Part shown: piece by piece, positions 1 through 64,000 of the stretch | Layout of the letters: every line of letters starts with the position of its first letter | How positions within the stretch are numbered: position 1 is the first letter of the stretch | From: a methanogenic archaeon ISO4-H5 | GTDB taxonomy: Archaea > Thermoplasmatota > Thermoplasmata > Methanomassiliicoccales > Methanomethylophilaceae | NCBI GenBank assembly: GCA_001560915.1 | Contig: CP014214.1 | Location: 1,364,001 to 1,428,000, forward strand | DNA: 64,000 bases | Direction: 5' to 3' | Program-made: the position numbers and the translations under genes | The notes under the pieces: model-generated | Databases searched by the model: none | What the model saw: the letters and a program-made list of their open reading frames with translations, nothing else | What the model was told of the DNA's origin: nothing

Positions 1-49
1 GGTTCTCGATCCTGTCCGGAACGATGCCCGGCTGGGAAATAAACTCCAT
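1..49 (-). CDS. Start of an unidentified gene, cut by the window edge
   Basis: Reading leftward from an ATG at 49, the frame stays open to the window edge (it begins MEFISQPGIVP). A TATA-like stretch (gcttatatat, read on the minus strand) lies at about 70-80, the usual 20-30 bases upstream for a leaderless archaeal transcript. Another ATG at 56 opens a different frame. Only about 16 residues are visible, so no family can be assigned. Confidence 0.35.
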   Translation of the reverse strand, partial: MEFISQPGIVPDRIEN

Positions 50-124
50 GAAGCATAGATGAATTGGCCGATATATAAGCAAAAGCGGGGGGTGCCCGAA
101 AGTGAGAATCGTAAAAGAAAGGAT

Positions 125-146
125 GGCCTGGGTATATACCCGGGCC
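125..146 (-). terminator. Hairpin terminator after the HesB-like gene
   Basis: A near-perfect self-complementary stretch (GGCCTGGGTA paired with TACCCGGGCC) lies just downstream of the stop at 155. On the minus strand it is followed by a pyrimidine-rich tail (cctttctttt). Confidence 0.55.
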
Positions 147-154
147 GTTTAGTT

Positions 155-487
155 TCAGTTGCCTCCGCAACCGCCGCCGCAGGATGCGCAACCGTTGAAG
201 TTGGGGTTGCGGATGGACAGACCGGTTCCGAAGTTGGGGTCGTCGACGAACTCGATGACGCACTGGTCGAGGGCCTTCTCGGTCTCCTCGTCGTAGTACA
301 TCTCGAAGCTCTTGGCGCTGTTGTCGATCTTCTCTCCGTCCTTGGCGCCCTGCTGGAAGGACATTCCGAACTGAGGTCCGGAGCATGCGTATCCGGAGAG
401 GTAGACCTTGATTCCCCATCCTACTTTCTGGTTCTTCTCGAGGAGCTCGTCGATGAACTTCTCTGCTTCTGCGGTTATGGTAACCAT
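155..487 (-). CDS. HesB/IscA-like Fe-S biogenesis domain protein
   Basis: A 110-residue protein of the HesB/IscA fold, a family that binds or delivers iron-sulfur clusters. The N-terminal part (ITAEAEKFIDELLEKN) and the central FxxGYACSGPQFG-like stretch match the family layout. The C-terminal tail CASCGGGCGGN supplies the clustered cysteines expected of the metal site. The ATG at 487 is preferred to an in-frame start at 523 because the family begins just before the ITAEA helix; a TATA-like sequence (tataaatatg on the minus strand) lies around 505-515. It is transcribed alone with its own terminator. Cluster assembly is plausible given the many Fe-S enzymes of methanogens; whether it is a scaffold or a carrier cannot be told. 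Confidence 0.75.
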   Translation of the reverse strand: MVTITAEAEKFIDELLEKNQKVGWGIKVYLSGYACSGPQFGMSFQQGAKDGEKIDNSAKSFEMYYDEETEKALDQCVIEFVDDPNFGTGLSIRNPNFNGCASCGGGCGGN

Positions 488-534
488 GTAAGAGGGAAAG
501 CTACTTACATATTTATAGTGCACTTCCCGAAAGG

Positions 535-921
535 TTACTCAGTGTATTCCTTCCCGAACACGTCGGCGAACACGCGGAAGGATATCGACTGCCCGCGGGT
601 CATACCCATATAACATGCGATCTGGAGTGCTTCCAGGACCTCGTCCTCCGTGGCCCCGAACATCTTGGCGTTCTCCATCTGCGCCCTGATGCAGTACGGA
701 CTGCCTCCGGCGACGGCCGCTCCGAGGGCGATGAGGTGCTTCACCTTGTGGGGCAGCACCTTCTCCCCCGCGAACATTGATTCGCTGACATCCAGATTCG
801 GCAAAAGCATATCGGGCCTGTCGGAAAGTATCTGATGCACGACGGGGACATGGCCAACAATCTTCTCTTCCTCAGCAAGGCGCCTCTCCATCTCTTCCTG
901 CTGTTCGGGATCCTTCTTCAT
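535..921 (-). CDS. Carboxymuconolactone decarboxylase/AhpD-like protein
   Basis: A 128-residue helical protein of the CMD/AhpD family. The helix pair HKVKHLIALGAAVAGGSPYC followed by AQMENAKMFGATEDEVLEAL is typical. Family members with a CxxC or CxxH motif act as thiol peroxidase partners; here the motif position reads YCIRAQ with one cysteine, so the redox pair appears to be missing and catalytic activity is doubtful. The ATG at 921 gives the family's usual length; the frame upstream has no family similarity. The gene is divergent from the metallopeptidase gene that starts at 1052, so both promoters lie in 922-1051. Confidence 0.75.
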   Translation of the reverse strand: MKKDPEQQEEMERRLAEEEKIVGHVPVVHQILSDRPDMLLPNLDVSESMFAGEKVLPHKVKHLIALGAAVAGGSPYCIRAQMENAKMFGATEDEVLEALQIACYMGMTRGQSISFRVFADVFGKEYTE

Positions 922-1051
922 GCCGCCGGAATCACAATTACAGTATATCAAAATCGGCGAAAAATCCAATCGAAGCACTAATTGTAGTACATTCGTTAAA
1001 TTACCATCCATTCCGAAATACCATCTGCGGGAAAACCGCAGAGGAATCGAA

Positions 1052-1738
1052 ATGATCGATGAGATTGACAGCAACGAGAGGCTGAAGGCCATCTTCAGCA
1101 AGGTAGGAAAAGAGTTCAGGGTTGACACCGTGCAGGCCGAGTTCATGGCCTTCACCGATGTCAAGGTCCGCTGGCAGCGCGCCTACGGATGGATCGACTT
1201 CCAGGTATCGGACTACCTGATGGACGCTCCCGACAGGGCACTCGAGGGACTCGCACGCTCCCTCTTCAAGAGACTCAACGGGGAGAATGGGGAATATTCC
1301 ACCGAGCTCCTCGAGTGGATCACCGCCCCCGAGTTCAGCAGCAGCAAGAACCATGTGTACATGAGCAGGTGCCCCCAGTACCTGAACACCGTCGAGGGAA
1401 GGTCCAAGAACCTGCAGGAATCCTACGACCGTCTGGTGGGTGCGGGACTCGTTCCCTACGACCCCTCCATCGTCCTGACATGGGAGTACGAGGGGAGCAA
1501 GAAGATGGGGCACTGCTCCGTCCTGATGAGGGTGGTGGCCATCTCCGAGAGCCTCGACCGTGATGAAGTGCCAGACTACGTTCTCGACTACTGCCTCTAC
1601 CATGAGCTCTGCCACATCGTGGTGGGATACAATCCCGACGGCAACATGCACGAGGACGAGTACTACGGCTACGAGGACAGGTACCCTACCAAGAGCGAAG
1701 CCGTGGGATGGCTGAGGACGAGGTACGCCTACGCATGA
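1052..1738 (+). CDS. Zinc metallopeptidase-like protein with HExxH motif
   Basis: A 228-residue soluble protein. Near the C-terminus it has YHELCHIVVGY, a zinc-metallopeptidase HExxH motif, followed about 40 residues later by an acidic stretch that could give the third zinc ligand (KSEAVGW). Around the motif it most resembles SprT/M48-like minimal peptidases. No signal peptide or membrane segment is visible, so it is likely cytoplasmic. The ATG at 1052 follows a weak purine-rich stretch; the open frame extends upstream to 920 but overlaps the neighbouring promoter. Substrate unknown; the upstream 150 residues match no family I recognise. Confidence 0.65.
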   Translation: MIDEIDSNERLKAIFSKVGKEFRVDTVQAEFMAFTDVKVRWQRAYGWIDFQVSDYLMDAPDRALEGLARSLFKRLNGENGEYSTELLEWITAPEFSSSKNHVYMSRCPQYLNTVEGRSKNLQESYDRLVGAGLVPYDPSIVLTWEYEGSKKMGHCSVLMRVVAISESLDRDEVPDYVLDYCLYHELCHIVVGYNPDGNMHEDEYYGYEDRYPTKSEAVGWLRTRYAYA

Positions 1739-1744
1739 GAAGCA

Positions 1745-1784
1745 AGGGGGATGGTCGCCGAGAGGCGGGGAGAACTGTCCCCCT
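1745..1784 (+). terminator. Stem-loop terminator after the metallopeptidase gene
   Basis: An outer stem AGGGGG (1745-1750) with CCCCCT (1779-1784) encloses a small hairpin CGCC-GAGA-GGCG (756-767 of kilobase 2) closed by a GNRA tetraloop. It starts seven bases after the stop codon. Confidence 0.5.
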
Positions 1785-1808
1785 AGCGCTAACACACCTT
1801 ATCATCGT

Positions 1809-1922
1809 CCCGCGGTGACGCGGGCCTCGGGGCACTGACTTACGCCGGGGGTATGTGTCGGATCCTGCGTTGGCTCCCGGTCATCGCCGGCGGCGTCACG
1901 CCGCTGCTACCGCGAGTGCCCC
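1809..1922. ncRNA. Candidate GC-rich structured RNA in the intergenic region
   Basis: The 483 bases between the metallopeptidase and acyl-CoA synthetase genes hold a GC-rich island in otherwise AT-rich sequence. Four perfect or near-perfect stems can be drawn: CCCGC/GCGGG (1809-1813 with 1820-1824); GGGGCACT/AGTGCCCC (1829-1836 with 1915-1922), closing the domain; GCCGGGGG/CTCCCGGT (1844-1851 with 1874-1881); and GCGGCG/CGCCGC with a three-base loop (1890-1895 with 1899-1904). This is a branched fold closed by an 8-bp stem, not a plain terminator. I compared it mentally with SRP RNA, RNase P RNA, tRNA and the cobalamin riboswitch and saw none of their signature sequences. Strand cannot be decided. 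No convincing reading frame occupies it. Confidence 0.4.
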
Positions 1923-2048
1923 AAAAGAATTGGGATCAGGACCGCTGTAGGCCGCTCCGTACATATGGCGTTCATGTATCGCGCCCCTCTGTCAGAACGG
2001 TCGCATGCGTTATCGCATCGCATATATACAAATATCGTGTACGGCAAT

Positions 2049-2201
2049 CAACGTATTTCGTATTCGTTGATAGTAATTCCCTTCGTTTTTTGACGGAATT
2101 CATCGATTTGGTTACAAATTTGGCATTAATTTTACGAAATTCGTAGAAATTCCACGATAATTTTTACGAAATCCACAGCCCATAGGTTACCTTTATAATA
2201 T
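2049..2201 (+). promoter_or_regulatory. Promoter and palindromes upstream of the acyl-CoA synthetase gene
   Basis: An AT-rich stretch with a TATA-like box (tttataatat, 2192-2201) 21-30 bases before the start codon implies a leaderless or very short leader. Upstream are a perfect palindrome TACGAAATTCGTA (2133-2145), a further ttacgaaat copy at about 2164-2172, and CAACG/CGTTG arms at 2049-2053 and 2065-2069. These could bind a dimeric regulator. Confidence 0.5.
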
Positions 2202-2221
2202 AGTAGAGAATTCTCGACCTC

Positions 2222-4315
2222 ATGCAGGAATTCTTCAACCCCAAGTCTGTCGCCATCATCGGTGCATCAAACGATGAGACCAAACTCGGCGGAATGCTCG
2301 TAAAGAATATGCTCAACGCAGGCTTCAAAGGAAAGCTCTACCCCATCAACCCCAAGGGCGGGGAGATCATGGGCCTCAAAGCCTACACCAACATCACCGA
2401 AGTCAAGGAGCCCATTGAGCTCGCTGTCGTCGCAGTCAAGAACACCTTCGTGCTGCAGGCACTCAAGGACAGTGCCGCCGCCGGAGTCAAATGCATGTCC
2501 ATCCTCTCCGCAGGATTCAAGGAGGACAGCCCCCAGGGAGCCGAGATGGAGAAAGAGCTCCAGGCTGAGGCCAAGAAGGCCGGCATCCGCATCGCCGGAC
2601 CCAACTGCTTCGGAAACATGAACGTCAGGAACGGAGTCAACTACACCTTCTCCCACCTGGTACCTGCCGCAGGAAACATCTCCATCATGTCCCAGTCCGG
2701 TGCAGTCGGATCCTCCATCCTCGACTGGACCTGCTCCAACGGAGTCGGACTCGCCAACTTCATCACCTTCGGAAACAAGTGCGATGTCGACGAGGCCGAG
2801 ATCCTGAAATACTACTCCGAGGACCCCAACACCAAGGTCATCGGCATCTACTCCGAGGGTATCAGCGACGGAGAGAAGTTCATCACCGCCGTCGAGAACA
2901 TGCCCATCAAGAAGCCCATCGTCATGTTCAAGTCCGGAAAGACCGCGGCCGGTTCCAAGGCGGCGTCCTCCCACACCGGATCCATCGCAGGTTCCGACGC
3001 CGTCAACAACGTCGTCTTCAAGAAGCTCAACATCCACAGGGCCTTCGACCTCGACGAGTTCTTCGACGCTCTGCTCGTGTTCTCCACCTGCAGCCCCATG
3101 AAGAAGGACCACATCGGAATCATCACCAACGCCGGAGGACTCGGAGTCATGTCCGCCGACGCAGCATACAACGCACAGTTCTGCCACGCCGCACAGCTGG
3201 CCCCCGAGACCATCGCGGGAATCAAGGCAGGACTCCCCAAGGTCGCAGGAATCACCAACCCCATCGACATCCGCGGAGACGCGGCTGACACCGACTTCGA
3301 GATCGCCATCCGCGAGGTCATCAAGGACCCCTCCGTCGGAGGACTCGTCGTCATGGGATCCCCCCTCGACACCGCCGACCTCACCTCCGTGGCCAAACTC
3401 CTCGTCAGGATCATGGACGAGATTCCCTGCGCCACCACTGTCTGCTTCGCAGGCGGTAAGAAGTGCGAGGAGGCCATCCAGATCCTCAGGGACGGAAAGT
3501 TCCCCGCCTACCCCACTCCCGACAGAGCGGTACGCGCTCTCGACATCCTCAGGAAGTACTGCGTCAACAAGGAGCAGTCCGCCACCGATCTCAAGGTGCC
3601 CAAGATCAACGGACGCGCCGCAGTCAAGGCACTCATCGACAAGGCCTACGCAGAGGGCCGCCACACCCTGACCGAGGCCGAGGGTAAGGAGATGTTCAAG
3701 GCATACAACATCCCCGTCCCCGGAGCAGCCATCTCCAACTCCGCTGACGACGCCGCAGCAGCCGCTGACAAGATCGGCTACCCCGTCGTCATGAAGATCG
3801 TCTCCCCCGACATCGCACACAAGACCGATGTGGGAGGAGTCGTCGTCGGAGTGAAGAACGCACAGGCCGCCAAGGATGCTTACAACAGCATCATGAAGTC
3901 CGTCTCCGAGAAGGCACCCAAGGCCAAGATCGTCGGAGTCTCCATCGAACAGATGCTCGAGGGACCCGAGGTCATCCTCTCCATGATGAGGGACCCCCAG
4001 TTCGGACCCGTCGTCTCCTTCGGACTCGGAGGAATCTACGTCGAGATCCTCAGGGAGATCTCCCAGAAGCACGTCCCCATGACCGAGGAGGAGCTCAACG
4101 ACATGATCGGCTCCACCAAGGCCTACAAGCTCCTGGCCGGCGCCCGCGGTCTGCCCAAGCGCGACATCGACGCCATCAAGGACATCATCAGGAAGATTGT
4201 CCTCATCACCAACGAGAACCCCGAGATCACCGAGCTCGAGATCAACCCCGTCATCGCCGGAAAGGAAGGACAGGGCTGCTGGGCCGTGGACTGTCTCTGC
4301 GTCCTCAAGAACTGA
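2222..4315 (+). CDS. ADP-forming acetate/acyl-CoA ligase, fused alpha and beta subunits
   Basis: This 697-residue enzyme converts acyl-CoA, ADP and phosphate to acid, CoA and ATP (or the reverse). The N-terminal half has the CoA-binding domain (KSVAIIGASNDETKLGGM) and the succinyl-CoA-ligase-like domain with the phosphohistidine loop region (SSHTGSIAGSDA). The C-terminal ~230 residues are the ATP-grasp beta part (GYPVVMKIVSPDIAHKTDVGG, GPVVSFGLGGIYVE, ITELEINPVIAG). Length and order match the fused archaeal Acd type. It stands alone between its own promoter and a terminator. Acetate, propionate and aromatic acids are all used by relatives, so the substrate is open. Confidence 0.9.
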   Translation: MQEFFNPKSVAIIGASNDETKLGGMLVKNMLNAGFKGKLYPINPKGGEIMGLKAYTNITEVKEPIELAVVAVKNTFVLQALKDSAAAGVKCMSILSAGFKEDSPQGAEMEKELQAEAKKAGIRIAGPNCFGNMNVRNGVNYTFSHLVPAAGNISIMSQSGAVGSSILDWTCSNGVGLANFITFGNKCDVDEAEILKYYSEDPNTKVIGIYSEGISDGEKFITAVENMPIKKPIVMFKSGKTAAGSKAASSHTGSIAGSDAVNNVVFKKLNIHRAFDLDEFFDALLVFSTCSPMKKDHIGIITNAGGLGVMSADAAYNAQFCHAAQLAPETIAGIKAGLPKVAGITNPIDIRGDAADTDFEIAIREVIKDPSVGGLVVMGSPLDTADLTSVAKLLVRIMDEIPCATTVCFAGGKKCEEAIQILRDGKFPAYPTPDRAVRALDILRKYCVNKEQSATDLKVPKINGRAAVKALIDKAYAEGRHTLTEAEGKEMFKAYNIPVPGAAISNSADDAAAAADKIGYPVVMKIVSPDIAHKTDVGGVVVGVKNAQAAKDAYNSIMKSVSEKAPKAKIVGVSIEQMLEGPEVILSMMRDPQFGPVVSFGLGGIYVEILREISQKHVPMTEEELNDMIGSTKAYKLLAGARGLPKRDIDAIKDIIRKIVLITNENPEITELEINPVIAGKEGQGCWAVDCLCVLKN

Positions 4316-4328
4316 AAAACCCATTCAA

Positions 4329-4346
4329 ACCGGGGGAAACCCCGGT
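4329..4346 (+). terminator. GNRA-capped terminator hairpin
   Basis: ACCGGGG-GAAA-CCCCGGT directly after the acyl-CoA ligase gene, with pyrimidine-rich cccttttc downstream. The flanking attcaaaccgggg context recurs at other gene ends in this window. Confidence 0.6.
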
Positions 4347-4409
4347 AACACCCTTTTCAAACATGTTCCGGGTCTTTTTAATATATCCAACTCGCGCTTC
4401 TTTATAATC

Positions 4410-4718
4410 ATGTTCTGCCCGTGCTGCAAACAGGAGCTCATCGGGACCGAACCGTTCTGTCCCGGATGCGGTACGTACATCTCGTCGGATATGATCGTCA
4501 AGACCGAGGCCAAGCACCACACGTCCAGGGAATATGCCATGTTCTTCTGCGTGGGAATGCTGGCGATGTTCATCCTCACCTACCTGCTTGGAACACAGCT
4601 GATGCTGCTGTTCATCCCCCTGATCTTCCTGAGACTCGGCAGCAGCCGTCTGGCGGCGGTGCTCTTCGGTAGCGTGGCAGGGGCCATCCTGGGATTCCTG
4701 CTGACGACGTTGGTCTGA
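4410..4718 (+). CDS. Small zinc-ribbon membrane protein
   Basis: 102 residues. The N-terminus has two CxxC knuckles (MFCPCCKQELIG and FCPGCGTYI), forming a zinc ribbon of the kind common in small archaeal membrane proteins. Two to three hydrophobic segments follow (AMFFCVGMLAMFILTYLLG, LMLLFIPLIFL and LAAVLFGSVAGAILGFLLT). A TATA-like box (tttttaatatat, about 4375-4386) lies 25-35 bases before the ATG, so the transcript probably has little leader. Function unknown; the zinc ribbon would face the cytoplasm. Confidence 0.65.
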   Translation: MFCPCCKQELIGTEPFCPGCGTYISSDMIVKTEAKHHTSREYAMFFCVGMLAMFILTYLLGTQLMLLFIPLIFLRLGSSRLAAVLFGSVAGAILGFLLTTLV

Positions 4719-4762
4719 CCCGCCCACCTGTTTTATAAATAGGCGCGCATACCGAACACATT

Positions 4763-5569
4763 ATGACATCCGAGCTCATTTTCGTAGGGCTGGGCCTCAG
4801 CGGCGTCGACGGTATGACCGTGAAGGCCTTCAATGCGCTCAAAGAATGCGACAAGATTTATGCGGAGTTCTACACCTCCCACCTCATCGGCACCGAGATC
4901 GAGGACCTGAAGAAGGCCCTCGGCAAGAAGATAGAGGTGCTCTACCGCGCCCAGGTGGAGGAGGACAAGGAACTCCCCGCGGTCATCCGCGACGCCAAGA
5001 CCATGAGGGTCGCCTTCGTCACCGCCGGCGACACCATGCTTGCCACCACCCACGTCGACCTCAGGATACAGGCTATGTACGAGGGTATCCCCGTCAGGAT
5101 GTTCACCGGCGTATCGATCTTCACCGCCGCACCCGCGGTCTTCGGACTGCAGCCCTACAAGTTCGGAAGGACCGTCACCCTCCCATTCCTGGAGCAGGGG
5201 TACCAGCCCAAATCCCCCTACGACCACATCATGGCCAACAAGAAGCTGGGTCTCCACACCCTCATCCTCCTGGACATCAGAGCAGAGGAGCTCAGGTACA
5301 TGACCGCCAAGGATGCCATCGAGTGGCTCCTGGCCGGCGAGGAGAAATGGCAGGAGGGTCTGATCACCGACAAGACACTGCTGTGCGTGGTCTCTCATGC
5401 AGGAGCCGACGACATGAAGCTCGTGGCCGGATATCCCAAAGACCTGCTCAGCATGGACCTCGGCAGCCCTCTTCAGAGCGTCATCCTCCCCGGGAACCTC
5501 CACTTCATGGAGGCTGAGGCCCTGGTGGATTTCGCCGGAGCTCCCAAGGAGATCATCGAGGACGACTGA
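4763..5569 (+). CDS. dphB: Diphthine synthase (diphthamide biosynthesis methyltransferase)
   Basis: A 268-residue SAM-dependent methyltransferase that methylates the modified histidine of elongation factor 2 during diphthamide synthesis. It has the tetrapyrrole-methylase fold seen in Dph5/DphB: N-terminal LIFVGLGLSGVDGMTVKA, the substrate-loop region YAEFYTSHL, and the SAM-binding GDTMLATTHVDLR. Length fits the archaeal family. Its TGA shares one base with the ATG of trm5, so the two translation-related genes are probably co-translated. A TATA-like box (ttttataaatag) lies at about 4730-4742. Confidence 0.92.
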   Translation: MTSELIFVGLGLSGVDGMTVKAFNALKECDKIYAEFYTSHLIGTEIEDLKKALGKKIEVLYRAQVEEDKELPAVIRDAKTMRVAFVTAGDTMLATTHVDLRIQAMYEGIPVRMFTGVSIFTAAPAVFGLQPYKFGRTVTLPFLEQGYQPKSPYDHIMANKKLGLHTLILLDIRAEELRYMTAKDAIEWLLAGEEKWQEGLITDKTLLCVVSHAGADDMKLVAGYPKDLLSMDLGSPLQSVILPGNLHFMEAEALVDFAGAPKEIIEDD

Positions 5570-6573
5570 TGGCCAAGTGCATCCGCGTTCCCAAATCCGA
5601 AGGAGAACCCTACCGTAGGGGACTCATCGAAGAGGGACTTCTTGACTTAGATTACCGCATCGGAAGCGACGGCGGCAATCTTCTCATACCCTGCACCTGC
5701 GACGAGTACCGCGGTATAAAAGCGGAAGAGGCAGAGCTCAGACCGCAGGCCCGCGAAGAGGGCGACTACCGTAACATCGTCGATGTGCCAGATGACCTGA
5801 GGGAGCTTCTTCCTAACTCCCACGATGTGGTCGGGGACATCGCCATCACCAAGCTCGAGGAACCTCTCCTCCCATACCGTAAAGCCATCGGCGAAGCCAT
5901 GATGAAGGTCTGCCCCAACATACGCACGGTATTCCTCGACGGCGGTGTGAAGGGAGAGTTCCGCATCCGCAAACTCGAACTCATCGCCGGTTCAGGTTCC
6001 TCCGAGACCATGCACAAGGAGTTCGGGACCAGGATGAAGACGGATCCCGCCAAGGTTTACTTCAACCCCCGTCTCGCCAACGAGAGGGCCCGTGTCACCG
6101 CTATGGTGAAACCGGGAGAGATCATTATCGACATGTTCGCCGGCGTGGCTCCGTTCGGATCGGTAATCTGCAGGAACGCACACCCTGAAAAGGTCTATTC
6201 CATCGACCTGAATCCTGAATGTGAGTATTACATGAAAGAGAACGTGAGGCTCAATCACATCACCAACATGGAATGCATGATTGGGGATTCCACAGAGCTC
6301 GTGAAATCGCTCCCTAAAGCGGACAGGATCATCATGAACTTGCCTCAGATCGCCGACAGGTTCCTGGATTCGGCGCTCGGAGCCGCCAAAGTGGGTGCGG
6401 TCATCCACATGCACAAAATCATGGAGAGGGAAGAACTCCCCGCTTACAAAGAAAGCATTGTAGAAGCTATGGAGGAAAAGGGATTCGGCATGGAGATCCT
6501 GCAGGTCTCCGAACTCAAGACCTACTCTCCGACCATGAGCGTCTACGTCTTCGATATCCGCAGGACCTGCTAA
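5569..6573 (+). CDS. tRNA (guanine(37)-N1)-methyltransferase Trm5-type
   Basis: A 334-residue class I SAM methyltransferase that makes m1G37 next to the tRNA anticodon and so prevents +1 frameshifting. The C-terminal half holds the SAM motif IIIDMFAGVAPFGS, the acidic VYSIDLNPECEYYMKEN and the catalytic-loop motif IIMNLPQIADRFL, where Trm5 usually has NPP. The N-terminal ~130 residues contain the D2-like domain (GVKGEFRIRKLELIAG). It overlaps dphB by one base. The pair is convergent with nothing; a 79-base gap follows before the next gene. Confidence 0.9.
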   Translation: MAKCIRVPKSEGEPYRRGLIEEGLLDLDYRIGSDGGNLLIPCTCDEYRGIKAEEAELRPQAREEGDYRNIVDVPDDLRELLPNSHDVVGDIAITKLEEPLLPYRKAIGEAMMKVCPNIRTVFLDGGVKGEFRIRKLELIAGSGSSETMHKEFGTRMKTDPAKVYFNPRLANERARVTAMVKPGEIIIDMFAGVAPFGSVICRNAHPEKVYSIDLNPECEYYMKENVRLNHITNMECMIGDSTELVKSLPKADRIIMNLPQIADRFLDSALGAAKVGAVIHMHKIMEREELPAYKESIVEAMEEKGFGMEILQVSELKTYSPTMSVYVFDIRRTC

Positions 6574-6621
6574 CCTACTAACTGCAGTCCGCGGACTTTT
6601 ATCCTCTCCGACGGAAACGTC

Positions 6622-6644
6622 TCCGGACGAAAATGTCGTCCGGA
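6622..6644 (+). promoter_or_regulatory. Hairpin overlapping the ribosome-binding site
   Basis: A perfect 9-bp inverted repeat (TCCGGACGA, five-base loop AAATG, TCGTCCGGA) whose 3' arm contains the first bases of the GGAG Shine-Dalgarno sequence (6642-6645) of the following ATG at 6653. If formed in the mRNA it would hide the ribosome-binding site. The other gene of this family in the window has a similar arrangement (44101-44116). Confidence 0.55.
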
Positions 6645-6652
6645 GATTGCAA

Positions 6653-7564
6653 ATGTCCGAAGAAAACAAGAATACGCAATTGAAACCCGCCGGAGACCTG
6701 GAATCGAAGACAGTGTTCCATAACCTCCGTTTGGCAGCCACCTTGTTCAAGAACTTCACCGAAGAGTTCAGAGGTTTGGATGAAGACGAGATAGAGAAAT
6801 ACATCGAGAAGGACTCCGAGGGAGGTCCGCTGGAGTTCAAGGATGAGCTGTATGCTCTTGGAACGGATTATGTTCGGCTCGACAGTCTTCTTGAGGCCAG
6901 AGTGCCAGGAAAGACGAACGAGTGCGTGAGGATCAGGTTCAACATCGAGACCCAAGTGCATACCTCACCGGGATATTCCCTTGCGGACCGTGCCCAGATG
7001 TACGCCGCCATGCTCCTGGCAACACAGAACAAAGAGAGTAAGGGGCGTGACAAATACCGCAACCTGAAGAAATCGTACACGATATGGATCTGTCCGAGGG
7101 GCCCGGAATCCCTGGACGGACAGATATTCCCATTCGGAATGGTTCCTCACAATGGATCTCCAGAGGAATTGGGATTCAGCAGTCTGATGGAGATAGTATT
7201 CGTGTTCCCTGGAAAACCAGTCAAAGATTCTGAAGACAAATCGGTGACCGATCTGCTCAGCATCATCTTTTCCGGAGAAAGCGCAGAAGCCCGCCAGAGT
7301 AAGATTACCGACAAATATAATATCACACTTGACCTACTATCATTGATGGAAGTTGAGCATTTTACCGACTGGGGCCTGGAGATCAGACAGGATGCGTATG
7401 ATGAGGGTTTGGCCGACGGTAAGGCCAAGGGCATGGCAAAGGCGGTCATTGGGATATCAAATAGACTGCACTGCTCCATCGAAGAAGCCGCAGAAATAGC
7501 CGAAGTACCTGAGGATATGATGGAAGATGTCCTCAGAGTGGCTAAAGACCTGCTGAAAAACTGA
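6653..7564 (+). CDS. PD-(D/E)XK nuclease family transposase-like protein
   Basis: A 303-residue protein resembling the Rpn/'PD-(D/E)XK nuclease family transposase' group. The likely active site is an aspartate (YVRLDSLLEARV) followed by the E-x-Q motif in IRFNIETQVH. A tyrosine-rich segment (YSLADRAQMYAAML), an adenylate-family-like SYTIWICPRG strand and a C-terminal region of repeated G-K/DGKAKGMAK follow. The C-terminus ends in a helical AEVPEDMMEDVLRVAKDLL motif common in this group. ATG 6653 with GGAG seven bases upstream is preferred to TTG at 6647. A diverged paralogue lies at 44127-45062. No terminal inverted repeats or target duplications were seen, so mobility is not shown. Confidence 0.7.
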   Translation: MSEENKNTQLKPAGDLESKTVFHNLRLAATLFKNFTEEFRGLDEDEIEKYIEKDSEGGPLEFKDELYALGTDYVRLDSLLEARVPGKTNECVRIRFNIETQVHTSPGYSLADRAQMYAAMLLATQNKESKGRDKYRNLKKSYTIWICPRGPESLDGQIFPFGMVPHNGSPEELGFSSLMEIVFVFPGKPVKDSEDKSVTDLLSIIFSGESAEARQSKITDKYNITLDLLSLMEVEHFTDWGLEIRQDAYDEGLADGKAKGMAKAVIGISNRLHCSIEEAAEIAEVPEDMMEDVLRVAKDLLKN

Positions 7565-7569
7565 TATCG

Positions 7570-7601
7570 GGGAAGGCTCGAAACATATTCAGGGCCTTCC
7601 C
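7570..7601 (+). terminator. Terminator hairpin between convergent genes
   Basis: GGGAAGGC (7570-7577) pairs with GCCTTCCC (7594-7601) across a 16-base loop; T-rich tttgttctttt follows. It lies between the transposase-like gene and the convergent dCTP deaminase-like gene. Confidence 0.6.
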
Positions 7602-7653
7602 TTTGTTCTTTTGCTTCCGGATTAGGGTATACTCACTCCGGCATAAGGACGTC

Positions 7654-8145
7654 TCACTTACGTTCGATAGGCTTCAGGGTCACACCGGTCTGTCCCTGGT
7701 AATGTCCGCTCCTCTTGGCATAACTCTTCTCGGAGTCGGAGGTCATGGTCTGGAACACCAGCTGACAGTACCTCTCCCCGATAGGGATTTCCAGCTCGCT
7801 GTCGGAGCTGTTGTAGGAACCGAGTGTCAGAGTACCTTCGAAACCGGCATCCACTATACCGAAAGCGGCGATGGTGCCCTTCCTGATCCAGGAGGTCCTG
7901 AGCCACAGATTGCCGCAGACATCGTCGCCCATCCTGACCCTCTCGATGGTGGATACGAAAAACATGGTCTTCGGGGGAATCTTCACGACCTTCTCATCAG
8001 CACCGTGAACTACACCGTTCACCGAGATCTCTGCCACCCTGAGGTCGTAACCGTTGGGGGTGAGGCTCTTCTCATTGTAATCCGTGATGCCGATGCGTCC
8101 GCTCTCCATCCCCGCGAGGATGTCTCTGTCCGACAGTACTGCCAT
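7654..8145 (-). CDS. dcd: dCTP deaminase / dUTPase family protein
   Basis: A 163-residue trimeric nucleotide-pyrophosphatase-fold enzyme that supplies dUMP precursor or clears dUTP. The family signature is complete: N-terminal LTPNGYDLRV, WLRTSWIRKGT, and AFGIVDAGFEGTLTLG with the C-terminal GHYQGQTGV nucleotide-binding tail. Length fits archaeal Dcd; whether it is the bifunctional DCD-DUT form cannot be decided by eye. It lies 33 bases downstream of the end of... the neighbouring nitrogenase-like gene start is at 9456, and both point leftward, so it may be the last gene of that transcription unit. Confidence 0.88.
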   Translation of the reverse strand: MAVLSDRDILAGMESGRIGITDYNEKSLTPNGYDLRVAEISVNGVVHGADEKVVKIPPKTMFFVSTIERVRMGDDVCGNLWLRTSWIRKGTIAAFGIVDAGFEGTLTLGSYNSSDSELEIPIGERYCQLVFQTMTSDSEKSYAKRSGHYQGQTGVTLKPIERK

Positions 8146-8178
8146 GAGCTGTGTAACTCCCTAATCTTCTATAAGGGT

Positions 8179-9456
8179 TCAGATGAACCTCTGCCTCGAG
8201 GCGATGATGTTCAGCACCGAATCGAGCAGACGCAGGGTCCCTCCGAGACCTATCGGCGGTTCCGGACGCACATTGACGTATTTCGTCCCGGGCGCTTCAA
8301 TCTCGGCATATCCCTTCACCAATCCGCGGGAAAGACAGGAGATCCCGAGGGTTCCGCTGGTGAGGATGATCTCCGCGTCGGTGTGAAGAGCATCTTTCGA
8401 AAAGGGGATGCCGTGCGAGGAGACGAACTCCTCCGTCCGTTTCTCCCACTCCTCCGCGCCGGAACACGTGACCGCCACGGGCACCATACCCAGATATCCG
8501 TAGAGGAACTCCACGGCAGCATATGCCAGTGAACCGTCGCACAGCACCGAGAAGGTATGTCCCTTGGGCAGCAGATGGAATGATTCCATCAGGGCTACCG
8601 AACGGGCGGCGGTCCTGCGGCCCTCCTTTATCTTCGCAAGGGCAGGAGACGGGTCGCAGCCCAATGCCGAACAAACGGACTTCACCCACTTCTCCAGGTT
8701 GGCGAAACCGAGGGGAACCCCCTCGTTCACGAAAGGAATGCCGTATTCGTCGCGGTAGAATGCCGCCACCCTGTCCCCGTACTCGGGGTAGATGAGAACG
8801 TTCAGTTCCGCACCCGCAGAGTTCCTGATATCATCGGCGGACCATCCGGCGCCCACCGTGCATCTGACCTCGATACCGCATAGACCCAGCAGTCCTTTCA
8901 GGTCCTCGATCGTGTCCTCCCAGTTGAGGTGCAGGATGCTTATCCCGAGCAGGTTCACACCCTTCTTCCCATCGGTCTTCTCCGGCCTCACGGTCCCGAG
9001 GATCTCCAGGATCCCGTCCTGGAATCCGTCGGAGCAGGTCCCGGAGTACTCAGCATGGTCGACCCTCACGGTAGGTATGTCCCCCGACACGGCCTGCAGG
9101 TTCTCCCCGATGAGCGAAGCTCCCGGTGAATTGATGACCGAGATCACCGAAGGATGAAGGGATTCCGCCTTGGAATACAGGTCCTTCAGCCTCTCGGTGG
9201 CACCGGTGACGAACCTCCCCATATCGAGATAGGTGCAGGGCAGGCGGGGCTGGCTGAAAAAGTACCTGCTGGCATATTGGAATATGTTCCTGGCCCGGGG
9301 CGTCCCGTCCCTCTCCGGGAATACGGATTCCGAGACCGAGGCGGGATAGTACTTGCAGCCCGTGGGCCCGTGTATAATCGTGAATCCGTCGGATACCCCT
9401 TCCAGGGCCATCAGCATACCCAGGAAGCTGTCCGGACGTTCGTACTCAAGCGACAT
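8179..9456 (-). CDS. Nitrogenase component 1-like (NifK/NifE-type) subunit
   Basis: A 425-residue protein of the nitrogenase/oxidoreductase component 1 family. Recognisable are the N-terminal glycine-cysteine motif (IIHGPTGCKYYP), the VISVINSPGASLIGENL strand where NifD/K proteins carry the next cluster ligand (here no cysteine), and the family's three-domain Rossmann layout, with late VEFLYGYLGMVPVAV and ILTSGTLGISC. Only one of the usual P-cluster cysteines is present, as in NifK-like partners that share a simpler cluster. It starts 11 bases inside the end of the NifH-NifD fusion gene, so the two are translationally coupled and probably form one complex. True nitrogenase is unlikely because no NifB/E/N genes are near; a tetrapyrrole or other small-molecule reductase like CfbD/BchNB is an inference. 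Confidence 0.75.
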   Translation of the reverse strand: MSLEYERPDSFLGMLMALEGVSDGFTIIHGPTGCKYYPASVSESVFPERDGTPRARNIFQYASRYFFSQPRLPCTYLDMGRFVTGATERLKDLYSKAESLHPSVISVINSPGASLIGENLQAVSGDIPTVRVDHAEYSGTCSDGFQDGILEILGTVRPEKTDGKKGVNLLGISILHLNWEDTIEDLKGLLGLCGIEVRCTVGAGWSADDIRNSAGAELNVLIYPEYGDRVAAFYRDEYGIPFVNEGVPLGFANLEKWVKSVCSALGCDPSPALAKIKEGRRTAARSVALMESFHLLPKGHTFSVLCDGSLAYAAVEFLYGYLGMVPVAVTCSGAEEWEKRTEEFVSSHGIPFSKDALHTDAEIILTSGTLGISCLSRGLVKGYAEIEAPGTKYVNVRPEPPIGLGGTLRLLDSVLNIIASRQRFI

Positions 9457-11608
9457 CTTCTCTCCAACCCTCCTTCTTAGGGGCCAGGGTGCCCCTGATC
9501 CAATCCTCCGCCAGGGCCCTTCCCGCGAAAGGATCCGTCACCGTGACGTACGGGAGACGGCACTGGTAGATCTCCGGCGATACCGCCACCGAAGCGGGTA
9601 TCAGCAGTATATCCGGCTTGAGGGAATCTATCTCCCTCAATACATCTGGCACATCCTTCTCGGCAATGACCGTGAAGGCCTTATCAAGATAATCGGAGGT
9701 AAGGTTGGAACTGTAATCGGAACGCTTCAGCAGGTATGCACGCTGCATGTCCATCCCCACCAATTCCACCGCTTCCCGTATCCAGGAAACATCGTTGCCG
9801 ATGGTCAGGATGCAGCATTTCTTACCGGCCAACAGCCTGCGCGGACCTTCCATGAGGCTGCGGTACTGCTTCTCAATCGATGCCAGCAGTACCTCGGCCT
9901 CTTTCTGCTTACCAAAATACTCTGCCACGCAGCCTATCCATCCCGCGACACCGACCAGACCTCCGCGCACCGGCTGTTCCAACGAGGGTATGCCGAACTC
10001 ATCCTCCAGGTACATGCACATCTTCTCGGTGAAGAGATCGGGATTGAGCTTCAGGTTGGCAGCGGCCTCGGGGATCCTGCCGAGCTCCTCCACGGTGCTG
10101 AACCCGGGGAGGATGCAGTTGACTTCCACACCCAGTTGGCCGAGATAATCCCTGACCTGCTACAGTTCGGAACAGGCGCTGCTGGCCATGGTCTTCACGC
10201 CGACCAGGTTGACCGTCATCGGCCTCGTATCGCCTTTGGAAGCGAAACGCTCTATGAGGCCTATGCCTGCATCCAGGGTGCCCTGCATGAAATCCCCGGT
10301 GGCGTTGCCGTCCTCCTCCAGGACCGCTATCTTCACGCCGGGATGCTCCTTCTCGACGGCGGCAGCCACTCCTCTGGGATCATCCCCGATTATCCCCGGG
10401 GGACAGGCGGTGATCACGGCGAAATCCCTCTTCCCGAGGGAGATCTGCTCCTCCAGCTTTCTGCGGAGGAGGTCGTTGCCGCCGAAGACCATGGTTCCCT
10501 CGCCCATATCCGTGCATATGACATCGGGATCCCCGAAGGTCTCCGACGTACTGTATCCCCTTGTGTACGCACCCTTCACGCTCTTGGAATCCAGCTGTAC
10601 GGTGAGCTGTGCACAGCTCCTCGGAGAATGAAGTATTGTGGTAAGCCCCTTCACCGAGGTACATACAGAAGATGCCCCGGAGAAGGCACAGCCGTGGATG
10701 GGTTCGTCGTAAGCAGTATTCTTAGAAGTGTAGGGACGGAATTCGGTACCGGTGACGTTCAGTTCCCGGTGCACCGGTTTCTCCTTCTTGGCGGTCTCCC
10801 TGCCCAGGATCAGCTTCTCCAGTTCGTTCTCCGAAAGGAACCGGGCATGGTACCTCTTCCCCTCGATGACGGCATGTGCCAGATCCCTGAACGTCCCGGC
10901 GATTTCGGAGTCCGGGAAGGCCCCTATGACAGTGACCCCGCGCTGTTCCGCATCCATGAATACGGAAGAACGGGGGATCCTCGCTACGATGGGTATGCCC
11001 ACCGCTTCCGAGAACCTCTCCACGCGGGCCTCCTCCTCCGGGTCGCCGCGGCTGTTGAATATGATTCCCCCGATCCTGTCGGGATTGTAATTGGCCGTTC
11101 CCCTCAGGATGTTGTTGGCCGCATAGATGGCCATGAACTCGCCGGAGGTGACGATGTACACGGTATCCGCATAATCGTTGCGGAGCGGGACGGCGAAACC
11201 TCCGCACACCACATCGCCCAGTACGTCGTAGAGGGTGATGTCCGAATCCACCTGGCCCGAACCGAGCCTCTCGAGCAGGTCGAAGGCGGTGATGATACCT
11301 CTGCCTGCGCATCCGACCCCGGGTTCGGGGCCTCCGGCTTCCACGCAGAGGCAACCTTTGTAACCCCGTGAGACCACGTCCTCCAGCTTCCTGTCCTCGG
11401 GTTTCACTTCCTTGAGATAGTCGAGAACGGTGTTCTGTACGGCGCCTCCGATGAGACCTCTGGTCGAATCGTGCTTGGGATCGCAGCCGATCTGCAGGAC
11501 CCTGATGCCCATGTCAGAAAGGGCAGCGGTGAGATTGGATGAAACTGTAGATTTACCGATTCCGCCTTTTCCGTAGATTGCGATTTTTCTCCTTGCGGAG
11601 CCACTCAT
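9446..11608 (-). CDS. NifH-NifD fusion with in-frame TAG (apparent pyrrolysine 483)
   Basis: Read through one TAG at 10160-10162, this is a 720-residue protein. Residues 1-270 are a complete NifH-type reductase: Walker loop GKGGIGKST (13-21), cluster cysteines C100 (GVGCAGRG) and C135 (DVVCGGF), and the switch region GCDPKHDST. Residues 300-720 are a NifD-type domain with three cysteines at P-cluster-like positions: C307 (IHGCAFSGA), C332 (SPRSCAQL) and C402 (ITACPPGIIGDD). The TAG falls after SSACSEL; the frame continues at once with QVRDYLGQLGVEVN, a normal NifD helix-strand, so the domain is intact only if TAG is read. Pyl genes lie in this window and no gene here ends in TAG, so pyrrolysine insertion is the simplest reading; a nonsense mutation is the alternative. 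ATG 11608 begins the NifH fold. Confidence 0.72.
10160..10162 (-). other. Internal TAG codon, apparent pyrrolysine, in the NifH-NifD fusion
   Basis: Codon 483 of the fusion. The flanking codons translate as ACSEL before and QVRDY after, in one frame, with no other stop until 9446. A split gene would have to restart at a GTG (10129) inside the NifD fold. Confidence 0.65.
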
Positions 11609-11788
11609 ATTGGATGATAGCGCTAACTCGATTAATAACAATATCTCATTTTCTGGCTGTTAACTGAAAACCATCTTGAGTAGATAGATTTAGTAAATTA
11701 TAACATATCATAACACTTGTTAATATTATTGGAGTAAATAACCAATAAATAGTTTGGATGTGAATTCCAACAGCGTAGGAGATTACAT
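11609..11788. promoter_or_regulatory. Divergent promoter region
   Basis: 180 AT-rich bases between the leftward nitrogenase-like genes and the rightward surface-protein gene. For the latter a TATA-like stretch (aataaatag, about 11743-11751) and an AGGAG ribosome-binding site (11777-11781) seven bases before the ATG are visible. The repeated taacatatcataacac segment may hold the leftward elements. Confidence 0.4.
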
Positions 11789-14700
11789 ATGTTCTCTACG
11801 AACGTGAAATTACTGACGATAGTTATCGCAGCCATTTCCGTACTTTCTGTAGCATCTTTGATTGCTCCGGAAAGTGATGCAGATTCTGATACCACCTATC
11901 AGTTCTATCTGATTAACACGGTTGATGGCGAAGATAGCACCCATAACGGCTGGTATACCGCCACGGGAACCAGCGTGATGGATGCTTTCTGTAAAGCACT
12001 GGATAATGCAAAAATCCCTTACCAAAACTTTTCATCCACCACTGAATCATATTTTTTCAAGAGTGGAGATTTGAACAACTGGACAACAGCATGGGACTCT
12101 GAGGCCACTGATTCACTTGGAGCTAACATCGCTGTTTGGAACTACAACGCAGAGAAGGGATGGTATCTCGGAGGAGCATTCGGTTCCAGTACAGATACCG
12201 TATATGCAATCTCTCATGAGAATTACTATAAGGCCACCGGACCTACCGCAGTCGCTGCAGGCGTCTTCGGTGACAAGGATGGCAACTGGTATGCTCCCGC
12301 AGGATGGAACACCGACAACTGCAAGTGGGGCTACGTGCAGGCCGCACCCCGCGACCTCAAGGCAGCACCCGCTGATATGGTATTCGGTGCAGACCCTGCC
12401 GCACTCAAGGAGTACACCTTCATCATCAACAACAGCATCGACGGAGAAGACAGCTCCTTCAACGGAACCTTCACCGCAAAGGGTGCCAACCCCGTGCAGG
12501 CCTTCAAGGCTCTGCTGACCGAGAAAGGTGTGGCAAGCACCTTCGACTACTATTCCGAGTCTGTGTATTTCAAGAGCAAGATGATTTCCGACTGGACCAC
12601 CGCTTGGGACGCCCAGGCAGAAGACGCACTCGGAGCAAACATCGCCATCTGGAACTACAACGCAGAGAAAGGCTGGTTCATGGGCAACTCCTTCGGAAAG
12701 GATCCCGAGACAGTCTATCTGATCTCTCATGAAATGTACTATAAAGCATCCGGACCCACCGCAGCCGCTGCAGGCGTCTTCGGTGACAAGGACGGCAACT
12801 GGTATGCTCCCGCAGGATGGAACACCGATAACTGCAAGTGGGGCTACGTGCAGGCCGCACCCCGCGACCTCAAGGCAGCACCCGCAGAGGTTGTATTCGG
12901 AGCCGATCCCGCAGCCGTGAAGGAATACACTCTCATCCTTGACAACAAGATCGAGGGAGAGGACATGACCCTCAACGGAACCTACACCGTAAAAGCCGAC
13001 AGCCCTGTAAACGCACTCTTCAAAGTCCTGACCGACAAGGGTGTAGCGCACAAGCTCAAATACGGTGCGGCATCCGTTTACTTCGGTGACAAGAGCATCT
13101 CCGACTGGTCGTTCGCATGGAACAGCAGCAACGACCTCGTCGGAGCTAACTACGCAGTTTGGAACTACAACGCAGAGAAGGGATGGTATCTCGGAAACAG
13201 CTTCGGAATGGATGCTGACACCACATACTATCTGTCTCACGAGAACTATTACTGCCCCGACGGAAAGACCGCCCGCAGCATGGGTGTCGACGCTTTCTGT
13301 GCTTGGGACAACCCCTCAGCACACGGACTGGTATACGACGGAAAGACCGGCGGATACCTGGACATCTTCGATGCAGCAGCAACCTGGTACCATGAGAGCT
13401 TCGGAATGGGTGACGCCGCCAAATACGGAATAACCTACGACGGAAAGACCGGCGACTACGACGATGTTAACGATGCTCTCACCGGCTGGATGGCATCCTT
13501 CGACAACGAATACAAAGCAGGCGCAGGAATCTGCCTCGACGGAACCCAGTACGGATACTTCCAGCTGTGCCCCCGCGACCTCAAGGCAGCACCCGCAGAC
13601 ATGGTCTACGGATCCGACCTCAGCACTATGAAGGAATACACCTTCATCATCAACAACAGTGTCGAGGGAGAGGACAGCTCCTTCAACGGTCTCTACACCG
13701 TTACTGCCGCCAACCCCGTTCAGGCATTCATAACCATTCTGGACAAATGCGGAGTCGCCAACAAGCTCGACTGGAATGCGGCATCCGTATATCCCGGATC
13801 CGGCGACATCGCCAACTGGACCACCGCTTGGGACAAGGAAGCAGCGGATGTCGTAGGAGCCAACTTCGCTATCTGGAACTACAACAGTGAAAAAGGCTGG
13901 TTCACGGGCAATTCCCTCGGAAAAGACCCCGAGACCACATACCTGATCTCCCATGAGATATACTACAAGGCCACCGGACCTACCGCAGTCGCTGCAGGCG
14001 TCTTCGGTGACAAGGATGGCAACTGGTATGCTCCCGCAGGATGGAACACCGACAACTGCAAGTGGGGCTACGTGCAGGCCGCACCCCGCGACCTCAAGGC
14101 AGCACCCGCTGATATGGTATTCGGTGCAGACCCTGCCGCACTCAAGGAGTACACCTTCATCATCAACAACAGCATCGACGGAGAAGACAGCTCCTTCAAC
14201 GGAACCTTCACCGCAAAGGGTGCCAACCCCGTGCAGGCCTTCAAGGCTCTGCTGACCGAGAAAGGTGTGGCAAGCACCTTCGACTACTATTCCGAGTCTG
14301 TGTATTTCAAGAGCAAGATGATTTCCGACTGGACCACCGCTTGGGACGCCCAGGCAGAAGACGCACTCGGAGCAAACATCGCCATCTGGAACTACAACGC
14401 AGAGAAAGGCTGGTTCATGGGCAACTCCTTCGGAAAGGATCCCGAGACAGTCTATCTGATCTCTCATGAAATGTACTATAAAGCATCCGGACCCACCGCA
14501 GCCGCTGCAGGCGTCTTCGGTGACAAGGACGGCAACTGGTATGCTCCCGCAGGATGGAACACCGATAACTGCAAGTGGGGCTACGTGCAGGCCGCACCCC
14601 GCGACCTCAAGGCAGCACCCGCAGAGGTTGTATTCGGAGCCGATCCCGCAGCTATACAGGAATATACCTTGATTCTGCTGAACCTGGTCGAAGGACAGGA

Positions 14701-15853
14701 CAACTCCATCAACACCACCTACACAGGAGTTGGAACCAACCCCGTCCAGGCACTAGTATATGCTTTGGACAGGGCAGGCGTAGCTAACACCCTCGACTAC
14801 GGCGCAGAGTCTATCTACTTCGGTAACGGAATGATTTCCGACTGGACCACCGCCTGGGAATCCGCTTCCGCTGATGTAATCGGTGCTAACTACTCAATCT
14901 GGAACTACAACGCAGAGAAGGGATGGTTCACTGGTAACTCCTTCGGAAAGGACCCCGAAACTGTCTACCTTATCGTCCACGAGAACTACTACCAGCCCAA
15001 AGGCCAGTCCTCTGTCGCCATGGGTGTCGTTGACAATGGTGATGGAACCTACACTGCTCCTGCAGGTGTTGAGGCAAATGCCTGGTACGCACATCTCGCC
15101 CCCGTCGACCTCAAGGCAGCACCCGCCGATGTCGAAGTGAAGCCCTTCTACTTCATTACCTTCGACTCACTCGGAGGATCCGCAGTCCCGATGCAGGCAT
15201 ACTATGAGGGCGCTAACATCGTGGCACCGACTGACCCCACTAAGACTGATGTCTCCTTCAACGGATGGTCCCCTGCACTGCCCGCTACCATGGGCAACAA
15301 GAGTATCACTGTTACAGCGGTGTGGCTCGTGAAGCCTGTCGAGAAAGAGGACACTGTCGAAGTCGATCTCTCGGGAGACGATGACAATTTCATCATGCCT
15401 GAGACCACAAAGACTGTAACCGTTGAGATGGCCAACAACTCTAGTGTTGTTATCAAGGATACCTCTGAACTCGCCGGAAAGGTCGTTACGGCATCCATTA
15501 CCTCTGTCGAGAACCCCTCCACCGTGAAGGGTACCGCATACGAGTTCGAGTTCAAGGCTGACGGCTCCACATACAATGGAAAGATTCAGGTAACTGTACC
15601 TTACACAAAGAATGGTGAGGGGAGCCCTGTAGTCTACTTCGTTAACGGATCCGAGAACGTGAAGATGAAGATCATCTCCTCGACCGACAACTCTGTCACC
15701 TTCGAAACCGATCACAACTCCACCTACGTTGTCACTACCGAGGACCTCGGCGGAGAGATCGGAATGGTCAACATGATTGCTGCCTTCGCAATCGCAATAG
15801 GCATCATCGTTGCTGCCCTGATGGCCATCCTCCAGAGGCCCAAGAAGGCTTGA
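11789..15853 (+). CDS. Large repeat-containing cell-surface protein
   Basis: 1354 residues. A signal peptide (LLTIVIAAISVLSVASLIA) starts the chain, and one C-terminal transmembrane helix (MIAAFAIAIGIIVAALMAIL) followed by QRPKKA anchors it with a tiny cytoplasmic tail. Six related ~170-residue modules begin near residues 36, 207, 377, 614, 786 and 956. Each starts Y-x-F/L-I-x-N-x-x-[DE]GED, has a W-TTAWD segment and an IWNYNAEKGWF segment, and ends in RDLKAAPA. Module 3 carries an extra ~65 residues with two YDGKTG units. Residues ~1120-1185 look like an InlB B-type repeat (ITFDSLGGSAVPMQ); ~1190-1320 form another beta domain. The modules loosely resemble DUF4430/transcobalamin-like domains found in the ABC proteins next door, so corrinoid or other ligand capture is possible; adhesion is the alternative. 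Confidence 0.7.
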   Translation: MFSTNVKLLTIVIAAISVLSVASLIAPESDADSDTTYQFYLINTVDGEDSTHNGWYTATGTSVMDAFCKALDNAKIPYQNFSSTTESYFFKSGDLNNWTTAWDSEATDSLGANIAVWNYNAEKGWYLGGAFGSSTDTVYAISHENYYKATGPTAVAAGVFGDKDGNWYAPAGWNTDNCKWGYVQAAPRDLKAAPADMVFGADPAALKEYTFIINNSIDGEDSSFNGTFTAKGANPVQAFKALLTEKGVASTFDYYSESVYFKSKMISDWTTAWDAQAEDALGANIAIWNYNAEKGWFMGNSFGKDPETVYLISHEMYYKASGPTAAAAGVFGDKDGNWYAPAGWNTDNCKWGYVQAAPRDLKAAPAEVVFGADPAAVKEYTLILDNKIEGEDMTLNGTYTVKADSPVNALFKVLTDKGVAHKLKYGAASVYFGDKSISDWSFAWNSSNDLVGANYAVWNYNAEKGWYLGNSFGMDADTTYYLSHENYYCPDGKTARSMGVDAFCAWDNPSAHGLVYDGKTGGYLDIFDAAATWYHESFGMGDAAKYGITYDGKTGDYDDVNDALTGWMASFDNEYKAGAGICLDGTQYGYFQLCPRDLKAAPADMVYGSDLSTMKEYTFIINNSVEGEDSSFNGLYTVTAANPVQAFITILDKCGVANKLDWNAASVYPGSGDIANWTTAWDKEAADVVGANFAIWNYNSEKGWFTGNSLGKDPETTYLISHEIYYKATGPTAVAAGVFGDKDGNWYAPAGWNTDNCKWGYVQAAPRDLKAAPADMVFGADPAALKEYTFIINNSIDGEDSSFNGTFTAKGANPVQAFKALLTEKGVASTFDYYSESVYFKSKMISDWTTAWDAQAEDALGANIAIWNYNAEKGWFMGNSFGKDPETVYLISHEMYYKASGPTAAAAGVFGDKDGNWYAPAGWNTDNCKWGYVQAAPRDLKAAPAEVVFGADPAAIQEYTLILLNLVEGQDNSINTTYTGVGTNPVQALVYALDRAGVANTLDYGAESIYFGNGMISDWTTAWESASADVIGANYSIWNYNAEKGWFTGNSFGKDPETVYLIVHENYYQPKGQSSVAMGVVDNGDGTYTAPAGVEANAWYAHLAPVDLKAAPADVEVKPFYFITFDSLGGSAVPMQAYYEGANIVAPTDPTKTDVSFNGWSPALPATMGNKSITVTAVWLVKPVEKEDTVEVDLSGDDDNFIMPETTKTVTVEMANNSSVVIKDTSELAGKVVTASITSVENPSTVKGTAYEFEFKADGSTYNGKIQVTVPYTKNGEGSPVVYFVNGSENVKMKIISSTDNSVTFETDHNSTYVVTTEDLGGEIGMVNMIAAFAIAIGIIVAALMAILQRPKKA
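12230..12915 (+). repeat. Copy 1 of a 686-base direct repeat
   Basis: Identical, as far as I can read, to 13967-14652. The spacing of 1737 bases is a multiple of three, so the repeat preserves the reading frame. It covers the end of module 1 and all of module 2 of the surface protein. Confidence 0.85.
13967..14652 (+). repeat. Copy 2 of the 686-base direct repeat
   Basis: Identity starts after tactac/tactat (13966 differs from 12229) and ends where gcagct replaces gcagcc (14653 versus 12916). It covers the end of module 4 and all of module 5 of the surface protein. Confidence 0.85.
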
Positions 15854-15862
15854 AACCATTCA

Positions 15863-15879
15863 AGGGGGTTATACCCCCT
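15863..15879 (+). terminator. Terminator of the surface-protein gene
   Basis: AGGGGGT-TAT-ACCCCCT ten bases after the stop codon, in the same attcaa-context as other gene ends here. The remaining bases to 16035 show no gene. Confidence 0.6.
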
Positions 15880-16035
15880 AAACCTCTTCCAAACGACTTC
15901 ATTCGAACGCTTTTGCACATTAGATTTTGATTGCCAAATTGTGGGGGCCACACTCAATGTGGCAGCCTCGGAATTACGGAGTTTTGTAATGAAAAAGAAT
16001 GATCAAGACTTCCGCTCGGAAATAAGATAAAAACA

Positions 16036-16051
16036 GGAGGGTCTCCCCTCC
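16036..16051 (-). terminator. Terminator of the ABC transporter operon
   Basis: On the minus strand GGAGGG-GAGA-CCCTCC is followed by tgtttttatctt, a good hairpin plus T-tract just after the ATPase stop codon. Confidence 0.65.
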
Positions 16052-16064
16052 GGAAATAGTTTGA

Positions 16065-16910
16065 TCACTCGAACCATTCATCCTTACCCATATACTTCTT
16101 AGGCAGGATATACAGCTCGCCATCGCGATCCAGTCCAACGGTGGAACTTACTTCGTATACATCTTCGATAAGTTCCTCGGTGATTATCTTCTTAGGATCT
16201 CCGACTGCAACAAGTTCTCCCTTCTTCATGATGACACATAAGTCACAATACCGGGCCATAAGGGAGATGTCGTGTTCGGCCACCAGGACAGTCATATCCT
16301 TTTTGACCATCGCCCTCAGATACTCCATCACGTTTAGCTTATACTTCATATCAAGGTGTGAAGTAGGCTCATCGACGAGCATCAGTCTGGGCTCCTGAAC
16401 ATATGCCTTAGCGATAAGAACACGCTGGCGTTCTCCGCTCGAGAGCATGTTGAGCTGTTTATTCATCAAATGGTGCACACCGAATTTCTTCATTGTGTCC
16501 ATGACGATGGTTTCATCCTCATCGGTCTCCCACCACAGATTCTTGAGATAGGGGTATCTCCCTAGCATGACTGTCTCGTACACAGTAAGCCCGAAACTGT
16601 TACGGAGTTCAGCTGGGACATTCGCAACCTTTTTCGCAATCTCATTGACAGTCTTTCCTTTGACCGATTCACCATCGATGCGAATATCGCCTTCCTGGAA
16701 ATCGTGCATGCGGTTTATACATCTCATCAGTGTGGTCTTACCGCACCCGTTGTGTCCAATCAGACCGACCAGTTTTCCTGAAGGAATAGAAAATGACACA
16801 TCCTTGACGGCATGATATCCGTCCTCGTAATACTTGTTCAGATGACTGACCTCGAGCAGAGGAACGTCTCCTGTCCCCTGGAGGGAACTCGGCATAGTAA
16901 TCTCATCCAT
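16065..16910 (-). CDS. ABC transporter ATPase, iron/cobalamin uptake type
   Basis: A 281-residue ATP-binding protein of the FecE/BtuD family that powers import through the adjacent permease. It has Walker A LIGHNGCGKTT, Q-loop region, the ABC signature LSSGERQRV, Walker B RLMLVDEPTSHLD and the switch histidine in LVAEHDISL. The C-terminal ~40 residues (SSTVGLDRDGELYILPKKYM) are typical of the FecE-like subgroup. ATG 16910 overlaps the permease stop by eight bases, so the genes are translationally coupled. A further in-frame start at 16979 would lie deep in the permease gene. Substrate is inferred from the partners: a corrinoid more likely than an iron chelate. Confidence 0.9.
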   Translation of the reverse strand: MDEITMPSSLQGTGDVPLLEVSHLNKYYEDGYHAVKDVSFSIPSGKLVGLIGHNGCGKTTLMRCINRMHDFQEGDIRIDGESVKGKTVNEIAKKVANVPAELRNSFGLTVYETVMLGRYPYLKNLWWETDEDETIVMDTMKKFGVHHLMNKQLNMLSSGERQRVLIAKAYVQEPRLMLVDEPTSHLDMKYKLNVMEYLRAMVKKDMTVLVAEHDISLMARYCDLCVIMKKGELVAVGDPKKIITEELIEDVYEVSSTVGLDRDGELYILPKKYMGKDEWFE

Positions 16911-19900
16911 TGTACATCCTCCCTTTCTTGATGAGAAGGTATGCAAACACCGGCACACCGATAATTGTCGTGATGGCACCGACAGGAAGCTCCGTTGGGA
17001 CCATCAGCATCTTGGCCAGCAGATCCGCGAACAGCATGAGTGCACCACCCATCATGATGGAGGAGGGCAGGACAAGCCTGTGATCTCCACCGAGCAGCAT
17101 ACGACTGAGGTGGGGTATGACCATTCCGACGAATCCGATGATACCCACGAACGCTACGCAGACCGAGGTGAGGACCGAAGCGAGAATGAGCATCCATCTG
17201 TTGAACTTCCTGACGTCCAATCCCATCTGTTTGGCCTGATCTTCACCAAGCAGGACAAGATTCAGTTCCTTCGCCCAGAATAATGGCACTATTGCGAGGA
17301 AAATCGAAGGGAAGGTGATTATCCATACTGTATTCCAGCCCACATTGGCGAAGCTTCCAAACAGCCAGGAAATGGCACTAGTAAGCTTATCACTGTTGGA
17401 GGTTACCAACATCAGAGTCTGTAATGCGGAGAACACCAGGCCGATGACTACTCCCGCCAACACATAATTGGTGGAAGAACCGCCTGCCTTCTCAGCAATG
17501 ATCATGGTCAAGGCGAATGCCAAAAGTCCTCCGACTGCCGCGAGAATGGGCGTAGAGAAACTGTTGTTGACAAGAAGTCCAAAGAATGTGAAGTTTGCCA
17601 CGATTGCTGCTACTGCGAAGGTTCCCGCTCCGGACGACACACCCATGATATATGGATCTACCAGAGGATTCCTGATTATGGCCTGGTAAACACAACCCGC
17701 TATCGACAGACCGATACCTACAGAAAGTGCAGCCATCGCCCGGGGGAGCCTCGTCTCATAGACGATGATTTCTTTGAAATCAAGATTCTGTCCGTGTTTT
17801 CCGACTGCGGAGACCAGGGCGGACAGGGTATCCGTAAGAGAGAGGGTTACCGAAGGACCTACCGCTAGACAGACGATGAACATAACGAATGTGATTGACA
17901 GACCCAGCAGGCAAACGATGAGTAGTCTCAGCTTGTTCTGCTTTACCTTTGATTTGGCGCTGCTAGGAGAGATTAGATTCTTGAAGTATGCGGGCACAGA
18001 CATGTGCGCAGCCTTGGCACCACGGATCAGGAACACCATGAAGATAACCAGAAGAATCACGGCAATGACCAGTATAACGTAAGAAACCCAATCCTTGCCT
18101 CCATCGGAATTGACGAGTTTGATGACCGAATCTACACTGACTGTCGGGACTGCGGCCGCAGAACCATACATCACAGAGTAAACCTTTCCCGAAGAACCGC
18201 TAAGAGGTTCTGCAGATGCGACCCATTTACCCGAGTCTCCCTGGAAGCCCTTCCAGCTGTTCCCTGCAGTGGCAGTAATTCCGAACAGAGACATGTCGGC
18301 TCCAGAAAAGTCGTGAGGGATAGCATACGTGATACAAGCGTTCTCGAGTGCGGCAAGAGCGTTATCTCCGACACCGTTGACTATGAAAAACTCAGTAGTA
18401 GACGATTCGATTAGGAACCTAGTTCCCTCATCGCTCGCCTTCAACGGAACAAGTTCACTGCTCTTGGGAAGATTCTCAGGTGCAGGGGTTGTCATACCCG
18501 TAGTCTTCCCATAATAAATCATAAAGGCGGAATTATTCTTGGCCTGAAGATTGTTCATAGTGTTTTCGGCCGTGACCCAATAATCCGTACCGGAATCCCA
18601 CTGGTAACTCATCCAATACATGAACTGGTCGTCTTCGGTCTGGATATAACTCATACCGAACAGACTTTGTATTCCGTTGCGTGACTCTCCTCCGGAATAC
18701 TTCACATAGTCAGAGTATCCGTTGTCTGTGATTGCATTGGTGAGTGCATCGATGACTGTGACTCCGGAACCTTCAATGCAGAAATAAAACTTCTCGGTAT
18801 CCACGATGAGGAATTTTACTGTTGCTGCGACCTCGGGTTCGGGTTCTGGCGGTGTGGGAGGAGTAGGAGGTGTAGGATCCGGGTCGTCTTTTCCGTCAAC
18901 GAGGACACCTTTAATCACGAAAGCACCGCTGTCAGTAGCTACACCGATATAATTTCCGGCAACAAATGTGCCAGCCATTGTGTAGGCCTCCTGATTCGCA
19001 GTCTTTTTGGAAAACTCAGCCAATTTTTTCAAGCTCATATTGTATACTACGAGGGAGCCTTTCTCATCATAGTCCGTAGCATAAAGATAGGTGTTGTTCA
19101 CCAGGGTAAACCCGCCGTGGGTCTCCGATACATCCCCGACCTTTTCGAACCCGCCGTTCGTATATATGCGGTAAAGGACGTTGTCAGCAGAGGCGTATAC
19201 AAATGTCTTAGATGGAGAAATCACCAGGAAATTGTTCTGAACGGAGAGATCCAGATTGCTGCCGGTTACCTTAGTGATGATGTTGGTGGATGCGTTGTAC
19301 TTAAGAACGGCTGCATTCCAGTAAGCACAGCTCATACCCTTTCCGTCATTGAAACTGACGATTATGTTCTCTCCGAGAACTGCAGGAGTGCCTACACGAC
19401 CTCCGTTGTCATAGTACAAAAGCAACTCGGTCTTTTTGGCTCCGGTGACCTCGTCGAGAATGTACAGCTTTCCGTCACATCCGCCGACATAGACAAGTCC
19501 GTTAGCCACTGAGACGGAAGTGGAAGGATAGACCGTACCGACTTTGGTCTGCCATACGATGTCGAGATTGGGAGTGGTACAATAGATGGTTCCTGAGGTA
19601 CTGCCGATGAATAAGTGCCCGGAATCATAGACGATGGAGGACATCCCCCTCATTATCGTACTTCCCTTCTCAGTATACGTAACATCACCGACAAAATCAT
19701 GGGTGATTGTACCTGCATTGGGGCCTACTATCGGAATACAATTGACCTTGCCGGAACAGGTAGGGAAATACGCATTCCCTCCGTAGATGGCACCTGTCGC
19801 AAGATCGTAAGAGTTGTAGACGTAAAATGTGTCCCATTCCACCGCCCCTGTCTCTATGTTGTACGAGGCCATATGCGTCTGCGCAGGGCCCTTGTAATGC

Positions 19901-20484
19901 TGCAGCATCGCGATGAAGTGCCCGTTTGCAGTAAGCGGCGTGGCATAGCTGGCTGGCACAGTATCATCGGTTATTGAAAAATTGAGGGAACCGGTCAGAA
20001 TATCTGCATCATAATTGTTCACGGTTCCGCTGTTTAAAGAATCGCCGTGGATGCAGGTCCAAGCTGTTTTGTAAGAGGGAGTGACAGTAGGAACAATTCC
20101 GGCAGGATAGAACCCCACGGCAATATAGGACCCATCATAGGTGGAGGATCCGTTGTAAGCAGTGTCTACCCATCCAGATGAATACACGTAATAGTGCCAT
20201 TCCGCAGTAGAGTCTGAAAATGCACGGGAGGTAAGTCCGTTTACTGTAATGGTCCCTCCGCTACTGGAAAATGTCATATTTTCCTGTGAAAATGCCGTGG
20301 TCAGGACATCGTCCAGGGTTCCGGACCCTGGCGCGACCCATGTTGTCTGCCCGTTACCCATATCTAAAAGTACCTTGGGCTCCGGCTCCGTGTCTGCCTC
20401 GCTCCTGTCTGCGGACACCAGCACTACCGATGCTGCCAGAACAATGACGGTGATCGCCAGAAGCAATAGTGGTTTCTTGTTCAT
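16903..20484 (-). CDS. FecCD/BtuC-type permease fused to extracellular propeller and DUF4430-like domains
   Basis: 1193 residues, over three times the usual ~330-residue permease. Order: signal peptide (LLLLAITVIVLAASVVLVSA); a DUF4430-like domain (~36-135); a PQQ-type beta-propeller (~140-545, repeated GxxYxxx[CG]DGK-like blades, for example LVYVGGCDGKLYILDEVTGA); a Pro-rich linker (TPPTPPTPPEPEP); two more DUF4430-like domains (~572-795); a transmembrane helix (VSYVILVIAVILLVIFMVFL); then a full FecCD permease (~850-1193, with LPRAMAALSVGIGLSIAG, NPLVDPYIMGVSSGAG and FVGIIGFVGMVIPHLSRM). No stop or frame change separates the parts. DUF4430 belongs with transcobalamin-like ligand domains, so the outer part may capture corrinoid for the channel; the propeller's role is unknown. 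The gene lies seven bases after the binding-protein gene. Confidence 0.88.
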   Translation of the reverse strand: MNKKPLLLLAITVIVLAASVVLVSADRSEADTEPEPKVLLDMGNGQTTWVAPGSGTLDDVLTTAFSQENMTFSSSGGTITVNGLTSRAFSDSTAEWHYYVYSSGWVDTAYNGSSTYDGSYIAVGFYPAGIVPTVTPSYKTAWTCIHGDSLNSGTVNNYDADILTGSLNFSITDDTVPASYATPLTANGHFIAMLQHYKGPAQTHMASYNIETGAVEWDTFYVYNSYDLATGAIYGGNAYFPTCSGKVNCIPIVGPNAGTITHDFVGDVTYTEKGSTIMRGMSSIVYDSGHLFIGSTSGTIYCTTPNLDIVWQTKVGTVYPSTSVSVANGLVYVGGCDGKLYILDEVTGAKKTELLLYYDNGGRVGTPAVLGENIIVSFNDGKGMSCAYWNAAVLKYNASTNIITKVTGSNLDLSVQNNFLVISPSKTFVYASADNVLYRIYTNGGFEKVGDVSETHGGFTLVNNTYLYATDYDEKGSLVVYNMSLKKLAEFSKKTANQEAYTMAGTFVAGNYIGVATDSGAFVIKGVLVDGKDDPDPTPPTPPTPPEPEPEVAATVKFLIVDTEKFYFCIEGSGVTVIDALTNAITDNGYSDYVKYSGGESRNGIQSLFGMSYIQTEDDQFMYWMSYQWDSGTDYWVTAENTMNNLQAKNNSAFMIYYGKTTGMTTPAPENLPKSSELVPLKASDEGTRFLIESSTTEFFIVNGVGDNALAALENACITYAIPHDFSGADMSLFGITATAGNSWKGFQGDSGKWVASAEPLSGSSGKVYSVMYGSAAAVPTVSVDSVIKLVNSDGGKDWVSYVILVIAVILLVIFMVFLIRGAKAAHMSVPAYFKNLISPSSAKSKVKQNKLRLLIVCLLGLSITFVMFIVCLAVGPSVTLSLTDTLSALVSAVGKHGQNLDFKEIIVYETRLPRAMAALSVGIGLSIAGCVYQAIIRNPLVDPYIMGVSSGAGTFAVAAIVANFTFFGLLVNNSFSTPILAAVGGLLAFALTMIIAEKAGGSSTNYVLAGVVIGLVFSALQTLMLVTSNSDKLTSAISWLFGSFANVGWNTVWIITFPSIFLAIVPLFWAKELNLVLLGEDQAKQMGLDVRKFNRWMLILASVLTSVCVAFVGIIGFVGMVIPHLSRMLLGGDHRLVLPSSIMMGGALMLFADLLAKMLMVPTELPVGAITTIIGVPVFAYLLIKKGRMYNG

Positions 20485-20491
20485 GTTCCCC

Positions 20492-21859
20492 TCACAATGT
20501 TTTGGAATAGGTTAGGTAATTGGCATATTCATTTCCGAAGAATTTGGGAATGGCAATCTTGTCGGGGAAGGAGTCCTCATGGAATATCCTGCCCACAAGT
20601 TCGGTCGCCTGTGCCAGACGTGTGGAAGGTCTCTGCATAAGATCCGCGGCGGAACCGCAGACCATGTAGATTTTATCATTCTTGTAGGCGTCAGTGGATT
20701 TCCATTCTTCGAGGAGATTCGCCATAATGAAATCATAGTTCTCTTGGGTGCTCTCATACTGACTGATAACCAGGATGATCTGCGGATTCGACTCGACAAT
20801 AGATTCGGGATTGGCTTGTTTCCAACCGTCTATCGTTTTATCCTTGTTGATATGGACATTGACAGATCCGTCGAATGCGTTATATGCACCAGATTTGCTG
20901 TAAATGTCCGAAATATAAGTGTTGACCCCTGCTACCCAGGGTGCTTTATCCGTAGAGAGCGAGACCATGATGTAGGGGCGCTCTGTGGTCGAAGAAACAA
21001 ACGTCCGAGTCTGTTCAACCTGTTCTTTGAGTTTTTCAGTAATCTGCGTCGCCTTGTCCGGTATGCCCATCGCAACTCCCACCATGTAGGTGTTGTCGTA
21101 TACGGTCTGAAGACTCTCTCCGTCCCCGGTGACCACACCGTTGATTCCCACGGCCCTCAGCTTCTGGATCATCTGGGTATGGCTGTACTGACTTGATATT
21201 CCAATGACGAGATCCGGATTCAGCTGGAGAATCTTTTCCATGCTTGGAGTTGTATAACTTCCTGTTTCAGCAATGATTCCTGCAGCCCTCTTTGCTGCGA
21301 TTGTAGCAGGGTAGTTACTATATCTATCCGTCCCAACGATGAGATCTTCGCCGCCCAGGGCACAAACAGTCTCCGTACAGGAGGGTGCAAGACACACGAT
21401 TCTCTTCGCAACGCCCAGATTATAAAACGAGTATCCGGAAGCATCTACCATCGGTGTGGGGGTGCGTCCTTCCGCGCAGAGTCCCCAGGATGCACTTCCC
21501 TCATTGAGTTTGTACTCCGATGGGTTACCCGAGTACTTTTCCCAAGCAGAACTCTCGTTCAGAACATAGAGATTCCATGAACGCTTGTCACCTGCTCCCG
21601 GAAGTCCGTTGATCGTCTTCACGCTTCCGTCACCATCGTATGTGATCGGGTACCCCAACTCAGTACACATACCTACCAATGCTTCGGAAGCATTCGAACC
21701 TTCGGAGGCTGTACCGCCTTTTATGTTATAGTCTCCAAAGTCCAAAAGAAATGTGTTTGTACCGGATGAATCAGAATTCTTCGTGAACGAAAGGCCCAGA
21801 AATACGCCAGAAACCACCAAAATGATAGACAGAATGACTTTGAGCCTTAAGGTGTTCAT
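20492..21859 (-). CDS. BtuF/FecB-type substrate-binding protein with N-terminal DUF4430-like domain
   Basis: 455 residues. An N-terminal hydrophobic helix (VILSIILVVSGVFLGLSF) anchors or secretes the protein. Residues ~33-140 form a DUF4430-like domain (NTFLLDFGDYNIKGG ... KRSWNLYVLNESS). Residues ~150-455 are the two-lobed periplasmic-binding fold of vitamin B12/iron-chelate importers: RIVCLAPSCTETVCALGG, the ILQLNPDLVIGISSQ strand and VNTYISDIYSKSGAYNA. ATG 21859 is chosen because it follows a purine-rich AGAGGAA and gives a clean signal helix; the open frame continues upstream to 21982. It is first in the operon with permease and ATPase. Corrinoid binding is inferred from fold, DUF4430 and the divergent cob operon. 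Confidence 0.85.
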   Translation of the reverse strand: MNTLRLKVILSIILVVSGVFLGLSFTKNSDSSGTNTFLLDFGDYNIKGGTASEGSNASEALVGMCTELGYPITYDGDGSVKTINGLPGAGDKRSWNLYVLNESSAWEKYSGNPSEYKLNEGSASWGLCAEGRTPTPMVDASGYSFYNLGVAKRIVCLAPSCTETVCALGGEDLIVGTDRYSNYPATIAAKRAAGIIAETGSYTTPSMEKILQLNPDLVIGISSQYSHTQMIQKLRAVGINGVVTGDGESLQTVYDNTYMVGVAMGIPDKATQITEKLKEQVEQTRTFVSSTTERPYIMVSLSTDKAPWVAGVNTYISDIYSKSGAYNAFDGSVNVHINKDKTIDGWKQANPESIVESNPQIILVISQYESTQENYDFIMANLLEEWKSTDAYKNDKIYMVCGSAADLMQRPSTRLAQATELVGRIFHEDSFPDKIAIPKFFGNEYANYLTYSKTL

Positions 21860-22064
21860 AAAGATTCCTCTTTTGGTTATACCATCCATTAACCTTTCTT
21901 TTATGTTAAAAAGGTGTCGTAATCCTCCAACTGTGCGAAGATTGACTGATTGATAAAAAAGACAGAATTCTCTCATAAACACCGTAATCGAAGGCGGGAA
22001 TAATCTCCGCTAAGTTGGGGGATTTACAGTCTTTTAAAATAGAGCGAGGCCATTACCCGACTGT
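21860..22064. promoter_or_regulatory. Shared region between corrinoid uptake and corrinoid synthesis operons
   Basis: 205 bases. A TATA-like box (cttttaaaata, 22031-22041) lies 24-34 bases before the cobD start, suggesting a leaderless transcript. The leftward uptake promoter must lie at about 21880-21950. I looked for a B12-box and riboswitch fold and found none. Confidence 0.5.
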
Positions 22065-23183
22065 ATGCAAATCGAGACTAGAAAGGAACTCGAATCTCTC
22101 CCCTCCACCGTCCACGGAGGACAGGGATGGAAGCTCGACGGGGTCGAGGACTACAGTCAGAACCTCAACCCGTTCGGTCCCCCGAAGGACCTTTCCTCGA
22201 TCCTCGCCGACAGCGTCAAAGACACCGGCCATTATCCCGACGCAGACTGCATGTCCGTGAGGAAAGCCATCGCGGAGCACTACGGGCTCGGCCCCGAGAA
22301 CGTCGCCATGGGCGCCGGTTCCTCCGAGATCATCCGCAACTTCCCCCAGGTTTTCATCAGGCCCGGAGAGAGCGTTCTCATCCCGACACCGTCCTTCGCC
22401 GAATATACCCAGCAGTGCAAAATTGCGGGTGTACATGTAGACAACATCATACTGAAAGCAGAGAACGACTTCCGCCTCGACAGGAACGAACTGTTCTCCA
22501 TGCTGGAATCCAAGCACTACGCAGCTCTGTACATCTGCAACCCCAACAACCCCACCGGCAGGGTGGAGAAGAGGGAGAAGCTCATCGAGATCGTCCGCAG
22601 ATGCGACGAACTGGGAACCATGGTGTTCCTCGACGAGACCCTGCTCTCCCTCGTGGCCGACGAGAGCCTGGTGTCCCTCAGCGGCATGGTACGCGACTTC
22701 AGCAACCTCATCGTCGCACATTCATTCACCAAATCCTTTGCCATCCCCGGCATGAGGGTCGGCTTCGCCCTCGCCAACGACAGGATAATCAAAGAGATGG
22801 ACAAGGTCAGGCTTCCCTGGAACGTCGGCACCCTCGAACAGACCGCCGCCGAGCACCTGGTCAGATATGACATCTCGTATGTGTCCGAGGCCGCCAACAC
22901 CATGAGACGGGAATCCAAGGTCATGCATTCGGATCTGGAGGCCCTGGGATTCCCGGTGGGCCCACTATCCGATTCGTTCTTCTATTTCACATCGGTCAGG
23001 GAACTGGGCATGAACGGCGCCGCTTTCCAGAAGGCGATGCTCCGGGAGGGTATCATGGTCCGCGACTGCGCCTCCTTCGGACCCGGTTTCGAAGATTACG
23101 TAAGGTTCTGCGTGAAGGATTCCGCACGCAACAGAAAGTTCGTGGAAGCGGTGCACCGCGTCCTGAAATCCATGAGTGACTGA
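22065..23183 (+). CDS. cobD: L-threonine-O-3-phosphate decarboxylase-like PLP enzyme
   Basis: A 372-residue fold-type I PLP enzyme related to histidinol-phosphate aminotransferase. In cobalamin synthesis CobD makes (R)-1-amino-2-propanol phosphate, the linker joined to the corrin ring by CbiB. Seen: YSQNLNPFGPP and AMGAGSSEIIRNF near the N-terminus, the NPNNPTGR motif, the DETLL strand and the Schiff-base lysine in AHSFTKSFAIPGMRVGF. Assignment as CobD rather than HisC rests on its place as first gene of a cobD-cbiB-cbiZ-cobS-cobY operon. No upstream SD is seen; a TATA box 24-34 bases upstream implies a leaderless start. Confidence 0.85.
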   Translation: MQIETRKELESLPSTVHGGQGWKLDGVEDYSQNLNPFGPPKDLSSILADSVKDTGHYPDADCMSVRKAIAEHYGLGPENVAMGAGSSEIIRNFPQVFIRPGESVLIPTPSFAEYTQQCKIAGVHVDNIILKAENDFRLDRNELFSMLESKHYAALYICNPNNPTGRVEKREKLIEIVRRCDELGTMVFLDETLLSLVADESLVSLSGMVRDFSNLIVAHSFTKSFAIPGMRVGFALANDRIIKEMDKVRLPWNVGTLEQTAAEHLVRYDISYVSEAANTMRRESKVMHSDLEALGFPVGPLSDSFFYFTSVRELGMNGAAFQKAMLREGIMVRDCASFGPGFEDYVRFCVKDSARNRKFVEAVHRVLKSMSD

Positions 23184-23187
23184 TCAC

Positions 23188-24228
23188 ATGCAGCTCTGGT
23201 TCGACGGCATCCTGATTATCATCCTCGCAATGCTGTTCGACCGTTACGTCGGCGATCCTTCGAACAAGTATCATCCCCTCAGATGGATGGGCAACCTCCT
23301 GCAGGCCATAGACAACCGCCTCACCAAGAGGAAATCGTACCGCGCGGTGCTCCTGGGATTCTTATCGTATCTCCTGGTGTTCATCGTCTTCGGAGGTGTC
23401 GCGATTCTCATCACCGGGAGCATCCGCCACTTCCTCGGTGATCAGATCCCCTTCGATATCGCAGGCGTGCACATCACCGTCGGCGAGATCCTTTGGATAG
23501 TGGTGAGTGCTTATCTTGTGAAGATAACCTTCGCCCTCTTCGCCTTCAGGCGCTTCTGCAAACCCATCGAAGAGGACCTCAGGAAGGGCGACCTCGATGC
23601 CGCGGCAGACAAGACCCAGATGATGGTGAACAGGAAGATGAGGGGCATGGATCTGCCCCATATCACATCCTCCTGCTGCGAGACCATCTCGGAGAACCTG
23701 GTGGACAGCGCCGTATCTCCCCTTCTTTACTACGGACTCTTCGGTCTGCCCGGTGCGGTCATGTTCCGCTGCGCGAACCTCATGGATGCCATGTGGGGAC
23801 GCCTCAACGAGAAGTACAAGGATATCGGACACTTCCCCGCAAGGTGGGACGATGTGCTGGGATTCGTACCTTCCAGGCTCTCCCCCCTGTTCATAGGATT
23901 CGCAGCCTGGCTCATGCGCTTCAGGAGCGGCAGGAGCGCGGTGAAGGCAGCCATGAAAGAACACCGTAAGACCCCCAGTCCCAACAGCGGATGGCCCATG
24001 ACCGCCACCGCCGCCGCGATGGGCATCTCCTTCGAGAAGGAAGGGGTGTACGTCATGGGCGAGGGCCCCCTTCCCTCGATCGACGACATCGCCGGATGCT
24101 ACCGCCTCATCGAGCTTACCGCCGTGGTATTCATGATAATTCTGGTATTCCCGCTCTCCGCCCTCCTGGGGATACACATTCAGGTTATATTCGAGGACGC
24201 TCTTATCAGATTATTTGGAGTGTTCTGA
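23188..24228 (+). CDS. cbiB: Adenosylcobinamide-phosphate synthase CbiB
   Basis: A 346-residue membrane enzyme that amidates adenosylcobyric acid with aminopropanol phosphate. It has the family's opening FDRYVGDPSNKYHPLRWMG, several transmembrane segments, the conserved SCCETISENLVDSAVSPLLY and the MFRCANLMDAMWG motif. The ATG at 23188 begins MQLWFDGIL, typical of the family; a GTG at 23176, overlapping cobD, is possible. It ends in a one-base overlap with cbiZ. Confidence 0.92.
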   Translation: MQLWFDGILIIILAMLFDRYVGDPSNKYHPLRWMGNLLQAIDNRLTKRKSYRAVLLGFLSYLLVFIVFGGVAILITGSIRHFLGDQIPFDIAGVHITVGEILWIVVSAYLVKITFALFAFRRFCKPIEEDLRKGDLDAAADKTQMMVNRKMRGMDLPHITSSCCETISENLVDSAVSPLLYYGLFGLPGAVMFRCANLMDAMWGRLNEKYKDIGHFPARWDDVLGFVPSRLSPLFIGFAAWLMRFRSGRSAVKAAMKEHRKTPSPNSGWPMTATAAAMGISFEKEGVYVMGEGPLPSIDDIAGCYRLIELTAVVFMIILVFPLSALLGIHIQVIFEDALIRLFGVF

Positions 24229-25340
24229 TGGAATGCATAAAAAGCGTCGAAATCCACGAAGAGGATAACTTCGAGGCTACGGCGATCATCAGGTTTACGG
24301 AGAAGATGGAGGTCCTCAGCAGCGCCCCCCAGAACGGAGGGCACGCCGTCACGGACACTGTCTTCATCATGCAGGTACCGCACGACTACGTCAGTGCGGA
24401 TTACCTTGCGGATCTCAGGAACAAGACGGAACAGTACTCCCTCCCCAAGGATTCGGTCGGTTTCATGACCGCGGCCGAGGTGAAGTACGTGTTCACAGAC
24501 TGCGAGAAGACCGTGGACGGCGCCACGGTATACGTGGCATCCACCGCCGGGGTCACCAACTGCGTATGCGCAGGCGACAGGATGGAGGATTGGGAGCACC
24601 GCAAGGCCCGCTCTGCCGAGATTTACCACAGGCTGATCGGAGGCACCATCAACACCGTGGTCGTGTCCCCCCTGCCTCTGACGGACGCCGCCAAGATCAA
24701 TCTCATGATTCCCATGGTCGAGGGCAAGACCCTTGCCATGAGGGACCTCGGCTACGAAGAGACCGGTACCACCTCCGACGCCATGGCAGTCGTCTCCGCC
24801 ATCGGGGAGGACAGGTGCGAGTTCACCGGGACAGGGACACCGCTCGGCATGGCCGCGGCACAGGGGGTCAGGGAGACCGTGGCGGGATGCATCCGCAGCC
24901 GCGGAGAATCCCCCGAACCCTTGGACAGCCTCGCCATGCTCGAAAGGAAGGGTGTCACCAAGGATATGCTCTGGGACTGCGCATCTGCGTGCGGTCTCAG
25001 CGAAGAACTTACCGACCGTTTCTGGGAGGTCTTCGATACGATGGAGACCGACCCGGACATATGTTCCCTGGTCTACGTCTCCCTTGAGGCGGGCCGCCAG
25101 GCGGACCTAAACTGCATTTACAACCAGATGGAGGGCGAGTACCCCGACATGCTCGTGGACGGCACCCTGGCCATGTTCCTGGCCGGGCGCATTTCCGAGA
25201 CTAGGGGCAGCGATGCCACCATCGACCTTCTCCGTATGAGGCCGCTGAAGGACAGCGGTCTCGCAGAATACACTGAGAACACCGTCTACGGCCTGGTAGC
25301 AGGCGTGGTCGGATACATCACGGGGTATACAGATGAGTGA
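24228..25340 (+). CDS. cbiZ: Adenosylcobinamide amidohydrolase CbiZ with extra C-terminal domain
   Basis: 370 residues. The N-terminal ~220 match CbiZ, which cuts the linker off salvaged cobinamide to give adenosylcobyric acid for reuse: STAGVTNCVCAGD, GGTINTVVVSPLPLTDAAKIN and TGTTSDAMAVVSA are family motifs. The C-terminal ~130 residues (from PLDSLAMLERKGVTKDM) form a separate helical domain; methanogens fuse CbiZ to the alpha-ribazole phosphatase CobZ in other arrangements, but I cannot confirm that identity here. ATG 24228 shares one base with the cbiB stop. Presence of cbiZ says the cell remodels imported corrinoids. Confidence 0.85.
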   Translation: MECIKSVEIHEEDNFEATAIIRFTEKMEVLSSAPQNGGHAVTDTVFIMQVPHDYVSADYLADLRNKTEQYSLPKDSVGFMTAAEVKYVFTDCEKTVDGATVYVASTAGVTNCVCAGDRMEDWEHRKARSAEIYHRLIGGTINTVVVSPLPLTDAAKINLMIPMVEGKTLAMRDLGYEETGTTSDAMAVVSAIGEDRCEFTGTGTPLGMAAAQGVRETVAGCIRSRGESPEPLDSLAMLERKGVTKDMLWDCASACGLSEELTDRFWEVFDTMETDPDICSLVYVSLEAGRQADLNCIYNQMEGEYPDMLVDGTLAMFLAGRISETRGSDATIDLLRMRPLKDSGLAEYTENTVYGLVAGVVGYITGYTDE

Positions 25341-26613
25341 ACAGAACGAAGACGGAAGGACGTGGACAGGTCCCCTGAGCGCGTCCTCTCCCGAAGACTA
25401 CGAGAAAAAGAAAGAACCCGTCCAAAATGACGACCTCGACTCCCTCCTTCAGCAGGCATGGAATATCGCGGTCGCCAAGGTGGGCGAGGACAGGGCCGAG
25501 GAGATGTCCGACGAGGAGATCCTGGAGGTCGTCCGTTCCGAGGATGCAACCCTGTACGAGAAGATAACCGCTCTCACGGGCACCTCCGCGGAAGAGCCTT
25601 CTCAGGACACTCCTTCAGATGTGCCAGCACAGGAAACTGTGCCTGCGGTTCAGACCACCGGCGCATTGACCGAGACCGAGACCCGCCCTGCTCCCGCAGG
25701 CAACATGGAACCGGTCAAGGAAGGCAGGATGCGCAACATCAACATCAGCCCCTCCGGGATCATAGGTGCCCTGAAATGCATGCTGTCCTTCTTCACAATC
25801 ATAAGAATCAACGTGGACGAGAAGGACATGGAAGCCATGGACCAGAACTTCTGGCTTGCCCCGGTTATCGGACTGGTTACCGGTATCGTCGGTTTCATCG
25901 CCTGCCTCATCTTCGCATTGGCCGGCCTCAGCAATATCATAGTTCCCATCGTCGCCATCGCCAGCGTCTACATATTCTCGAAATTCCTGCATTTCGACGG
26001 ACTCGCAGACTTCGGCGACGGAATGGTCGTATCCTCCGGCAACAAGGAGGATCACGTCCGTGCCCTCAAGGACAGCCGTGTAGGTGCCGGCGGTCTCGGC
26101 GTCGCCCTGACTGTGGTACTGCTTACCCTGCTCTCGTACATGGAATTCGACGCCATATTCGGCATGCCCATCCATAACTGGACATTCATGATCGGGGTCC
26201 CCATGGCAGTCCTGAGCATTGAGGTCCTCGTTAAGTACTCCCAGGTCGTGGCAGCCACCTTCGGCAATCCCGGCAACGGAATGGCCTCCAACCAGGTCCG
26301 CAACACCGACATAAACTCGCTCATCCTGTCCAGCGTCCTGACCCTGATCCTCCTGGCCATCACTACCGTAATCGGCTGGGCCATGATCAGGTACAGCAGC
26401 CTTGGAGCGGTACCCATCCCCGGATGGCATATCGGACTCATGTTCGTGATGGGATTCGTTATGGCCGCGGTCGTGGGAGTCCTGATGGCCCACATCTCCA
26501 ACAAGAACTTCGGATTCGTCAACGGAGACGTGCTCGGAGCGACTAACGAGATCTCCCGCTGCGCCATCCTCCTCGTGACTCTCCTGATCGAAGGATTCAT
26601 AATGACCTGGTGA
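25333..26613 (+). CDS. cobS: Adenosylcobinamide-GDP ribazoletransferase CobS with N-terminal extension
   Basis: 426 residues, against about 250 for usual CobS. The last ~290 form the membrane enzyme that joins the lower ligand to adenosylcobinamide-GDP: KCMLSFFTIIRI, the metal-binding LHFDGLADFGDGM, KDSRVGAGGLGV and the closing MAHISNKNFGFVNGDVLGA. The first ~130 residues are acidic and Pro/Ala/Glu/Thr-rich, with a short helical segment (LDSLLQQAWNIAVAKVGED) that resembles no CobS part. The start overlaps cbiZ by eight bases. An internal start at MRNINISPSG would give a normal-length CobS, but the long frame has the operon's codon use and the right overlap. Confidence 0.9.
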   Translation: MSEQNEDGRTWTGPLSASSPEDYEKKKEPVQNDDLDSLLQQAWNIAVAKVGEDRAEEMSDEEILEVVRSEDATLYEKITALTGTSAEEPSQDTPSDVPAQETVPAVQTTGALTETETRPAPAGNMEPVKEGRMRNINISPSGIIGALKCMLSFFTIIRINVDEKDMEAMDQNFWLAPVIGLVTGIVGFIACLIFALAGLSNIIVPIVAIASVYIFSKFLHFDGLADFGDGMVVSSGNKEDHVRALKDSRVGAGGLGVALTVVLLTLLSYMEFDAIFGMPIHNWTFMIGVPMAVLSIEVLVKYSQVVAATFGNPGNGMASNQVRNTDINSLILSSVLTLILLAITTVIGWAMIRYSSLGAVPIPGWHIGLMFVMGFVMAAVVGVLMAHISNKNFGFVNGDVLGATNEISRCAILLVTLLIEGFIMTW

Positions 26614-26615
26614 AC

Positions 26616-27212
26616 ATGGAAGCGCTTATCAACGCCGGCGGAAAAGGAACCCGTATGGGTGATTGCGGTATCGAGAAACCTATGCAGGTCATAGGCGGAG
26701 AGCCCGTAGTGATGCGTGTGGTGAACGCCATGCGCAGCGCAAAGAGCATCGACCGCGTGCTGGTGTCAGTAAGCGAGCATACCTCGGCCACCGCCCGTTA
26801 TCTGGAGGATAACGGGATCGAAACCATTCACACGTCCGGGGACGACTTCATGATGGACCTCCACGACTCGTTCAGCGTCCTGAACGGGAAGTACGTCCTG
26901 ACCAGTCCCTCGGACATCCCCATGATGACCTCCACGGTGATCGACAAGACCGTCGAAGCGTTCAGACCCGAGATGCAGTCCATGATCGTCTACATCGATG
27001 CTGGCACTGTGCGCGAGATGGGGGTCATCCCCTCCTACACGAAGGAGATAAACGGAAAAGAATGGGTGATCTCCGGTCTTTCCATAATGGACCGTGAGGC
27101 CACCCTCGAAGGCACCTACCTCAACGAGGAAGGTCTCTTCACGGATTGGCAAGAGCTCGCCGTCAACGTGAACACGCAGGGCGAGCTCTCCCTTGCCCGT
27201 AAATTGGTTTGA
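26616..27212 (+). CDS. cobY: Adenosylcobinamide-phosphate guanylyltransferase CobY
   Basis: A 198-residue nucleotidyltransferase that activates adenosylcobinamide phosphate with GTP; archaea use CobY in place of CobU. The N-terminal LINAGGKGTRMG loop, EKPMQVIGGEPV and SPSDIPMM metal site define the family. ATG 26616 is two bases past the cobS stop; a GTG at 26610 would overlap. It is the last gene of the operon and its stop abuts the stop of the convergent topA. Confidence 0.9.
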   Translation: MEALINAGGKGTRMGDCGIEKPMQVIGGEPVVMRVVNAMRSAKSIDRVLVSVSEHTSATARYLEDNGIETIHTSGDDFMMDLHDSFSVLNGKYVLTSPSDIPMMTSTVIDKTVEAFRPEMQSMIVYIDAGTVREMGVIPSYTKEINGKEWVISGLSIMDREATLEGTYLNEEGLFTDWQELAVNVNTQGELSLARKLV

Positions 27213-29600
27213 TCATTCTTCTTTCTTAGAAGTCTTCCTGACCGCGGTCTTCTTGGCAGGGGATTTCTTCTTACGGTCGCTGACGACGACCTTCACGACC
27301 TTGCCGACCCTGCTGTCGGAGGGGGCGGCGGGTTCGCTTTCGGAAACCGCTTTCCTCTTCTTGCGGGAACCGCAGTCCATGTTGATGCACTCGGTGATGG
27401 ATCCGAGCGAGACGACGGGAGCACCGCAGTCGGGGCAGGCCTCGCCGGTGGGGATGATGGATCCCCTGGGCCTCAGAGGATAGGTCTGGGTGCAGCGGGG
27501 CCATTCGGAACAGCCTGCGAAGCGCTTTCCCGCCTTGGAATAGGTAACGCGGATGGTTCCGACCTTGCAGGTGGGGCAGGTACCGAGGTCGTTCTTCTCG
27601 GTGTTGCTGCTGCACTTGGGGTCGATGCACTGTACAGACGGGGGCATACCCTTCCTGACGACCTTGATCTGAGCGAGACCGCAGACGGGACAGGTGGACT
27701 CGAGCATCTGCACCAATGCTCCCTTGGGGAGCGGGTAGGCACGCTTGCATTCGGGATATCCGTTACATCCGATGAAGTTGCCGTTCTTGGACTTCTTCAC
27801 GGTCATGCTGTTTCCGCAGCTGGGACATACTCCCACATACTGCTGTTTCTTGAGGGCGGACCTGATCTCCTCGCCGATCTGCTCGCTGTCCGCATCCAGT
27901 TTGATGGCTACGTCGCGGAGCATGGACTGCGATTCCTCGACGACCCCGTCAAGGGTCTTGACGCCGTCGGTGATGCTGAGCATGTCCCTCTCGAGCTGGG
28001 CGGTCATCTCGGGCTCGGTGATGCCTCCTCCGTGATGTTCCAGCGCCTTGGTGAGAGCGATTCCGCTGGCGGTGGGCACAAGGTAATTGCCCTGCACATA
28101 GTTCCTGGAGAACAGCTTACCGATGATGTCGTGCCTGGTGGACTTGGTTCCCAGCTGGAGCCTGTCCATCTCCTGGATGAGCGAACCCTGGTTGTACCTG
28201 TAGGGAGGTTTGGTCTGTCCCTCCTCCTCGGAGATACTGCGGACATCGATCCTGTCTCCGACCTTCATATCCGGGACGCGGGTCTCGGCGGAGCGGAGGT
28301 ACTTCTTGTAGTACTTCTTCCAGCCCTGCTCCTTCTGCACATATCCCTCGGAGACGAACTTCTCTCCGTTGACCTCGAGGACGGCGTTGGTGGACTCAGC
28401 CACGGCATTGGGTGCCACGGTGGCCATGAACCTGCGGGCGATGAGCTCGTAGAGCTTCCATTTGTCGCCCTTGAGCTTGGCGGAGGTGGCTCCGGCGGTG
28501 GGGTAGATAGGAGGGTGGTCCGTGGTGCGCCTCTTTCCCCTGGAGGGAGAGATCTTCTCCTGCTTGAGAAGCTCCTCCGCCTCCTCCTTCATGTCGGAGT
28601 CCTTCAGCTTCTCCAGGACGCTCCTGAGGCTCAGACTCTTGGGGTATTCGGTGTTCTCGGTACGGGGATAGGAGATGTATCCTCCGGTGTAGAGGTCCTC
28701 CGCGATCTTCATGGCGGCGGAGGGAGGGATGCCGATCTTGTTGGCCTCGACCTGCATCATGGTGGTGTCGAAGGGCGGGGGTCTGTATTCTTCTTTGAGG
28801 CCTTTCTCGAAGGAGCTGACCACCGCCTCCTTGGCATCCTTGGTCCTGTCGTAGATTGCCTTGGCCTCAGCCTCGTCCCAGATCTGTCCCTTCTCGTGGG
28901 TTCCCTTGAAGGCGAGCATGCCGAACCTGCCCTCGATGGTCCAATAGGGGGTGGGCACGAAGTTCTCGATCTCCTCGTTGCGGTCCACCAGGAGCTTCAG
29001 GGTGGGGCTCTGGACACGGCCCACGGACATGAAGTTCTTACCGACTTGTCCGGAGGACAGGGAGATGAGCCTGGTGAGCACCGCTCCCCAGGAGAGGTCC
29101 ACAATCTGCCTTGCCTCGGCGGCATTGGCGAGTTTCTCGTCGGGCTCGACGAGGTTGGAGAAAGCATTCTCAATCTCTCCCTTGGTGAGGGCGCTGAACT
29201 TGGCCCTCTTGACTTTGGACATGTCAGCGTTGGCGGCCTTGACGGTCTCCATACCGATCAGTTCTCCCTCGCGGTCGTAGTCGGTCGCGATGATGATCTC
29301 GTCAGACTCCTTGGCGAGCTCGGAGATCTTGGAGAGAATCGACTTCACGCGGACGGTCTTGATCTGCGGGGCGTTGACCAGGTCGACGGGGGAAGTCGCC
29401 TTCCAGTCGCCGTACTTCTCGGGATAGTCAAGCTCCATGATGTGTCCCCTCAGACTGACCACGTTGTAGTCATCGTTTCCGATGCTGAAGGTCAGAGAGG
29501 TCACTCCGCCTGCGGAGGCCGAATGCGAATTGCCGTCGGAGAGGATGGTGGCGATCCTCCTCGCAGCGTTTGCCTTCTCGGTAATTATCAGGATTTTCAT
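27213..29600 (-). CDS. topA: DNA topoisomerase I (type IA)
   Basis: 795 residues. The Toprim domain (MKILIITEK ... IIATDYDREGELIG) leads into the cleavage domain with catalytic tyrosine in ISYPRTENTEYP. The middle holds DLSWGAVLTRLISL and SVGRVQSPTL. The C-terminal ~220 residues carry four Cys4 zinc modules (CPSCGNSM, CPVCGLAQ, CPTCKVGT, CPDCGAP patterns) for single-strand binding, then a lysine-rich tail (KKKSPAKKTAVRKTSKKEE). The enzyme relaxes negative supercoils. ATG 29600 starts directly at the Toprim strand. It shares no bases with cobY but the stops touch. Confidence 0.93.
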   Translation of the reverse strand: MKILIITEKANAARRIATILSDGNSHSASAGGVTSLTFSIGNDDYNVVSLRGHIMELDYPEKYGDWKATSPVDLVNAPQIKTVRVKSILSKISELAKESDEIIIATDYDREGELIGMETVKAANADMSKVKRAKFSALTKGEIENAFSNLVEPDEKLANAAEARQIVDLSWGAVLTRLISLSSGQVGKNFMSVGRVQSPTLKLLVDRNEEIENFVPTPYWTIEGRFGMLAFKGTHEKGQIWDEAEAKAIYDRTKDAKEAVVSSFEKGLKEEYRPPPFDTTMMQVEANKIGIPPSAAMKIAEDLYTGGYISYPRTENTEYPKSLSLRSVLEKLKDSDMKEEAEELLKQEKISPSRGKRRTTDHPPIYPTAGATSAKLKGDKWKLYELIARRFMATVAPNAVAESTNAVLEVNGEKFVSEGYVQKEQGWKKYYKKYLRSAETRVPDMKVGDRIDVRSISEEEGQTKPPYRYNQGSLIQEMDRLQLGTKSTRHDIIGKLFSRNYVQGNYLVPTASGIALTKALEHHGGGITEPEMTAQLERDMLSITDGVKTLDGVVEESQSMLRDVAIKLDADSEQIGEEIRSALKKQQYVGVCPSCGNSMTVKKSKNGNFIGCNGYPECKRAYPLPKGALVQMLESTCPVCGLAQIKVVRKGMPPSVQCIDPKCSSNTEKNDLGTCPTCKVGTIRVTYSKAGKRFAGCSEWPRCTQTYPLRPRGSIIPTGEACPDCGAPVVSLGSITECINMDCGSRKKRKAVSESEPAAPSDSRVGKVVKVVVSDRKKKSPAKKTAVRKTSKKEE

Positions 29601-29718
29601 TGGGAATCGAGAGGGGGGAGTTATTATTTAAAATTATAATATAAAATAGGAGACGACCTTATTTAGGACGTTTCGCGCTGTGGCAATCATTATATGGATG
29701 GATGTATATTCCAATATA

Positions 29719-30255
29719 ATGCAGGCAGAGGACGTTATCAACATGCTCCGGGCTCACAAGGGAGTCTATGATGTTTTTGTCATGGACGGCGCCGCCGCGG
29801 TACGCATGGAACTTGAGGAATCCAAGAACGGAGGCTTCTGCTGCAAATACGAGAACCGCGCCCTCAACGAGAGCAGGTCCATGGACCTCAGGCTCTGCGT
29901 GTTCTCCGACTCCTTCCTCGAGGCGCCCACCGAGATGATGACCGTCCTCGCGGACGATTCCGGGCACATCTTCGGACACGACGTTCCCAAAGGCATGTCC
30001 CGCGAGAAAATCGGCGAGGAGGCAATTTGGGTCAGCAGCACCTACGTGATGTACGCGCAGGAGATGCCTACCTCCGACCTCAAGTTCGTCGTCCTTCCCC
30101 ACAGCGTCTCCTTCCTGGAGAACCTGAAGGGAGTCAGCAAGGTGGTGGCCTTCAATCCCGCCATCTCCACCAATGTTTTCCTCCGCGAAAGGTTCGGATA
30201 CACCGGGCCCGTCAACGCCACCTCCACCATCATCGCGGTCAACTTCAGCGAGTGA
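29719..30255 (+). CDS. Uncharacterised protein, paralogue of the next gene
   Basis: About 178 residues, soluble, no signal peptide. I do not recognise the family. It shares an ordered pattern with the following gene: an alternating strand/helix first half, a middle [DV]IP/VPxx[KM][SI][RE] segment before a serine-rich strand, and a closing [RS]xR[FY]G ... xxIIAVNF/ATVIVSF motif. The pair therefore looks like a tandem duplication that diverged. ATG 29719 has an attatata box 24-30 bases upstream; in-frame starts at 29698 and a GTG at 29680 are possible. It is divergent from topA. Confidence 0.55.
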   Translation: MQAEDVINMLRAHKGVYDVFVMDGAAAVRMELEESKNGGFCCKYENRALNESRSMDLRLCVFSDSFLEAPTEMMTVLADDSGHIFGHDVPKGMSREKIGEEAIWVSSTYVMYAQEMPTSDLKFVVLPHSVSFLENLKGVSKVVAFNPAISTNVFLRERFGYTGPVNATSTIIAVNFSE

Positions 30256-30261
30256 GGTTCC

Positions 30262-30855
30262 ATGCTCCCCGAGAGTCATTCACTTCCGGGGCTCTACCGC
30301 GACAGGACCTACGGCACCCTCACGGACAGGGTCTGCTGCAGACTCTCATCATTGCCGTCGGTCGTTCAGGTGCTAGTGCCAGATACCGAGGATCTCGAGG
30401 TTTTTCTGAAGGAGGAGTCCGGCGTTCGGTCGGGCACCATGGCCATGCGCAACGACGCCCTGAGGGAGACCATGGAGAAGGAGCACCACGTCATCCTCCT
30501 GCAGGACAGCAGCTACCTCGACGGGGTCCCGCCCTGCGTGCTCACATGGGAGAACATGCACGGCGACGTCATCGCCTACGACATCCCGCAGGACAAGATC
30601 GAGGAGTACCGCAGGCGGAGCGACATCATCTTCCTCTCGGACCATTTCGTCCTCAACTGGAAGATGAAGATCGACGAGGACGTCACGGCGGTGCTCCACG
30701 CATCTCCGGTCAGGGCCCTCGACACCGAGGAGGGAGTGAGGGGAGCCATCGCGATGTATCCCGCCCTTCCCGTAGACAAGCTCATCCGCTCCCGCTACGG
30801 GATGGATCCCTCCGGGAAGTACGCGACAGTGATAGTATCCTTCGACGGGATATGA
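30262..30855 (+). CDS. Uncharacterised protein, paralogue of the preceding gene
   Basis: 197 residues, soluble, starting six bases after the preceding stop and so co-transcribed with it. Shared features with its neighbour are the AYDIPQDKIEEY segment, the IIFLSDHFVLNWKM strand and the closing KLIRSRYGMDPSG ... VIVSFDG. No catalytic motif was recognised. The two may form a heteromer. Confidence 0.6.
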   Translation: MLPESHSLPGLYRDRTYGTLTDRVCCRLSSLPSVVQVLVPDTEDLEVFLKEESGVRSGTMAMRNDALRETMEKEHHVILLQDSSYLDGVPPCVLTWENMHGDVIAYDIPQDKIEEYRRRSDIIFLSDHFVLNWKMKIDEDVTAVLHASPVRALDTEEGVRGAIAMYPALPVDKLIRSRYGMDPSGKYATVIVSFDGI

Positions 30856-30863
30856 GAAAGGGG

Positions 30864-30881
30864 ACCGGGCAATGGCCCGGT
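30864..30881. terminator. Hairpin between convergent genes
   Basis: ACCGGGC-AATG-GCCCGGT, perfectly paired, between the uncharacterised pair and nikR. It could serve both directions. Confidence 0.5.
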
Positions 30882-30890
30882 AAGTGAGTT

Positions 30891-31334
30891 TCAGTCGTTC
30901 CTGGGACCGATGTAATGCATATGGCCGGACTTCTTGGCGGCCATGGTGAGCTTACACCTGAGGACCCCTTTGATGGATCCGAGATCGTTGGTGAGTTTCT
31001 TGAGCTCCCCGAGCTCTCCCTCCACGGCGATGATCTCGAGGCACTTGTCGTGGTCGAGGTGCATGTGTATGGTGGTGGCGATGGTCTGCAGGGCGGCGTG
31101 CTGTACCTCGGTGAGCTTCTCGCTCAGTCCGGTAGTGTCATGGTCGTAGACCATGGTGATAACTCCGCACATGTACTCCTTATCGTTCTTCCATTCGGTC
31201 TCCGCTAGGGTGTCGCGGACCAGGTCGCGGATTGCTTCGGACCTGCTCACATAACCTTTCTTCTGAATCACTTTGTCGAACTCGTTAAGAAGCTCGGGTT
31301 CGAGGGAAACACCGATACGTGTTACGCCATCCAT
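30891..31334 (-). CDS. nikR: Nickel-responsive ribbon-helix-helix regulator NikR
   Basis: 147 residues. The N-terminal ribbon-helix-helix domain (TRIGVSLEPELLNEFD, GYVSRSEAIRDLVRD) binds DNA as a dimer. The ACT-like C-terminal domain carries the nickel site histidines (VYDHDTTGLS, TTIHMHLDHDKCLEI). The family represses nickel uptake when nickel is plentiful. ATG 31334 starts the family's usual first strand; an ATG at 31349 is in frame. A 24-base perfect palindrome lies 48 bases upstream, a likely operator. Nickel matters here for methyl-CoM reductase cofactor F430 and for hydrogenases (hypA and hypD follow). Confidence 0.92.
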   Translation of the reverse strand: MDGVTRIGVSLEPELLNEFDKVIQKKGYVSRSEAIRDLVRDTLAETEWKNDKEYMCGVITMVYDHDTTGLSEKLTEVQHAALQTIATTIHMHLDHDKCLEIIAVEGELGELKKLTNDLGSIKGVLRCKLTMAAKKSGHMHYIGPRND

Positions 31335-31381
31335 GGGTCGAGTATGCATTTTTGGCTAGTTAAAGATATCTAACACATATG

Positions 31382-31405
31382 GAACGCATAACAATAGATG
31401 CGTTC
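31382..31405. promoter_or_regulatory. Palindrome between nikR and the ligase-like gene, candidate NikR operator
   Basis: GAACGCAT (31382-31389), eight-base spacer, ATGCGTTC (31398-31405): arms perfectly paired. It lies in the 121-base divergent region and could control either or both genes. Confidence 0.5.
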
Positions 31406-31455
31406 GGTATTATCCGTCACACCAATTATTAGCTTGTAAATCATGCCCCTACCAT

Positions 31456-32247
31456 ATGTCTGAACTCTCCCAACGCCTGTCGGAACTGCTGGATGCCTCA
31501 GTGGCCAAATACACGGAAGGGCAGGATGTCGCCATAGCATTCTCCGGCGGCATCGACTCCGCCCTGGTGGCCGCCCTTGCCAAAAGGCACGCCCGCAACG
31601 TCAGGCTCTACACGGTGGGTGCCGAGGGCTCCCACGACGTGGAGGCCGCGAAGGAGGTGGCTCCCCTGCTGGGACTTGACGTCACGGTCATCGACCTCCC
31701 CGACAGGGACATCGTCGAGAACCTCAGGGAGATGATATCGGTAACGGGAACCGAAAGCCCTCTGACGCTCGCTTTCGAGATGCCGCTCTTCTGCGTCATG
31801 AGGAACTGCTCCGAGGGGACGATCCTCGGAGGGCAGGGTGCGGACGAGCTCTTCGCGGGATACAACAAGTACGTGGGGATGAAGGACCTGCAGATGAGGG
31901 ACGAGATGGCCAAGGACCTGGCGAAGCTCTATACCGCCACGAAACCCCACGAGGCCGCCATGGGGAAGCACTTCGGCAAGACCGTGAAGTACGCATACCT
32001 CGACAAGGACATCGTCGCACTCTCCAGGAACGCTCCCACCGAGGTCCTCCGCCCCATAGACGAGGACATCAGGAAGAAACTCCTCTCTGATACCGCATGC
32101 GACCTGGGATATGCGTTCCTGGCGGACAGGAAAAAGAAGGCGGCCCAATACGGCTCGGGAATGATGGATGCCGTCCGCAGGATCTGCAGGTCGGAAGGGT
32201 GCACATACAACGAACTCGTGGCCAAACTGGTGAAGTCGGTGAGATGA
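31456..32247 (+). CDS. Asparagine-synthase-like ATP pyrophosphatase domain protein
   Basis: 263 residues matching only the synthetase half of asparagine synthase: PP-loop FSGGIDSALVAAL, the GAEGSHDVEAAKE strand and GGQGADELFAGYNKY. The glutaminase domain is absent, so either ammonia is used directly or a different acceptor is adenylated. It overlaps folC by four bases, so it belongs to the following operon. Substrate not determinable from sequence. Confidence 0.75.
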   Translation: MSELSQRLSELLDASVAKYTEGQDVAIAFSGGIDSALVAALAKRHARNVRLYTVGAEGSHDVEAAKEVAPLLGLDVTVIDLPDRDIVENLREMISVTGTESPLTLAFEMPLFCVMRNCSEGTILGGQGADELFAGYNKYVGMKDLQMRDEMAKDLAKLYTATKPHEAAMGKHFGKTVKYAYLDKDIVALSRNAPTEVLRPIDEDIRKKLLSDTACDLGYAFLADRKKKAAQYGSGMMDAVRRICRSEGCTYNELVAKLVKSVR

Positions 32248-33518
32248 TGGCGAGACCGGAGAATTACGAACGTCAGCTGAGATGGATCAAGCGCCTGCAG
32301 ATACACGGCATAAAACTCGGATTGGGGAACATCACCACCCTCCTGCACAGGATGGGCGACCCCCAGAACGATTTCCGTTCGATACATGTGGCAGGCAGCG
32401 ACGGGAAGGGTTCCACCTGCGCCATCATCGCCTCGATACTCCGTGCGTCTGGTTACAGAGTGGGAGTTTACTCCTCCCCCCATATCCTCAGGTTCAACGA
32501 GCGCATGTCCATTGACGGGGATTACATCTCGGACCAGGATTTTGCCCGTGCCGCCGCCCGCGTCAGGCACTTCGTGGACGATCTGGCGGAGAGCGACATC
32601 GTATGCACGCAGTTCGAGGTCCTGACGGCCATGGCCTTCGACTATTTCCACACCATGGGTGTGGATTTCGCGGTGGTGGAGGTGGGCATGGGCGGACGCT
32701 TCGATGCCACCAACGTCATAGTACCGGAGGTATCTGTGATCGGAAACATCAGTCTGGAACATACCGCGTTCCTTGGTGATACGATCGAGAAGATCGCCTT
32801 CGAGAAGGCCGGGATCATCAAACACAGGATACCATGCATCACGATGAATCCGTCTCCGGCCAAGGATGTTATCGCAGATGTCGCCCGCGGACTGGATTCC
32901 AAACTCACCACGTTAGATCCGAATGATGTCGAAGTTCTGGAGAACCTGCCCACCGGACCTAAGTTCAGATTCAAAGGAGAGGTCTACAGGGTATCCATCC
33001 CGGGACGCATCAGTGCCAAAAATGCAGTGCTGGCACTGAGCGCTTTGGAACTCCTCTCGGGATATCAGGAGAGGATATTCCCGTACCTGAAGGAAGGCCT
33101 TGCGACGGTTAAGTGGCCCTGCAGACTGGAGCCCCGCGGGAACGGTATCCTGGTGGATGTCACCCACACCGCCGCCGGTTCCGAGGCCCTTGCCTCCGAT
33201 GTCTCCGAGATCTACGGGAAGGTTGTACTGGTCTTCGGCATCCTCGAGGACAAGGATGCCGAACAGGTCTGCAGGAATCTTTCCGGGATTGCATCCGCCG
33301 CATTCGTCACCGCGCCTTCGTGCGAGCGTGCAAAATCTGCTGAAGAAACCTACCGCATCATGAAGGGCTATCTTCCCGATGCGGAATGCTGCGGCACCGT
33401 CGCAGAGGCACTTGACAAGGCCGTGAAGGTCAGAAAACTCGGAGAGAGAATACTCGTCACCGGCTCGTTCTATATGGCAGAGGAGGCTCTGCAATGGTTA
33501 AACAGGACATCACAGTGA
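32244..33518 (+). CDS. folC: Folylpolyglutamate/dihydrofolate synthase-like Mur ligase
   Basis: 424 residues. Family motifs: the P-loop SIHVAGSDGKGSTCA, GVYSSPHILRFNERM, AVVEVGMGGRFDATNV, GNISLEHTAFLG and the C-terminal LVDVTHTAAGSEAL. FolC adds glutamates to folates; methanogens mostly use tetrahydromethanopterin-type carriers, so the true substrate could be that cofactor or coenzyme F420. Methanomassiliicoccales lack the standard methyl-branch but keep one-carbon biosynthesis. The ATG overlaps the previous stop; the end overlaps nth by 25 bases. Confidence 0.85.
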   Translation: MMARPENYERQLRWIKRLQIHGIKLGLGNITTLLHRMGDPQNDFRSIHVAGSDGKGSTCAIIASILRASGYRVGVYSSPHILRFNERMSIDGDYISDQDFARAAARVRHFVDDLAESDIVCTQFEVLTAMAFDYFHTMGVDFAVVEVGMGGRFDATNVIVPEVSVIGNISLEHTAFLGDTIEKIAFEKAGIIKHRIPCITMNPSPAKDVIADVARGLDSKLTTLDPNDVEVLENLPTGPKFRFKGEVYRVSIPGRISAKNAVLALSALELLSGYQERIFPYLKEGLATVKWPCRLEPRGNGILVDVTHTAAGSEALASDVSEIYGKVVLVFGILEDKDAEQVCRNLSGIASAAFVTAPSCERAKSAEETYRIMKGYLPDAECCGTVAEALDKAVKVRKLGERILVTGSFYMAEEALQWLNRTSQ

Positions 33519-34153
33519 TACTCGACCGTATGTCAGAGGTCTACACCGGCGGCGCCTACCCGGGCAGGAACTCCGAGGGTCTGAACCCCGAATGGCCGTG
33601 CGACCCGTTCCACGTGCTGATTGCAACCATCCTCTCGCAGAGGACCAAGGACGACAACACCAGGAAGGCCTCCGATAACCTTTTCCACAAATATCCGACG
33701 ATCGAGGCCATAGCCGAAGCGGATCCCGCGGATGTGGCCGCACTCATCCGCCCCGCGGGTTTCCCCAATCAGAAGGCGAAGGCCATCACCGAATGCTGCC
33801 GCATACTCCGCGACCAATACGGATGCAAGGTTCCCGAGGATACCGACGAGATGACCAAACTCCCCATGGTGGGGAGGAAGACCGCCGCCTGCGTCCGCAG
33901 CTATGCGATGGGGATCCCCTCGGTATGCGTGGACACCCATGTGCACAGGATCTCCAACCTGATGGGGCTGGTCAAAACCAAGACCCCAGAGGAGACCGAG
34001 TACGCCCTGATGGCACTCACCCCGAAAGAACGCTGGTCGGACATCAACCGCTACCTGGTGAGACACGGTCAGGAAATCTGCCAGCCCAACCGTCCTCACT
34101 GCGAGAAATGCATGGTGAATGACATGTGCCAGTATGCCGAAAACAGACCCTGA
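33494..34153 (+). CDS. nth: Endonuclease III (DNA glycosylase/AP lyase)
   Basis: A 219-residue base-excision-repair enzyme that removes oxidised pyrimidines. It has the helix-hairpin-helix KLPMVGRKTAACV, the catalytic aspartate in VCVDTHVHRISN, and the 4Fe-4S ligands C-x6-C-x2-C-x5-C (ICQPNRPHCEKCMVNDMC). The start lies within the folC end, so the two are coupled. Length is normal for archaeal Nth. Confidence 0.93.
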   Translation: MVKQDITVILDRMSEVYTGGAYPGRNSEGLNPEWPCDPFHVLIATILSQRTKDDNTRKASDNLFHKYPTIEAIAEADPADVAALIRPAGFPNQKAKAITECCRILRDQYGCKVPEDTDEMTKLPMVGRKTAACVRSYAMGIPSVCVDTHVHRISNLMGLVKTKTPEETEYALMALTPKERWSDINRYLVRHGQEICQPNRPHCEKCMVNDMCQYAENRP

Positions 34154-34277
34154 AGGCATCGGCATTTCCTGATTCGGTTCACACATATCCTGACAGAGTG
34201 CGGTAAAATCCACGGCCCTCCGGAAGGTATCCTGGACGAAACCCATCCTTTTTATGTGCGCGTGCGCATGCCTGGCT

Positions 34278-34661
34278 ATGCATGAGGCCTCCGTTGTTGC
34301 AAACATCGTGGACGCTGTCCTCGAGGAGCTGAAGAAATACGACGTGAAGAAGGTCAATTCGGTGACCCTCAGGATCGGGGACCTCACACAGCTGGGAGCG
34401 GAACAGATGAAGTTCGCCTACGAGATTCTCTCGGAAGGGAACATCCTGAGCGGCTCCGAACTTATTATCGAGAGCGAGCCGGTCGTACTCAAGTGCAAGA
34501 AGTGCGGATTCGAGGGGCCGGCCAAGACGCTGGAGGGCGGAGACTATTCCGGACATTCGGTACCGGTGCTCTGCTGTCCCGAATGCAACGGCCCCGTTGA
34601 TATCCTCGAGGGCCAGAGCTGCTGCGTCAAAAGCATGGATATCGAAACGGGTGATGAGTGA
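34278..34661 (+). CDS. hypA: Hydrogenase nickel insertion protein HypA
   Basis: 127 residues. The N-terminal MHEASVV carries the His-2/Glu-3 nickel site; the zinc-binding CKKCGFEG...CCPECNGP loops follow. HypA delivers nickel into [NiFe]-hydrogenases. The ATG at 34278 is required by the MHE motif. A TATA-like box (cctttttatg, about 34247-34256) is 22-31 bases upstream. Its TGA shares one base with hypD. Confidence 0.93.
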   Translation: MHEASVVANIVDAVLEELKKYDVKKVNSVTLRIGDLTQLGAEQMKFAYEILSEGNILSGSELIIESEPVVLKCKKCGFEGPAKTLEGGDYSGHSVPVLCCPECNGPVDILEGQSCCVKSMDIETGDE

Positions 34662-35740
34662 TGTTCAAGTACAGGGATGAAGCGACCGCGAAGAAGATCG
34701 TGGCCGGGATCAGCGATTTCGGAATCAAGGCAAGGTTCATGCACATCTGCGGGACCCACCAGGACACCATCGTCAGATTCGGGCTGACCCAGATGCTGGA
34801 AGATGCCGGCATCGAGGTCCACCAGGGACCCGGCTGCCCCGTATGTGTGACCACCAGCCACGAGGTGGCGGATGCCATCACACTCGCCAGGAACGGCGTC
34901 ACCGTCTGCGCCTTCGGAGACCTCATGAGGGTGCCCACCACCATCGGTTCCCTCTTCGATGCCAAGACCGACGGGGCCGATGTCAGGATCGTCTACTCCA
35001 TCGAGGATGCGGTCAGGATGGCACGTGAGCAGACCACTCCCCTCACCTTCGTGGGAGTGGGATTCGAGACCACCGCCCCCTCCACCGGCGTTCCTCTCAT
35101 CAAGGGCGGACTCCCCGAGAACTTCAGCATCTACAGCTGCCACAGGTACACGATGCCTGCCGTCGAAGCCATCATCGGCCTCGGCGAGAACACCATCGAC
35201 GGTTTCATCATGCCCGGACACGTGGCGGTCATCACCGGTATGGATCCGTTCTACGACCTCCTGAAGAAATACAACCTCCCCCAGGTCGTAGCCGGTTTCG
35301 AACCTCTCGACATGCTCATGGCCTGCTACATGCTCGCCAAACAGCTGTATGAGAAGGAGGCCCGTGCGGAGAACGAGTACACCCGTCTCGTCCGCGAGAG
35401 CGGCAACGTGAAGGCCAAGGAGATCATCAAACAGGTGTTCCACCCCATCGACATGAACTGGAGGGGCTTCCCCATAATCCCCAAGTCAGTCATGGCAATA
35501 AACGACGAGTTCGCCGCCTTCGACGCCCACAAGGTCCACGAGGACATCCTCGCCAAGACCCCGGCCGTGGCGGAAGAGGCCAAGGGATGCAGCTGCGGAC
35601 AGGTGCTCAGGGGACTTATCACCTCGGAGCAGTGCCCCATGTTCGGCAAGGGCTGCAAACCCACCTCCCCCATGGGACCGTGCATGGTGTCTGCAGAAGG
35701 AAACTGCAACATCGCATACAGGTTCAGGGGGCGCCTCTGA
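34661..35740 (+). CDS. hypD: Hydrogenase maturation protein HypD
   Basis: 359 residues. HypD is the iron-sulfur scaffold on which the Fe(CN)2CO unit of [NiFe]-hydrogenase is assembled. The CGTHQDT motif, GPGCPVCVTT and the C-terminal cysteine set (CSCGQVL, QCPMFGKGCKPTSPMGPC) are complete. It starts at an ATG overlapping the hypA stop by one base. Partner genes hypC, E, F are not in this window. Confidence 0.94.
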   Translation: MFKYRDEATAKKIVAGISDFGIKARFMHICGTHQDTIVRFGLTQMLEDAGIEVHQGPGCPVCVTTSHEVADAITLARNGVTVCAFGDLMRVPTTIGSLFDAKTDGADVRIVYSIEDAVRMAREQTTPLTFVGVGFETTAPSTGVPLIKGGLPENFSIYSCHRYTMPAVEAIIGLGENTIDGFIMPGHVAVITGMDPFYDLLKKYNLPQVVAGFEPLDMLMACYMLAKQLYEKEARAENEYTRLVRESGNVKAKEIIKQVFHPIDMNWRGFPIIPKSVMAINDEFAAFDAHKVHEDILAKTPAVAEEAKGCSCGQVLRGLITSEQCPMFGKGCKPTSPMGPCMVSAEGNCNIAYRFRGRL

Positions 35741-35741
35741 C

Positions 35742-36308
35742 ATGATGGCGAAACCCTATCCCAACGCCCCCACACTCGTCCTGGTCATAACCAACGACTC
35801 GACGGTATTCCTGAAAAAGGGTGTCTCCAGCGCCTTCGACATGTTCGGCGGCAGGTGCACCGAGGTCAAGAAACTGGTCGCCAGGCTCGACACCGCCTCC
35901 AAGACCGAGGACACCACCAAGAAGCTCTGCGAGGTGTCGTTCGGTATCATCACCAGCAAGTACGGCTACATCCCCGCGGATTACACCGTCATGCCCTATC
36001 CCCCCGAAGAGGTCATGGACTCCCCCGAGGATTACGAAGCGGTCCAGAGGAAGAAGGATTTCCTCGGCAAGATCGATTACACCAGCAAGCTTTTCGACAG
36101 GATCATAGTCTGCGTGCCCAAGCACGTCATGAAGATGATCCTCGATGCCAACGCACTCCCCAACGGAAGGGTCATCGCGGTCACCAGCCCCGATTTCAAA
36201 GAGGAATGCGAGAAGAGGGACTGGCTGTTCCTCGAGAGACGCGGAGCAAGGGTCGGCGACGCCAACGCGGACATCATCTTCGAAGAGATCAGGAAGATCT
36301 CCGAGTGA
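35742..36308 (+). CDS. Uncharacterised protein downstream of hypD
   Basis: 188 residues beginning one base after hypD, so in the same operon. The central SFGIITSKYGYIPADYTVMP stretch, with a following tyrosine-proline, resembles the 'SAKYGLxxPDxxIxPY' signature of DUF6884-type proteins; that match is from memory and weak. No cofactor site is recognised. The last 20 bases overlap the convergent AlkD-like gene. Confidence 0.6.
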   Translation: MMAKPYPNAPTLVLVITNDSTVFLKKGVSSAFDMFGGRCTEVKKLVARLDTASKTEDTTKKLCEVSFGIITSKYGYIPADYTVMPYPPEEVMDSPEDYEAVQRKKDFLGKIDYTSKLFDRIIVCVPKHVMKMILDANALPNGRVIAVTSPDFKEECEKRDWLFLERRGARVGDANADIIFEEIRKISE

Positions 36309-36993
36309 TATCCTTCAGACGGGCCTTCAGCCTTTCCTTGTCAGCCGCATCGGCGCGGTAGGACTCGCATATCTTACGCACGGTCATCCTCAGGACCTCG
36401 TTCTCCAGCCTTCCGTCGAAGAGGACCTTCTCGGTCCTCTCCGGGAACTTCACGTAGCACATGGAGAGGGCCCACGCCACCCCCATGTCGAGGTAGTATC
36501 CGCAGCGGGGGCAGGACACCAGGATGTCGTTCACCCGGTCCACGTGCTCATCATCTATGAAGTGGGTGAGCATCATCACGGCGCCCACCCTCGAGGGGAA
36601 CTCCTGATGCCTCCCGACGAGCTCCACGCAGTAGTTCCAGAGCCTCTCCGGATCGTCCTTCTTGGATAGCTTCCATGAGCTGCAGAGGCAGTCGTTGACG
36701 GCCCAGTTGGTGACCTCCGGGAGGAACTCCTCGGTGTACCCGATCCTCTCGTCTATACCCATCCTGGCGGTGCCGATGACCTTGGCGCGGATCATGGTGT
36801 GCTCGTGACTGCGGGAGGGATACGACAGGAACTCCCTCCAGTCGCCCTCGCAGATCTCCTTCGCGATCTCCCATAATCTGGGGGAACGGACGCCCAGCAT
36901 GCGGTCCGCTCCCGGTGTCAGTTTCAGGCTGAATTCCCTGTATTCCGGTTCCGCGAACCCGTTCAGGACCGTCTCCAATTCGTCTGCGTTCAT
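36289..36993 (-). CDS. DNA alkylation repair protein, AlkD-like HEAT repeats
   Basis: 234 residues built of HEAT-like helical pairs. Family features: FSLKLTPGADRMLGVRSPRLWEIAKE near the start, the EVTNWAVNDCLCSSW helix and the catalytic-region VAWALSMCYVKFPE. AlkD enzymes excise bulky alkylated purines without base flipping. ATG 36993 is chosen; an in-frame ATG at 37011 adds six residues. Overlaps the convergent gene by 20 bases. Confidence 0.85.
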   Translation of the reverse strand: MNADELETVLNGFAEPEYREFSLKLTPGADRMLGVRSPRLWEIAKEICEGDWREFLSYPSRSHEHTMIRAKVIGTARMGIDERIGYTEEFLPEVTNWAVNDCLCSSWKLSKKDDPERLWNYCVELVGRHQEFPSRVGAVMMLTHFIDDEHVDRVNDILVSCPRCGYYLDMGVAWALSMCYVKFPERTEKVLFDGRLENEVLRMTVRKICESYRADAADKERLKARLKDITRRSS

Positions 36994-37084
36994 GGCTGCT
37001 GAAATGTACATGTTCGTGCGATAATATACATTGGCACTAACAGATTACATTCCATTAGTCTGGCATCGCCGGACAGGTGGTATA

Positions 37085-37420
37085 ATGGACGTCGGAACCG
37101 CATGGATCATTCTGATTATCGCGAGTATAATAGAACCCTGCTGGGTTATCTGTCTTGACAAGTCCGAGAACTTCAAGAAGATCGGCTGGGGTATCTCGGC
37201 CGTCGTGCTGGTGCTCCTGTGCCTTTACCTGCTGTCCATCCCCTCGAACCCCGACAACATCGGACCCGGAGTATCATACTCCATCCTGGCCGGAATCGGT
37301 GCCGCGGGTATCGTGTTGGCAGGACGCGTGCTTTACAAGGAGAAGCTGACCGTCAGAAAGATGGTATTCATCGTCATGATCGTCGTGGGTATCGTCGGAG
37401 TGAGGTTGATCTCGGGGTGA
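37085..37420 (+). CDS. Small multidrug resistance (SMR) family protein, glutamate-bearing partner
   Basis: 111 residues, four transmembrane helices. Helix 1 has a membrane glutamate (IIASIIEPCWVICLD) at the place of the essential Glu14 of EmrE/Gdx exporters. Helix 3 carries GIGAAGIVLAGRVLYKE. Gdx-type proteins export guanidinium, others lipophilic cations. The next gene encodes a second SMR protein one base away, so an obligate heterodimer is likely. Confidence 0.82.
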   Translation: MDVGTAWIILIIASIIEPCWVICLDKSENFKKIGWGISAVVLVLLCLYLLSIPSNPDNIGPGVSYSILAGIGAAGIVLAGRVLYKEKLTVRKMVFIVMIVVGIVGVRLISG

Positions 37421-37421
37421 T

Positions 37422-37805
37422 ATGATGGAGATAAACAATACAGTATTGGCATGGATTCTGATCATCGCGGGAGGATTCCTGCAGCTCGGCTGGTCCATCG
37501 GACTCGCCTACACGAATTCGTTCACCGATCCCATGTGGGATGCGGTCACCATCATATTCCTGGTGCTCAGCATGATCTGCCTCGAGTACCCGATGAGGCT
37601 CGGTATCGCGTTCACGACCGCCTACGCGGTCTGGATCGGGATCGGAGTGTTCTTCACCGTGGTCGTATCGTACGCGCTCGGTCTGGAGGACAACGAGTTC
37701 ACCCTCGGAATGGGTGTCTGCCTGGCGCTCATCATCGCGGGAGTCGTGGGACTCAAGCTGACCCCCGTGGAGTACATCGACGGGCACGAACCCCCGAGCG
37801 AATAA
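37422..37805 (+). CDS. SMR family protein, partner without the membrane glutamate
   Basis: 127 residues, four transmembrane helices. At the site of the conserved glutamate it reads IIAGGFLQLGWSIGLAYTN, so glutamine or nothing replaces the acid. The C-terminus is longer than usual (TPVEYIDGHEPPSE). ATG 37422 or 37425, one base after the first SMR gene. A paired Glu-plus/Glu-minus dimer would have one proton or substrate site. Confidence 0.8.
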   Translation: MMEINNTVLAWILIIAGGFLQLGWSIGLAYTNSFTDPMWDAVTIIFLVLSMICLEYPMRLGIAFTTAYAVWIGIGVFFTVVVSYALGLEDNEFTLGMGVCLALIIAGVVGLKLTPVEYIDGHEPPSE

Positions 37806-37837
37806 ACGCTTAATACCAAAGGACCGTAGACAAGGGC

Positions 37838-38794
37838 ATGATAATCTCGGCGAGCAGGCGGACGGACATCCCGGCATTCCACATGGAATGGATGATGAAC
37901 CGCCTGCGCGCCGGGTACTGCCTGGTCCGCAACCCGATGGTTGCCAACGTCGTATACCGCATCGACCTCGACCCCAAGAACGTCGATGCCATAATTTTCG
38001 TGACCAAGAACCCGGCACCCGCCATCCCGCATCTCAAAGAGATAGCGTCCATGGGGCATCTGGCACTGTTCCAGGTCACCATCACCCCCTACGGGCGGGA
38101 CATAGAGCCGGAGGTGCCCTTCAAGGCCGATGTGGCCGATGCCTTCAAGACCATCTCGGAGAGGATCGGGGCCGACCGCATGATATGGAGGTACGACCCC
38201 ATCATCCTCAACGACAGGATGGGGGTGGAGTACCACCGCAGGAAGTTCGAACTGCTCTGCAGAGAACTGGAGGGATACACGCACAGATGCACCTTCAGCT
38301 TCCTGGAGATGTACGGCAAGCTCCATAACAGGCCGGAACTCCGCTCGGTGACCTTCGCGGAGATGGACGCCATGGCGGAGATGATGGTCCCCATCGCCGA
38401 GAGGTACGGCATGAAGCTCAGCTACTGCTGCGCCAAGCACGATCTTAGCAGGTTCGGCATCGAACCCAGGGGATGCATCGACCGTCAGATGATGCGCACC
38501 CTGGACATCCCCTTCGAGGAGATGGACACCCCGCTGAGGGTCGGATGCAGGTGCGTGAAGAACATAGACATCGGGAGCTACGACACCTGCCTGCACAACT
38601 GCATCTACTGCTACGCGAACGGACGCAGCAGGGAGCAGAGAAGGATGAAGGACTACGACCCCGAGGGGGAGATGCTCTACGGCACCCTATCCCCGGAGGA
38701 CACGGTGGTTCCGCTGAAAGGGAGGGACGTCCCGAAACTGGAGGAGTACTTCGAGTACACCCAGTACGGGAACGTGCCCTCGTTGCGTAGGTGA
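37838..38794 (+). CDS. DUF1848 family protein
   Basis: 318 residues. It starts with the family's IISASRRTDIPAFH and has VRNPMVANVVYRIDL, IIFVTKNPAP and IWRYDPII. The C-terminal third has a cysteine cluster (GCRCVKNIDIGSYDTC with CLHNCIYCYAN), the CxxxCxxC arrangement of a radical-SAM-like iron-sulfur site. Biochemical function is not established for the family. Confidence 0.85.
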   Translation: MIISASRRTDIPAFHMEWMMNRLRAGYCLVRNPMVANVVYRIDLDPKNVDAIIFVTKNPAPAIPHLKEIASMGHLALFQVTITPYGRDIEPEVPFKADVADAFKTISERIGADRMIWRYDPIILNDRMGVEYHRRKFELLCRELEGYTHRCTFSFLEMYGKLHNRPELRSVTFAEMDAMAEMMVPIAERYGMKLSYCCAKHDLSRFGIEPRGCIDRQMMRTLDIPFEEMDTPLRVGCRCVKNIDIGSYDTCLHNCIYCYANGRSREQRRMKDYDPEGEMLYGTLSPEDTVVPLKGRDVPKLEEYFEYTQYGNVPSLRR

Positions 38795-38798
38795 GGGT

Positions 38799-39806
38799 TC
38801 ACTCCCAGACTTCTTTGATGCCGGCCTCGCGGTCGGAGGCGAGCTCCCTCTCCATCCTGCCCTTGGAGAACAGGACGGAATCCATGAAGGCGACCCAGCA
38901 GACCTCTACGACGATGGATGCCGCGATGGCGACCATGGCGCTTCCTATGGCAGGTCCGGTGAGGACCGATGCACACAGTGCGAGGGCGATTCCCTTGTTC
39001 TTGTAGGAGATCATCAGGATATCGGTGACCCTCTGCGACCATGAGATCCTCATCCTCTTCTCGACGTATTCGGAGGAAAGACCCAGACCGATATCGCGGA
39101 GTGCTGCGATGATCATGAACACGGCCATCACGGTAATACCGGCCTTGCCGAAATCGGTGGATCCCACCGAGACCCATACCAGGAAGGCGATGATACAGTT
39201 GAGCACCACTGCCATGACGGTCTTGTCGATCTTCACCCAGGTGATGGCACGGGAGACCACCAGGGGCACACCTATCAGTTCCAGGACGACGATGACCACC
39301 TGGGTCATATCAACGGTCTCGCCGAGGGTGAGCCATACGATGAACGGGATCCACACGAGCGAGACGATGTAAACGACGATGGTGGACCTGAGTGCATGCT
39401 CCAGGTCTCCGCGGAGAATCAGGGAGAGAGGTCCCACGGAACCGGCAAAAGGAGTAGCGGCCAGGAATACCAGCCCCACGGCGTACTTACCGTACTCGGG
39501 GGAATCCTTCAGAAGGAAGTATGCGATAAGAGGGATCGAGGATGCCACCACCAATCCGAGGAAGATGGCTCTCGCCACGGATTTGGCGTTCTTCACAGGG
39601 TTCAGGTCATTGTAGGGGATCCTGGACATGGTGACGGTCAGCATGCATGCCAGCAGGAAGATGGTAATATTGCTGCGGAGCCCGCTGTCCTTGGCCAGGA
39701 AGTCAGGGTAGACGCCGGTGACGAACTGGTTGGTGAGCAGGGAGACAACCACTGCGAGCCCCATCATGAAAGCGGTGCTGGTCAGCAGTTTGACAATCAT
39801 TTTCAT
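38799..39806 (-). CDS. BASS/ACR3-like membrane transporter
   Basis: 335 residues, about ten transmembrane helices of the bile acid:sodium symporter superfamily. The first half has LAATPFAGSVGPLSLILRGD and the second half GIALALCASVLTGPAIGSAM, the two unwound crossing motifs of the fold. Substrates in the family range from arsenite to organic anions; none is indicated here. A 19-base Fur-box-like palindrome lies 50 bases upstream, which hints at metal- or stress-linked control. Confidence 0.78.
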   Translation of the reverse strand: MKMIVKLLTSTAFMMGLAVVVSLLTNQFVTGVYPDFLAKDSGLRSNITIFLLACMLTVTMSRIPYNDLNPVKNAKSVARAIFLGLVVASSIPLIAYFLLKDSPEYGKYAVGLVFLAATPFAGSVGPLSLILRGDLEHALRSTIVVYIVSLVWIPFIVWLTLGETVDMTQVVIVVLELIGVPLVVSRAITWVKIDKTVMAVVLNCIIAFLVWVSVGSTDFGKAGITVMAVFMIIAALRDIGLGLSSEYVEKRMRISWSQRVTDILMISYKNKGIALALCASVLTGPAIGSAMVAIAASIVVEVCWVAFMDSVLFSKGRMERELASDREAGIKEVWE

Positions 39807-39855
39807 GCCGCTGTGAAAGACGAGGGGATATTAATATATTGACTATCATGAAATT

Positions 39856-39874
39856 TTTAATGATAATCATTAAA
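39856..39874. promoter_or_regulatory. 19-base palindrome resembling a Fur box
   Basis: TTTAATGAT-A-ATCATTAAA. It matches the classic Fur-box consensus at 15 of 19 positions by my count. It sits just upstream of the TATA region (about 39828-39842, minus strand) of the BASS transporter gene, a normal place for a repressor or activator site in archaea. Confidence 0.5.
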
Positions 39875-39881
39875 CAATAAA

Positions 39882-40100
39882 TCACTCCGAATCCTCATCC
39901 TCGGTATACTCGAGGATGTCCCCGGGCTGGCACCCCAGGGCCTTGCAGATCCCGTTCAGAGTGGAGAAGCGGATGGCACAGATCTTCCCGGTCTTGATAT
40001 TGGAGAGATTCACGTTGCTGATCCCCACCAGTTCCGCCAACTGATTAAGCGTGATCTTGCGGTCGGCCATCACCCTGTCCAATCTGAGAATTATGGCCAT
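39882..40100 (-). CDS. XRE-family helix-turn-helix regulator
   Basis: 72 residues, essentially one Cro/C1 helix-turn-helix: TLNQLAELVGISNVNLSNIK followed by ISTLNGICKALGCQPGDIL-like recognition and closing helices. It starts four bases after the DUF2975 gene stop. This regulator-plus-DUF2975 pairing is common in bacteria and archaea. Confidence 0.88.
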   Translation of the reverse strand: MAIILRLDRVMADRKITLNQLAELVGISNVNLSNIKTGKICAIRFSTLNGICKALGCQPGDILEYTEDEDSE

Positions 40101-40104
40101 GGTA

Positions 40105-40623
40105 TCACAGGGTATGGTCGGATTCGTTCTGAAGGACGGATCCGTAACGGATGATCAATGCGAAGCTGTAGAGGATGACGGACACCAATATGCAGCCGAA
40201 GAAGACGAAGGCAGCGAAGAGGATTCCGTGCGGTCCGAGGAGTCCGAGAACACCCATCAGAACCGCTGCGATCAGATATATCTGGGACAGTCTCAGAACA
40301 GGGCGGGTGTTGGTCTCGGTGAAGGGGCTGTGCTCGGTGCTGATGGAGGTCATGACCAGGTAAGTAACGAACACGGTGACGACCGCCAGAGCGAGGATGG
40401 CGACTATCGCGAAGTATGCGGCTCCGACCTGCAGGGGTGTGTGGCCCTCGAAACGGATGCCGATACAGTCCTGGAGGAACGATGCCATCCCGTCGGATAA
40501 GAATGATGCAACACCTATGACCAGATATGCCGCCAGGACCGCTATGATTACGGCCGTTCCCCCGAGCATGACGCGGGAACCGTACTGACATACCTTCTTC
40601 AGTGTGTGCAGGTCGCCTCTCAT
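40105..40623 (-). CDS. DUF2975 membrane protein
   Basis: 172 residues with four transmembrane helices (VMLGGTAVIIAVLAAYLVIG, FAIVAILALAVVTVFVTYLV, IYLIAAVLMGVLGLLG, FVFFGCILVSVILYSFALII). The loop HSPFTETNTRPVLRLSQIYL is the DUF2975 hallmark. Probably senses or acts with the XRE regulator encoded next to it; the mechanism is unknown. Confidence 0.8.
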   Translation of the reverse strand: MRGDLHTLKKVCQYGSRVMLGGTAVIIAVLAAYLVIGVASFLSDGMASFLQDCIGIRFEGHTPLQVGAAYFAIVAILALAVVTVFVTYLVMTSISTEHSPFTETNTRPVLRLSQIYLIAAVLMGVLGLLGPHGILFAAFVFFGCILVSVILYSFALIIRYGSVLQNESDHTL

Positions 40624-40627
40624 ACCC

Positions 40628-40670
40628 TATCGATTTTCAATAATCATTATAAAATTATCGTTTATCGATA
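40628..40670. promoter_or_regulatory. Inverted repeat flanking the DUF2975/UbiA divergent promoters
   Basis: TATCGAT (40628-40634) and ATCGATA (40664-40670) frame an AT-rich core with taatcattataaaatta. They could be sites for the XRE regulator on its own operon. The rightward gene has a TATA-like ttttaagag at about 40682. Confidence 0.4.
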
Positions 40671-40707
40671 AGCGAGGGTTCTTTTAAGAGTTCGCCAATG
40701 GTCCCGC

Positions 40708-41613
40708 ATGGCAGATGTGAAACCCGTGAAAGCGGGATGGTTCAACGTCTTCCGCCCGTGGACGCTCCACGGAGCGATAATTCCCGCACTCATCGGCGGA
40801 GCTGTTAGCTATCACGACGGCACCTTCTGCTGGTGGATCTTCCTGATGACCGTGGCCTGCTGCATTCTCCTGCAGTCGGCGGCCAATATCCTGAACACCT
40901 ACGGCGACTTCGTCAAGGGAACGGATACAGAGGAGAACCACACCCGCTCGCCCGAATTGGTCACCGGCACACTGAGTGCCAAGAAGGTGTTCCTGGCAGG
41001 AATGGCCTGCCTGGGGATCGTGGCGTTATGCGGTCTCGTATTCATATGGTACATCGGCTGGGGAATCCTGATCTTCGGCATCCTGGGTCTCGGCGGAGCG
41101 GCCATGTATACCGTGGGCGTTTCCTACAAATACCTGGGTCTGGGACAGATCGGGGTATTCGTGCTCATGGGCATCCTGATGCCTTTGGGAACCTACTACG
41201 TGATGTCCGGAAGCATCTCCACCGAGGTGCTCCTCCTGTCGCTGCCCAACGCTTTCATGATCACCGCCGTACTCAGCGGCAACGAGATGAGAGACTACTA
41301 CGAGGACAAGAAATCGAAGGTGGGCACCCTCTCCGGACACATGTCCTATGAGAACGGTATGAAACTTTACCTGATTGAGAACTTCATCGGATATCCGATA
41401 CTCTTCGTGCTGATCACATTCGGATGCGTCCACTGGTTCTGCGCATTGGCCTTTATATGCCTGGTCGACGCTCACGCACTGTACGAGAACAGCAGGAAGG
41501 CACCCACCGATGCGGGATGCAACAGACTGCTGGTCCCCATGGCATTCAAACACAACTGGCAGTTCGGATTGCTGCTGGTGATCGGTTATATCGTAGGGAA
41601 CTGCGTAATCTGA
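40708..41613 (+). CDS. UbiA-family prenyltransferase, MenA-like
   Basis: 301 residues, eight or nine transmembrane helices. The first aspartate-rich region reads AANILNTYGDFVKGTDTEEN, close to the NDxxDxxxD of MenA; the second is SGNEMRDYYEDKKSKVGTL. MenA attaches an isoprenoid chain to a naphthoquinone precursor. Here it is followed nine bases later by a UbiE-like methyltransferase, so the pair could make a prenylated, methylated electron carrier. No other menaquinone genes are visible. Confidence 0.82.
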   Translation: MADVKPVKAGWFNVFRPWTLHGAIIPALIGGAVSYHDGTFCWWIFLMTVACCILLQSAANILNTYGDFVKGTDTEENHTRSPELVTGTLSAKKVFLAGMACLGIVALCGLVFIWYIGWGILIFGILGLGGAAMYTVGVSYKYLGLGQIGVFVLMGILMPLGTYYVMSGSISTEVLLLSLPNAFMITAVLSGNEMRDYYEDKKSKVGTLSGHMSYENGMKLYLIENFIGYPILFVLITFGCVHWFCALAFICLVDAHALYENSRKAPTDAGCNRLLVPMAFKHNWQFGLLLVIGYIVGNCVI

Positions 41614-41622
41614 GGCGGTAAC

Positions 41623-42381
41623 ATGGCAGAGGAAGAAATCAAGAGCAACGGAACCCAGTTCGAAGGCAAGGAAGAATACGTCAAGGACGTGTTCACCGAA
41701 ATCGCATCCTACTACGACGAGATGAACGACATCATGTCGCTCAAGATGATCAAGGGCTGGCACCAGTACATGATGAAACTGGCCGGAGACCTCACCGGGA
41801 AGAAGTGCGCAGACATCGGTACCGGCACCGGCGAGATCGCATACTATCTGGCGGAGAAGGTCGGTCCGGAGGGAGAGGTCGTCGGTATCGACATCACCCC
41901 CGAGATGCTGAAGTACGCGGAGATGAAACAGGCCGAGAAGAACCTCCCCAAACCCGTGAAGTTCGAAGTGGGGGACGCATTGGACCTGCAGTATCCCGAC
42001 TGCTCTTTCTACGTCGTCACCTCCGGTTACATGCTCAGGAACGTCACCGACGTGCAGAAAGCGATAGACGAATTCTACAGGGTCCTGGAGCACGGAGGAA
42101 AGGCGGTCATCGCGGAGATGGCGACCCCCGACAACAGGGTCGTCCGCTACTTCTACAACCTGTACATGAAGCACAGGGTCCAGAAGATCGGCAGGAAATA
42201 CGACAAGGGTGAGAGCATCGACGGACACGGTCCCGCCTACGACTGGCTGGTCAACTCAATCCGCGGCTTCCCCCACGGCGAGGTCATGGCCGAGAAGTTC
42301 AGGAAGGCAGGGTTCAAGACCGTCATCGTCCACTCCAAGAACTTCGGTGCGGTCAACATCTACGAAGCCGTCAAAGAATGA
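41623..42381 (+). CDS. UbiE/MenG-like SAM methyltransferase
   Basis: 252 residues. UbiE/COQ5 motifs: VFTEIASYYDEMNDIMSL at the start, SAM motif CADIGTGTGEIAYYLA, VVGIDITPEMLKYA and the GYMLRNVTDVQKAI strand. In quinone synthesis this enzyme C-methylates the prenylated ring, matching its place after the MenA-like gene. Ends with two hairpins that look like a terminator. Confidence 0.85.
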   Translation: MAEEEIKSNGTQFEGKEEYVKDVFTEIASYYDEMNDIMSLKMIKGWHQYMMKLAGDLTGKKCADIGTGTGEIAYYLAEKVGPEGEVVGIDITPEMLKYAEMKQAEKNLPKPVKFEVGDALDLQYPDCSFYVVTSGYMLRNVTDVQKAIDEFYRVLEHGGKAVIAEMATPDNRVVRYFYNLYMKHRVQKIGRKYDKGESIDGHGPAYDWLVNSIRGFPHGEVMAEKFRKAGFKTVIVHSKNFGAVNIYEAVKE

Positions 42382-42390
42382 AAAGACCTC

Positions 42391-42450
42391 TCGGGATTGT
42401 TCTCCCGAAAGTTGCAAGAATAAAATGTGCCAGGGGTCAGAAACCCCTGG
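42391..42450 (+). terminator. Double hairpin terminator after the UbiE-like gene
   Basis: TCGGGA-TTGTTC-TCCCGA (42391-42408) and CCAGGGGT-cagaa-ACCCCTGG (42430-42450), the second followed by ctgttttta. The convergent M18 gene ends at 42461. Confidence 0.65.
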
Positions 42451-42460
42451 CTGTTTTTAA

Positions 42461-43882
42461 TCAGTAATCCTTCGCTTTCTTGCTGGCGAAGAGAGCCTTC
42501 ATGGCCTTGTAAAGAAGGTAATCGTCCACCTTCGAAGTGACCTCCATGGGTGCGTGCATCGAGAGCACGGGGACACCCATGTCGACGGTATCGATGTTGT
42601 GGACGGAAATCTCGGAAGCGATGGTTCCTCCGCCTCCGACGTCGATCTTTCCGAGTTCTCCGACCTGCCAGGGGACCTCTGCCTCTTCAAGGATGCTCCT
42701 GAGGTATCCCATGGTCTCGGCGGAAGCATCGTTGGTGGAGTACTTTCCCCTGCTTCCGGTGTATTTGGACACCACCGGTCCTCTTCCGAGGTAGGAGCAG
42801 TTCCTGGCCTCGAAGACCTCGGGCCATCCGGGATCCACCGCGGCGTTGACATCGCAGGACAGGCAGAGCGATTTCCTGAGGATGTGCCTTACGGAATATC
42901 CCCACGCGGCCCCGACATCCTCCAGGAAGTCCTTCCAGAAGACAGACCTCATACCGGTGGGTCCGTCGGAACCGGTCTCCTCCTTGTCGGCGAAGACCAT
43001 CATCGAGGTGTACTCGGGATTCTTGGTCTCGGTCTCGGCCTTGAACTGCGCGAAACAGCAGACCTTGTCGTCCTGGCCGTATGCGGAGATCATGGACCTG
43101 TCAAGACCCAGATCCTTGGGTTTGTAGGCAGGACAGGCACACAGCTCGGCAGACTGGAAATCCGCCTCGGTGATACCGTACTTCTCGTTGAGAATCCTCA
43201 TAATGTTCAGTTTGACCTTGGACTGGACCTTGTCGTCGTCGAGGGGCCAGGAACCGATGAGGATGTTCAGCTGCTCGCCGTCGATGACCTTGGCTGCAGG
43301 CTTCTGAACCTGGTCGTACGCCAGATGGATGAGGAGGTCAGTGATGCAGAATGCGGGATCGCTGTCGTCCTCGCCGATGGTCACTTTGACGGTCTTGCCG
43401 TCCGTGAGGGTCACCACGCCGTGGATGGAAAGCGGGATTGTGGTCCACTGGTACTTCTTGATTCCTCCGTAGTAGTGGGTCTTGAAGAAGGCCATATCGG
43501 TGGCCTCGAACAGGGGATTGGGCTTGAAGTCGAGGCGGGGACTGTCTGCGTGTGCGACGCTGATCCTTACACCCTCGGTCAGGGGTTTCTTACCGAAGGT
43601 CATGGTGATGAGGTTCTTGTTGCGGTTGTTGAAGTAGACCTTGTCCCCGGGTTTGTACTTGGTACCGTAAACGAATTCCTTGTAACCGAGCTTCCTCACG
43701 ATGGGGATGGCATAATCCAGGATCTCCCTTTCGGTCTTGTGCTCAAGGAACTTCTTGTACTCCTCTCCGTACTCCATGGCCTCTTCCAGAAGTCCGTTCT
43801 TCTTCTCTCCGATGGCCTCGGATTTGATGAGGAGCTTCTCCTCCAGCTTCTGACCTGCTGATTTTTCGTCTTTCTTTGCCAT
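42461..43882 (-). CDS. M18-family aminopeptidase
   Basis: 473 residues. Zinc ligands and catalytic residues are in place: ISVAHADSPRLD, VFADKEETGSDGPTG and the late VLSMHAPMEVTS, with the DVGGGGTI segment before. The family cleaves acidic or neutral N-terminal residues as a large dodecamer. No signal peptide. ATG 43882 precedes the charged KKDEKSAGQKLEEK start; the open frame continues to 43933. Region 43883-44126 (244 bases) carries the promoters of this gene and the next and no gene. Confidence 0.88.
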   Translation of the reverse strand: MAKKDEKSAGQKLEEKLLIKSEAIGEKKNGLLEEAMEYGEEYKKFLEHKTEREILDYAIPIVRKLGYKEFVYGTKYKPGDKVYFNNRNKNLITMTFGKKPLTEGVRISVAHADSPRLDFKPNPLFEATDMAFFKTHYYGGIKKYQWTTIPLSIHGVVTLTDGKTVKVTIGEDDSDPAFCITDLLIHLAYDQVQKPAAKVIDGEQLNILIGSWPLDDDKVQSKVKLNIMRILNEKYGITEADFQSAELCACPAYKPKDLGLDRSMISAYGQDDKVCCFAQFKAETETKNPEYTSMMVFADKEETGSDGPTGMRSVFWKDFLEDVGAAWGYSVRHILRKSLCLSCDVNAAVDPGWPEVFEARNCSYLGRGPVVSKYTGSRGKYSTNDASAETMGYLRSILEEAEVPWQVGELGKIDVGGGGTIASEISVHNIDTVDMGVPVLSMHAPMEVTSKVDDYLLYKAMKALFASKKAKDY

Positions 43883-44100
43883 GAAAACCCGAATGGAATC
43901 GGAGTATATAGATAGTTTTATTAAGAAGGGCAATCAGGTTTGAAAGACAAATGGAGAGAGAACCAAAACCGGAACTCCCGACATAGGTACGAAAACGGAT
44001 TGTTTGTTCCGAACAACAACAGAGCTGTTGGAAGTTACATATGTTAAGCAGCACTAATTGTAACGGAGCTTCGTTTTAACTTTCGGTTCCTCAACATATC

Positions 44101-44116
44101 TGCGGACATATCCGCA
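44101..44116 (+). promoter_or_regulatory. Hairpin abutting the ribosome-binding site
   Basis: TGCGGA-CATA-TCCGCA, perfectly paired, runs into the aggagagg Shine-Dalgarno-like sequence (44116-44123) before the TTG start. The same arrangement precedes the other PD-(D/E)XK gene (6622-6644). Confidence 0.5.
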
Positions 44117-44126
44117 GGAGAGGAAA

Positions 44127-45062
44127 TTGAACACCCCCACCGATAAGAAAAGTTGGCTAAAGTACGACCAGAACTTCAAGACCGTCATACACAGAGGAAC
44201 AATCCTGTCATGGATTCTACAGGGATGCATCGGCGAACTGAACGGACAGGACTATCAGAAAATCAAGGAAGGACTGGACATAGGGGCTGACGGTTACACC
44301 GTCAGAGGAAAGGAGACCGAGCAGTTCTCCGGTACCAACGGTCCCGTGATTATGGACAACATCTTCGACGTGAGACTCCCGGGTTCCGGAGAGACAGTCT
44401 CCGTCATCGTAGATCTTGAGGCACAGAACGATTCTACCCCCTACCCCATCGGGAAGAGGGCGGAATATTATCTCGGAAGGTTGGTATCCGCACAGAAGGG
44501 AGTCGTTTTCAACAACAGCGATTACGGCAATCTGAGGAGGGTGTATTCGATATGGATCATGATGAATCCGCCGGAGAAGAACCGGAATACCATACTCCGG
44601 TACAAGATGACACCGAGCACAGTGGGGAACCCGGGAGAGATTTTCGATCTGAACACGTACAATGCAATCTTCGTCAATCTCGGAGGGGATTATAATGAAT
44701 CCCTTCCCAAGGAGCTGAAGTTCATGTCAGCCCTGTTCATGAACGGACTCACGGAAAACGAACGCAAGGACCTGATGACGAAAACCTATAAGATATCCGC
44801 AAAGGAATATCCGAGTAAGGAGCTGAGGCAGATGGGAGTATTCGGGGAAGACTGCAAGAGGAGGTACACCCGCGAGGGTTATGCACAAGGCCTGGCTGAA
44901 GGAGAGGCTAAAGGCAGACTCGAAAGCAAGGTCGACATTGTCATGTCTCTGATAAGCAGAGGCTACACGGAGGAAGATGCTCTGGAGCTCGTTCAGGCGT
45001 CTTCTGAGGAACGTGAGTTTATCCTCTTGAGACTCAGAGAAAAACTGTCCGTCGGTCAGTGA
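44127..45062 (+). CDS. PD-(D/E)XK nuclease family transposase-like protein, second copy
   Basis: 311 residues, family as for the gene at 6653: aspartate in MDNIFDVRLPGSG, then VIVDLEAQND (E-x-Q), the PIGKRAEYYLGRLVSAQ segment, the VYSIWIMMNPP strand and a C-terminal GYAQGLAEGEAKGRLESK linker. No ATG fits; a TTG at 44127 follows a strong Shine-Dalgarno-like sequence. A group of such single genes is common in Methanomassiliicoccales; no inverted repeats or target duplication were seen around it. Confidence 0.72.
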   Translation: MNTPTDKKSWLKYDQNFKTVIHRGTILSWILQGCIGELNGQDYQKIKEGLDIGADGYTVRGKETEQFSGTNGPVIMDNIFDVRLPGSGETVSVIVDLEAQNDSTPYPIGKRAEYYLGRLVSAQKGVVFNNSDYGNLRRVYSIWIMMNPPEKNRNTILRYKMTPSTVGNPGEIFDLNTYNAIFVNLGGDYNESLPKELKFMSALFMNGLTENERKDLMTKTYKISAKEYPSKELRQMGVFGEDCKRRYTREGYAQGLAEGEAKGRLESKVDIVMSLISRGYTEEDALELVQASSEEREFILLRLREKLSVGQ

Positions 45063-45167
45063 TTCAGGAGGCCGACTCCGAAGACAGCATGATTGCTGCA
45101 TACGGCCCCTTCCAGTTTCATTAGAAAGATTTAAGCTACTTCGTTCGATAAGAGTGCTGGTAGAACT

Positions 45168-46793
45168 ATGACCGATTATGCCATTGCACTAGATATCGGG
45201 ACCAGCGGACTCCGCTGTCAGGCAATCGAGATGGACACGGGAAAGACCGTGGCCACCGCCATCACCCAGAGACACCCCATTCCCGGGATGAATGTCATCG
45301 ACCACGTTAACTACGCCATGAAATCCGGAGCGGATGTTGCCAACAAACTGATCGTAACCTGTGCCAACTCCCTCTTCGCCAGCCTCGGCATAGACCTCTC
45401 CAAGGTCAAGAAGGTCGGTGTCTGCGGAAACACCTTCCAGATGTCGCTGTTCCAGAACATCGAGATCAGGGATCTGGCATTTGCCGGAGAGAACATGCTC
45501 AACACCCTCGGTGTCAAGAAGATCGAGAGGAACGGAGCAATCCTCAAGGCATCGGAAATGGGCCTCAAGGGAATGCCCGACGCAGAGGTCATCATCCCGC
45601 CTGCGGTCAGGCACGAGATCGGTGCGGATGCCATCGCCATGCTTCTCATGACCGGTGTCCACGAGTCCAAGGAACCCGCTCTGGTCGTCGACTACGGTAC
45701 CAACGCCGAAATGGCACTCATCTGCGGCGACGGCAGGATCTTCACCGGTTCTGCTGCCGCAGGACCCGCTATGGAAGGACAGGAGATCGAGAAAGGTATG
45801 CTCGCGGCACCCGGAGCCATCTCCGACGTCAACATCGTGGAGGGTGGATGGCAGTGCACCGTCCTCGACGACGCCATGATCCCCCAGGAAGGGGACGTCA
45901 TCAACCCTGCGACCGGAGAGGTCGTCAGGAAGGGAAAGATGAAGGCAATCGGTATCACCGGAACCGGAACCGTGGCGGCACTCGACTGCGGTATGAAGGC
46001 CGGCATCATCGTACCCCCCAACATCAACTCCGCCGACGGCAAGCTCCACCTGCAGGACGGCATCTACATCACCTCCAAAGACGTCGACGAGGCCGGGAAG
46101 GCCATCGGTGCCATGAGGGCCGGATTCCTCACCCTGCTCAGGACCGCAGGCATGTGGACCGGCGACGTCAAGACCGCCTACATGTCCGGTGCATCCGGAC
46201 TCTACGTGGACGCCATCAAGGCACTCGGAATCGGTATGGTCGTACCCGGCGCAGAGCACCTCATCCAGTTCGGAAACACCTCCATCGAGATGGCCCGTAA
46301 GATCGCGCTGGGACAGTTGGATCTCGACACTCTCCGCGCCTTCGCTGAGAAGCTCAAGGCCGAGCACTGCATGTTCGCCACCTCTGAGGTCTTCAAGAAC
46401 ATCTATTCCATCGAGTACTCCGTATGGTGCACCGGCATGCCCATGTCCATGTACGACGAGATGCTGGGTATGTACGACCTGCCTCCCCTCGGAACCCCCA
46501 AGGAGAACGTCACCGTCAAGAGGCTCGCCAAGGCCGACCTGCCCGACACCGAGGCAGCTCCCGTCAAGACCGTACCGTCCGGAACCATCCTCGAAGGAAT
46601 GGTCAAGGGCTGCATCCAGTGCGGCAGATGCGTGAAGGAGTGCCCCGAGAAGGCCCTCTCCATCAAGCCCTGCGACGGCGGATCCATGGCCTACGTCATG
46701 TCCGACAGGTGCGCGGGAACCGCCTGCAGACGCTGCGAGAGGAAGTGCAACGACAAGCTCCTCCATCTCGACAACTTCGTCATAAACTTCTGA
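45168..46793 (+). CDS. ramA: RamA-type corrinoid protein reductive activase
   Basis: 541 residues. RamA uses ATP to reduce the inactive Co(II) corrinoid of methylamine methyltransferase systems back to Co(I). The ASKHA-type ATPase part begins YAIALDIGTSGLRCQAIEMD and includes VVDYGTNAEMALICGDG and ITGTGTVAALDCGM. The C-terminal ~70 residues hold two 4Fe-4S clusters: GCIQCGRCVKECPEKAL and RCAGTACRRCERKCND. It is a single gene with its own terminator and promoter (atttaag at about 45128). Its substrates MtmC and MtbC are encoded 10 kb away. Confidence 0.93.
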   Translation: MTDYAIALDIGTSGLRCQAIEMDTGKTVATAITQRHPIPGMNVIDHVNYAMKSGADVANKLIVTCANSLFASLGIDLSKVKKVGVCGNTFQMSLFQNIEIRDLAFAGENMLNTLGVKKIERNGAILKASEMGLKGMPDAEVIIPPAVRHEIGADAIAMLLMTGVHESKEPALVVDYGTNAEMALICGDGRIFTGSAAAGPAMEGQEIEKGMLAAPGAISDVNIVEGGWQCTVLDDAMIPQEGDVINPATGEVVRKGKMKAIGITGTGTVAALDCGMKAGIIVPPNINSADGKLHLQDGIYITSKDVDEAGKAIGAMRAGFLTLLRTAGMWTGDVKTAYMSGASGLYVDAIKALGIGMVVPGAEHLIQFGNTSIEMARKIALGQLDLDTLRAFAEKLKAEHCMFATSEVFKNIYSIEYSVWCTGMPMSMYDEMLGMYDLPPLGTPKENVTVKRLAKADLPDTEAAPVKTVPSGTILEGMVKGCIQCGRCVKECPEKALSIKPCDGGSMAYVMSDRCAGTACRRCERKCNDKLLHLDNFVINF

Positions 46794-46798
46794 TACAG

Positions 46799-46826
46799 TC
46801 GCACGCGTCCAGTCGGGCGCGTGCGA
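46799..46826 (+). terminator. Terminator of ramA
   Basis: TCGCACGCG paired with CGCGTGCGA around a ten-base loop, followed by tactttttaaag. The T-tract merges into the promoter of the DEAD-box gene (attaaatata at about 46842). Confidence 0.7.
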
Positions 46827-46922
46827 TACTTTTTAAAGTATTAAATATACCCCGGGTTCAGAATCTTAAAGAATTCGCGGTCGTCGCGATTGTTTGATAT
46901 TCTTTCCCAAAGTGATTGAGAA

Positions 46923-48701
46923 ATGACACAAAGCAGATTTGAGGATCTAGGCATTTCAAAAGACGTTTTGAAAGCCGTCAGATCCATTGGATGGTCAGCG
47001 CCCACCCCGGTGCAGGCAGCCGCTATCCCCGTCGGACTGGAAGGAGCAGATCTCCTTGCCCAGGCACAGACCGGGACCGGAAAGACCGGGACCTTCGGGT
47101 CAATCATCCTAAGCAGGACCAAGTCGGGATCCAGCGACCCGACTTCACTGGTTCTCGTGCCGACAAGGGAGCTCGCTTCGCAGGTGTCCGAGGAAATGGA
47201 AAGACTCTCGGAATACAGCGGGCATGTCTGCATCCCCATCTACGGCGGCGTTAACATCGAGACCCAGGCGAAACAGCTTAAGAAAGGGGCAGATGCAGTG
47301 ATTGCCACCCCCGGAAGACTCAAGGACCTCATCGAGAGGAAGATGATCAAGCTCGACTCTGTCGAGATCGTCGTCCTTGACGAGGCCGACCGCATGCTGG
47401 ACATGGGATTCGCCCCCAGCGTGAACATGATCCTCTCCAGGATCACCAAGGACAGACAGACCATGATGTTCTCGGCCACCATGCCCGAAGAAGTCATGAA
47501 GATGGCTGTCAAACACATGTACGACCACAAGGAGATTCTGGTCTCCAAGGACGAGCCCACCCTGGACCTCACGGAACAGTTCTACATCATGACCAACCGC
47601 GACTCCAAGAGGGACGAGCTCGTGCACCTGATCGAGGACGGATACCCCAAAATGATGGTATTCTGCAGGACCAAACGCAAGGTGGACTACCTCACCCGCA
47701 AACTGAAGAGGGACGAGTACAACGTGGAAGGCATCCACGGCGACATCGGCCAGAACAAGAGGGAGAGGGTCATCAAGGATTTCGCCGGTGACAAACTCCA
47801 GGTCCTCATCGCCAGCGATGTGGCCTCCCGCGGACTGGACATCGACGGCGTGGACGTCGTCGTCAACTACGATATCCCCGTCGACCCCGAGACCTACATC
47901 CACAGGATCGGAAGGACCGGCAGGGCCGGCAAGACCGGAAAGGCGATCACCTTCGTCACCTCCGACGACATCAAAGGTCTGAATAGCATCGAGAAGACCG
48001 TTGCCAAGAAGATAACCGAGCTCCCCTGGACCTCCTCGCTCTACACCGAGGATCCTTCTGCGGAACCTGTCCCTAAGGCGGCCAAGGCCCCCAAGAAGCA
48101 GCAGCAGAAGAAAGAGGCACCCAAGAAGGCCGAGCCTAAGAAGCAGGTGCCGAAGAAGGAAAAGGAGCCGGATACTCCCGTCAAAGGAGAGCGCACCCTC
48201 CGCGGAAAGCTGGATAAGGGCGTCCGCAGGGATGCTCAGCCCAAGGCGGAGAAGCCCGCCGCCAAACCCAAGACGGAACCCGCGCCCAAGACCAAAGTCC
48301 CGGAACGCCACAAGACCGAGAAGAAGGAGATCCTCCCCGAGGCTCCTCCCGCACCTCAGAACAACGGCAGGTATGTCCCCCTGGGCGTTCCCAAGAACCC
48401 ACACCCGCTCCATGCCTATGTCGGCATCGTGCGCGCGGCGCACCCCAAGAAGGACATGTCCTTCGACCGTCTGGAACTCAATGTCGGATCCGATGACGGC
48501 CTCGACGTCGACAAGCTCAGGCACTTTGTCATCAAAACCGCAGGTGTCGATTCGAAGGACGTCGGCAACATCCACATCATGGATAACAAGGCCAGGGTGC
48601 AGGTCGTCAGATACAGGTCCCAGGAGGTCGTCGACGAGCTCTTCGGACAGGTCATCAACGGCAAGCGCGTGCTGGTCACAAACCTTAGCGACAAACACTG
48701 A
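46923..48701 (+). CDS. DEAD-box RNA helicase with DbpA-like C-terminus
   Basis: 592 residues. Core motifs: PTPVQAAAIP, AQTGTGKTGTF, PTRELASQV, VLDEADRMLD, SATMP, and HRIGRTGRAGKTG. Residues ~380-475 are a lysine/proline/alanine-rich linker (many KKxxPKK repeats). The last ~105 residues (VPLGVPKNPHPLHAYVGIVR onward) look like the DbpA/CsdA RNA-binding domain, which docks such helicases on ribosomal RNA. Likely a ribosome assembly or cold-adaptation helicase. Preceded by a 96-base AT-rich leader or promoter stretch. Confidence 0.9.
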   Translation: MTQSRFEDLGISKDVLKAVRSIGWSAPTPVQAAAIPVGLEGADLLAQAQTGTGKTGTFGSIILSRTKSGSSDPTSLVLVPTRELASQVSEEMERLSEYSGHVCIPIYGGVNIETQAKQLKKGADAVIATPGRLKDLIERKMIKLDSVEIVVLDEADRMLDMGFAPSVNMILSRITKDRQTMMFSATMPEEVMKMAVKHMYDHKEILVSKDEPTLDLTEQFYIMTNRDSKRDELVHLIEDGYPKMMVFCRTKRKVDYLTRKLKRDEYNVEGIHGDIGQNKRERVIKDFAGDKLQVLIASDVASRGLDIDGVDVVVNYDIPVDPETYIHRIGRTGRAGKTGKAITFVTSDDIKGLNSIEKTVAKKITELPWTSSLYTEDPSAEPVPKAAKAPKKQQQKKEAPKKAEPKKQVPKKEKEPDTPVKGERTLRGKLDKGVRRDAQPKAEKPAAKPKTEPAPKTKVPERHKTEKKEILPEAPPAPQNNGRYVPLGVPKNPHPLHAYVGIVRAAHPKKDMSFDRLELNVGSDDGLDVDKLRHFVIKTAGVDSKDVGNIHIMDNKARVQVVRYRSQEVVDELFGQVINGKRVLVTNLSDKH

Positions 48702-48711
48702 AAACGGTTGC

Positions 48712-48741
48712 GCCGGGCAGGGAGGACGCTCCCCGCCCGGT
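48712..48741. terminator. Nested hairpin between convergent genes
   Basis: GCCGGGC (48712-48718) with GCCCGGT (48735-48741), enclosing GGGAG/CTCCC. It lies between the DEAD-box and pylD stops and may serve both directions. Confidence 0.55.
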
Positions 48742-48763
48742 TATACCGGATATTTTTTAGAAA

Positions 48764-49585
48764 TCACTTTCTGCAGCCTAGGTAGGAGTAGTAAGCACTC
48801 TCCATGGCCATGGCGGCGACACCGATTGCAAGGGGATCGTGGATGATGAGGGCCTTCTTCTTGGCCTCCTCATCGAAGGTGTGGGGCACACCGGGCGAGG
48901 AAATGATCGCTCCTTCCTGGATGTCCTCGGTCTCTATGTGTGCGGGAGAGGCGTTCAGGATGTACTTGTGGGCACGGATGGCCTCGCGTACGTTCTCTGC
49001 AACCTTGACACGGGGGTTGGCCTTCTGAACGGCATACGCCTTGTCGAGGTCAATGTCGGTGATGGTGACGTTGGCGCTCTTGGCCACCAGCAGCCTTGCC
49101 ATCTCGCTGCCGACCCTGCCGGCTCCGACGATGAGGACGTCCTTTCCGATCAGCATGTCGGATGCGGCGGAAAGTGCGGCGATGTAGGCCTTGGCGGTGC
49201 TGAAGGTGTTGTTGGATGCCTTCTTGGCCTCGATGTTGTAAGCGAGGAACTCCACGTCGTCGGCCATGAATATGATGTTGGGCTTCTGCTCGAGTGCCTC
49301 CTTGAATCCGCTGATGTCGGTCTTCTTGGTGACGAATGCCTCGAATCCCAGCCATTTGCAGATGTCCCTCACGGACTCCGAAAAGTTGGAGATGATTCCC
49401 TCTCCGGTGGTGACTGGCACAACCGCGCAGGTGTACTCCTTGGTATCGATCGCATACTCCCACATGCCGACTGCCTCACAGGCCAGTTTCTTAAGGGTCC
49501 TGCCGGTGTTCTTCACGAGGAAATCTTCGAGTGCTCCGAGGTTCTCGGAGAGATCTTTGACATCGTTGTTTGTTAGTCTGGTCAT
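48764..49585 (-). CDS. pylD: Pyrrolysine biosynthesis protein PylD
   Basis: 273 residues. PylD oxidises 3R-methyl-D-ornithyl-N6-lysine and closes the ring to give pyrrolysine, using NAD. The Rossmann part has DVLIVGAGRVGSEMARLL; the N-terminal helical part starts RLTNNDVKDLSENLGALED. The C-terminal SSPGVPHTFDEEAKKKALII and EHDPLA-like IIHDPLAIGVAAMAME segments are typical. Its ATG directly abuts the pylC stop. It is the last gene of the pylSBCD operon. Confidence 0.95.
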   Translation of the reverse strand: MTRLTNNDVKDLSENLGALEDFLVKNTGRTLKKLACEAVGMWEYAIDTKEYTCAVVPVTTGEGIISNFSESVRDICKWLGFEAFVTKKTDISGFKEALEQKPNIIFMADDVEFLAYNIEAKKASNNTFSTAKAYIAALSAASDMLIGKDVLIVGAGRVGSEMARLLVAKSANVTITDIDLDKAYAVQKANPRVKVAENVREAIRAHKYILNASPAHIETEDIQEGAIISSPGVPHTFDEEAKKKALIIHDPLAIGVAAMAMESAYYSYLGCRK

Positions 49586-50746
49586 TCATATCATATCCGG
49601 TGATTTGTCCACGAACTCCTCGAGTTCGAGATTTTCCATTATACTGGTGATAAACTGTTTCTTCTTGTGGACCACGTCCTGGTAGGAGTCGCCGTGGTTG
49701 ATTACGGTGAATCTGCACTCGTAGGTACCGCTGCGGTAATCGGTTATGACCTCGTCGGCACCCATGAAGTCCTCCAGGTACATGGGGTTCTGAACGTGAC
49801 TGAACTCTTTCTCACCGCAGGTCGACAGGGTCGTTCCGCGGACGATGAAATGCTCATAGCTGGCATATCCCTTTCTGGGGACCTTGCCGGTCTCCTTCCC
49901 GAGCTTGGAACAGACCAGCTCCTCCAGAAGATTGATGCCGGTGGCGGCGCAGATGCAGGCAGGGGTCTGACTGGGAATCCTGGCGTCGATCTCCAGTACC
50001 CTGAGCCCTTTCTTGGTGAAGATGGCCTCCACATCCATGAGGGCGTTCAGTCCCAGACCCTCTCCGAGCTCCTTTCCGATCTTTATGAACTGCTCCTCGT
50101 CGGCCTCGGGCAGGACACGGGGTTCGCAGATGATCTGCTTGCAGTCGTAATTGGAATCGAGGACCACCTCGGTAGTCACGTAGGCCTTGGCGGTACTGCC
50201 GTTGCCGATGACCTCTATGGATACGCTCTTCCCCGAGACGAACTCCTGCTGGATGGGAGTATCGCCGAGTTTCTCGATGACCTTGAGCGCCCTCTGCCTC
50301 TCCTCCTCGTTGTTGACCGCGCTGACACCGATACTGCCGCTCTGACAGGACGGTTTCACGATGATTGGGAATCCGCACTCCGGCCAAGGCTGGGGGATGG
50401 GAGTGCCGATGCGCGCCATCAGCTCGTTGGACTTCTCCTTGGAGCAGGAGATCTTGTAGGATTCCATGTCGAACAGGAGAGGGGTACCGCATTCCGGGAC
50501 GGTCTTGCTCAGGAACTCGAGGACCTCCAGGTTCTCCACGGCGGGGATGACCGCATCGCATTCGGAGAAGAGTGCTTTGGCCCTCTCGGGTTCCTGGAGG
50601 ATATCGCACACTTCGGCCCGGTCCGCGAGGGAGAGGGCGGGAGCATCCTTCCTCTTGTCGATGACCATAGAGGTGTATCCCGCATGCTTGCATAGGTAAA
50701 CTGCCTCCATACCCTGAAGGATGCCTCCGACGATTCCTATCAGCAT
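49586..50746 (-). CDS. pylC: Pyrrolysine biosynthesis ligase PylC
   Basis: 386 residues, ATP-grasp fold. PylC joins 3R-methyl-D-ornithine to the epsilon-amine of lysine. The N-terminal strand LIGIVGGILQGMEAVYLCKH, ATP-binding IIVKPSCQSGSIGVSAVN and RVLEIDARIPSQTP metal site are family motifs. It overlaps the pylB end by seven bases. Confidence 0.95.
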   Translation of the reverse strand: MLIGIVGGILQGMEAVYLCKHAGYTSMVIDKRKDAPALSLADRAEVCDILQEPERAKALFSECDAVIPAVENLEVLEFLSKTVPECGTPLLFDMESYKISCSKEKSNELMARIGTPIPQPWPECGFPIIVKPSCQSGSIGVSAVNNEEERQRALKVIEKLGDTPIQQEFVSGKSVSIEVIGNGSTAKAYVTTEVVLDSNYDCKQIICEPRVLPEADEEQFIKIGKELGEGLGLNALMDVEAIFTKKGLRVLEIDARIPSQTPACICAATGINLLEELVCSKLGKETGKVPRKGYASYEHFIVRGTTLSTCGEKEFSHVQNPMYLEDFMGADEVITDYRSGTYECRFTVINHGDSYQDVVHKKKQFITSIMENLELEEFVDKSPDMI

Positions 50747-51804
50747 CTGAGGGTCGCCTCCGGGCGGTGTGACTCATAATAGTCCCAGAACTCCTTCATG
50801 GTGGCCTCGCGGCGGCCGAGGCTCTCCGCCAGGTTCCTCACGTAATCGATGGAACGGTGGCCGTCATTAATGTTGAACTCGGGCTGCGCCACTCCTGCGA
50901 GTCCAATGTCGGGAGGCACGATGGAGGTGATGACGCTGGCACCAGCCGCGACCCTGCTCTTGAGTCCGGCGGTTCCTTCCACGTCGAGACTGGCGGGAAT
51001 GAGAGCGTCTGGGTATGCGAGCCTCATGACGGCTATGGCCTTCAGCTCGTCGGTGTAATCCACAGGCGGGGCGATGTTCTGCAGAGGGGTTCCCTTCTGG
51101 GGGATGAAGGTCATGGCGCGGATCTGATTGCACTTCATGTCGCCCATAATCTTGATGTGTTCGGCACGGTCCCTGGGGGTGTCGCCGATGCCGACCAGCA
51201 TACCGTCCTCGGTGAGCATGCCCGCTTCCCTGGCCCAGACCCTCTGGTTCATACGGAAGTCGTAATCCTGCTTGAGCCTCATCTTCGCGAAGAGGTCCCT
51301 GTTGCAGGTCTCCTGGTAAACGGCAAGTATGTCCCCTCCGGCTGCCCTCAGGCGGGGCATGGTCTCCTTGGAGACCGCTCCGGGAGAGACCATGATTCCG
51401 GTATCGACGGTGTCCCTGACACTCTTGACGATATCCACGATTCCTTTGTAATCGTCGGCATAGAGTTTGGGGTCCTCGCCCATGGTGAGGTCCACCAGAT
51501 TGATGCCGGCTTTCTCGAGCCCGGCGGAGATCTCCAGGACCTCCTCCTTATTCTTCCTGTAGCGCTCGATCTCGTTGGTCCGGCGGTAATAGCAGAATGC
51601 GCACTCGTTCTTGCAGTAGGTCGAGAAGTACACGAAGCCGTACATGAAGATCTTGTTGCCGAACTCCCTGTCCCTGACGCGGGAGGCTGCCTGATAGAGT
51701 GCATTATTGAAGTCTGGGTCATTGTAAGAAAGGACTGCTTCCATCTCGTCGACGGTAGGCTTCTGTCCATCTTCCCAGGTCTTGATAGTATCGTATAGAT
51801 CCAT
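50740..51804 (-). CDS. pylB: Methylornithine synthase PylB (radical SAM)
   Basis: 354 residues. PylB isomerises L-lysine to 3R-methyl-D-ornithine. The radical-SAM motif is YCKNECAFCYYRR; downstream are GEDPKLYADDYKGI, QETCNRDLF and SLDVEGTAGLKSRV. ATG 51804 is preferred to the GTG at 51807. It starts nine bases after the pylS stop. Confidence 0.95.
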   Translation of the reverse strand: MDLYDTIKTWEDGQKPTVDEMEAVLSYNDPDFNNALYQAASRVRDREFGNKIFMYGFVYFSTYCKNECAFCYYRRTNEIERYRKNKEEVLEISAGLEKAGINLVDLTMGEDPKLYADDYKGIVDIVKSVRDTVDTGIMVSPGAVSKETMPRLRAAGGDILAVYQETCNRDLFAKMRLKQDYDFRMNQRVWAREAGMLTEDGMLVGIGDTPRDRAEHIKIMGDMKCNQIRAMTFIPQKGTPLQNIAPPVDYTDELKAIAVMRLAYPDALIPASLDVEGTAGLKSRVAAGASVITSIVPPDIGLAGVAQPEFNINDGHRSIDYVRNLAESLGRREATMKEFWDYYESHRPEATLRC

Positions 51805-51813
51805 CACGATACC

Positions 51814-52638
51814 TCAGTTAATCTTGTACCCGTTGAGGTAGTTGACGGACTTCCCGGTCTTCTTCACGCTTCCGTCGCCGTCCCTCATCATGATGAGACG
51901 TTCCAGACCGAAACCTGCTCCGCACCAGGGCTCGTTGATATTGTGGGCCTTGTCGAGGTAGTGGGGTCCGACGGCGGCAGAACAGACTTCTTCACCGTCA
52001 ACCTCCACGTCGATGGTCTCCTTGTAGACATCGGATTCCTCGTGGACCAGTTCGTAATCCAGTCCGATGGTCTTCATGACGATGTCGATGTAATGCTTGA
52101 TCTTCTCGGTGGTATCGCCCTGGGGACCCATGTCCACGAGGTTCAGCATGGTGAACTCCTCGAGGTGGTCGTTGCTGTGGGACTCGGCCCTGAAACAGGA
52201 ACCGATCTCGAAGAACTTGACGGGACCGTCGGTGTGTCCCCTCAGTTCCCTCATGATGTTGTAGAGATTGATGGCATGCATAGGGCGGAGACAGCGCTTA
52301 TCATCGACCCAGAACACCTGCTGGTACAGAGGGTGGTTCTCGTCGATGGTCATCTTGGCCAGCTCGGCCTTGGAGATGAGGATGGGTGTCTTGACCTCGA
52401 TGAATCCTTCCTTGATGAGCGCCTCGGACAGCTGAAGTTCGAGTTCCATCAGGCGGTGGTGGCGGGGATTGGCGATCATGTCGCGGATGCCCTTCTCGTT
52501 CTCCCTCTGGAGCTTGGACATCATCTTGGTGAAGGCCTTGTCGCGCTCTTCTTCAGTCTCGAATTCGCTCTCGTTCTTCGGCTCGTGGCCGTACTCTCTC
52601 AGACGCTGGATTTGCGGGTCCGTCAGTTTGCATGTCAT
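51814..52638 (-). CDS. pylS: Pyrrolysyl-tRNA synthetase, catalytic domain only
   Basis: 274 residues, the class II core without the PylSn tRNA-binding domain found in Methanosarcina; no pylSn gene is seen nearby. It charges tRNA-Pyl with pyrrolysine. Motif 2 region FEIGSCFRAESHSNDHLEEF, FTMLNLVDMGP (N and V of the binding pocket), ESDVYKETIDVE (the mobile tyrosine) and GAGFGLERLIM (motif 3) are in place. The pocket helix reads RPMHAINLYNIMREL, where Methanosarcina enzymes have LAP; see findings. It is the first protein gene of the pylSBCD operon, 37 bases after tRNA-Pyl. Confidence 0.96.
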   Translation of the reverse strand: MTCKLTDPQIQRLREYGHEPKNESEFETEEERDKAFTKMMSKLQRENEKGIRDMIANPRHHRLMELELQLSEALIKEGFIEVKTPILISKAELAKMTIDENHPLYQQVFWVDDKRCLRPMHAINLYNIMRELRGHTDGPVKFFEIGSCFRAESHSNDHLEEFTMLNLVDMGPQGDTTEKIKHYIDIVMKTIGLDYELVHEESDVYKETIDVEVDGEEVCSAAVGPHYLDKAHNINEPWCGAGFGLERLIMMRDGDGSVKKTGKSVNYLNGYKIN

Positions 52639-52675
52639 GATATCTGTCCATACGGATTTTGTGAATGTGGAGAAA

Positions 52676-52746
52676 TGGCGAGAGGCCGGGGCGTCGAACC
52701 CCGCTGGCTAGGTTTTAGAGACCCGCTGATCGCCGGATCGCCCCCC
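52676..52746 (-). tRNA. pylT: tRNA-Pyl (anticodon CUA)
   Basis: 71 nucleotides with CCA encoded. On the minus strand: acceptor GGGGGGC pairs with GCCUCUC; no base separates acceptor and D-stem; D-arm GAUC-CGGC-GAUC with a four-base loop; anticodon loop CUCUAAA; T-arm GCGGGGUUCGACGCCCC-like. The discriminator is G. A short D-loop and missing connecting base are the marks of tRNA-Pyl from this order. It is placed 37 bases before pylS and probably shares its transcript. Confidence 0.95.
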
Positions 52747-53005
52747 AGTTTAAACTGATTCAAAAAAGAAGCCGTTCAGGCCTAATTCGCCATCTAAATT
52801 CCCCCCTTGGAAGAATAGATGGTCGAAACAGAACAAGTTGCAAGGCATTCGCTGAGAAGGAAAGAAATGCCGGAATTACTCCTGAGAACCTCCTCGGATG
52901 CCATGCTTGTGGTATCCCCGTATTCGGTATATAACGGTTTGTTTTCCATGCCAATTAGCATTAAAAATAGATGTCTGGCACATCTGTATGAGAGCCCGAC
53001 AGGAC
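52747..53005. other. Gap between the tRNA-Pyl and mtmB genes, no gene seen
   Basis: 259 bases. AT-richer part at about 52900-53000; likely holds the promoter for pylT-pylS and the 3' end of mtmB1. No clear hairpin terminator was found; open frames here have no family similarity. Confidence 0.4.
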
Positions 53006-54385
53006 TCAGAAATCCATGCCGCACAGGGAGATCGTGTGCATGGCGTTCTCGTAGATGTCGAGATACTCCTGAGAGGGCCTGAGGGTATCCAGGTCATAAC
53101 ACTCCTGGAACTTCTTACCCATGGGTGCGCTGTGATAGTTCAGCTCATACCTGTGCAGGATGCTGTCTACGATACTGTTGGCAGCCTCGATGCTCATACC
53201 GCATGCTGCGGAGGATGCTTCTCCGAGCATCCTTGCCTCGAGTCCGGTGGCCCGGTCCTGCAGAACACCTTTGCCAGGTGCCACACCGGAAAGGAGTTCC
53301 CTTCCGGAGACGGTGTCGACGATGGCTTGTGCCGCCACTTCGAGAAGACACATCTCGGTGCAGGGACCTGCAATCGTATAGTACTGGTTGGCGAGAAGTA
53401 CATCGGTATTGGTGTCCAATGCACGGGCTGCGTGAGCGGCAACCTGGAGACACTCCCTGTTGGAAGTGTTGCCCCACCTGATGTGTACGGGTCCGTCGAG
53501 ATGGATATCGCAATTGAAGAGCACGAAAGAAGCCAAGGTGGCAGCCACATCGCAGATGGCGGTCTCCTCGACGCTGCTGACATATCCTCCCATGATGGGC
53601 ATCTGCTCGATCATGATGGTATCTCCGGAAAGATGCCATCCCGCAATCATGTTCATGAACGAGGAATTCACCTTGAGCTCGTTCATCTGGGAACATTCGT
53701 GGCAGTCACAGCTGCGAAGTCCGTTGTTAACCATGCTGGCGGACATGCGTCCCACAGCAGACAGGGGAGTCTCGGGGCCCTAAATACCCATACCGGGGCG
53801 TCCGGCCATGCTGACCGCTTCGCGGATATGCCTGATCTCGGACATGGTAGCCTTGATCTCCCAGGGACTGTCGGTGACAACCGAACGTCCGTTGATGGTG
53901 TTGATAACACCTGACACTATACCGTCGACCATCGGTTCCTGGGCATAGGTGGAGATTACTTTTTCGAAAATGTTCTCGCTGATGGGGGCACCCGTGGGTC
54001 CTCCCTCTACAATGGGTTTCCTGAATGAATTGCCCCTGCGGGGCTTGAGTGTGCATTTATCCTTGCCGGTACCGAGGGTCAGCTTCTTAGGCGCCATCTT
54101 GAGACCCTGATAGATCTCCTCTTCCTCGAGAGAAAGCGCCTTTCCGAGGTCGTTGCAGTAGATGCCGCAGCTGAGAAGCATATCCATGCCGGCCATAAAG
54201 AGCCTGTCGCACATCTCGTCATCGGTGGGGATAATCTCGTGCCCGAAGAACAGGTCGTAACTCTCTTTGAGCATCTTGGCCCTGCGGGGAATGATCTCGT
54301 AATCCCACTGCTGCTCGGTAACCCTCTTTCCATTGGCGAAGCGATCGTAGGCTTCGAAAACATCGACGAATCTGCTTACTGCCAT
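53006..54385 (-). CDS. mtmB: Monomethylamine methyltransferase MtmB, copy 1 (in-frame TAG)
   Basis: 459 residues read through TAG at 53780-53782, which is codon 202, the known pyrrolysine position of MtmB. MtmB moves the methyl of monomethylamine to the corrinoid of MtmC. The peptide before TAG ends AGRPGMGI and continues GPETPLSAVG, as in the family; later ECSQMNELKV, DTIMIEQMPIMGGY, LDGPVHIRWGN and AGPCTEMCLLE. The first half is somewhat more diverged from the family than copy 2 (for example the N-terminal VSRFVDVFEAYDRF). Own promoter region 54386-54490 follows mtmB2's terminator. Confidence 0.94.
53780..53782 (-). other. Pyrrolysine codon of mtmB copy 1
   Basis: TAG codon 202, between GMGI and GPET. 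Confidence 0.95.
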
Positions 54386-54490
54386 GACACTGCACCGTTT
54401 TTCGTAGTATCACTGTTAAGTATAAAATCCCCGCCCCTACCCGCGGAGGAAGACTTACGTCCAACAAAATGGCAATGCAAATAGGGGAAG

Positions 54491-54534
54491 CCCTGCGGGG
54501 AAACCCGCAGGGGCGAGGCCCGGGGGAGGGCCTC
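54491..54534 (-). terminator. Two strong hairpins after mtmB copy 2
   Basis: CCCTGCGGG-GAAA-CCCGCAGGG (54491-54512, nine perfect base pairs) and GAGGCCC-ggggga-GGGCCTC (54515-54534). They separate the mtmC-mtmB2 transcript from mtmB1; read on the minus strand they follow the mtmB2 stop by 16-60 bases. Confidence 0.65.
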
Positions 54535-54549
54535 TTAAAGGTTTGGTAA

Positions 54550-55938
54550 TCAGTGTTTGATGTCGAGACCGCAGTCCCTGATGGTCTGGAGAGCCTTGTC
54601 GTAGACCTCGAGGTACTCCTTGGTGGGCTTGACGGTGGTAACGTCGTAGCACTCCTGGAAGGTCTTTCCGATGTCCTGGTTCTGGTAGGTAGGCTCGTAG
54701 ATCTTGTACAGGTTGGCGATGGTCTCGTTCATGTCGGACACTTTCTGTCCAGCGGCGCAGCGGGCAGCCTCTCCCATGACACGGGCCTCCATTCCGGTGA
54801 ACCTGTCAAGGATAACTCCCTTTGCAGCTGCGGATCCGGAGAGAAGCTCCCTTCCGGAGACGGTATCACAGATTGCCTGGGTTGCGGTCTCGAGGAGACA
54901 CATCTCAGTGCAGGGTCCTGCCATGGGGTAGTACTGGTTAGCGATGAGCAGATCGGTGTTGTTGTCGATAGCTGCTGCAGCGTGTCCAGCGACCTGGAGG
55001 GTCTCTTTTGCGGTGGTGACTCCCCACCTGATGTGGATAGGTCCGTCAAGGTGGAAGTTTCCGCTGAAGAGAGCGAAGGATGCAAGGGTGGTTGCGACAT
55101 CGGAGATTGCGGTCTCCTCGACTCCACCGGTGTATCCACCGAAGATAGGCATCTGCTCGATCATGATGGTGTCGCCGGATACGGTCCAGCCTGCGAGCAT
55201 GTTGAGTCCGCAGAGATCCATCTTGAGTTCGTTGAGCTGAGAGCACTCGTGTGCGTCGGTGATCCTGTGTCCAGCGTTGGGACAGTCAGCGACAAGCCTT
55301 CCTCCGACGGTCAGAGGAGTCTCGGGTCCCTAGACACCGAGTCCGGGCCTTCCGGCACGAGTCCTTGCCTCTTTGGTCATCCTGAGCTCCTGCATGGTAG
55401 CGCGGATTTCGTAAGGGGTTCCGGATTTGGCTTTCTTTCCCTCGACAGTGTCCATAACTCCGTCGACAAGGTCATCAACGACTGCTTCCTGAGCGTAGGA
55501 CTGCATGATCTTAATGAACATCTCTTCGGATACAGGGGATCCGGTAGGTCCTCCCTGGATGATGGGCTTGACGGGACTGTTTCCGTGCCTGGGGTAGAAC
55601 CTTGCGATGTCCCTTCCCTCTCCGAGAATGAGCTTCTTGGGGGTCTTCTTGATTCCCTCCCAAATCTCCTCTTCAGTGACGTGCATGACACGGCCGAGGT
55701 CCTGACAGTAGAATCCGACGGTGGAGAGCATCTCAAGACCGGCCTGGAACAGGGCGTTCTTGGTCTCGTTGTCCTCAGGGACGGACTGTCCGGGCTCGAA
55801 TTTGAGTTTGTACTTCTCTTTGAGAGCGGTCAGGTTCTGGGGGATGATGGTGTAATCCCACTCGTTCTCGGGGACTTTCTTTCCCTTGACGAACCTCTCG
55901 TATACATCGATAACGGTAAGGGGCCTAGTTGCTGCCAT
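54550..55938 (-). CDS. mtmB: Monomethylamine methyltransferase MtmB, copy 2 (in-frame TAG)
   Basis: 462 residues read through TAG at 55330-55332 (codon 203). Family layout as in copy 1: RPLTVIDVYERFVKGKKVP at the start, AGRPGLGV-Pyl-GPETPLTVGG, then ECSQLNELKMD, IEQMPIFGGYTGGVEE and GPCTEMCLLETA. It begins 38 bases after the mtmC stop, so mtmC-mtmB2 is one unit. The TAG position is one residue later than in copy 1 because the N-terminal part is one residue longer. Confidence 0.95.
55330..55332 (-). other. Pyrrolysine codon of mtmB copy 2
   Basis: TAG codon 203, between GLGV and GPET. Confidence 0.95.
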
Positions 55939-55976
55939 TTATTTCACCTTTTTCGATTGTTGTTTGATCCTGCCGA

Positions 55977-56612
55977 TCAAGCGATCAGGCTGTCGCAGAG
56001 TGCGATGACTTCGTTTGCGGTTGCAGAGTATCCGTCGGCCTTGATTTCGTCGGCGAACTCCTTGGAGCAGGGTGCACCTCCGACGATGACTTTTGCCCTG
56101 TTCTCCATCTCGTCCCTGATCTGGACAAGCTCCCTCTGGGATTCGAGGGTGGTGGTCATGAGTGCGGATCCTGCGAGGATGTCTGCGTCGTTCTCGTCGG
56201 CAGCGTCCATGAATTTCATTCCGTCCGCGTCAGGTCCAAGGTCGATGACGTTGTAACCGGCTCCGCGGAGCATTGCACAGCAGACGTTCTTTCCGATCTC
56301 GTGGATGTCTCCCTCGACAGTTCCGAATACGACGGTTCCCTTGAGTGCGCCTGCACCGGCGGTCATGAGGGGCTCGAGGATTTTGAGTGCGACCTCCATT
56401 GCCTTAGATGCTGCAACAACCTGAGGCAGGTAGATCTCTGCTGCGTCGAACCTCTTTCCGATGACTTCCATTCCCTTTCCGAGTCCATCTCCGATGATCT
56501 CTCCGACGGGAATCTTTGCGTCGATTGCTGCCTTGGTGGCAGAGTCGGCGAGTTTGAAGTCCCAAGTCTCGATGGCCTTCTGAAGGTCGGCCATAATCTG
56601 TTCGTTTGCCAT
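55977..56612 (-). CDS. mtmC: Monomethylamine corrinoid protein MtmC
   Basis: 211 residues. The N-terminal helical bundle (DLQKAIETWDFKLAD ... EVIGKRFDAAEIYLPQVV) caps a Rossmann-like B12 domain with the cobalt-ligand motif GDIHEIGKNVC and SALMTTTLESQ, GGAPCSKEFADEI. It carries the corrinoid between MtmB and the CoM methyltransferase (not in this window). ATG 56612 has GGAGG eight bases upstream; an ATG at 56627 precedes that site. Confidence 0.94.
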   Translation of the reverse strand: MANEQIMADLQKAIETWDFKLADSATKAAIDAKIPVGEIIGDGLGKGMEVIGKRFDAAEIYLPQVVAASKAMEVALKILEPLMTAGAGALKGTVVFGTVEGDIHEIGKNVCCAMLRGAGYNVIDLGPDADGMKFMDAADENDADILAGSALMTTTLESQRELVQIRDEMENRAKVIVGGAPCSKEFADEIKADGYSATANEVIALCDSLIA

Positions 56613-57035
56613 AGTCTTTTCCTCCATGCACGTTTTAGGCCGCAGTTACCTGCGGTCTTTTCGTGTTAGATTGATATTTCCATGGTCAGTATTTAAGTTT
56701 ATCTCCGAATTAAGGGGTCTTCAATTTTTACATATTAAAACTTTACTATGTCTGAAAAATATTGTATATAAATGTTATCATTCGTGGCGGCCCATTGGAT
56801 TTATTGATGTTATCAATATTAACAAAATCATCATTTTTAATGATTAAATCAATAAAAAATATCACATTCTTACTGTATTTTGCATCCATCCATCATATTT
56901 TACAGTTAGACTTAAATATGATGCCAAAAAAATTAAAAATTAATAGAGATAAACACGTATCCAAGAGGTGTTTAATTATTCGTCTGTTCGTTATTTTTAT
57001 TATATACGAATAATAAAATAGGAAGGTGTTGGCCT
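56613..57035. promoter_or_regulatory. AT-rich divergent promoter region of two corrinoid-protein genes
   Basis: 423 bases, no gene. Leftward: TATA-like aacttaaata at about 56692-56702 (minus strand) and a leader hairpin CCGCAG-TTAC-CTGCGG (56640-56655) before mtmC. Rightward: tattatatacga at about 56996-57006 and SD ggaaggtg at 57021-57028. Palindromes ATCATT-TTT-AATGAT (56830-56844) and, overlapping it, TTTAAT-G-ATTAAA (56836-56848) lie mid-way. A short open frame at 56762-57013 is pure AT-rich drift. Confidence 0.5.
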
Positions 57036-57680
57036 ATGCAGGATACTGAATCTTTCCTAAGGAATATGACCGAAGCCCTCGTGGCGCTCGATCGTGACAA
57101 TGTTCTGAATTATCTGGAAAAGTCACTTTCCGCAGGAATCGATCCCGAAACGATCATCTCCGATTCGCTATCTGTCGGGATGGACTCTATCGGCCGCCTT
57201 TTCGACAACGGGAAACTCTTCCTCCCGCAGGTACTGCTTGCATCACAGATTATGGATGAGGCCATGGAGATTCTCAGCAAGAAGATGAATACTGAAGGAT
57301 CCGACCATTACCGCGCCATCATCGTGATGGGGACGGTCTCCGGTGATATCCATGATATCGGGAAGAACGTCTGCTGTGCAATGCTCAGGGGCGCCCGCTA
57401 CAAGGTGATCGACATCGGCAACGATGTCTCTCCCGAAGATTTCGTCAGGTGTGCAACCGAGAACTCCGCTGATGCCGTCGGGGCCTCGTCCCTCATGACC
57501 ACCACTCTCGTGGCACAGAAGAAACTGGTGGAAACCATGGACGAATTCGGCTGCAAGGCTCTGAAACTCTTCGGCGGAGCGCCCTGCACAGAAGAATGGG
57601 TTAACTCCATCGGAGGGGACGGGTATTCCTCCAACGGACATGATATGGTCCTTCTCGTGGACAAGGTCCTGAAGAAGTGA
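57036..57680 (+). CDS. Corrinoid protein of the methylamine type, divergent from mtmC
   Basis: 214 residues with the same two-domain plan as MtmC/MtbC: helical bundle (MTEALVALDRDNVLNYLEK, GRLFDNGKLFLPQVLLASQI) then B12 domain with GDIHDIGKNVCCAMLRGA and SSLMTTTLVAQKKLVET. It resembles MtmC closely in the B12 motif but no methyltransferase gene lies beside it; the rightward neighbour is a permease on the other strand. Could serve an additional methyltransferase elsewhere, such as trimethylamine (MttC) or a non-methylamine substrate. Confidence 0.85.
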   Translation: MQDTESFLRNMTEALVALDRDNVLNYLEKSLSAGIDPETIISDSLSVGMDSIGRLFDNGKLFLPQVLLASQIMDEAMEILSKKMNTEGSDHYRAIIVMGTVSGDIHDIGKNVCCAMLRGARYKVIDIGNDVSPEDFVRCATENSADAVGASSLMTTTLVAQKKLVETMDEFGCKALKLFGGAPCTEEWVNSIGGDGYSSNGHDMVLLVDKVLKK

Positions 57681-57736
57681 TTTTGAGTATACCGCACAGA
57701 ATCGGATCTGCTACCAAAATTTCTGTAGAAATTAGT

Positions 57737-57776
57737 CAGGGCGGTTTGACCGCCCTGTACCGGGGTTGCCCCCGGT
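57737..57776. terminator. Double hairpin between convergent genes
   Basis: CAGGGCGGT-TTG-ACCGCCCTG (57737-57757) and ACCGGGG-TTGC-CCCCGGT (57759-57776). On the minus strand the second is preceded by attcaaaccgggg, the same context as the terminator at 4329. Confidence 0.7.
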
Positions 57777-57787
57777 TTGAATTGTTT

Positions 57788-59233
57788 TCAAGCGGACTCT
57801 GCAATCGCTTTCTTCTGCACCCATACCCAGATAGGGATGAAGAGCAGGAGGATGGTGAATCCGATCACAGCGGGCACGTAGGAGTTGCCGGATGCGACGT
57901 AGCTCCAGTACACAAGGCACACGAGGAGCACGATCTGCATGCAGCACATGAACGCACCGACATAGGTGTAGAATCCGGGGGCCTTGAAGGGCCTGGGGAG
58001 ATCCTTGAACTTGGGGTCCCTCCTGGATTTCACGAATGCTGCGAGTGCCACGAAGTTCGCGATCGCATATCCCATAGCTGAAGCGGACAGCACGGTCATG
58101 ACCGATGTGTCGATGCCTGCCATAGGCAGTACGCAGAGCACGAACATCAGGATGGTGTTGAACACCGACACGAAGAGCATGGCGTGAACGGGCATACCGT
58201 GGTCGTTGAGCTTTCCGAACCAAGCGGGAAGGTTGCCCTCCCTGGCCATGGAGTGCATCGCCCTGGAAGATCCAAGGTATCCGGTCTGGATGATGAGGAT
58301 CATGGCGATGATCAGGACGACCAGCGCGATCATTCCTCCGATCTCGCCGAAGGCAGCGATGGCGATCGGGTGAAGGGAGTGGTATCTTGCATCCTCGAGT
58401 CCGTCCTGTCCGATCTCTCCGTACATGAGGAAGGGCACGAGGAAGTACAGTGCGAGACAGATGAGTCCGCAGCTGAAGAGTGCCTTGGGGGTGTCGTGTC
58501 CGGGATCCTTGTACTCGGGACCGTAGATGGCGGCGGTCTCCCATGCGCAGGAGGACCACTGTCCGAGTCCGAAGCATCCGAGGACCAGCACGATGGACAT
58601 CATGTCAGAGTATCCGACGACGGGGAAGTGCCATGCGTTGGAGATGTTGGAGAACTGGAAGTTCCCGATGTCTCCGACGAGGATGATTACGATAGGGATG
58701 AGTGAGATGATAGCAAGGACCATCGCAAGCTTACCGCCGCCCTCGAGACCGCGGGAGGACATGATGAACATGCCGATGACCACGACGAGGATGACAGCCA
58801 TGCTGAGTGCAAGGTTCTGCATATCAGAGAGTTCCCATCCGCCCATGACGGTGATGTATTCGACGATGAGGCCCGAGAAGATGTATACAACAGGGGTCCA
58901 TGCGAACCAATAACACCAGGAGGCGAATGCCCCGATGAATTTACTCTTATCTATCTGTCCTGGCGCAACGTTATCAGACTGGAATACAGTCTGTGCGCAT
59001 CCAGGCAAACCGGTTGCCTGGGGGAATGTGGTGACCATCTCTGCGTAAGCGATGTTCTGAACGAATCCCTGAAGAACTCCGACGGTCCAGGTGAAAATAC
59101 AGAGGGCCCAGATCATTGAGCCGACATCGTATAGACCGGGGAGGATCAGCAGGGGAACGCCGAGTGCCACGAACATTCCGTCTTTCCAGCTTACTGTACG
59201 CTGGAGCTGACTAGTCTCGTTTCCTTCGCTCAT
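57788..59233 (-). CDS. APC-family permease, probable dimethylamine transporter
   Basis: 481 residues, about twelve transmembrane helices of the amino acid-polyamine-organocation family (QRTVSWKDGMFVALGVPLLI, GLPGCAQTVFQSDN, GYLGSSRAMHSMAREGNLP). It follows mtbB by 61 bases on the same strand, so amine import is the likely role, as for the MtmP/MtbP/MttP permeases of other methylotrophs. Substrate unproven. Confidence 0.88.
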   Translation of the reverse strand: MSEGNETSQLQRTVSWKDGMFVALGVPLLILPGLYDVGSMIWALCIFTWTVGVLQGFVQNIAYAEMVTTFPQATGLPGCAQTVFQSDNVAPGQIDKSKFIGAFASWCYWFAWTPVVYIFSGLIVEYITVMGGWELSDMQNLALSMAVILVVVIGMFIMSSRGLEGGGKLAMVLAIISLIPIVIILVGDIGNFQFSNISNAWHFPVVGYSDMMSIVLVLGCFGLGQWSSCAWETAAIYGPEYKDPGHDTPKALFSCGLICLALYFLVPFLMYGEIGQDGLEDARYHSLHPIAIAAFGEIGGMIALVVLIIAMILIIQTGYLGSSRAMHSMAREGNLPAWFGKLNDHGMPVHAMLFVSVFNTILMFVLCVLPMAGIDTSVMTVLSASAMGYAIANFVALAAFVKSRRDPKFKDLPRPFKAPGFYTYVGAFMCCMQIVLLVCLVYWSYVASGNSYVPAVIGFTILLLFIPIWVWVQKKAIAESA

Positions 59234-59258
59234 TGGTATTCACCAATAAAAAATTGAA

Positions 59259-59276
59259 GGGGGGCTGCAACCCCCC
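59259..59276 (-). promoter_or_regulatory. G-C hairpin between mtbB and the permease gene
   Basis: GGGGGG-CTGCAA-CCCCCC in the 61-base gap, 19 bases after the mtbB stop. It could stop a share of transcripts, lowering permease expression relative to mtbB. Confidence 0.45.
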
Positions 59277-59294
59277 TATATGAAAGTGTTTGAA

Positions 59295-60698
59295 TCAGTT
59301 CTTGAGCTGGCGCCTGAACAGTTCGCAGCTGTTGATCTTGATATCAAGCAGCTTCTCGATGTTCATCTTGGCAGCGATACCCCTGGGTGCTCCGGGGATA
59401 CCAGTGCAGCTTCCGATTCCGAGCTCCTCACGGAGGTCCCTCATGATGCACTCATCGGCAATCTCGACGGTGTCGAGTCCGAGCTTCTTTGCAACGTACT
59501 CTTTTGCCTTGTCGAGCTTCATGTTCTTTGCGTACATCATACGGGCAACAAGGTCACCAGTGGTCCTGATTCCCTGCATACCGGAGGTCATAAGGTGGGG
59601 GATGTCCATTCCGACGGGATCTCCCACTCCAACCTATACTCCATCGACTTTGGCAATCTCGACCATAGCCTTGTTACACCTGGAGACTGCATCTACAGGA
59701 GGGGTCTCCTTCATGGGGATTCCGCCGACACCCATACCGAGGTCAACGTGGACGGGTATAGGGGACTGCTCGACGGCTGCCTTGATGAAGGTGACGGACC
59801 TGGCGAGGTTCCATGCGAGGGATTTGCTGGTGTTGGTGTTGCAGACGGCTCCGAAGACGTTGGCTCCTGCCTGTGCAATGACCTTTGCCTGCTGGTGGGG
59901 GTAGAGTCCGGCGCAAACGGTGCCCTCGAACTCGATCATTCCGTGGATTCCCATGACGGACTCTCCGGCTGCACCGACGTTGATGTATGCCTCAGGGCAT
60001 GCTTTCCTCAGTGCTTTTACTCCGTTCAGAGTTCCGACGAAGTCTGCGTCTCCTGCAGATCCAGTGGTGTCGAAGTTGAATCCATCGGATCCAGCTGCCT
60101 GGATGTGGGTTCCGACGTACTCGATGTCCCTTGCGAGGTGCTCAGCGGCTGCCTCGGAGGATGCCATGGACTCGTCGATCTTGAACTCCCTCATGAGGTC
60201 TGCGGGGTTGGGGTAAGGTCCGTCAGGAGCGTAGTAAAGTCCCATGTTGGGCATTGCTCCATAGAAGTAAGGAGCAACGATGACGTCCTGGATCTCTTCC
60301 ATGGTCTGTTTCTCCATGGAGATGATGGGCTTGACAGGCTTGACAGAGTAGTCAGAGTGTGCAAGCTCGAAGGTGTCTGCTCCGAGTGCCCTCTCGTGGA
60401 GGAGAGCGGCCTCGAGCCTTCCCATGTCGACTCCGTTTCCGGAGTTTCCGTTGTCACCGGTGAAGTCAAGCTGACCGATATCGTAGGTCATGACGACCTC
60501 TTTACCGGGTGCAACTCCAACGACACGGTCCTGGCAGGTGATGATGTCGCAGATGTGCTCCATCTGGTCGTCGGTAAGGGCGGGGATGGTTGCGATGTCT
60601 GCTGCATCTGCGGTTCCGGCCTGGATGTCCGCGATGATTTCCTCTTTGGTCATCTCGATCCTGCGTCCGTCTCCGGACCTGGTGTAGTATTTAGCCAT
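59295..60698 (-). CDS. mtbB: Dimethylamine methyltransferase MtbB (in-frame TAG)
   Basis: 467 residues read through TAG at 59634-59636 (codon 355), the known pyrrolysine region of Mtb[12 protein letters not shown] before, [14 protein letters not shown] after. Other family motifs: [87 protein letters not shown], and [20 protein letters not shown] at the end. It transfers a methyl group of dimethylamine to MtbC's corrinoid. It follows mtbC by 34 bases. Confidence 0.96.
59634..59636 (-). other. Pyrrolysine codon of mtbB
   Basis: TAG codon 355, between KVDGV and VGVGD. Confidence 0.96.
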
Positions 60699-60732
60699 TT
60701 GATATTCCTCTCAATAAGACTCTTACGAGCAA

Positions 60733-61380
60733 TCAAGCGTCCTGTGCGACCTTCTTTGCCTTGTCGGTGGTCTCGTTTGCGGTCTCTCCGTAAATGTCTG
60801 CACCGATCTTGTCACAGTAGATCTGGGTAATGGGGGCTCCGCCGACCATCATGGTGACTTTGTCCCTGAGGCCCTGCTCCTTGGTGATGTCGATGATGGT
60901 CTTCATGACGGTCATGGTGGTGGTCATGAGAGCGGACATTCCACAGAAGTTGCATCCTCCCTTGATCTCATCGATGAATTTCTGGGTGGGTACGTCACGT
61001 CCGAGATCGTGGACCTCGAATCCGGCGCACTGGAGCATAGTGGAACAGATGGACTTTCCGATGTCGTGGACATCTCCCTCGACGGTTCCCATAACTGCAA
61101 GTCCGAGTTTCTCAGTGGATCCTCCGGCGGATGCGAGCTTGGGGCCAAGGATCTCCATTGCCTTGTTCATTCCGGCTGCTGCGGAGAGAACGTGGGGCAG
61201 GAAGAGCCTTCCCTTCTGGAAAAGAACTCCGACCTCGGTCATTCCAGCGGACATTGCGTCGATGATGGCGGTAGGGGCCATTCCGGCGGCGTCTGCTTTG
61301 TTGACTGCATCGATGATGCCAGGGAGCTTGACAGCTACCATTGCATCGTAGAGAGCTTTGCTTTCTGCTTCAAATGCCAT
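60733..61380 (-). CDS. mtbC: Dimethylamine corrinoid protein MtbC
   Basis: 215-216 residues with helical cap (LYDAMVAVKLPGIIDAVNKA, VLFQKGRLFLPHVLSAAAGM) and B12 domain (GDVHDIGKSICSTMLQCAGFE, ALMTTTMTVMKTI). ATG 61380 has TTGGAGGAAAA eight to ten bases upstream; the open frame runs on to 61461 through its leader. First gene of the mtbC-mtbB-permease operon. Confidence 0.93.
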   Translation of the reverse strand: MAFEAESKALYDAMVAVKLPGIIDAVNKADAAGMAPTAIIDAMSAGMTEVGVLFQKGRLFLPHVLSAAAGMNKAMEILGPKLASAGGSTEKLGLAVMGTVEGDVHDIGKSICSTMLQCAGFEVHDLGRDVPTQKFIDEIKGGCNFCGMSALMTTTMTVMKTIIDITKEQGLRDKVTMMVGGAPITQIYCDKIGADIYGETANETTDKAKKVAQDA

Positions 61381-61761
61381 TTTGTTTTCCTCCAATCGGA
61401 TTTTGCAATCCAATTGTCCCATAAAACTTATCCGTGCTATATAATGATTTTTAGGTTGCAACCAACTGTATATAAATGCAACGTTTAAGCATCAAACACC
61501 CGTTAAGAAAATCCGTCAGCAAAACGAACAAAAATTGTATATTATTTATAAGAAAGAGATATCCAAAATTTGTTCGTAGCTAAATTTATATACAAAAATG
61601 ATTCCAAAAACTTATATTTATAAAGGAACGTCGCAAAATGTACATTACTCTGTTGGATGTATGATCATCCAACCAAGTATCAAACTCATTCCGATACCCG
61701 CAGCAATACTGCAGTACCTGTCTACACATTCTTTTTTTATCGGTGACGCGGTTGCCGATGC
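61381..61761. promoter_or_regulatory. AT-rich region upstream of mtbC and the zinc-ribbon gene
   Basis: 381 bases without a gene. Leftward: a TATA-like attatata at about 61436-61445 (minus) and a leader hairpin GGATT-GCAA-AATCC just before the mtbC ribosome site. Rightward: tttatatac and gttttatttataaaggaa-type stretches at about 61584-61625 and a perfect 8-bp inverted repeat GTTGGATG-TATGAT-CATCCAAC (61652-61673). Confidence 0.5.
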
Positions 61762-62223
61762 ATGTCGCTGATCACCGTAACCTGCCCCGAATGCGGCGAG
61801 AGAATCCAGCTAAACGATGAAAAGGAATTCGGATTCTGCATGAACTGCGGCCACAGAATCGAAGTAGCCTCCGTGAAACCTCCTGCAAAGAAGGAGACCC
61901 CCAAAGAACCGGAAATCCCCGAGGAACTCAAAGAGACCTATGAGAAGGCCAAAGCCGGCGACGTCAACGCCCAATACGAGCTCGGTACCTGCTACATGAC
62001 AGGCAAGATCGTACACCAGGATTTCGAACAGGCACTCGTTTGGCTCAACAAAGCCGCCGACCAGGGAGAACCCTTCGCTATGTACAATATCGGAATCCTG
62101 TACTCCTGCGGTCACGGGGTCAAACAGAACTGCTCCAAGGCTCAGCTCTGGTTCGCCAAGGCCAACGAGCACGGACTCATCGACAGGATTAATGAGGCCA
62201 AAGCAAAGCAAAAATCCCAGTAA
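61762..62223 (+). CDS. Zinc-ribbon and Sel1-repeat protein
   Basis: 153 residues. N-terminal zinc ribbon TCPECGERIQLNDEKEFGFCMNC, proline/lysine linker, then two Sel1-like repeats (NAQYELGTCYMTGKIV..., FAMYNIGILYSCGHGVKQN). Such proteins act as scaffolds. No membrane segment. Function unknown. Confidence 0.7.
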   Translation: MSLITVTCPECGERIQLNDEKEFGFCMNCGHRIEVASVKPPAKKETPKEPEIPEELKETYEKAKAGDVNAQYELGTCYMTGKIVHQDFEQALVWLNKAADQGEPFAMYNIGILYSCGHGVKQNCSKAQLWFAKANEHGLIDRINEAKAKQKSQ

Positions 62224-62273
62224 TCTGGAACAAAACCTCTTCCCAACCACTTATCTGTCCAAAAATACCCAGG

Positions 62274-62346
62274 TGCGGCAGCCGGGATTCGAACCCGAGT
62301 TCTAACCTTGGCAAGGTTAAGTGCTAACCAACTACACTACTGCCAC
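62274..62346 (-). tRNA. tRNA-Gly (anticodon GCC)
   Basis: 73 nucleotides on the minus strand, CCA not encoded. Acceptor GUGGCAG pairs with CUGCCGC; anticodon arm UAACC-UUGCCAA-GGUUA gives GCC; T-arm has GGUUCGAAUCC. The AT-rich stretch to its right (62347-62419) separates it from the DUF1846 gene. Confidence 0.95.
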
Positions 62347-62419
62347 AGTGGGTACTGCGAGGATTGACTCAATCCATATAAAGCTTATGTTGGGGCCTGG
62401 GCCCGCCTTTATGCGGACC

Positions 62420-63904
62420 TCAGTGGCCGAACATGAGCTTGGTCTGGAGAATGGGCTCGCAGGTGAGATTCAGTCCGAGCTTCCTCAGGATGGAAATGTC
62501 CTGGGGATACTGTGTGACGGAACAGTGGATATCGCAGCCTTTCAGGAAACCGATCTGGTCGAGAGCCTTCTTGGCAAGCTGGTCCTTGGAAGCCGAAATC
62601 GATAGAGCCAGCATCATCTCATCCGCACGGAGCATGGTGTTCTCGAAACCGAGGATCTGGGTCCTCATGTCCTGGATGGGTTTGATGATCTCCGGCAGGA
62701 CGATGTCCTTCTCCTTGTGGATCTTGGCGATGTACTTCAGAGCATTGAGGATGGCGGCGGATACCGCGGTGAGGTCCTTGCTGCGCTTTCCGAGGACGAT
62801 GGTACCGTCCTCGAGCTCGATTCCGGCGATGGCCTTGGAATACTCCGCGGCCGCATCCCTGACGGTCTTGTACAGGGGGAAGTCGTCGGGAGATACGTTG
62901 GCCTGCTTCATGATGGTGTCCATCCTGCTGACGGCCTTGTCGCCCACCTTGCCAGAGAGCTTCTCCACGTGGGTGCGGTAGTACCTCCTTACAATCTCCC
63001 TCTTGGAGGCCTCGTTGACCACGTCTTCGTTGCAGATGCAGAATCCCACATGGTTGACACCCATATCCGTGGGGGACTGGTAAGGGCTCTCACCAAGCAT
63101 CTTCTCGAAAAGCGCCTTCAGGACGGGGAAGGTCTCCACGTCGCGGTTGTAGTTGACGGCGGTGATGCCGTGGGCGGCGAGATGGAACGGATCGATGAGG
63201 TTGATATCCTCCAAGTCCACGGTCGCCGCTTCGTAGGCTAGGTTGACAGGGTGGTACAGGGGGAGGTTCCATACTGGGAAGGTCTCGAACTTGGCGTATC
63301 CGGAACGGATGCCCTTCATATTGTCCTGATACACCTGGGACAGCGAGACTGCGAGCTTTCCGCTGCCGGGTCCGGGGGCGGTGACGAGCACGACAGGGGC
63401 GGTGGTCTCGACATACTCGTTCTTGCCGTATCCGTTCTCGCTCACGATGAGGTCGATGTTCTCGGGATAGCCGTGGATAGGGTAGTGGAGATAGCTCTTG
63501 ATGCCCCTCTCCTGGAGCACCTTCCTGAAGATGTCGGCCTCCGGCTGCCCGGCATACATGGTGAGGACGACGGTACCGGTCTTGATTCCCCAGCTTTGGT
63601 ACTGCTCGATCATGCGGAGACACTCGATATCGTAGGTGATTCCGAGATCTCCCCTCTCCTTGCTCTTCTGGATATCCTGACAGTTGACGCAGACGATGGC
63701 TTCCAGCTTGTCCTTCATGGTGGAGAGCATGCGGATCTTGTTGTCGGGAAGGAATCCCGGGAGGATCCTGGATGCGTGCATGTCGTCGAAGATCTTGCCG
63801 CCGACCTCGAGGTACAGTTTACCTCCGAACTTCGCCATGCGGTCGAGAATTGCTTTCGTCTGCAGTTCGGTGTACTTCTTACTATCAAAGCCGAGGGCAG
63901 TCAT
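62420..63904 (-). CDS. DUF1846 family protein
   Basis: 494 residues, matching DUF1846 along its length (LGFDSKKYTELQTKAILDRM at the start, YLEVGGKIFDDMHASRILPG, VVLVTAPGPGSGKLAVSLSQ, CEPILQTKLMFGH at the end). Structures of the family show a nucleotide- or cofactor-like site, but function is not established. ATG 63904 is used; a TTG at 63919 is in frame. Nearly complete and soluble. Confidence 0.85.
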   Translation of the reverse strand: MTALGFDSKKYTELQTKAILDRMAKFGGKLYLEVGGKIFDDMHASRILPGFLPDNKIRMLSTMKDKLEAIVCVNCQDIQKSKERGDLGITYDIECLRMIEQYQSWGIKTGTVVLTMYAGQPEADIFRKVLQERGIKSYLHYPIHGYPENIDLIVSENGYGKNEYVETTAPVVLVTAPGPGSGKLAVSLSQVYQDNMKGIRSGYAKFETFPVWNLPLYHPVNLAYEAATVDLEDINLIDPFHLAAHGITAVNYNRDVETFPVLKALFEKMLGESPYQSPTDMGVNHVGFCICNEDVVNEASKREIVRRYYRTHVEKLSGKVGDKAVSRMDTIMKQANVSPDDFPLYKTVRDAAAEYSKAIAGIELEDGTIVLGKRSKDLTAVSAAILNALKYIAKIHKEKDIVLPEIIKPIQDMRTQILGFENTMLRADEMMLALSISASKDQLAKKALDQIGFLKGCDIHCSVTQYPQDISILRKLGLNLTCEPILQTKLMFGH

Positions 63905-63975
63905 GTTAACTTCGTTCAAAATCCGTTCTTGGTTTTTGAATATTTGGATATCGATTTTTCACATGAACGTCTGTT

Positions 63976-64000
63976 ATGTCCGAGAACGAACAGCAGATAT
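63976..64000 (+). CDS. Possible start of a rightward gene at the window edge
   Basis: An ATG at 63976 opens MSENEQQI and continues beyond the window; another ATG at 63963 opens a different frame. Only a few codons are visible. Confidence 0.25.

Follow-up and report, generated by a model that had tools for sequence, protein, structure and literature searches.

An in-frame amber codon in a NifH-NifD-like fusion gene of the methanogenic archaeon ISO4-H5 is likely read through as pyrrolysine and looks like a tolerated accident

In the genome of the methanogenic archaeon ISO4-H5, a gene for a NifH-NifD-like fusion protein carries an in-frame TAG that is likely read through as pyrrolysine (Pyl). 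In the explanation we favor, with a probability of roughly 0.8, tRNA-Pyl decodes this codon, the full fusion of 720 residues is made, and the Pyl has no specific role and is close to neutral. The amber codon itself is already known: the genome paper of 2016 counts 'a predicted nitrogenase gene (AR505_1289)' as one of the 46 amber genes it reports (PMC5011839). Here we describe the gene, its selection, its relatives and the place of the codon within its family.

Results

A NifH-NifD-like fusion gene with one TAG

The window analysed here is a stretch of 64,000 nucleotides, positions 1,364,001-1,428,000 of the single-contig genome (1,937,883 bp). The fusion gene and its partner occupy the following positions of the window:

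9446-11608, minus strand: NifH-NifD-like fusion gene of 720 codons and a terminal TGA, the TAG taken as read through; most likely AR505_1289 (from the genome paper and gene counting)
10160-10162, minus strand: in-frame TAG, codon 483, within predicted helix 478-491 of the NifD domain
10799-11608, minus strand: NifH-like (Fe protein) domain, residues 1-270
10694-10798, minus strand: linker between NifH and NifD, residues 271-305, of low confidence (pLDDT <50)
9449-10693, minus strand: NifD-like domain, residues 306-720, with C307, C332 and C402 present and Pro523 in place of the cofactor Cys
8179-9456, minus strand: NifK/NifD-like partner subunit, 425 aa

Translation of the minus strand gives 720 codons before the TGA, of which codon 483 is the sole TAG. 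Residues 7-268 match Fer4_NifH (PF00142, E 1.2e-92) in a single stretch, and residues 307-669 match Oxidored_nitro (PF00148, E 5.3e-54) in a match unbroken across the TAG. The initial annotation had proposed a 720-codon NifH-NifD frame with a single TAG, and this description holds. Annotation must read the gene through the TAG, or half of NifD is lost.

The gene for the K partner is intact and shares its first 11 bases with the 3' end of the fusion gene, and the gene order H-D-K is kept in relatives. Together the two genes would form an operon for a nitrogenase-like reductase. The ISO4-H5 genome also holds a paralogue of the fusion gene without a TAG (G000:C1:1592576-1594723, locus L043). Directly after the K partner lies a dCTP deaminase-like gene, both in the window (7654-8145, minus strand) and at several orthologous loci, including L151 (4342-4854) and L152 (4654-5175).

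TAG decoding and stop codon usage

The window also contains the genes for pyrrolysine synthesis and decoding, together with methyltransferase genes that serve as positive controls:

51814-52638, minus strand: pylS (profile match above family cut-off)
50740-51807, minus strand: pylB (profile match above family cut-off)
49586-50746, minus strand: pylC (profile match above family cut-off)
48764-49585, minus strand: pylD (profile match above family cut-off)
52676-52746, minus strand: probable pylT (tRNA-Pyl), anticodon CTA at 52716-52718, identified by eye
53006-54385, minus strand: mtmB, TAG at 53780-53782 (codon 202), positive control
54550-55938, minus strand: second mtmB, TAG at 55330-55332, positive control
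59295-60698, minus strand: mtbB, TAG at 59634-59636, positive control

The probable pylT is a tRNA-like sequence with a CTCTAAAA loop just upstream of pylS. It was recognised by neither ARAGORN nor Rfam, probably because the structure of tRNA-Pyl is aberrant in this order. The read-through products of the two mtmB genes and of mtbB align from end to end with PF05369 and PF09505, as expected from the earlier assignment of the other internal TAGs to these genes.

The 60 gene calls in the window end in TGA (52), TAA (4) or TAG (4). The four TAG ends are the fusion gene, the two mtmB and the mtbB, all of them in-frame interruptions; the other 56 calls end in TGA or TAA, which confirms the stop usage first described for about 60 genes. 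We extended the count to 344 kb (the window plus 280 kb in 14 stretches of the same genome), where 253 gene calls end in TGA (221), TAA (23) or TAG (9). After seven of these nine TAGs the frame stays open and its coding score is positive, leaving at most about two possible terminators. This usage agrees with the published avoidance of TAG as a terminator in this group, for example 1.6% in Ca. Methanomethylophilus alvus (PMC4153887). Two more TAG-interrupted frames with a strong downstream coding score were seen in the sampled stretches (L170:5028-5483 and L176:13806-14552).

Selection on both sides of the TAG

The nearest orthologue is 84.9% identical overall and 80% identical over the 237 codons after the TAG; the open frame past the TAG is therefore not due to chance. 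Relative to this orthologue, dN/dS is 0.070 in the NifH part, while within NifD it is 0.131 upstream of the TAG and 0.140 downstream, and third-position GC is 0.73 before and 0.72 after. No further lesions are found in the 237 codons. Relative-rate counts after the TAG are 13 for the window gene and 7 for the orthologue (p 0.26, not significant), which is compatible with a slight acceleration; the NifH part is more unbalanced (10 versus 2). The downstream part thus shows no sign of decay, and the numbers alone would also be compatible with a very recent event. Selection is equally strong on the two sides of the TAG, which makes read-through as Pyl likely.

Codon 483 in relatives

In seven orthologues of the same genus (85 to 55% identity), all uninterrupted, codon 483 is GCC, GAC, TCC, AAG, CAG, GAA or CTG, coding for A, D, S, K, Q, E and L. 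More distant relatives have N, K, A, R, D, E, S or T at this column, whose variability is at about the 80th percentile, and TAG is found there in no other aligned member of the family (67 to 69 aligned). The initial annotation had suggested looking among homologues for a conserved TAG, for a sense codon such as Glu or Lys, or for two proteins split at the site. Homologues have sense codons only, the residue differs in most orthologues with Glu and Lys among those found, and all orthologues continue across the site. The conservation of TAG among orthologues that characterizes functional Pyl proteins such as MtmB is accordingly absent here.

In an AlphaFold2 model (mean pLDDT 77.7), residue 483 lies in helix 478-491, ahead of strand 495-500, which agrees with its earlier description as a helix residue just before a strand. 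Along the sequence it is well separated from C307, C332 and C402, the cysteines of the cluster. Chain 9fmg_A is gapped at this site in the alignment. We found no PYLIS-like RNA element after the TAG (z -0.49, 56 of 200 shuffles folding at least as well); such an element is not strictly required for functional Pyl.

A structural and an accidental role had both been considered for the Pyl. The varying sense codons of the orthologues speak against the structural role and leave the accidental one: because relatives have sense codons, mostly for different residues, Pyl 483 looks, from these comparisons, like a tolerated accident with neither structural nor catalytic function.

In-frame TAGs across the fusion gene family

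Family-wide searches over 102 genomes, followed by inspection of the matches, showed ten TAGs that lie in frame within H-D fusion genes of Methanomethylophilaceae. They fall at nine columns, equivalent to residues 270, 274 (in two genomes), 278, 386, 483, 549, 551, 557 and 584 of the fusion, and these columns tend to be the more variable ones (mean percentile 0.69, P about 0.018). Interior TGA, by comparison, occurs in only two fragmentary matches (L130 and L131). Spread over about 165 loci of some 640 codons, the ten TAGs give a rough density of one per 10,000 codons, and the 46 published amber genes in the 1.94-Mb genome imply about one per 12,000 codons genome-wide. Since the two densities are similar, the H-D fusion family is not special, and the TAG at codon 483 belongs to the genome-wide background.

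The low-confidence linker between NifH and NifD contains or borders four of the ten TAGs (L028 at 270, L035 at 278, L037 and L039 both at 274); a stop at any of these would still give a complete Fe protein. Their placement could mean that the linker is little constrained, or it could point to a read-through switch, in which the TAG would act as a stop and release free Fe protein when Pyl is scarce, and would allow the fused enzyme to be made when Pyl is plentiful. Availability of Pyl would then follow methylamine metabolism, and the TAG at codon 483 would leave NifH and half of NifD. We regard such a switch as very improbable.

At another locus (L162, G065:C249), an in-frame TAG stands at the equivalent of W557, a position that holds Trp in 15 of the 15 sequences of alignment A1. 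TGG and TAG are one step apart, and this gene is possibly one in which Pyl replaces a conserved Trp, or possibly a damaged one.

Nature of the enzyme

The P-cluster-type cysteines C307, C332 and C402 align with cysteines of VnfD and do not vary across the family alignments. The Cys ligand of the FeMo or FeV cofactor is missing, the aligned position being Pro523, and N2 fixation is therefore unlikely. The protein misses the NCBIfam cut-offs for nifH (322.8 versus 394.35) and nifD (83.3 versus 653.55), and we reject a true nitrogenase on these curated cut-offs and on the absent cofactor Cys. The cut-offs for CfbC (329 versus 402 bits) and NCBIfam BchB are missed as well. CfbCD of F430 synthesis was likewise rejected, given the missed CfbC cut-off and another NifD-like gene that resembles cfbD and adjoins a MurF-like (cfbE-like) gene in L004, both named by context and sequence reading only.

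The best PDB sequence matches of the NifD part are 9fmg, which we take to be methylthio-alkane reductase, 9d9u ('Nitrogenase') and VnfD 5n6y. A Foldseek search against the PDB returned, among the matches listed, NifH chains only and none for the NifD part. The enzyme family is found in both bacteria and archaea: H-D-K without an interior TAG occurs in many anaerobes, including Clostridium tetanomorphum, Treponema, Methanoregula and Methanosarcina sp. KYL-1, and H and D are already fused in these organisms.

Neighboring genes in relatives encode a FecCD/periplasmic-binding/ATPase transporter (L050), FecCD (L056), a DUF4430 protein (L059), and CobD/CbiB and CbiZ (L152). The second H-D/K operon of the ISO4-H5 genome (L043) is followed by a gene for a CbiX-like chelatase (L043:8056-8811; G000:C1:1596055-1596810). 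These CbiX-like, FecCD, DUF4430, CbiB and CbiZ neighbors suggest a chemistry on a tetrapyrrole or corrinoid. Judged from its sequence, the enzyme is a nitrogenase-like reductase that probably does not fix N2.

Discussion

We infer that tRNA-Pyl decodes the TAG at codon 483 to give a full-length NifH-NifD-like fusion of 720 residues, with Pyl at a variable helix site of the NifD domain and without a specific role, in an enzyme that possibly acts on a tetrapyrrole. TAG, nearly gone as a terminator, would be constantly readable in this lineage, so that a single-base change to TAG would be near neutral where the position is tolerant, and could persist; AAG, CAG or GAG would each reach TAG in one step. 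A fraction of ribosomes may stop at the codon. Read-through as Pyl is well supported because the pyl cassette is complete, TAG terminators are near absent, selection downstream is unrelaxed and the orthologues are uninterrupted, and on the same genomic grounds the proposal that residue 483 is pyrrolysine stands.

Several other explanations have to be weighed against this one. A TAG could terminate, and the TAG-free paralogue could back up a gene in which a recent nonsense mutation leaves only NifH and half of NifD, as a young pseudogene or a truncated protein. TAG is, however, almost never a terminator in this genome, the overlapping gene for the K partner is intact, and the lesion-free 237 codons evolve with dN/dS equal to that on the other side of the TAG. 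We therefore reject a pseudogene on selection and intactness and consider a recent nonsense mutation unlikely. Two separate proteins would agree with an open reading frame of 227 aa that starts after the TAG at a GTG (10129), but the cut would fall in the middle of the Oxidored_nitro domain, and since every orthologue is continuous across the site, we reject a split gene and give it an almost negligible chance.

That the TAG represents a sequencing or assembly error in a sense codon also seems a very remote prospect, even though a single assembly of the species was compared. Errors of 454 sequencing are typically homopolymer indels rather than substitutions, and the TAG would be a substitution, atypical of 454. 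Similar TAGs moreover recur in other genomes of Methanomethylophilaceae, and the genome was finished at 43.8x 454 coverage by authors who themselves called the gene amber-containing (PMC5011839).

We see an equally slim chance that Pyl 483 has a structurally or catalytically specific task in this nitrogenase-like enzyme. Pyl is catalytic in methylamine methyltransferases, and the fusion gene is intact and under purifying selection. Against this, column 483 accepts A, D, S, K, Q, E, L, N, R and others, TAG is found there in no examined orthologue, the predicted helix site is distant in sequence from the three cysteines, and bacterial and archaeal members of the family have no interior TAG.

The identity with AR505_1289 is very probable. 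The published amber genes include mtmB AR505_1327 and 1328 and mtbB AR505_1332 (PMC5011839), and counting 36 genes plus pylT from the fusion gene to the first mtmB reproduces exactly these numbers; the amber codon of the fusion gene was thus published in 2016. The main text of that paper lists AR505_1289 only, without an alignment, a site analysis, the H-D fusion or the K partner. In Ca. Methanomethylophilus alvus, 16 non-methyltransferase Pyl candidates, half of them with TAG-free homologues, were described in 2014, and the authors considered a new in-frame amber codon a stable mutation under suppression by tRNA-Pyl (PMC4153887). Those candidates are likewise scattered TAGs in ordinary genes, in another species and in other genes. 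The earlier suggestion of Pyl outside the methylamine methyltransferases is therefore supported by genomics and is no novelty (PMC5011839, PMC4153887).

Like the nitrogenase-like reductases CfbCD, BchLNB and methylthio-alkane reductase, the enzyme described here combines a NifH-like ATPase with NifD/NifK-like subunits and P-cluster-type cysteines. It differs from them in that H and D are fused and the NCBIfam cut-offs are missed. A recent study of archaea that read every TAG as pyrrolysine reportedly gives proteomic evidence for Pyl in ordinary proteins, and the case of the fusion gene would therefore be expected. The gene provides one documented case of UAG spreading into ordinary genes once it is constantly read as Pyl, and the many amber genes of this lineage are a test bed for the turning of a stop codon into a sense codon. 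In MtmB, MtbB and MttB, the TAG is conserved and the Pyl catalytic. Two mtmB and one mtbB of this kind lie in the window, and their in-frame TAG is likewise read as Pyl; unlike theirs, the TAG of the fusion gene is confined to a single genome and occupies a variable site.

Follow-up and report, generated by a model that had tools for sequence, protein, structure and literature searches.

A FecCD-type permease fused to an outer beta-propeller and DUF4430-like domains in Methanomassiliicoccales

Results

A single chain joins an outer half to a permease

The window analysed here is a stretch of 64,000 nucleotides (contig CP014214.1, positions 1,364,001 to 1,428,000) from the closed genome (1,937,883 bp) of the methanogenic archaeon ISO4-H5. 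In our reading of its open reading frames, the minus-strand frame at 16903-20484 encodes an uninterrupted protein of 1193 residues, and the plus strand opposite carries stops throughout. From the N-terminus, the chain has a signal segment, one DUF4430-like domain, a propeller, a further pair of DUF4430-like domains and a transmembrane (TM) helix, and it ends in a complete FecCD permease. Hydropathy peaks at residues 2-28 (the signal) and about 795-830 (a single TM segment), followed by the permease helices, and profiles place the DUF4430-like domains at residues 35-138, 553-666 and 677-785. The first-pass annotation had described just such a 1193-residue chain, and frame, hydropathy, profiles and AF2 models all bear it out. 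The features of the locus are as follows (window coordinates).

11789..15853, plus strand: 1354-residue repetitive surface protein with a C-terminal TM segment, beside the operon (ORF)
16065..16979, minus strand: BtuD-like ATPase (ABC_tran 1.4e-32)
16906..17937, minus strand: FecCD/BtuC permease, residues 850-1193, with docking arginines R912 and R915 (Pfam FecCD 1.6e-84)
17995..18096, minus strand: TM helix linking outer half and permease, residues 797-830 (hydropathy 3.51)
18130..18456, minus strand: third DUF4430-like domain (C2b), residues 677-785 (profiles C2a 28 bits, C2b 98 bits)
18487..18828, minus strand: second DUF4430-like domain (C2a), residues 553-666 (AF2 fold, structure search)
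18850..20070, minus strand: eight-bladed PQQ/BamB-type beta-propeller, residues 139-545 (Pfam PQQ_2, AF2 model)
20071..20382, minus strand: first DUF4430-like (transcobalamin-beta-type) domain, residues 35-138 (profile A6, 122 bits)
20401..20484, minus strand: N-terminal hydrophobic signal segment, residues 1-28 (hydropathy peak 2-28)
20492..21982, minus strand: BtuF-like binding protein carrying a DUF4430-like domain of its own at the N-terminus, residues 63-182 (Peripla_BP_2 2.8e-37; A7 profile)
22065..27212, plus strand: divergent corrinoid salvage cluster of CobD-like aminotransferase, CbiB, CbiZ, CobS and CobY-like nucleotidyltransferase (Pfam, NCBIfam)

The importer components

The permease half matches FecCD (PF01032) over residues 865-1186 with 284 bits against a cut-off of 26.5 (E 1.6e-84). 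Its score of 213.8 bits falls below the NCBI BtuC equivalog cut-offs of 334 and 461, and we therefore call it BtuC-like and not a BtuC equivalog. Residues R912 and R915 are invariant in 26 relatives and align with R56 and R59 of BtuC (1l7v). The separate binding protein, which the first-pass annotation had also seen encoded, returns BtuF-type matches in a PDB search, and the glutamates at its docking positions are conserved among 50 aligned relatives (E249 in 98%, E393 in 86%). In E. coli, these glutamate positions and R56/R59 form the contacts between BtuF and BtuC. The BtuD-like ATPase scores 203 bits against a corrinoid ATPase model, below its equivalog cut-off. The operon contains both the BtuF-type binding protein and the BtuD-type ATPase expected of a BtuCDF system. 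A Pfam search finds no Peripla_BP (SBP-fold) match in the 1193-residue chain itself.

Several features of the binding proteins may be recorded here. The GTG start listed for the ISO4-H5 BtuF gives the longest possible frame; translation probably begins at an internal ATG before MNTLRLK. The motif SVNVHINKDK (window 20837-20866, minus strand; BtuF residues 373-382) is at least about 92% conserved among the BtuFs of fused loci, and its histidine could face the ligand. At locus L090 (4287-6911), one frame of 874 amino acids holds two tandem BtuF units with DUF4430-like N-domains.

The DUF4430-like domains

DUF4430 (PF14478) does not exceed the Pfam cut-off anywhere in the 1193-residue chain or in its genome, so the assignment was tested through fold and intermediate sequences. 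The AF2 model of the C-terminal domain pair (C2; pLDDT 91.6) retrieves haptocorrin (Z 10.5), intrinsic factor (Z 10.2) and transcobalamin beta domains (Z 9.0-9.7), together with the bacterial DUF4430 protein 3u7z (Z 9.2); the next fold follows at Z 5.9. Identity to the beta domains of the B12 carriers is 9-14%. In the model, helix 29-39 leads into strands 46-49 and 56-60, the two-strand hairpin insert after the helix that defines the transcobalamin-like clade of SLBB domains (PMC1796856). The first DUF4430-like domain has the AF2 order b-b-a-b-b-b-b-b-b and is linked to the C2 and BtuF N-domains at 95-97% in hhalign; the third (C2b) is linked at 95%. Against three true DUF4430 proteins, hhalign gives a weak 38% for C2 and 86% for the BtuF N-domain, and the C2 profile finds chance matches only among PDB sequences. 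Standalone C2-type orthologues in two other assemblies (G060, G066) do exceed the Pfam DUF4430 cut-off.

The assignment to DUF4430 thus rests on the predicted fold (Z 10.5), on profile-profile links and on the standalone orthologues above the cut-off. The DUF4430-like calls of the first-pass annotation hold in fold and profile links, while the Pfam cut-off is not reached within the chain. As modelled, the C2 domains match the beta domain with which haptocorrin, intrinsic factor and transcobalamin bind cobalamin, and an isolated human copy of this beta domain has been solved with bound cyanocobalamin (PDB 5np4). The shared fold does not prove that the DUF4430-like domains bind B12, and SLBB domains may have ligands other than B12 (Burroughs et al. 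2007; PMC1796856).

The propeller

A scan restricted to the outer half matches PQQ_2 with 29.0 bits (cut-off 27.6). The AF2 model of the N-terminal domain plus propeller (pLDDT 90.8) has about 32 propeller strands, corresponding to eight blades. Its closest structures among the matches listed are Rv3035 (Z 36.7), YxaL (Z 36.0), the designed protein Cake8 (Z 35.2) and BamB. Since Rv3035 and YxaL lie within 1 Z of each other, we read this as a general fold match, and the likeness to PQQ-dependent enzymes is likewise one of fold alone. The corrinoid-binding propeller BtuG is not among the best 50 propeller structure matches listed, a result that leaves room for a more distant likeness, and it has seven blades in contrast to the eight modelled here.

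Distribution among relatives

Matches to the outer half occur in 92 of 147 genomes of Methanomassiliicoccales. Among 80 named loci with relatives, we counted 70 complete outer modules, of which 54 are fused in frame to a permease and 16 are split, i.e., separate genes directly 5' of a permease. Three assemblies of the same genus (G046, G040, G042) have the full architecture as one frame, at 53-56% identity over the full length. The order in fused loci is BtuF, fused permease, BtuD, and wherever the contig extends far enough, a BtuF gene adjoins the fused permease. Most fused relatives have a single DUF4430-like domain per chain. The two extra domains lie within the chain only in the four-species clade of the window; in other genera they form a separate gene upstream of btuF.

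The fused arrangement is therefore real and common across Methanomassiliicoccales. An assembly or frameshift artefact, which the first-pass annotation had named as a reason for doubt, is ruled out by the same single frame in the three same-genus assemblies and by the 54 fused named loci; the latter also dispose of a fusion peculiar to one strain. Separate genes in close relatives, the other reason for doubt, are found in a paralogous operon only, and the orthologues are fused. The first-pass annotation knew of no BtuC-type permease with such an outer half, and our literature search, with most subscription journals outside its reach, likewise found no description of a FecCD permease fused in this way. 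An expansion of B12 transporters in these archaea, with adhesin-like proteins nearby, has been reported without note of the fusion, and the BtuC clades that expanded have been associated with the niche of Methanomassiliicoccales in ruminants (PMC10804542).

Possible fission, second permeases and other partners

We built a permease tree by a quick method (SH-aLRT support, unrooted). The split permeases cluster in one well-supported group, at whose base sits a single fused permease (L148); the majority of fused permeases fall in a second group, and fused versus split corresponds to one change. In 11 of the 16 named split loci the permease start lies in frame past the TGA of the outer gene with no other stop between, and two of the three split operons in the ISO4-H5 genome show the same pattern. 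The permease begins in frame 0-27 bases past this TGA in L002 (1618-1623), in L003 (1612-1617) and in split named loci. Such a pattern would be expected after a fused gene had split in two, although the loci are related to one another and the tree has no root. Conceivably the pattern reflects readthrough; we do not claim this, because the loci belong to a single clade and TGA serves as an ordinary stop codon.

Second permeases without an outer half nest inside the fused group with support 100, which suggests heterodimers. In seven loci (L131, L133, L134, L136, L113, L119, L121) a fused permease is followed by such a second permease, and operons of this type probably encode a heterodimeric channel.

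The outer module is also found with other transporter parts. In L177 and L178 a DUF4430-propeller protein shares an operon with a true DUF4430 protein, CbiQ and a double ATPase (an ECF transporter), and a double ATPase lies near a DUF4430-propeller protein in L066, L069 and L070. The known association of SLBB domains with CbiQ/CbiO (PMC1796856) is matched by these DUF4430-propeller/ECF loci in other families. In L067 (484-3618), a chain of 1044 amino acids joins a propeller, two PKD domains and a DUF4430-like domain to BtuF, with an unfused permease and cob genes as neighbours. A module that can stand beside ECF components, join BtuF or join the permease evidently moves among transporter parts.

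Genomic context and the ligand

Of 56 fused loci, 15 have at least two corrinoid salvage genes close to the operon, compared with 0 of 15 split loci (Fisher p 0.03, loci counted irrespective of kinship). In the Odinarchaeota locus L161, corrinoid salvage genes adjoin an unfused BtuCDF-like operon. From this gene context, the ligand of the operon is most likely a corrinoid. No Rfam match to a corrinoid riboswitch is found in window positions 5000-30000.

Two other neighbours deserve mention. Relatives of the 1354-residue surface protein adjoin the operon in L043/L083 and L044/L085; profile matches that would make it a series of DUF4430 repeats are weak. A NifH-NifD-like gene (window 9446-11641, minus strand) has an in-frame TAG at 10160-10162, and its NifH part resembles CfbC, with a score under the cut-off. 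An amber codon has been reported in a predicted nitrogenase gene of ISO4-H5 (PMC5011839), so this TAG may encode pyrrolysine. In L092, L098, L100, L109 and L111, too, the operon has Nif-like genes in its vicinity.

Discussion

The operon shares with E. coli BtuCDF a FecCD permease, a BtuF-type binding protein, an ATPase and the aligned docking arginines R56/R59. It differs in that the permease adds an outer half of 800 residues and an extra TM helix, and BtuF adds an N-terminal domain. With transcobalamin, intrinsic factor and haptocorrin, the DUF4430-like domains have in common the beta-domain fold and the two strands between helix and core sheet; in contrast to these carriers, the chain has no alpha/alpha toroid partner, is only 9-14% identical and stays below the Pfam cut-off. 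BtuG, a surface lipoprotein of Bacteroides, is likewise a surface beta-propeller in tight partnership with a B12 transporter; it binds corrinoids and acts as a lid on BtuB (PMC10404256). BtuG has seven blades and sits on the outer-membrane protein BtuB, whereas the propeller here has eight and is fused to an inner permease. The module would work like BtuG and is not a member of its family. The SLBB/DUF4430 surface proteins of Burroughs et al. (2007) also combine DUF4430-type and propeller domains in one protein, but they are separate proteins beside an ECF transporter (CbiO/CbiQ), and a fusion to a FecCD permease is not described there. GlnPQ and OpuA have a receptor covalently tied to the permease, as here; however, their fused domains have the SBP fold, while here the SBP is separate and the fused part is a propeller with beta-grasp domains. 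Finally, in mycobacteria the eight-bladed propeller Rv3035 has been solved bound to FecB, a protein of the BtuF fold (PMC12802301). This pair, which is tied to arabinan biosynthesis and not to an ABC permease, is a precedent for contact between a propeller and a binding protein.

We consider it somewhat more probable than an even chance that the operon encodes a corrinoid importer of the BtuCDF type whose permease bears a tethered capture module, which hands its ligand to BtuF on the same complex. The transcobalamin-type domains would catch scarce corrinoid at the cell surface, and the propeller would hold BtuF, add to the ligand site, or both. BtuF would then take over the corrinoid and dock on the permease by the usual Glu-Arg contacts, and BtuD would power import. 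A permease homodimer would place two outer halves over one channel; in the sub-lineage with a second, outer-less permease there would be one per channel. The fusion of 54 of 70 modules, the C2 fold, the salvage genes, the partner swaps, the docking residues and the propeller precedents together tip the balance slightly toward capture. Counting against it are the seven blades of BtuG and the single DUF4430-like domain in most fused relatives.

The chief rival is that the outer half is purely a docking platform for BtuF, the propeller holding BtuF near the channel and the DUF4430-like domains making protein contacts with no corrinoid bound. The top propeller match, Rv3035 with its FecB partner (PMC12802301), argues for this, as does the homologous DUF4430-like domain of BtuF, which could pair with those of the permease. 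A platform leaves the specific likeness to the B12-gripping beta domain unexplained, however, and the near tie of Rv3035 with YxaL marks a general fold match; we regard this alternative as unlikely, though worth serious attention. The first-pass annotation went the other way and made the outer half a receptor that frees the channel from its binding protein. In type I importers such as GlnPQ and OpuA, a fused receptor does stand in for the free binding protein (PMC8025302, PMC11065425). Against this stand the constant BtuF neighbour with its conserved docking glutamates, the invariant docking arginines of the permease and the lack of an SBP-fold match in the outer half, and a dispensable BtuF seems very improbable. 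With BtuF adjacent and both E249/E393 and R912/R915 conserved, the fusion adds a step to the BtuF route and BtuF is still needed. Thus the earlier picture of a corrinoid receptor keeps its corrinoid context and transcobalamin-type folds but loses the replacement of the binding protein.

Two further alternatives concern cargo and purpose. The importer might carry another tetrapyrrole or metal chelate, e.g., haem, an F430 precursor or a siderophore: iron- and haem-binding proteins are among the best PDB sequence matches of BtuF, the scores of models for F420-0 and haem transporters come near those of the BtuC, BtuD and BtuF models, and NifH/NifD-like genes lie nearby. Yet a corrinoid salvage cluster adjoins many loci, including the Odinarchaeota relative, and we think another cargo improbable. 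The outer half could also be a surface spacer or adhesin-like element, or strip corrinoids off other gut carriers, with no direct role in hand-over. Adhesin-like proteins do adjoin B12 transport genes in these archaea (PMC10804542), as well as the operon of the window; on the other hand, the tree shows the fusion long retained and the module is swapped only among transporter partners, which makes this reading quite improbable. Taking capture and hand-over a step further, we propose more tentatively, as somewhat less than an even chance, that a corrinoid receptor of non-SBP type, made of intrinsic-factor-type domains and a propeller, passes its ligand from the permease to BtuF, and that it is a portable module which Methanomassiliicoccales attached in turn to an ECF transporter, BtuF and BtuC.

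The methyl-reducing methanogenesis of Methanomassiliicoccales requires corrinoids. If the outer half captures them, the receptor would join the B12-binding fold types of gut Bacteroides (the propeller) and of animals (the beta domain), and it would be physically joined to the importer itself. One complex would then suffice to test how the ligand passes from the receptor by way of the binding protein to the channel, and rumen methanogens would offer a specific surface target.
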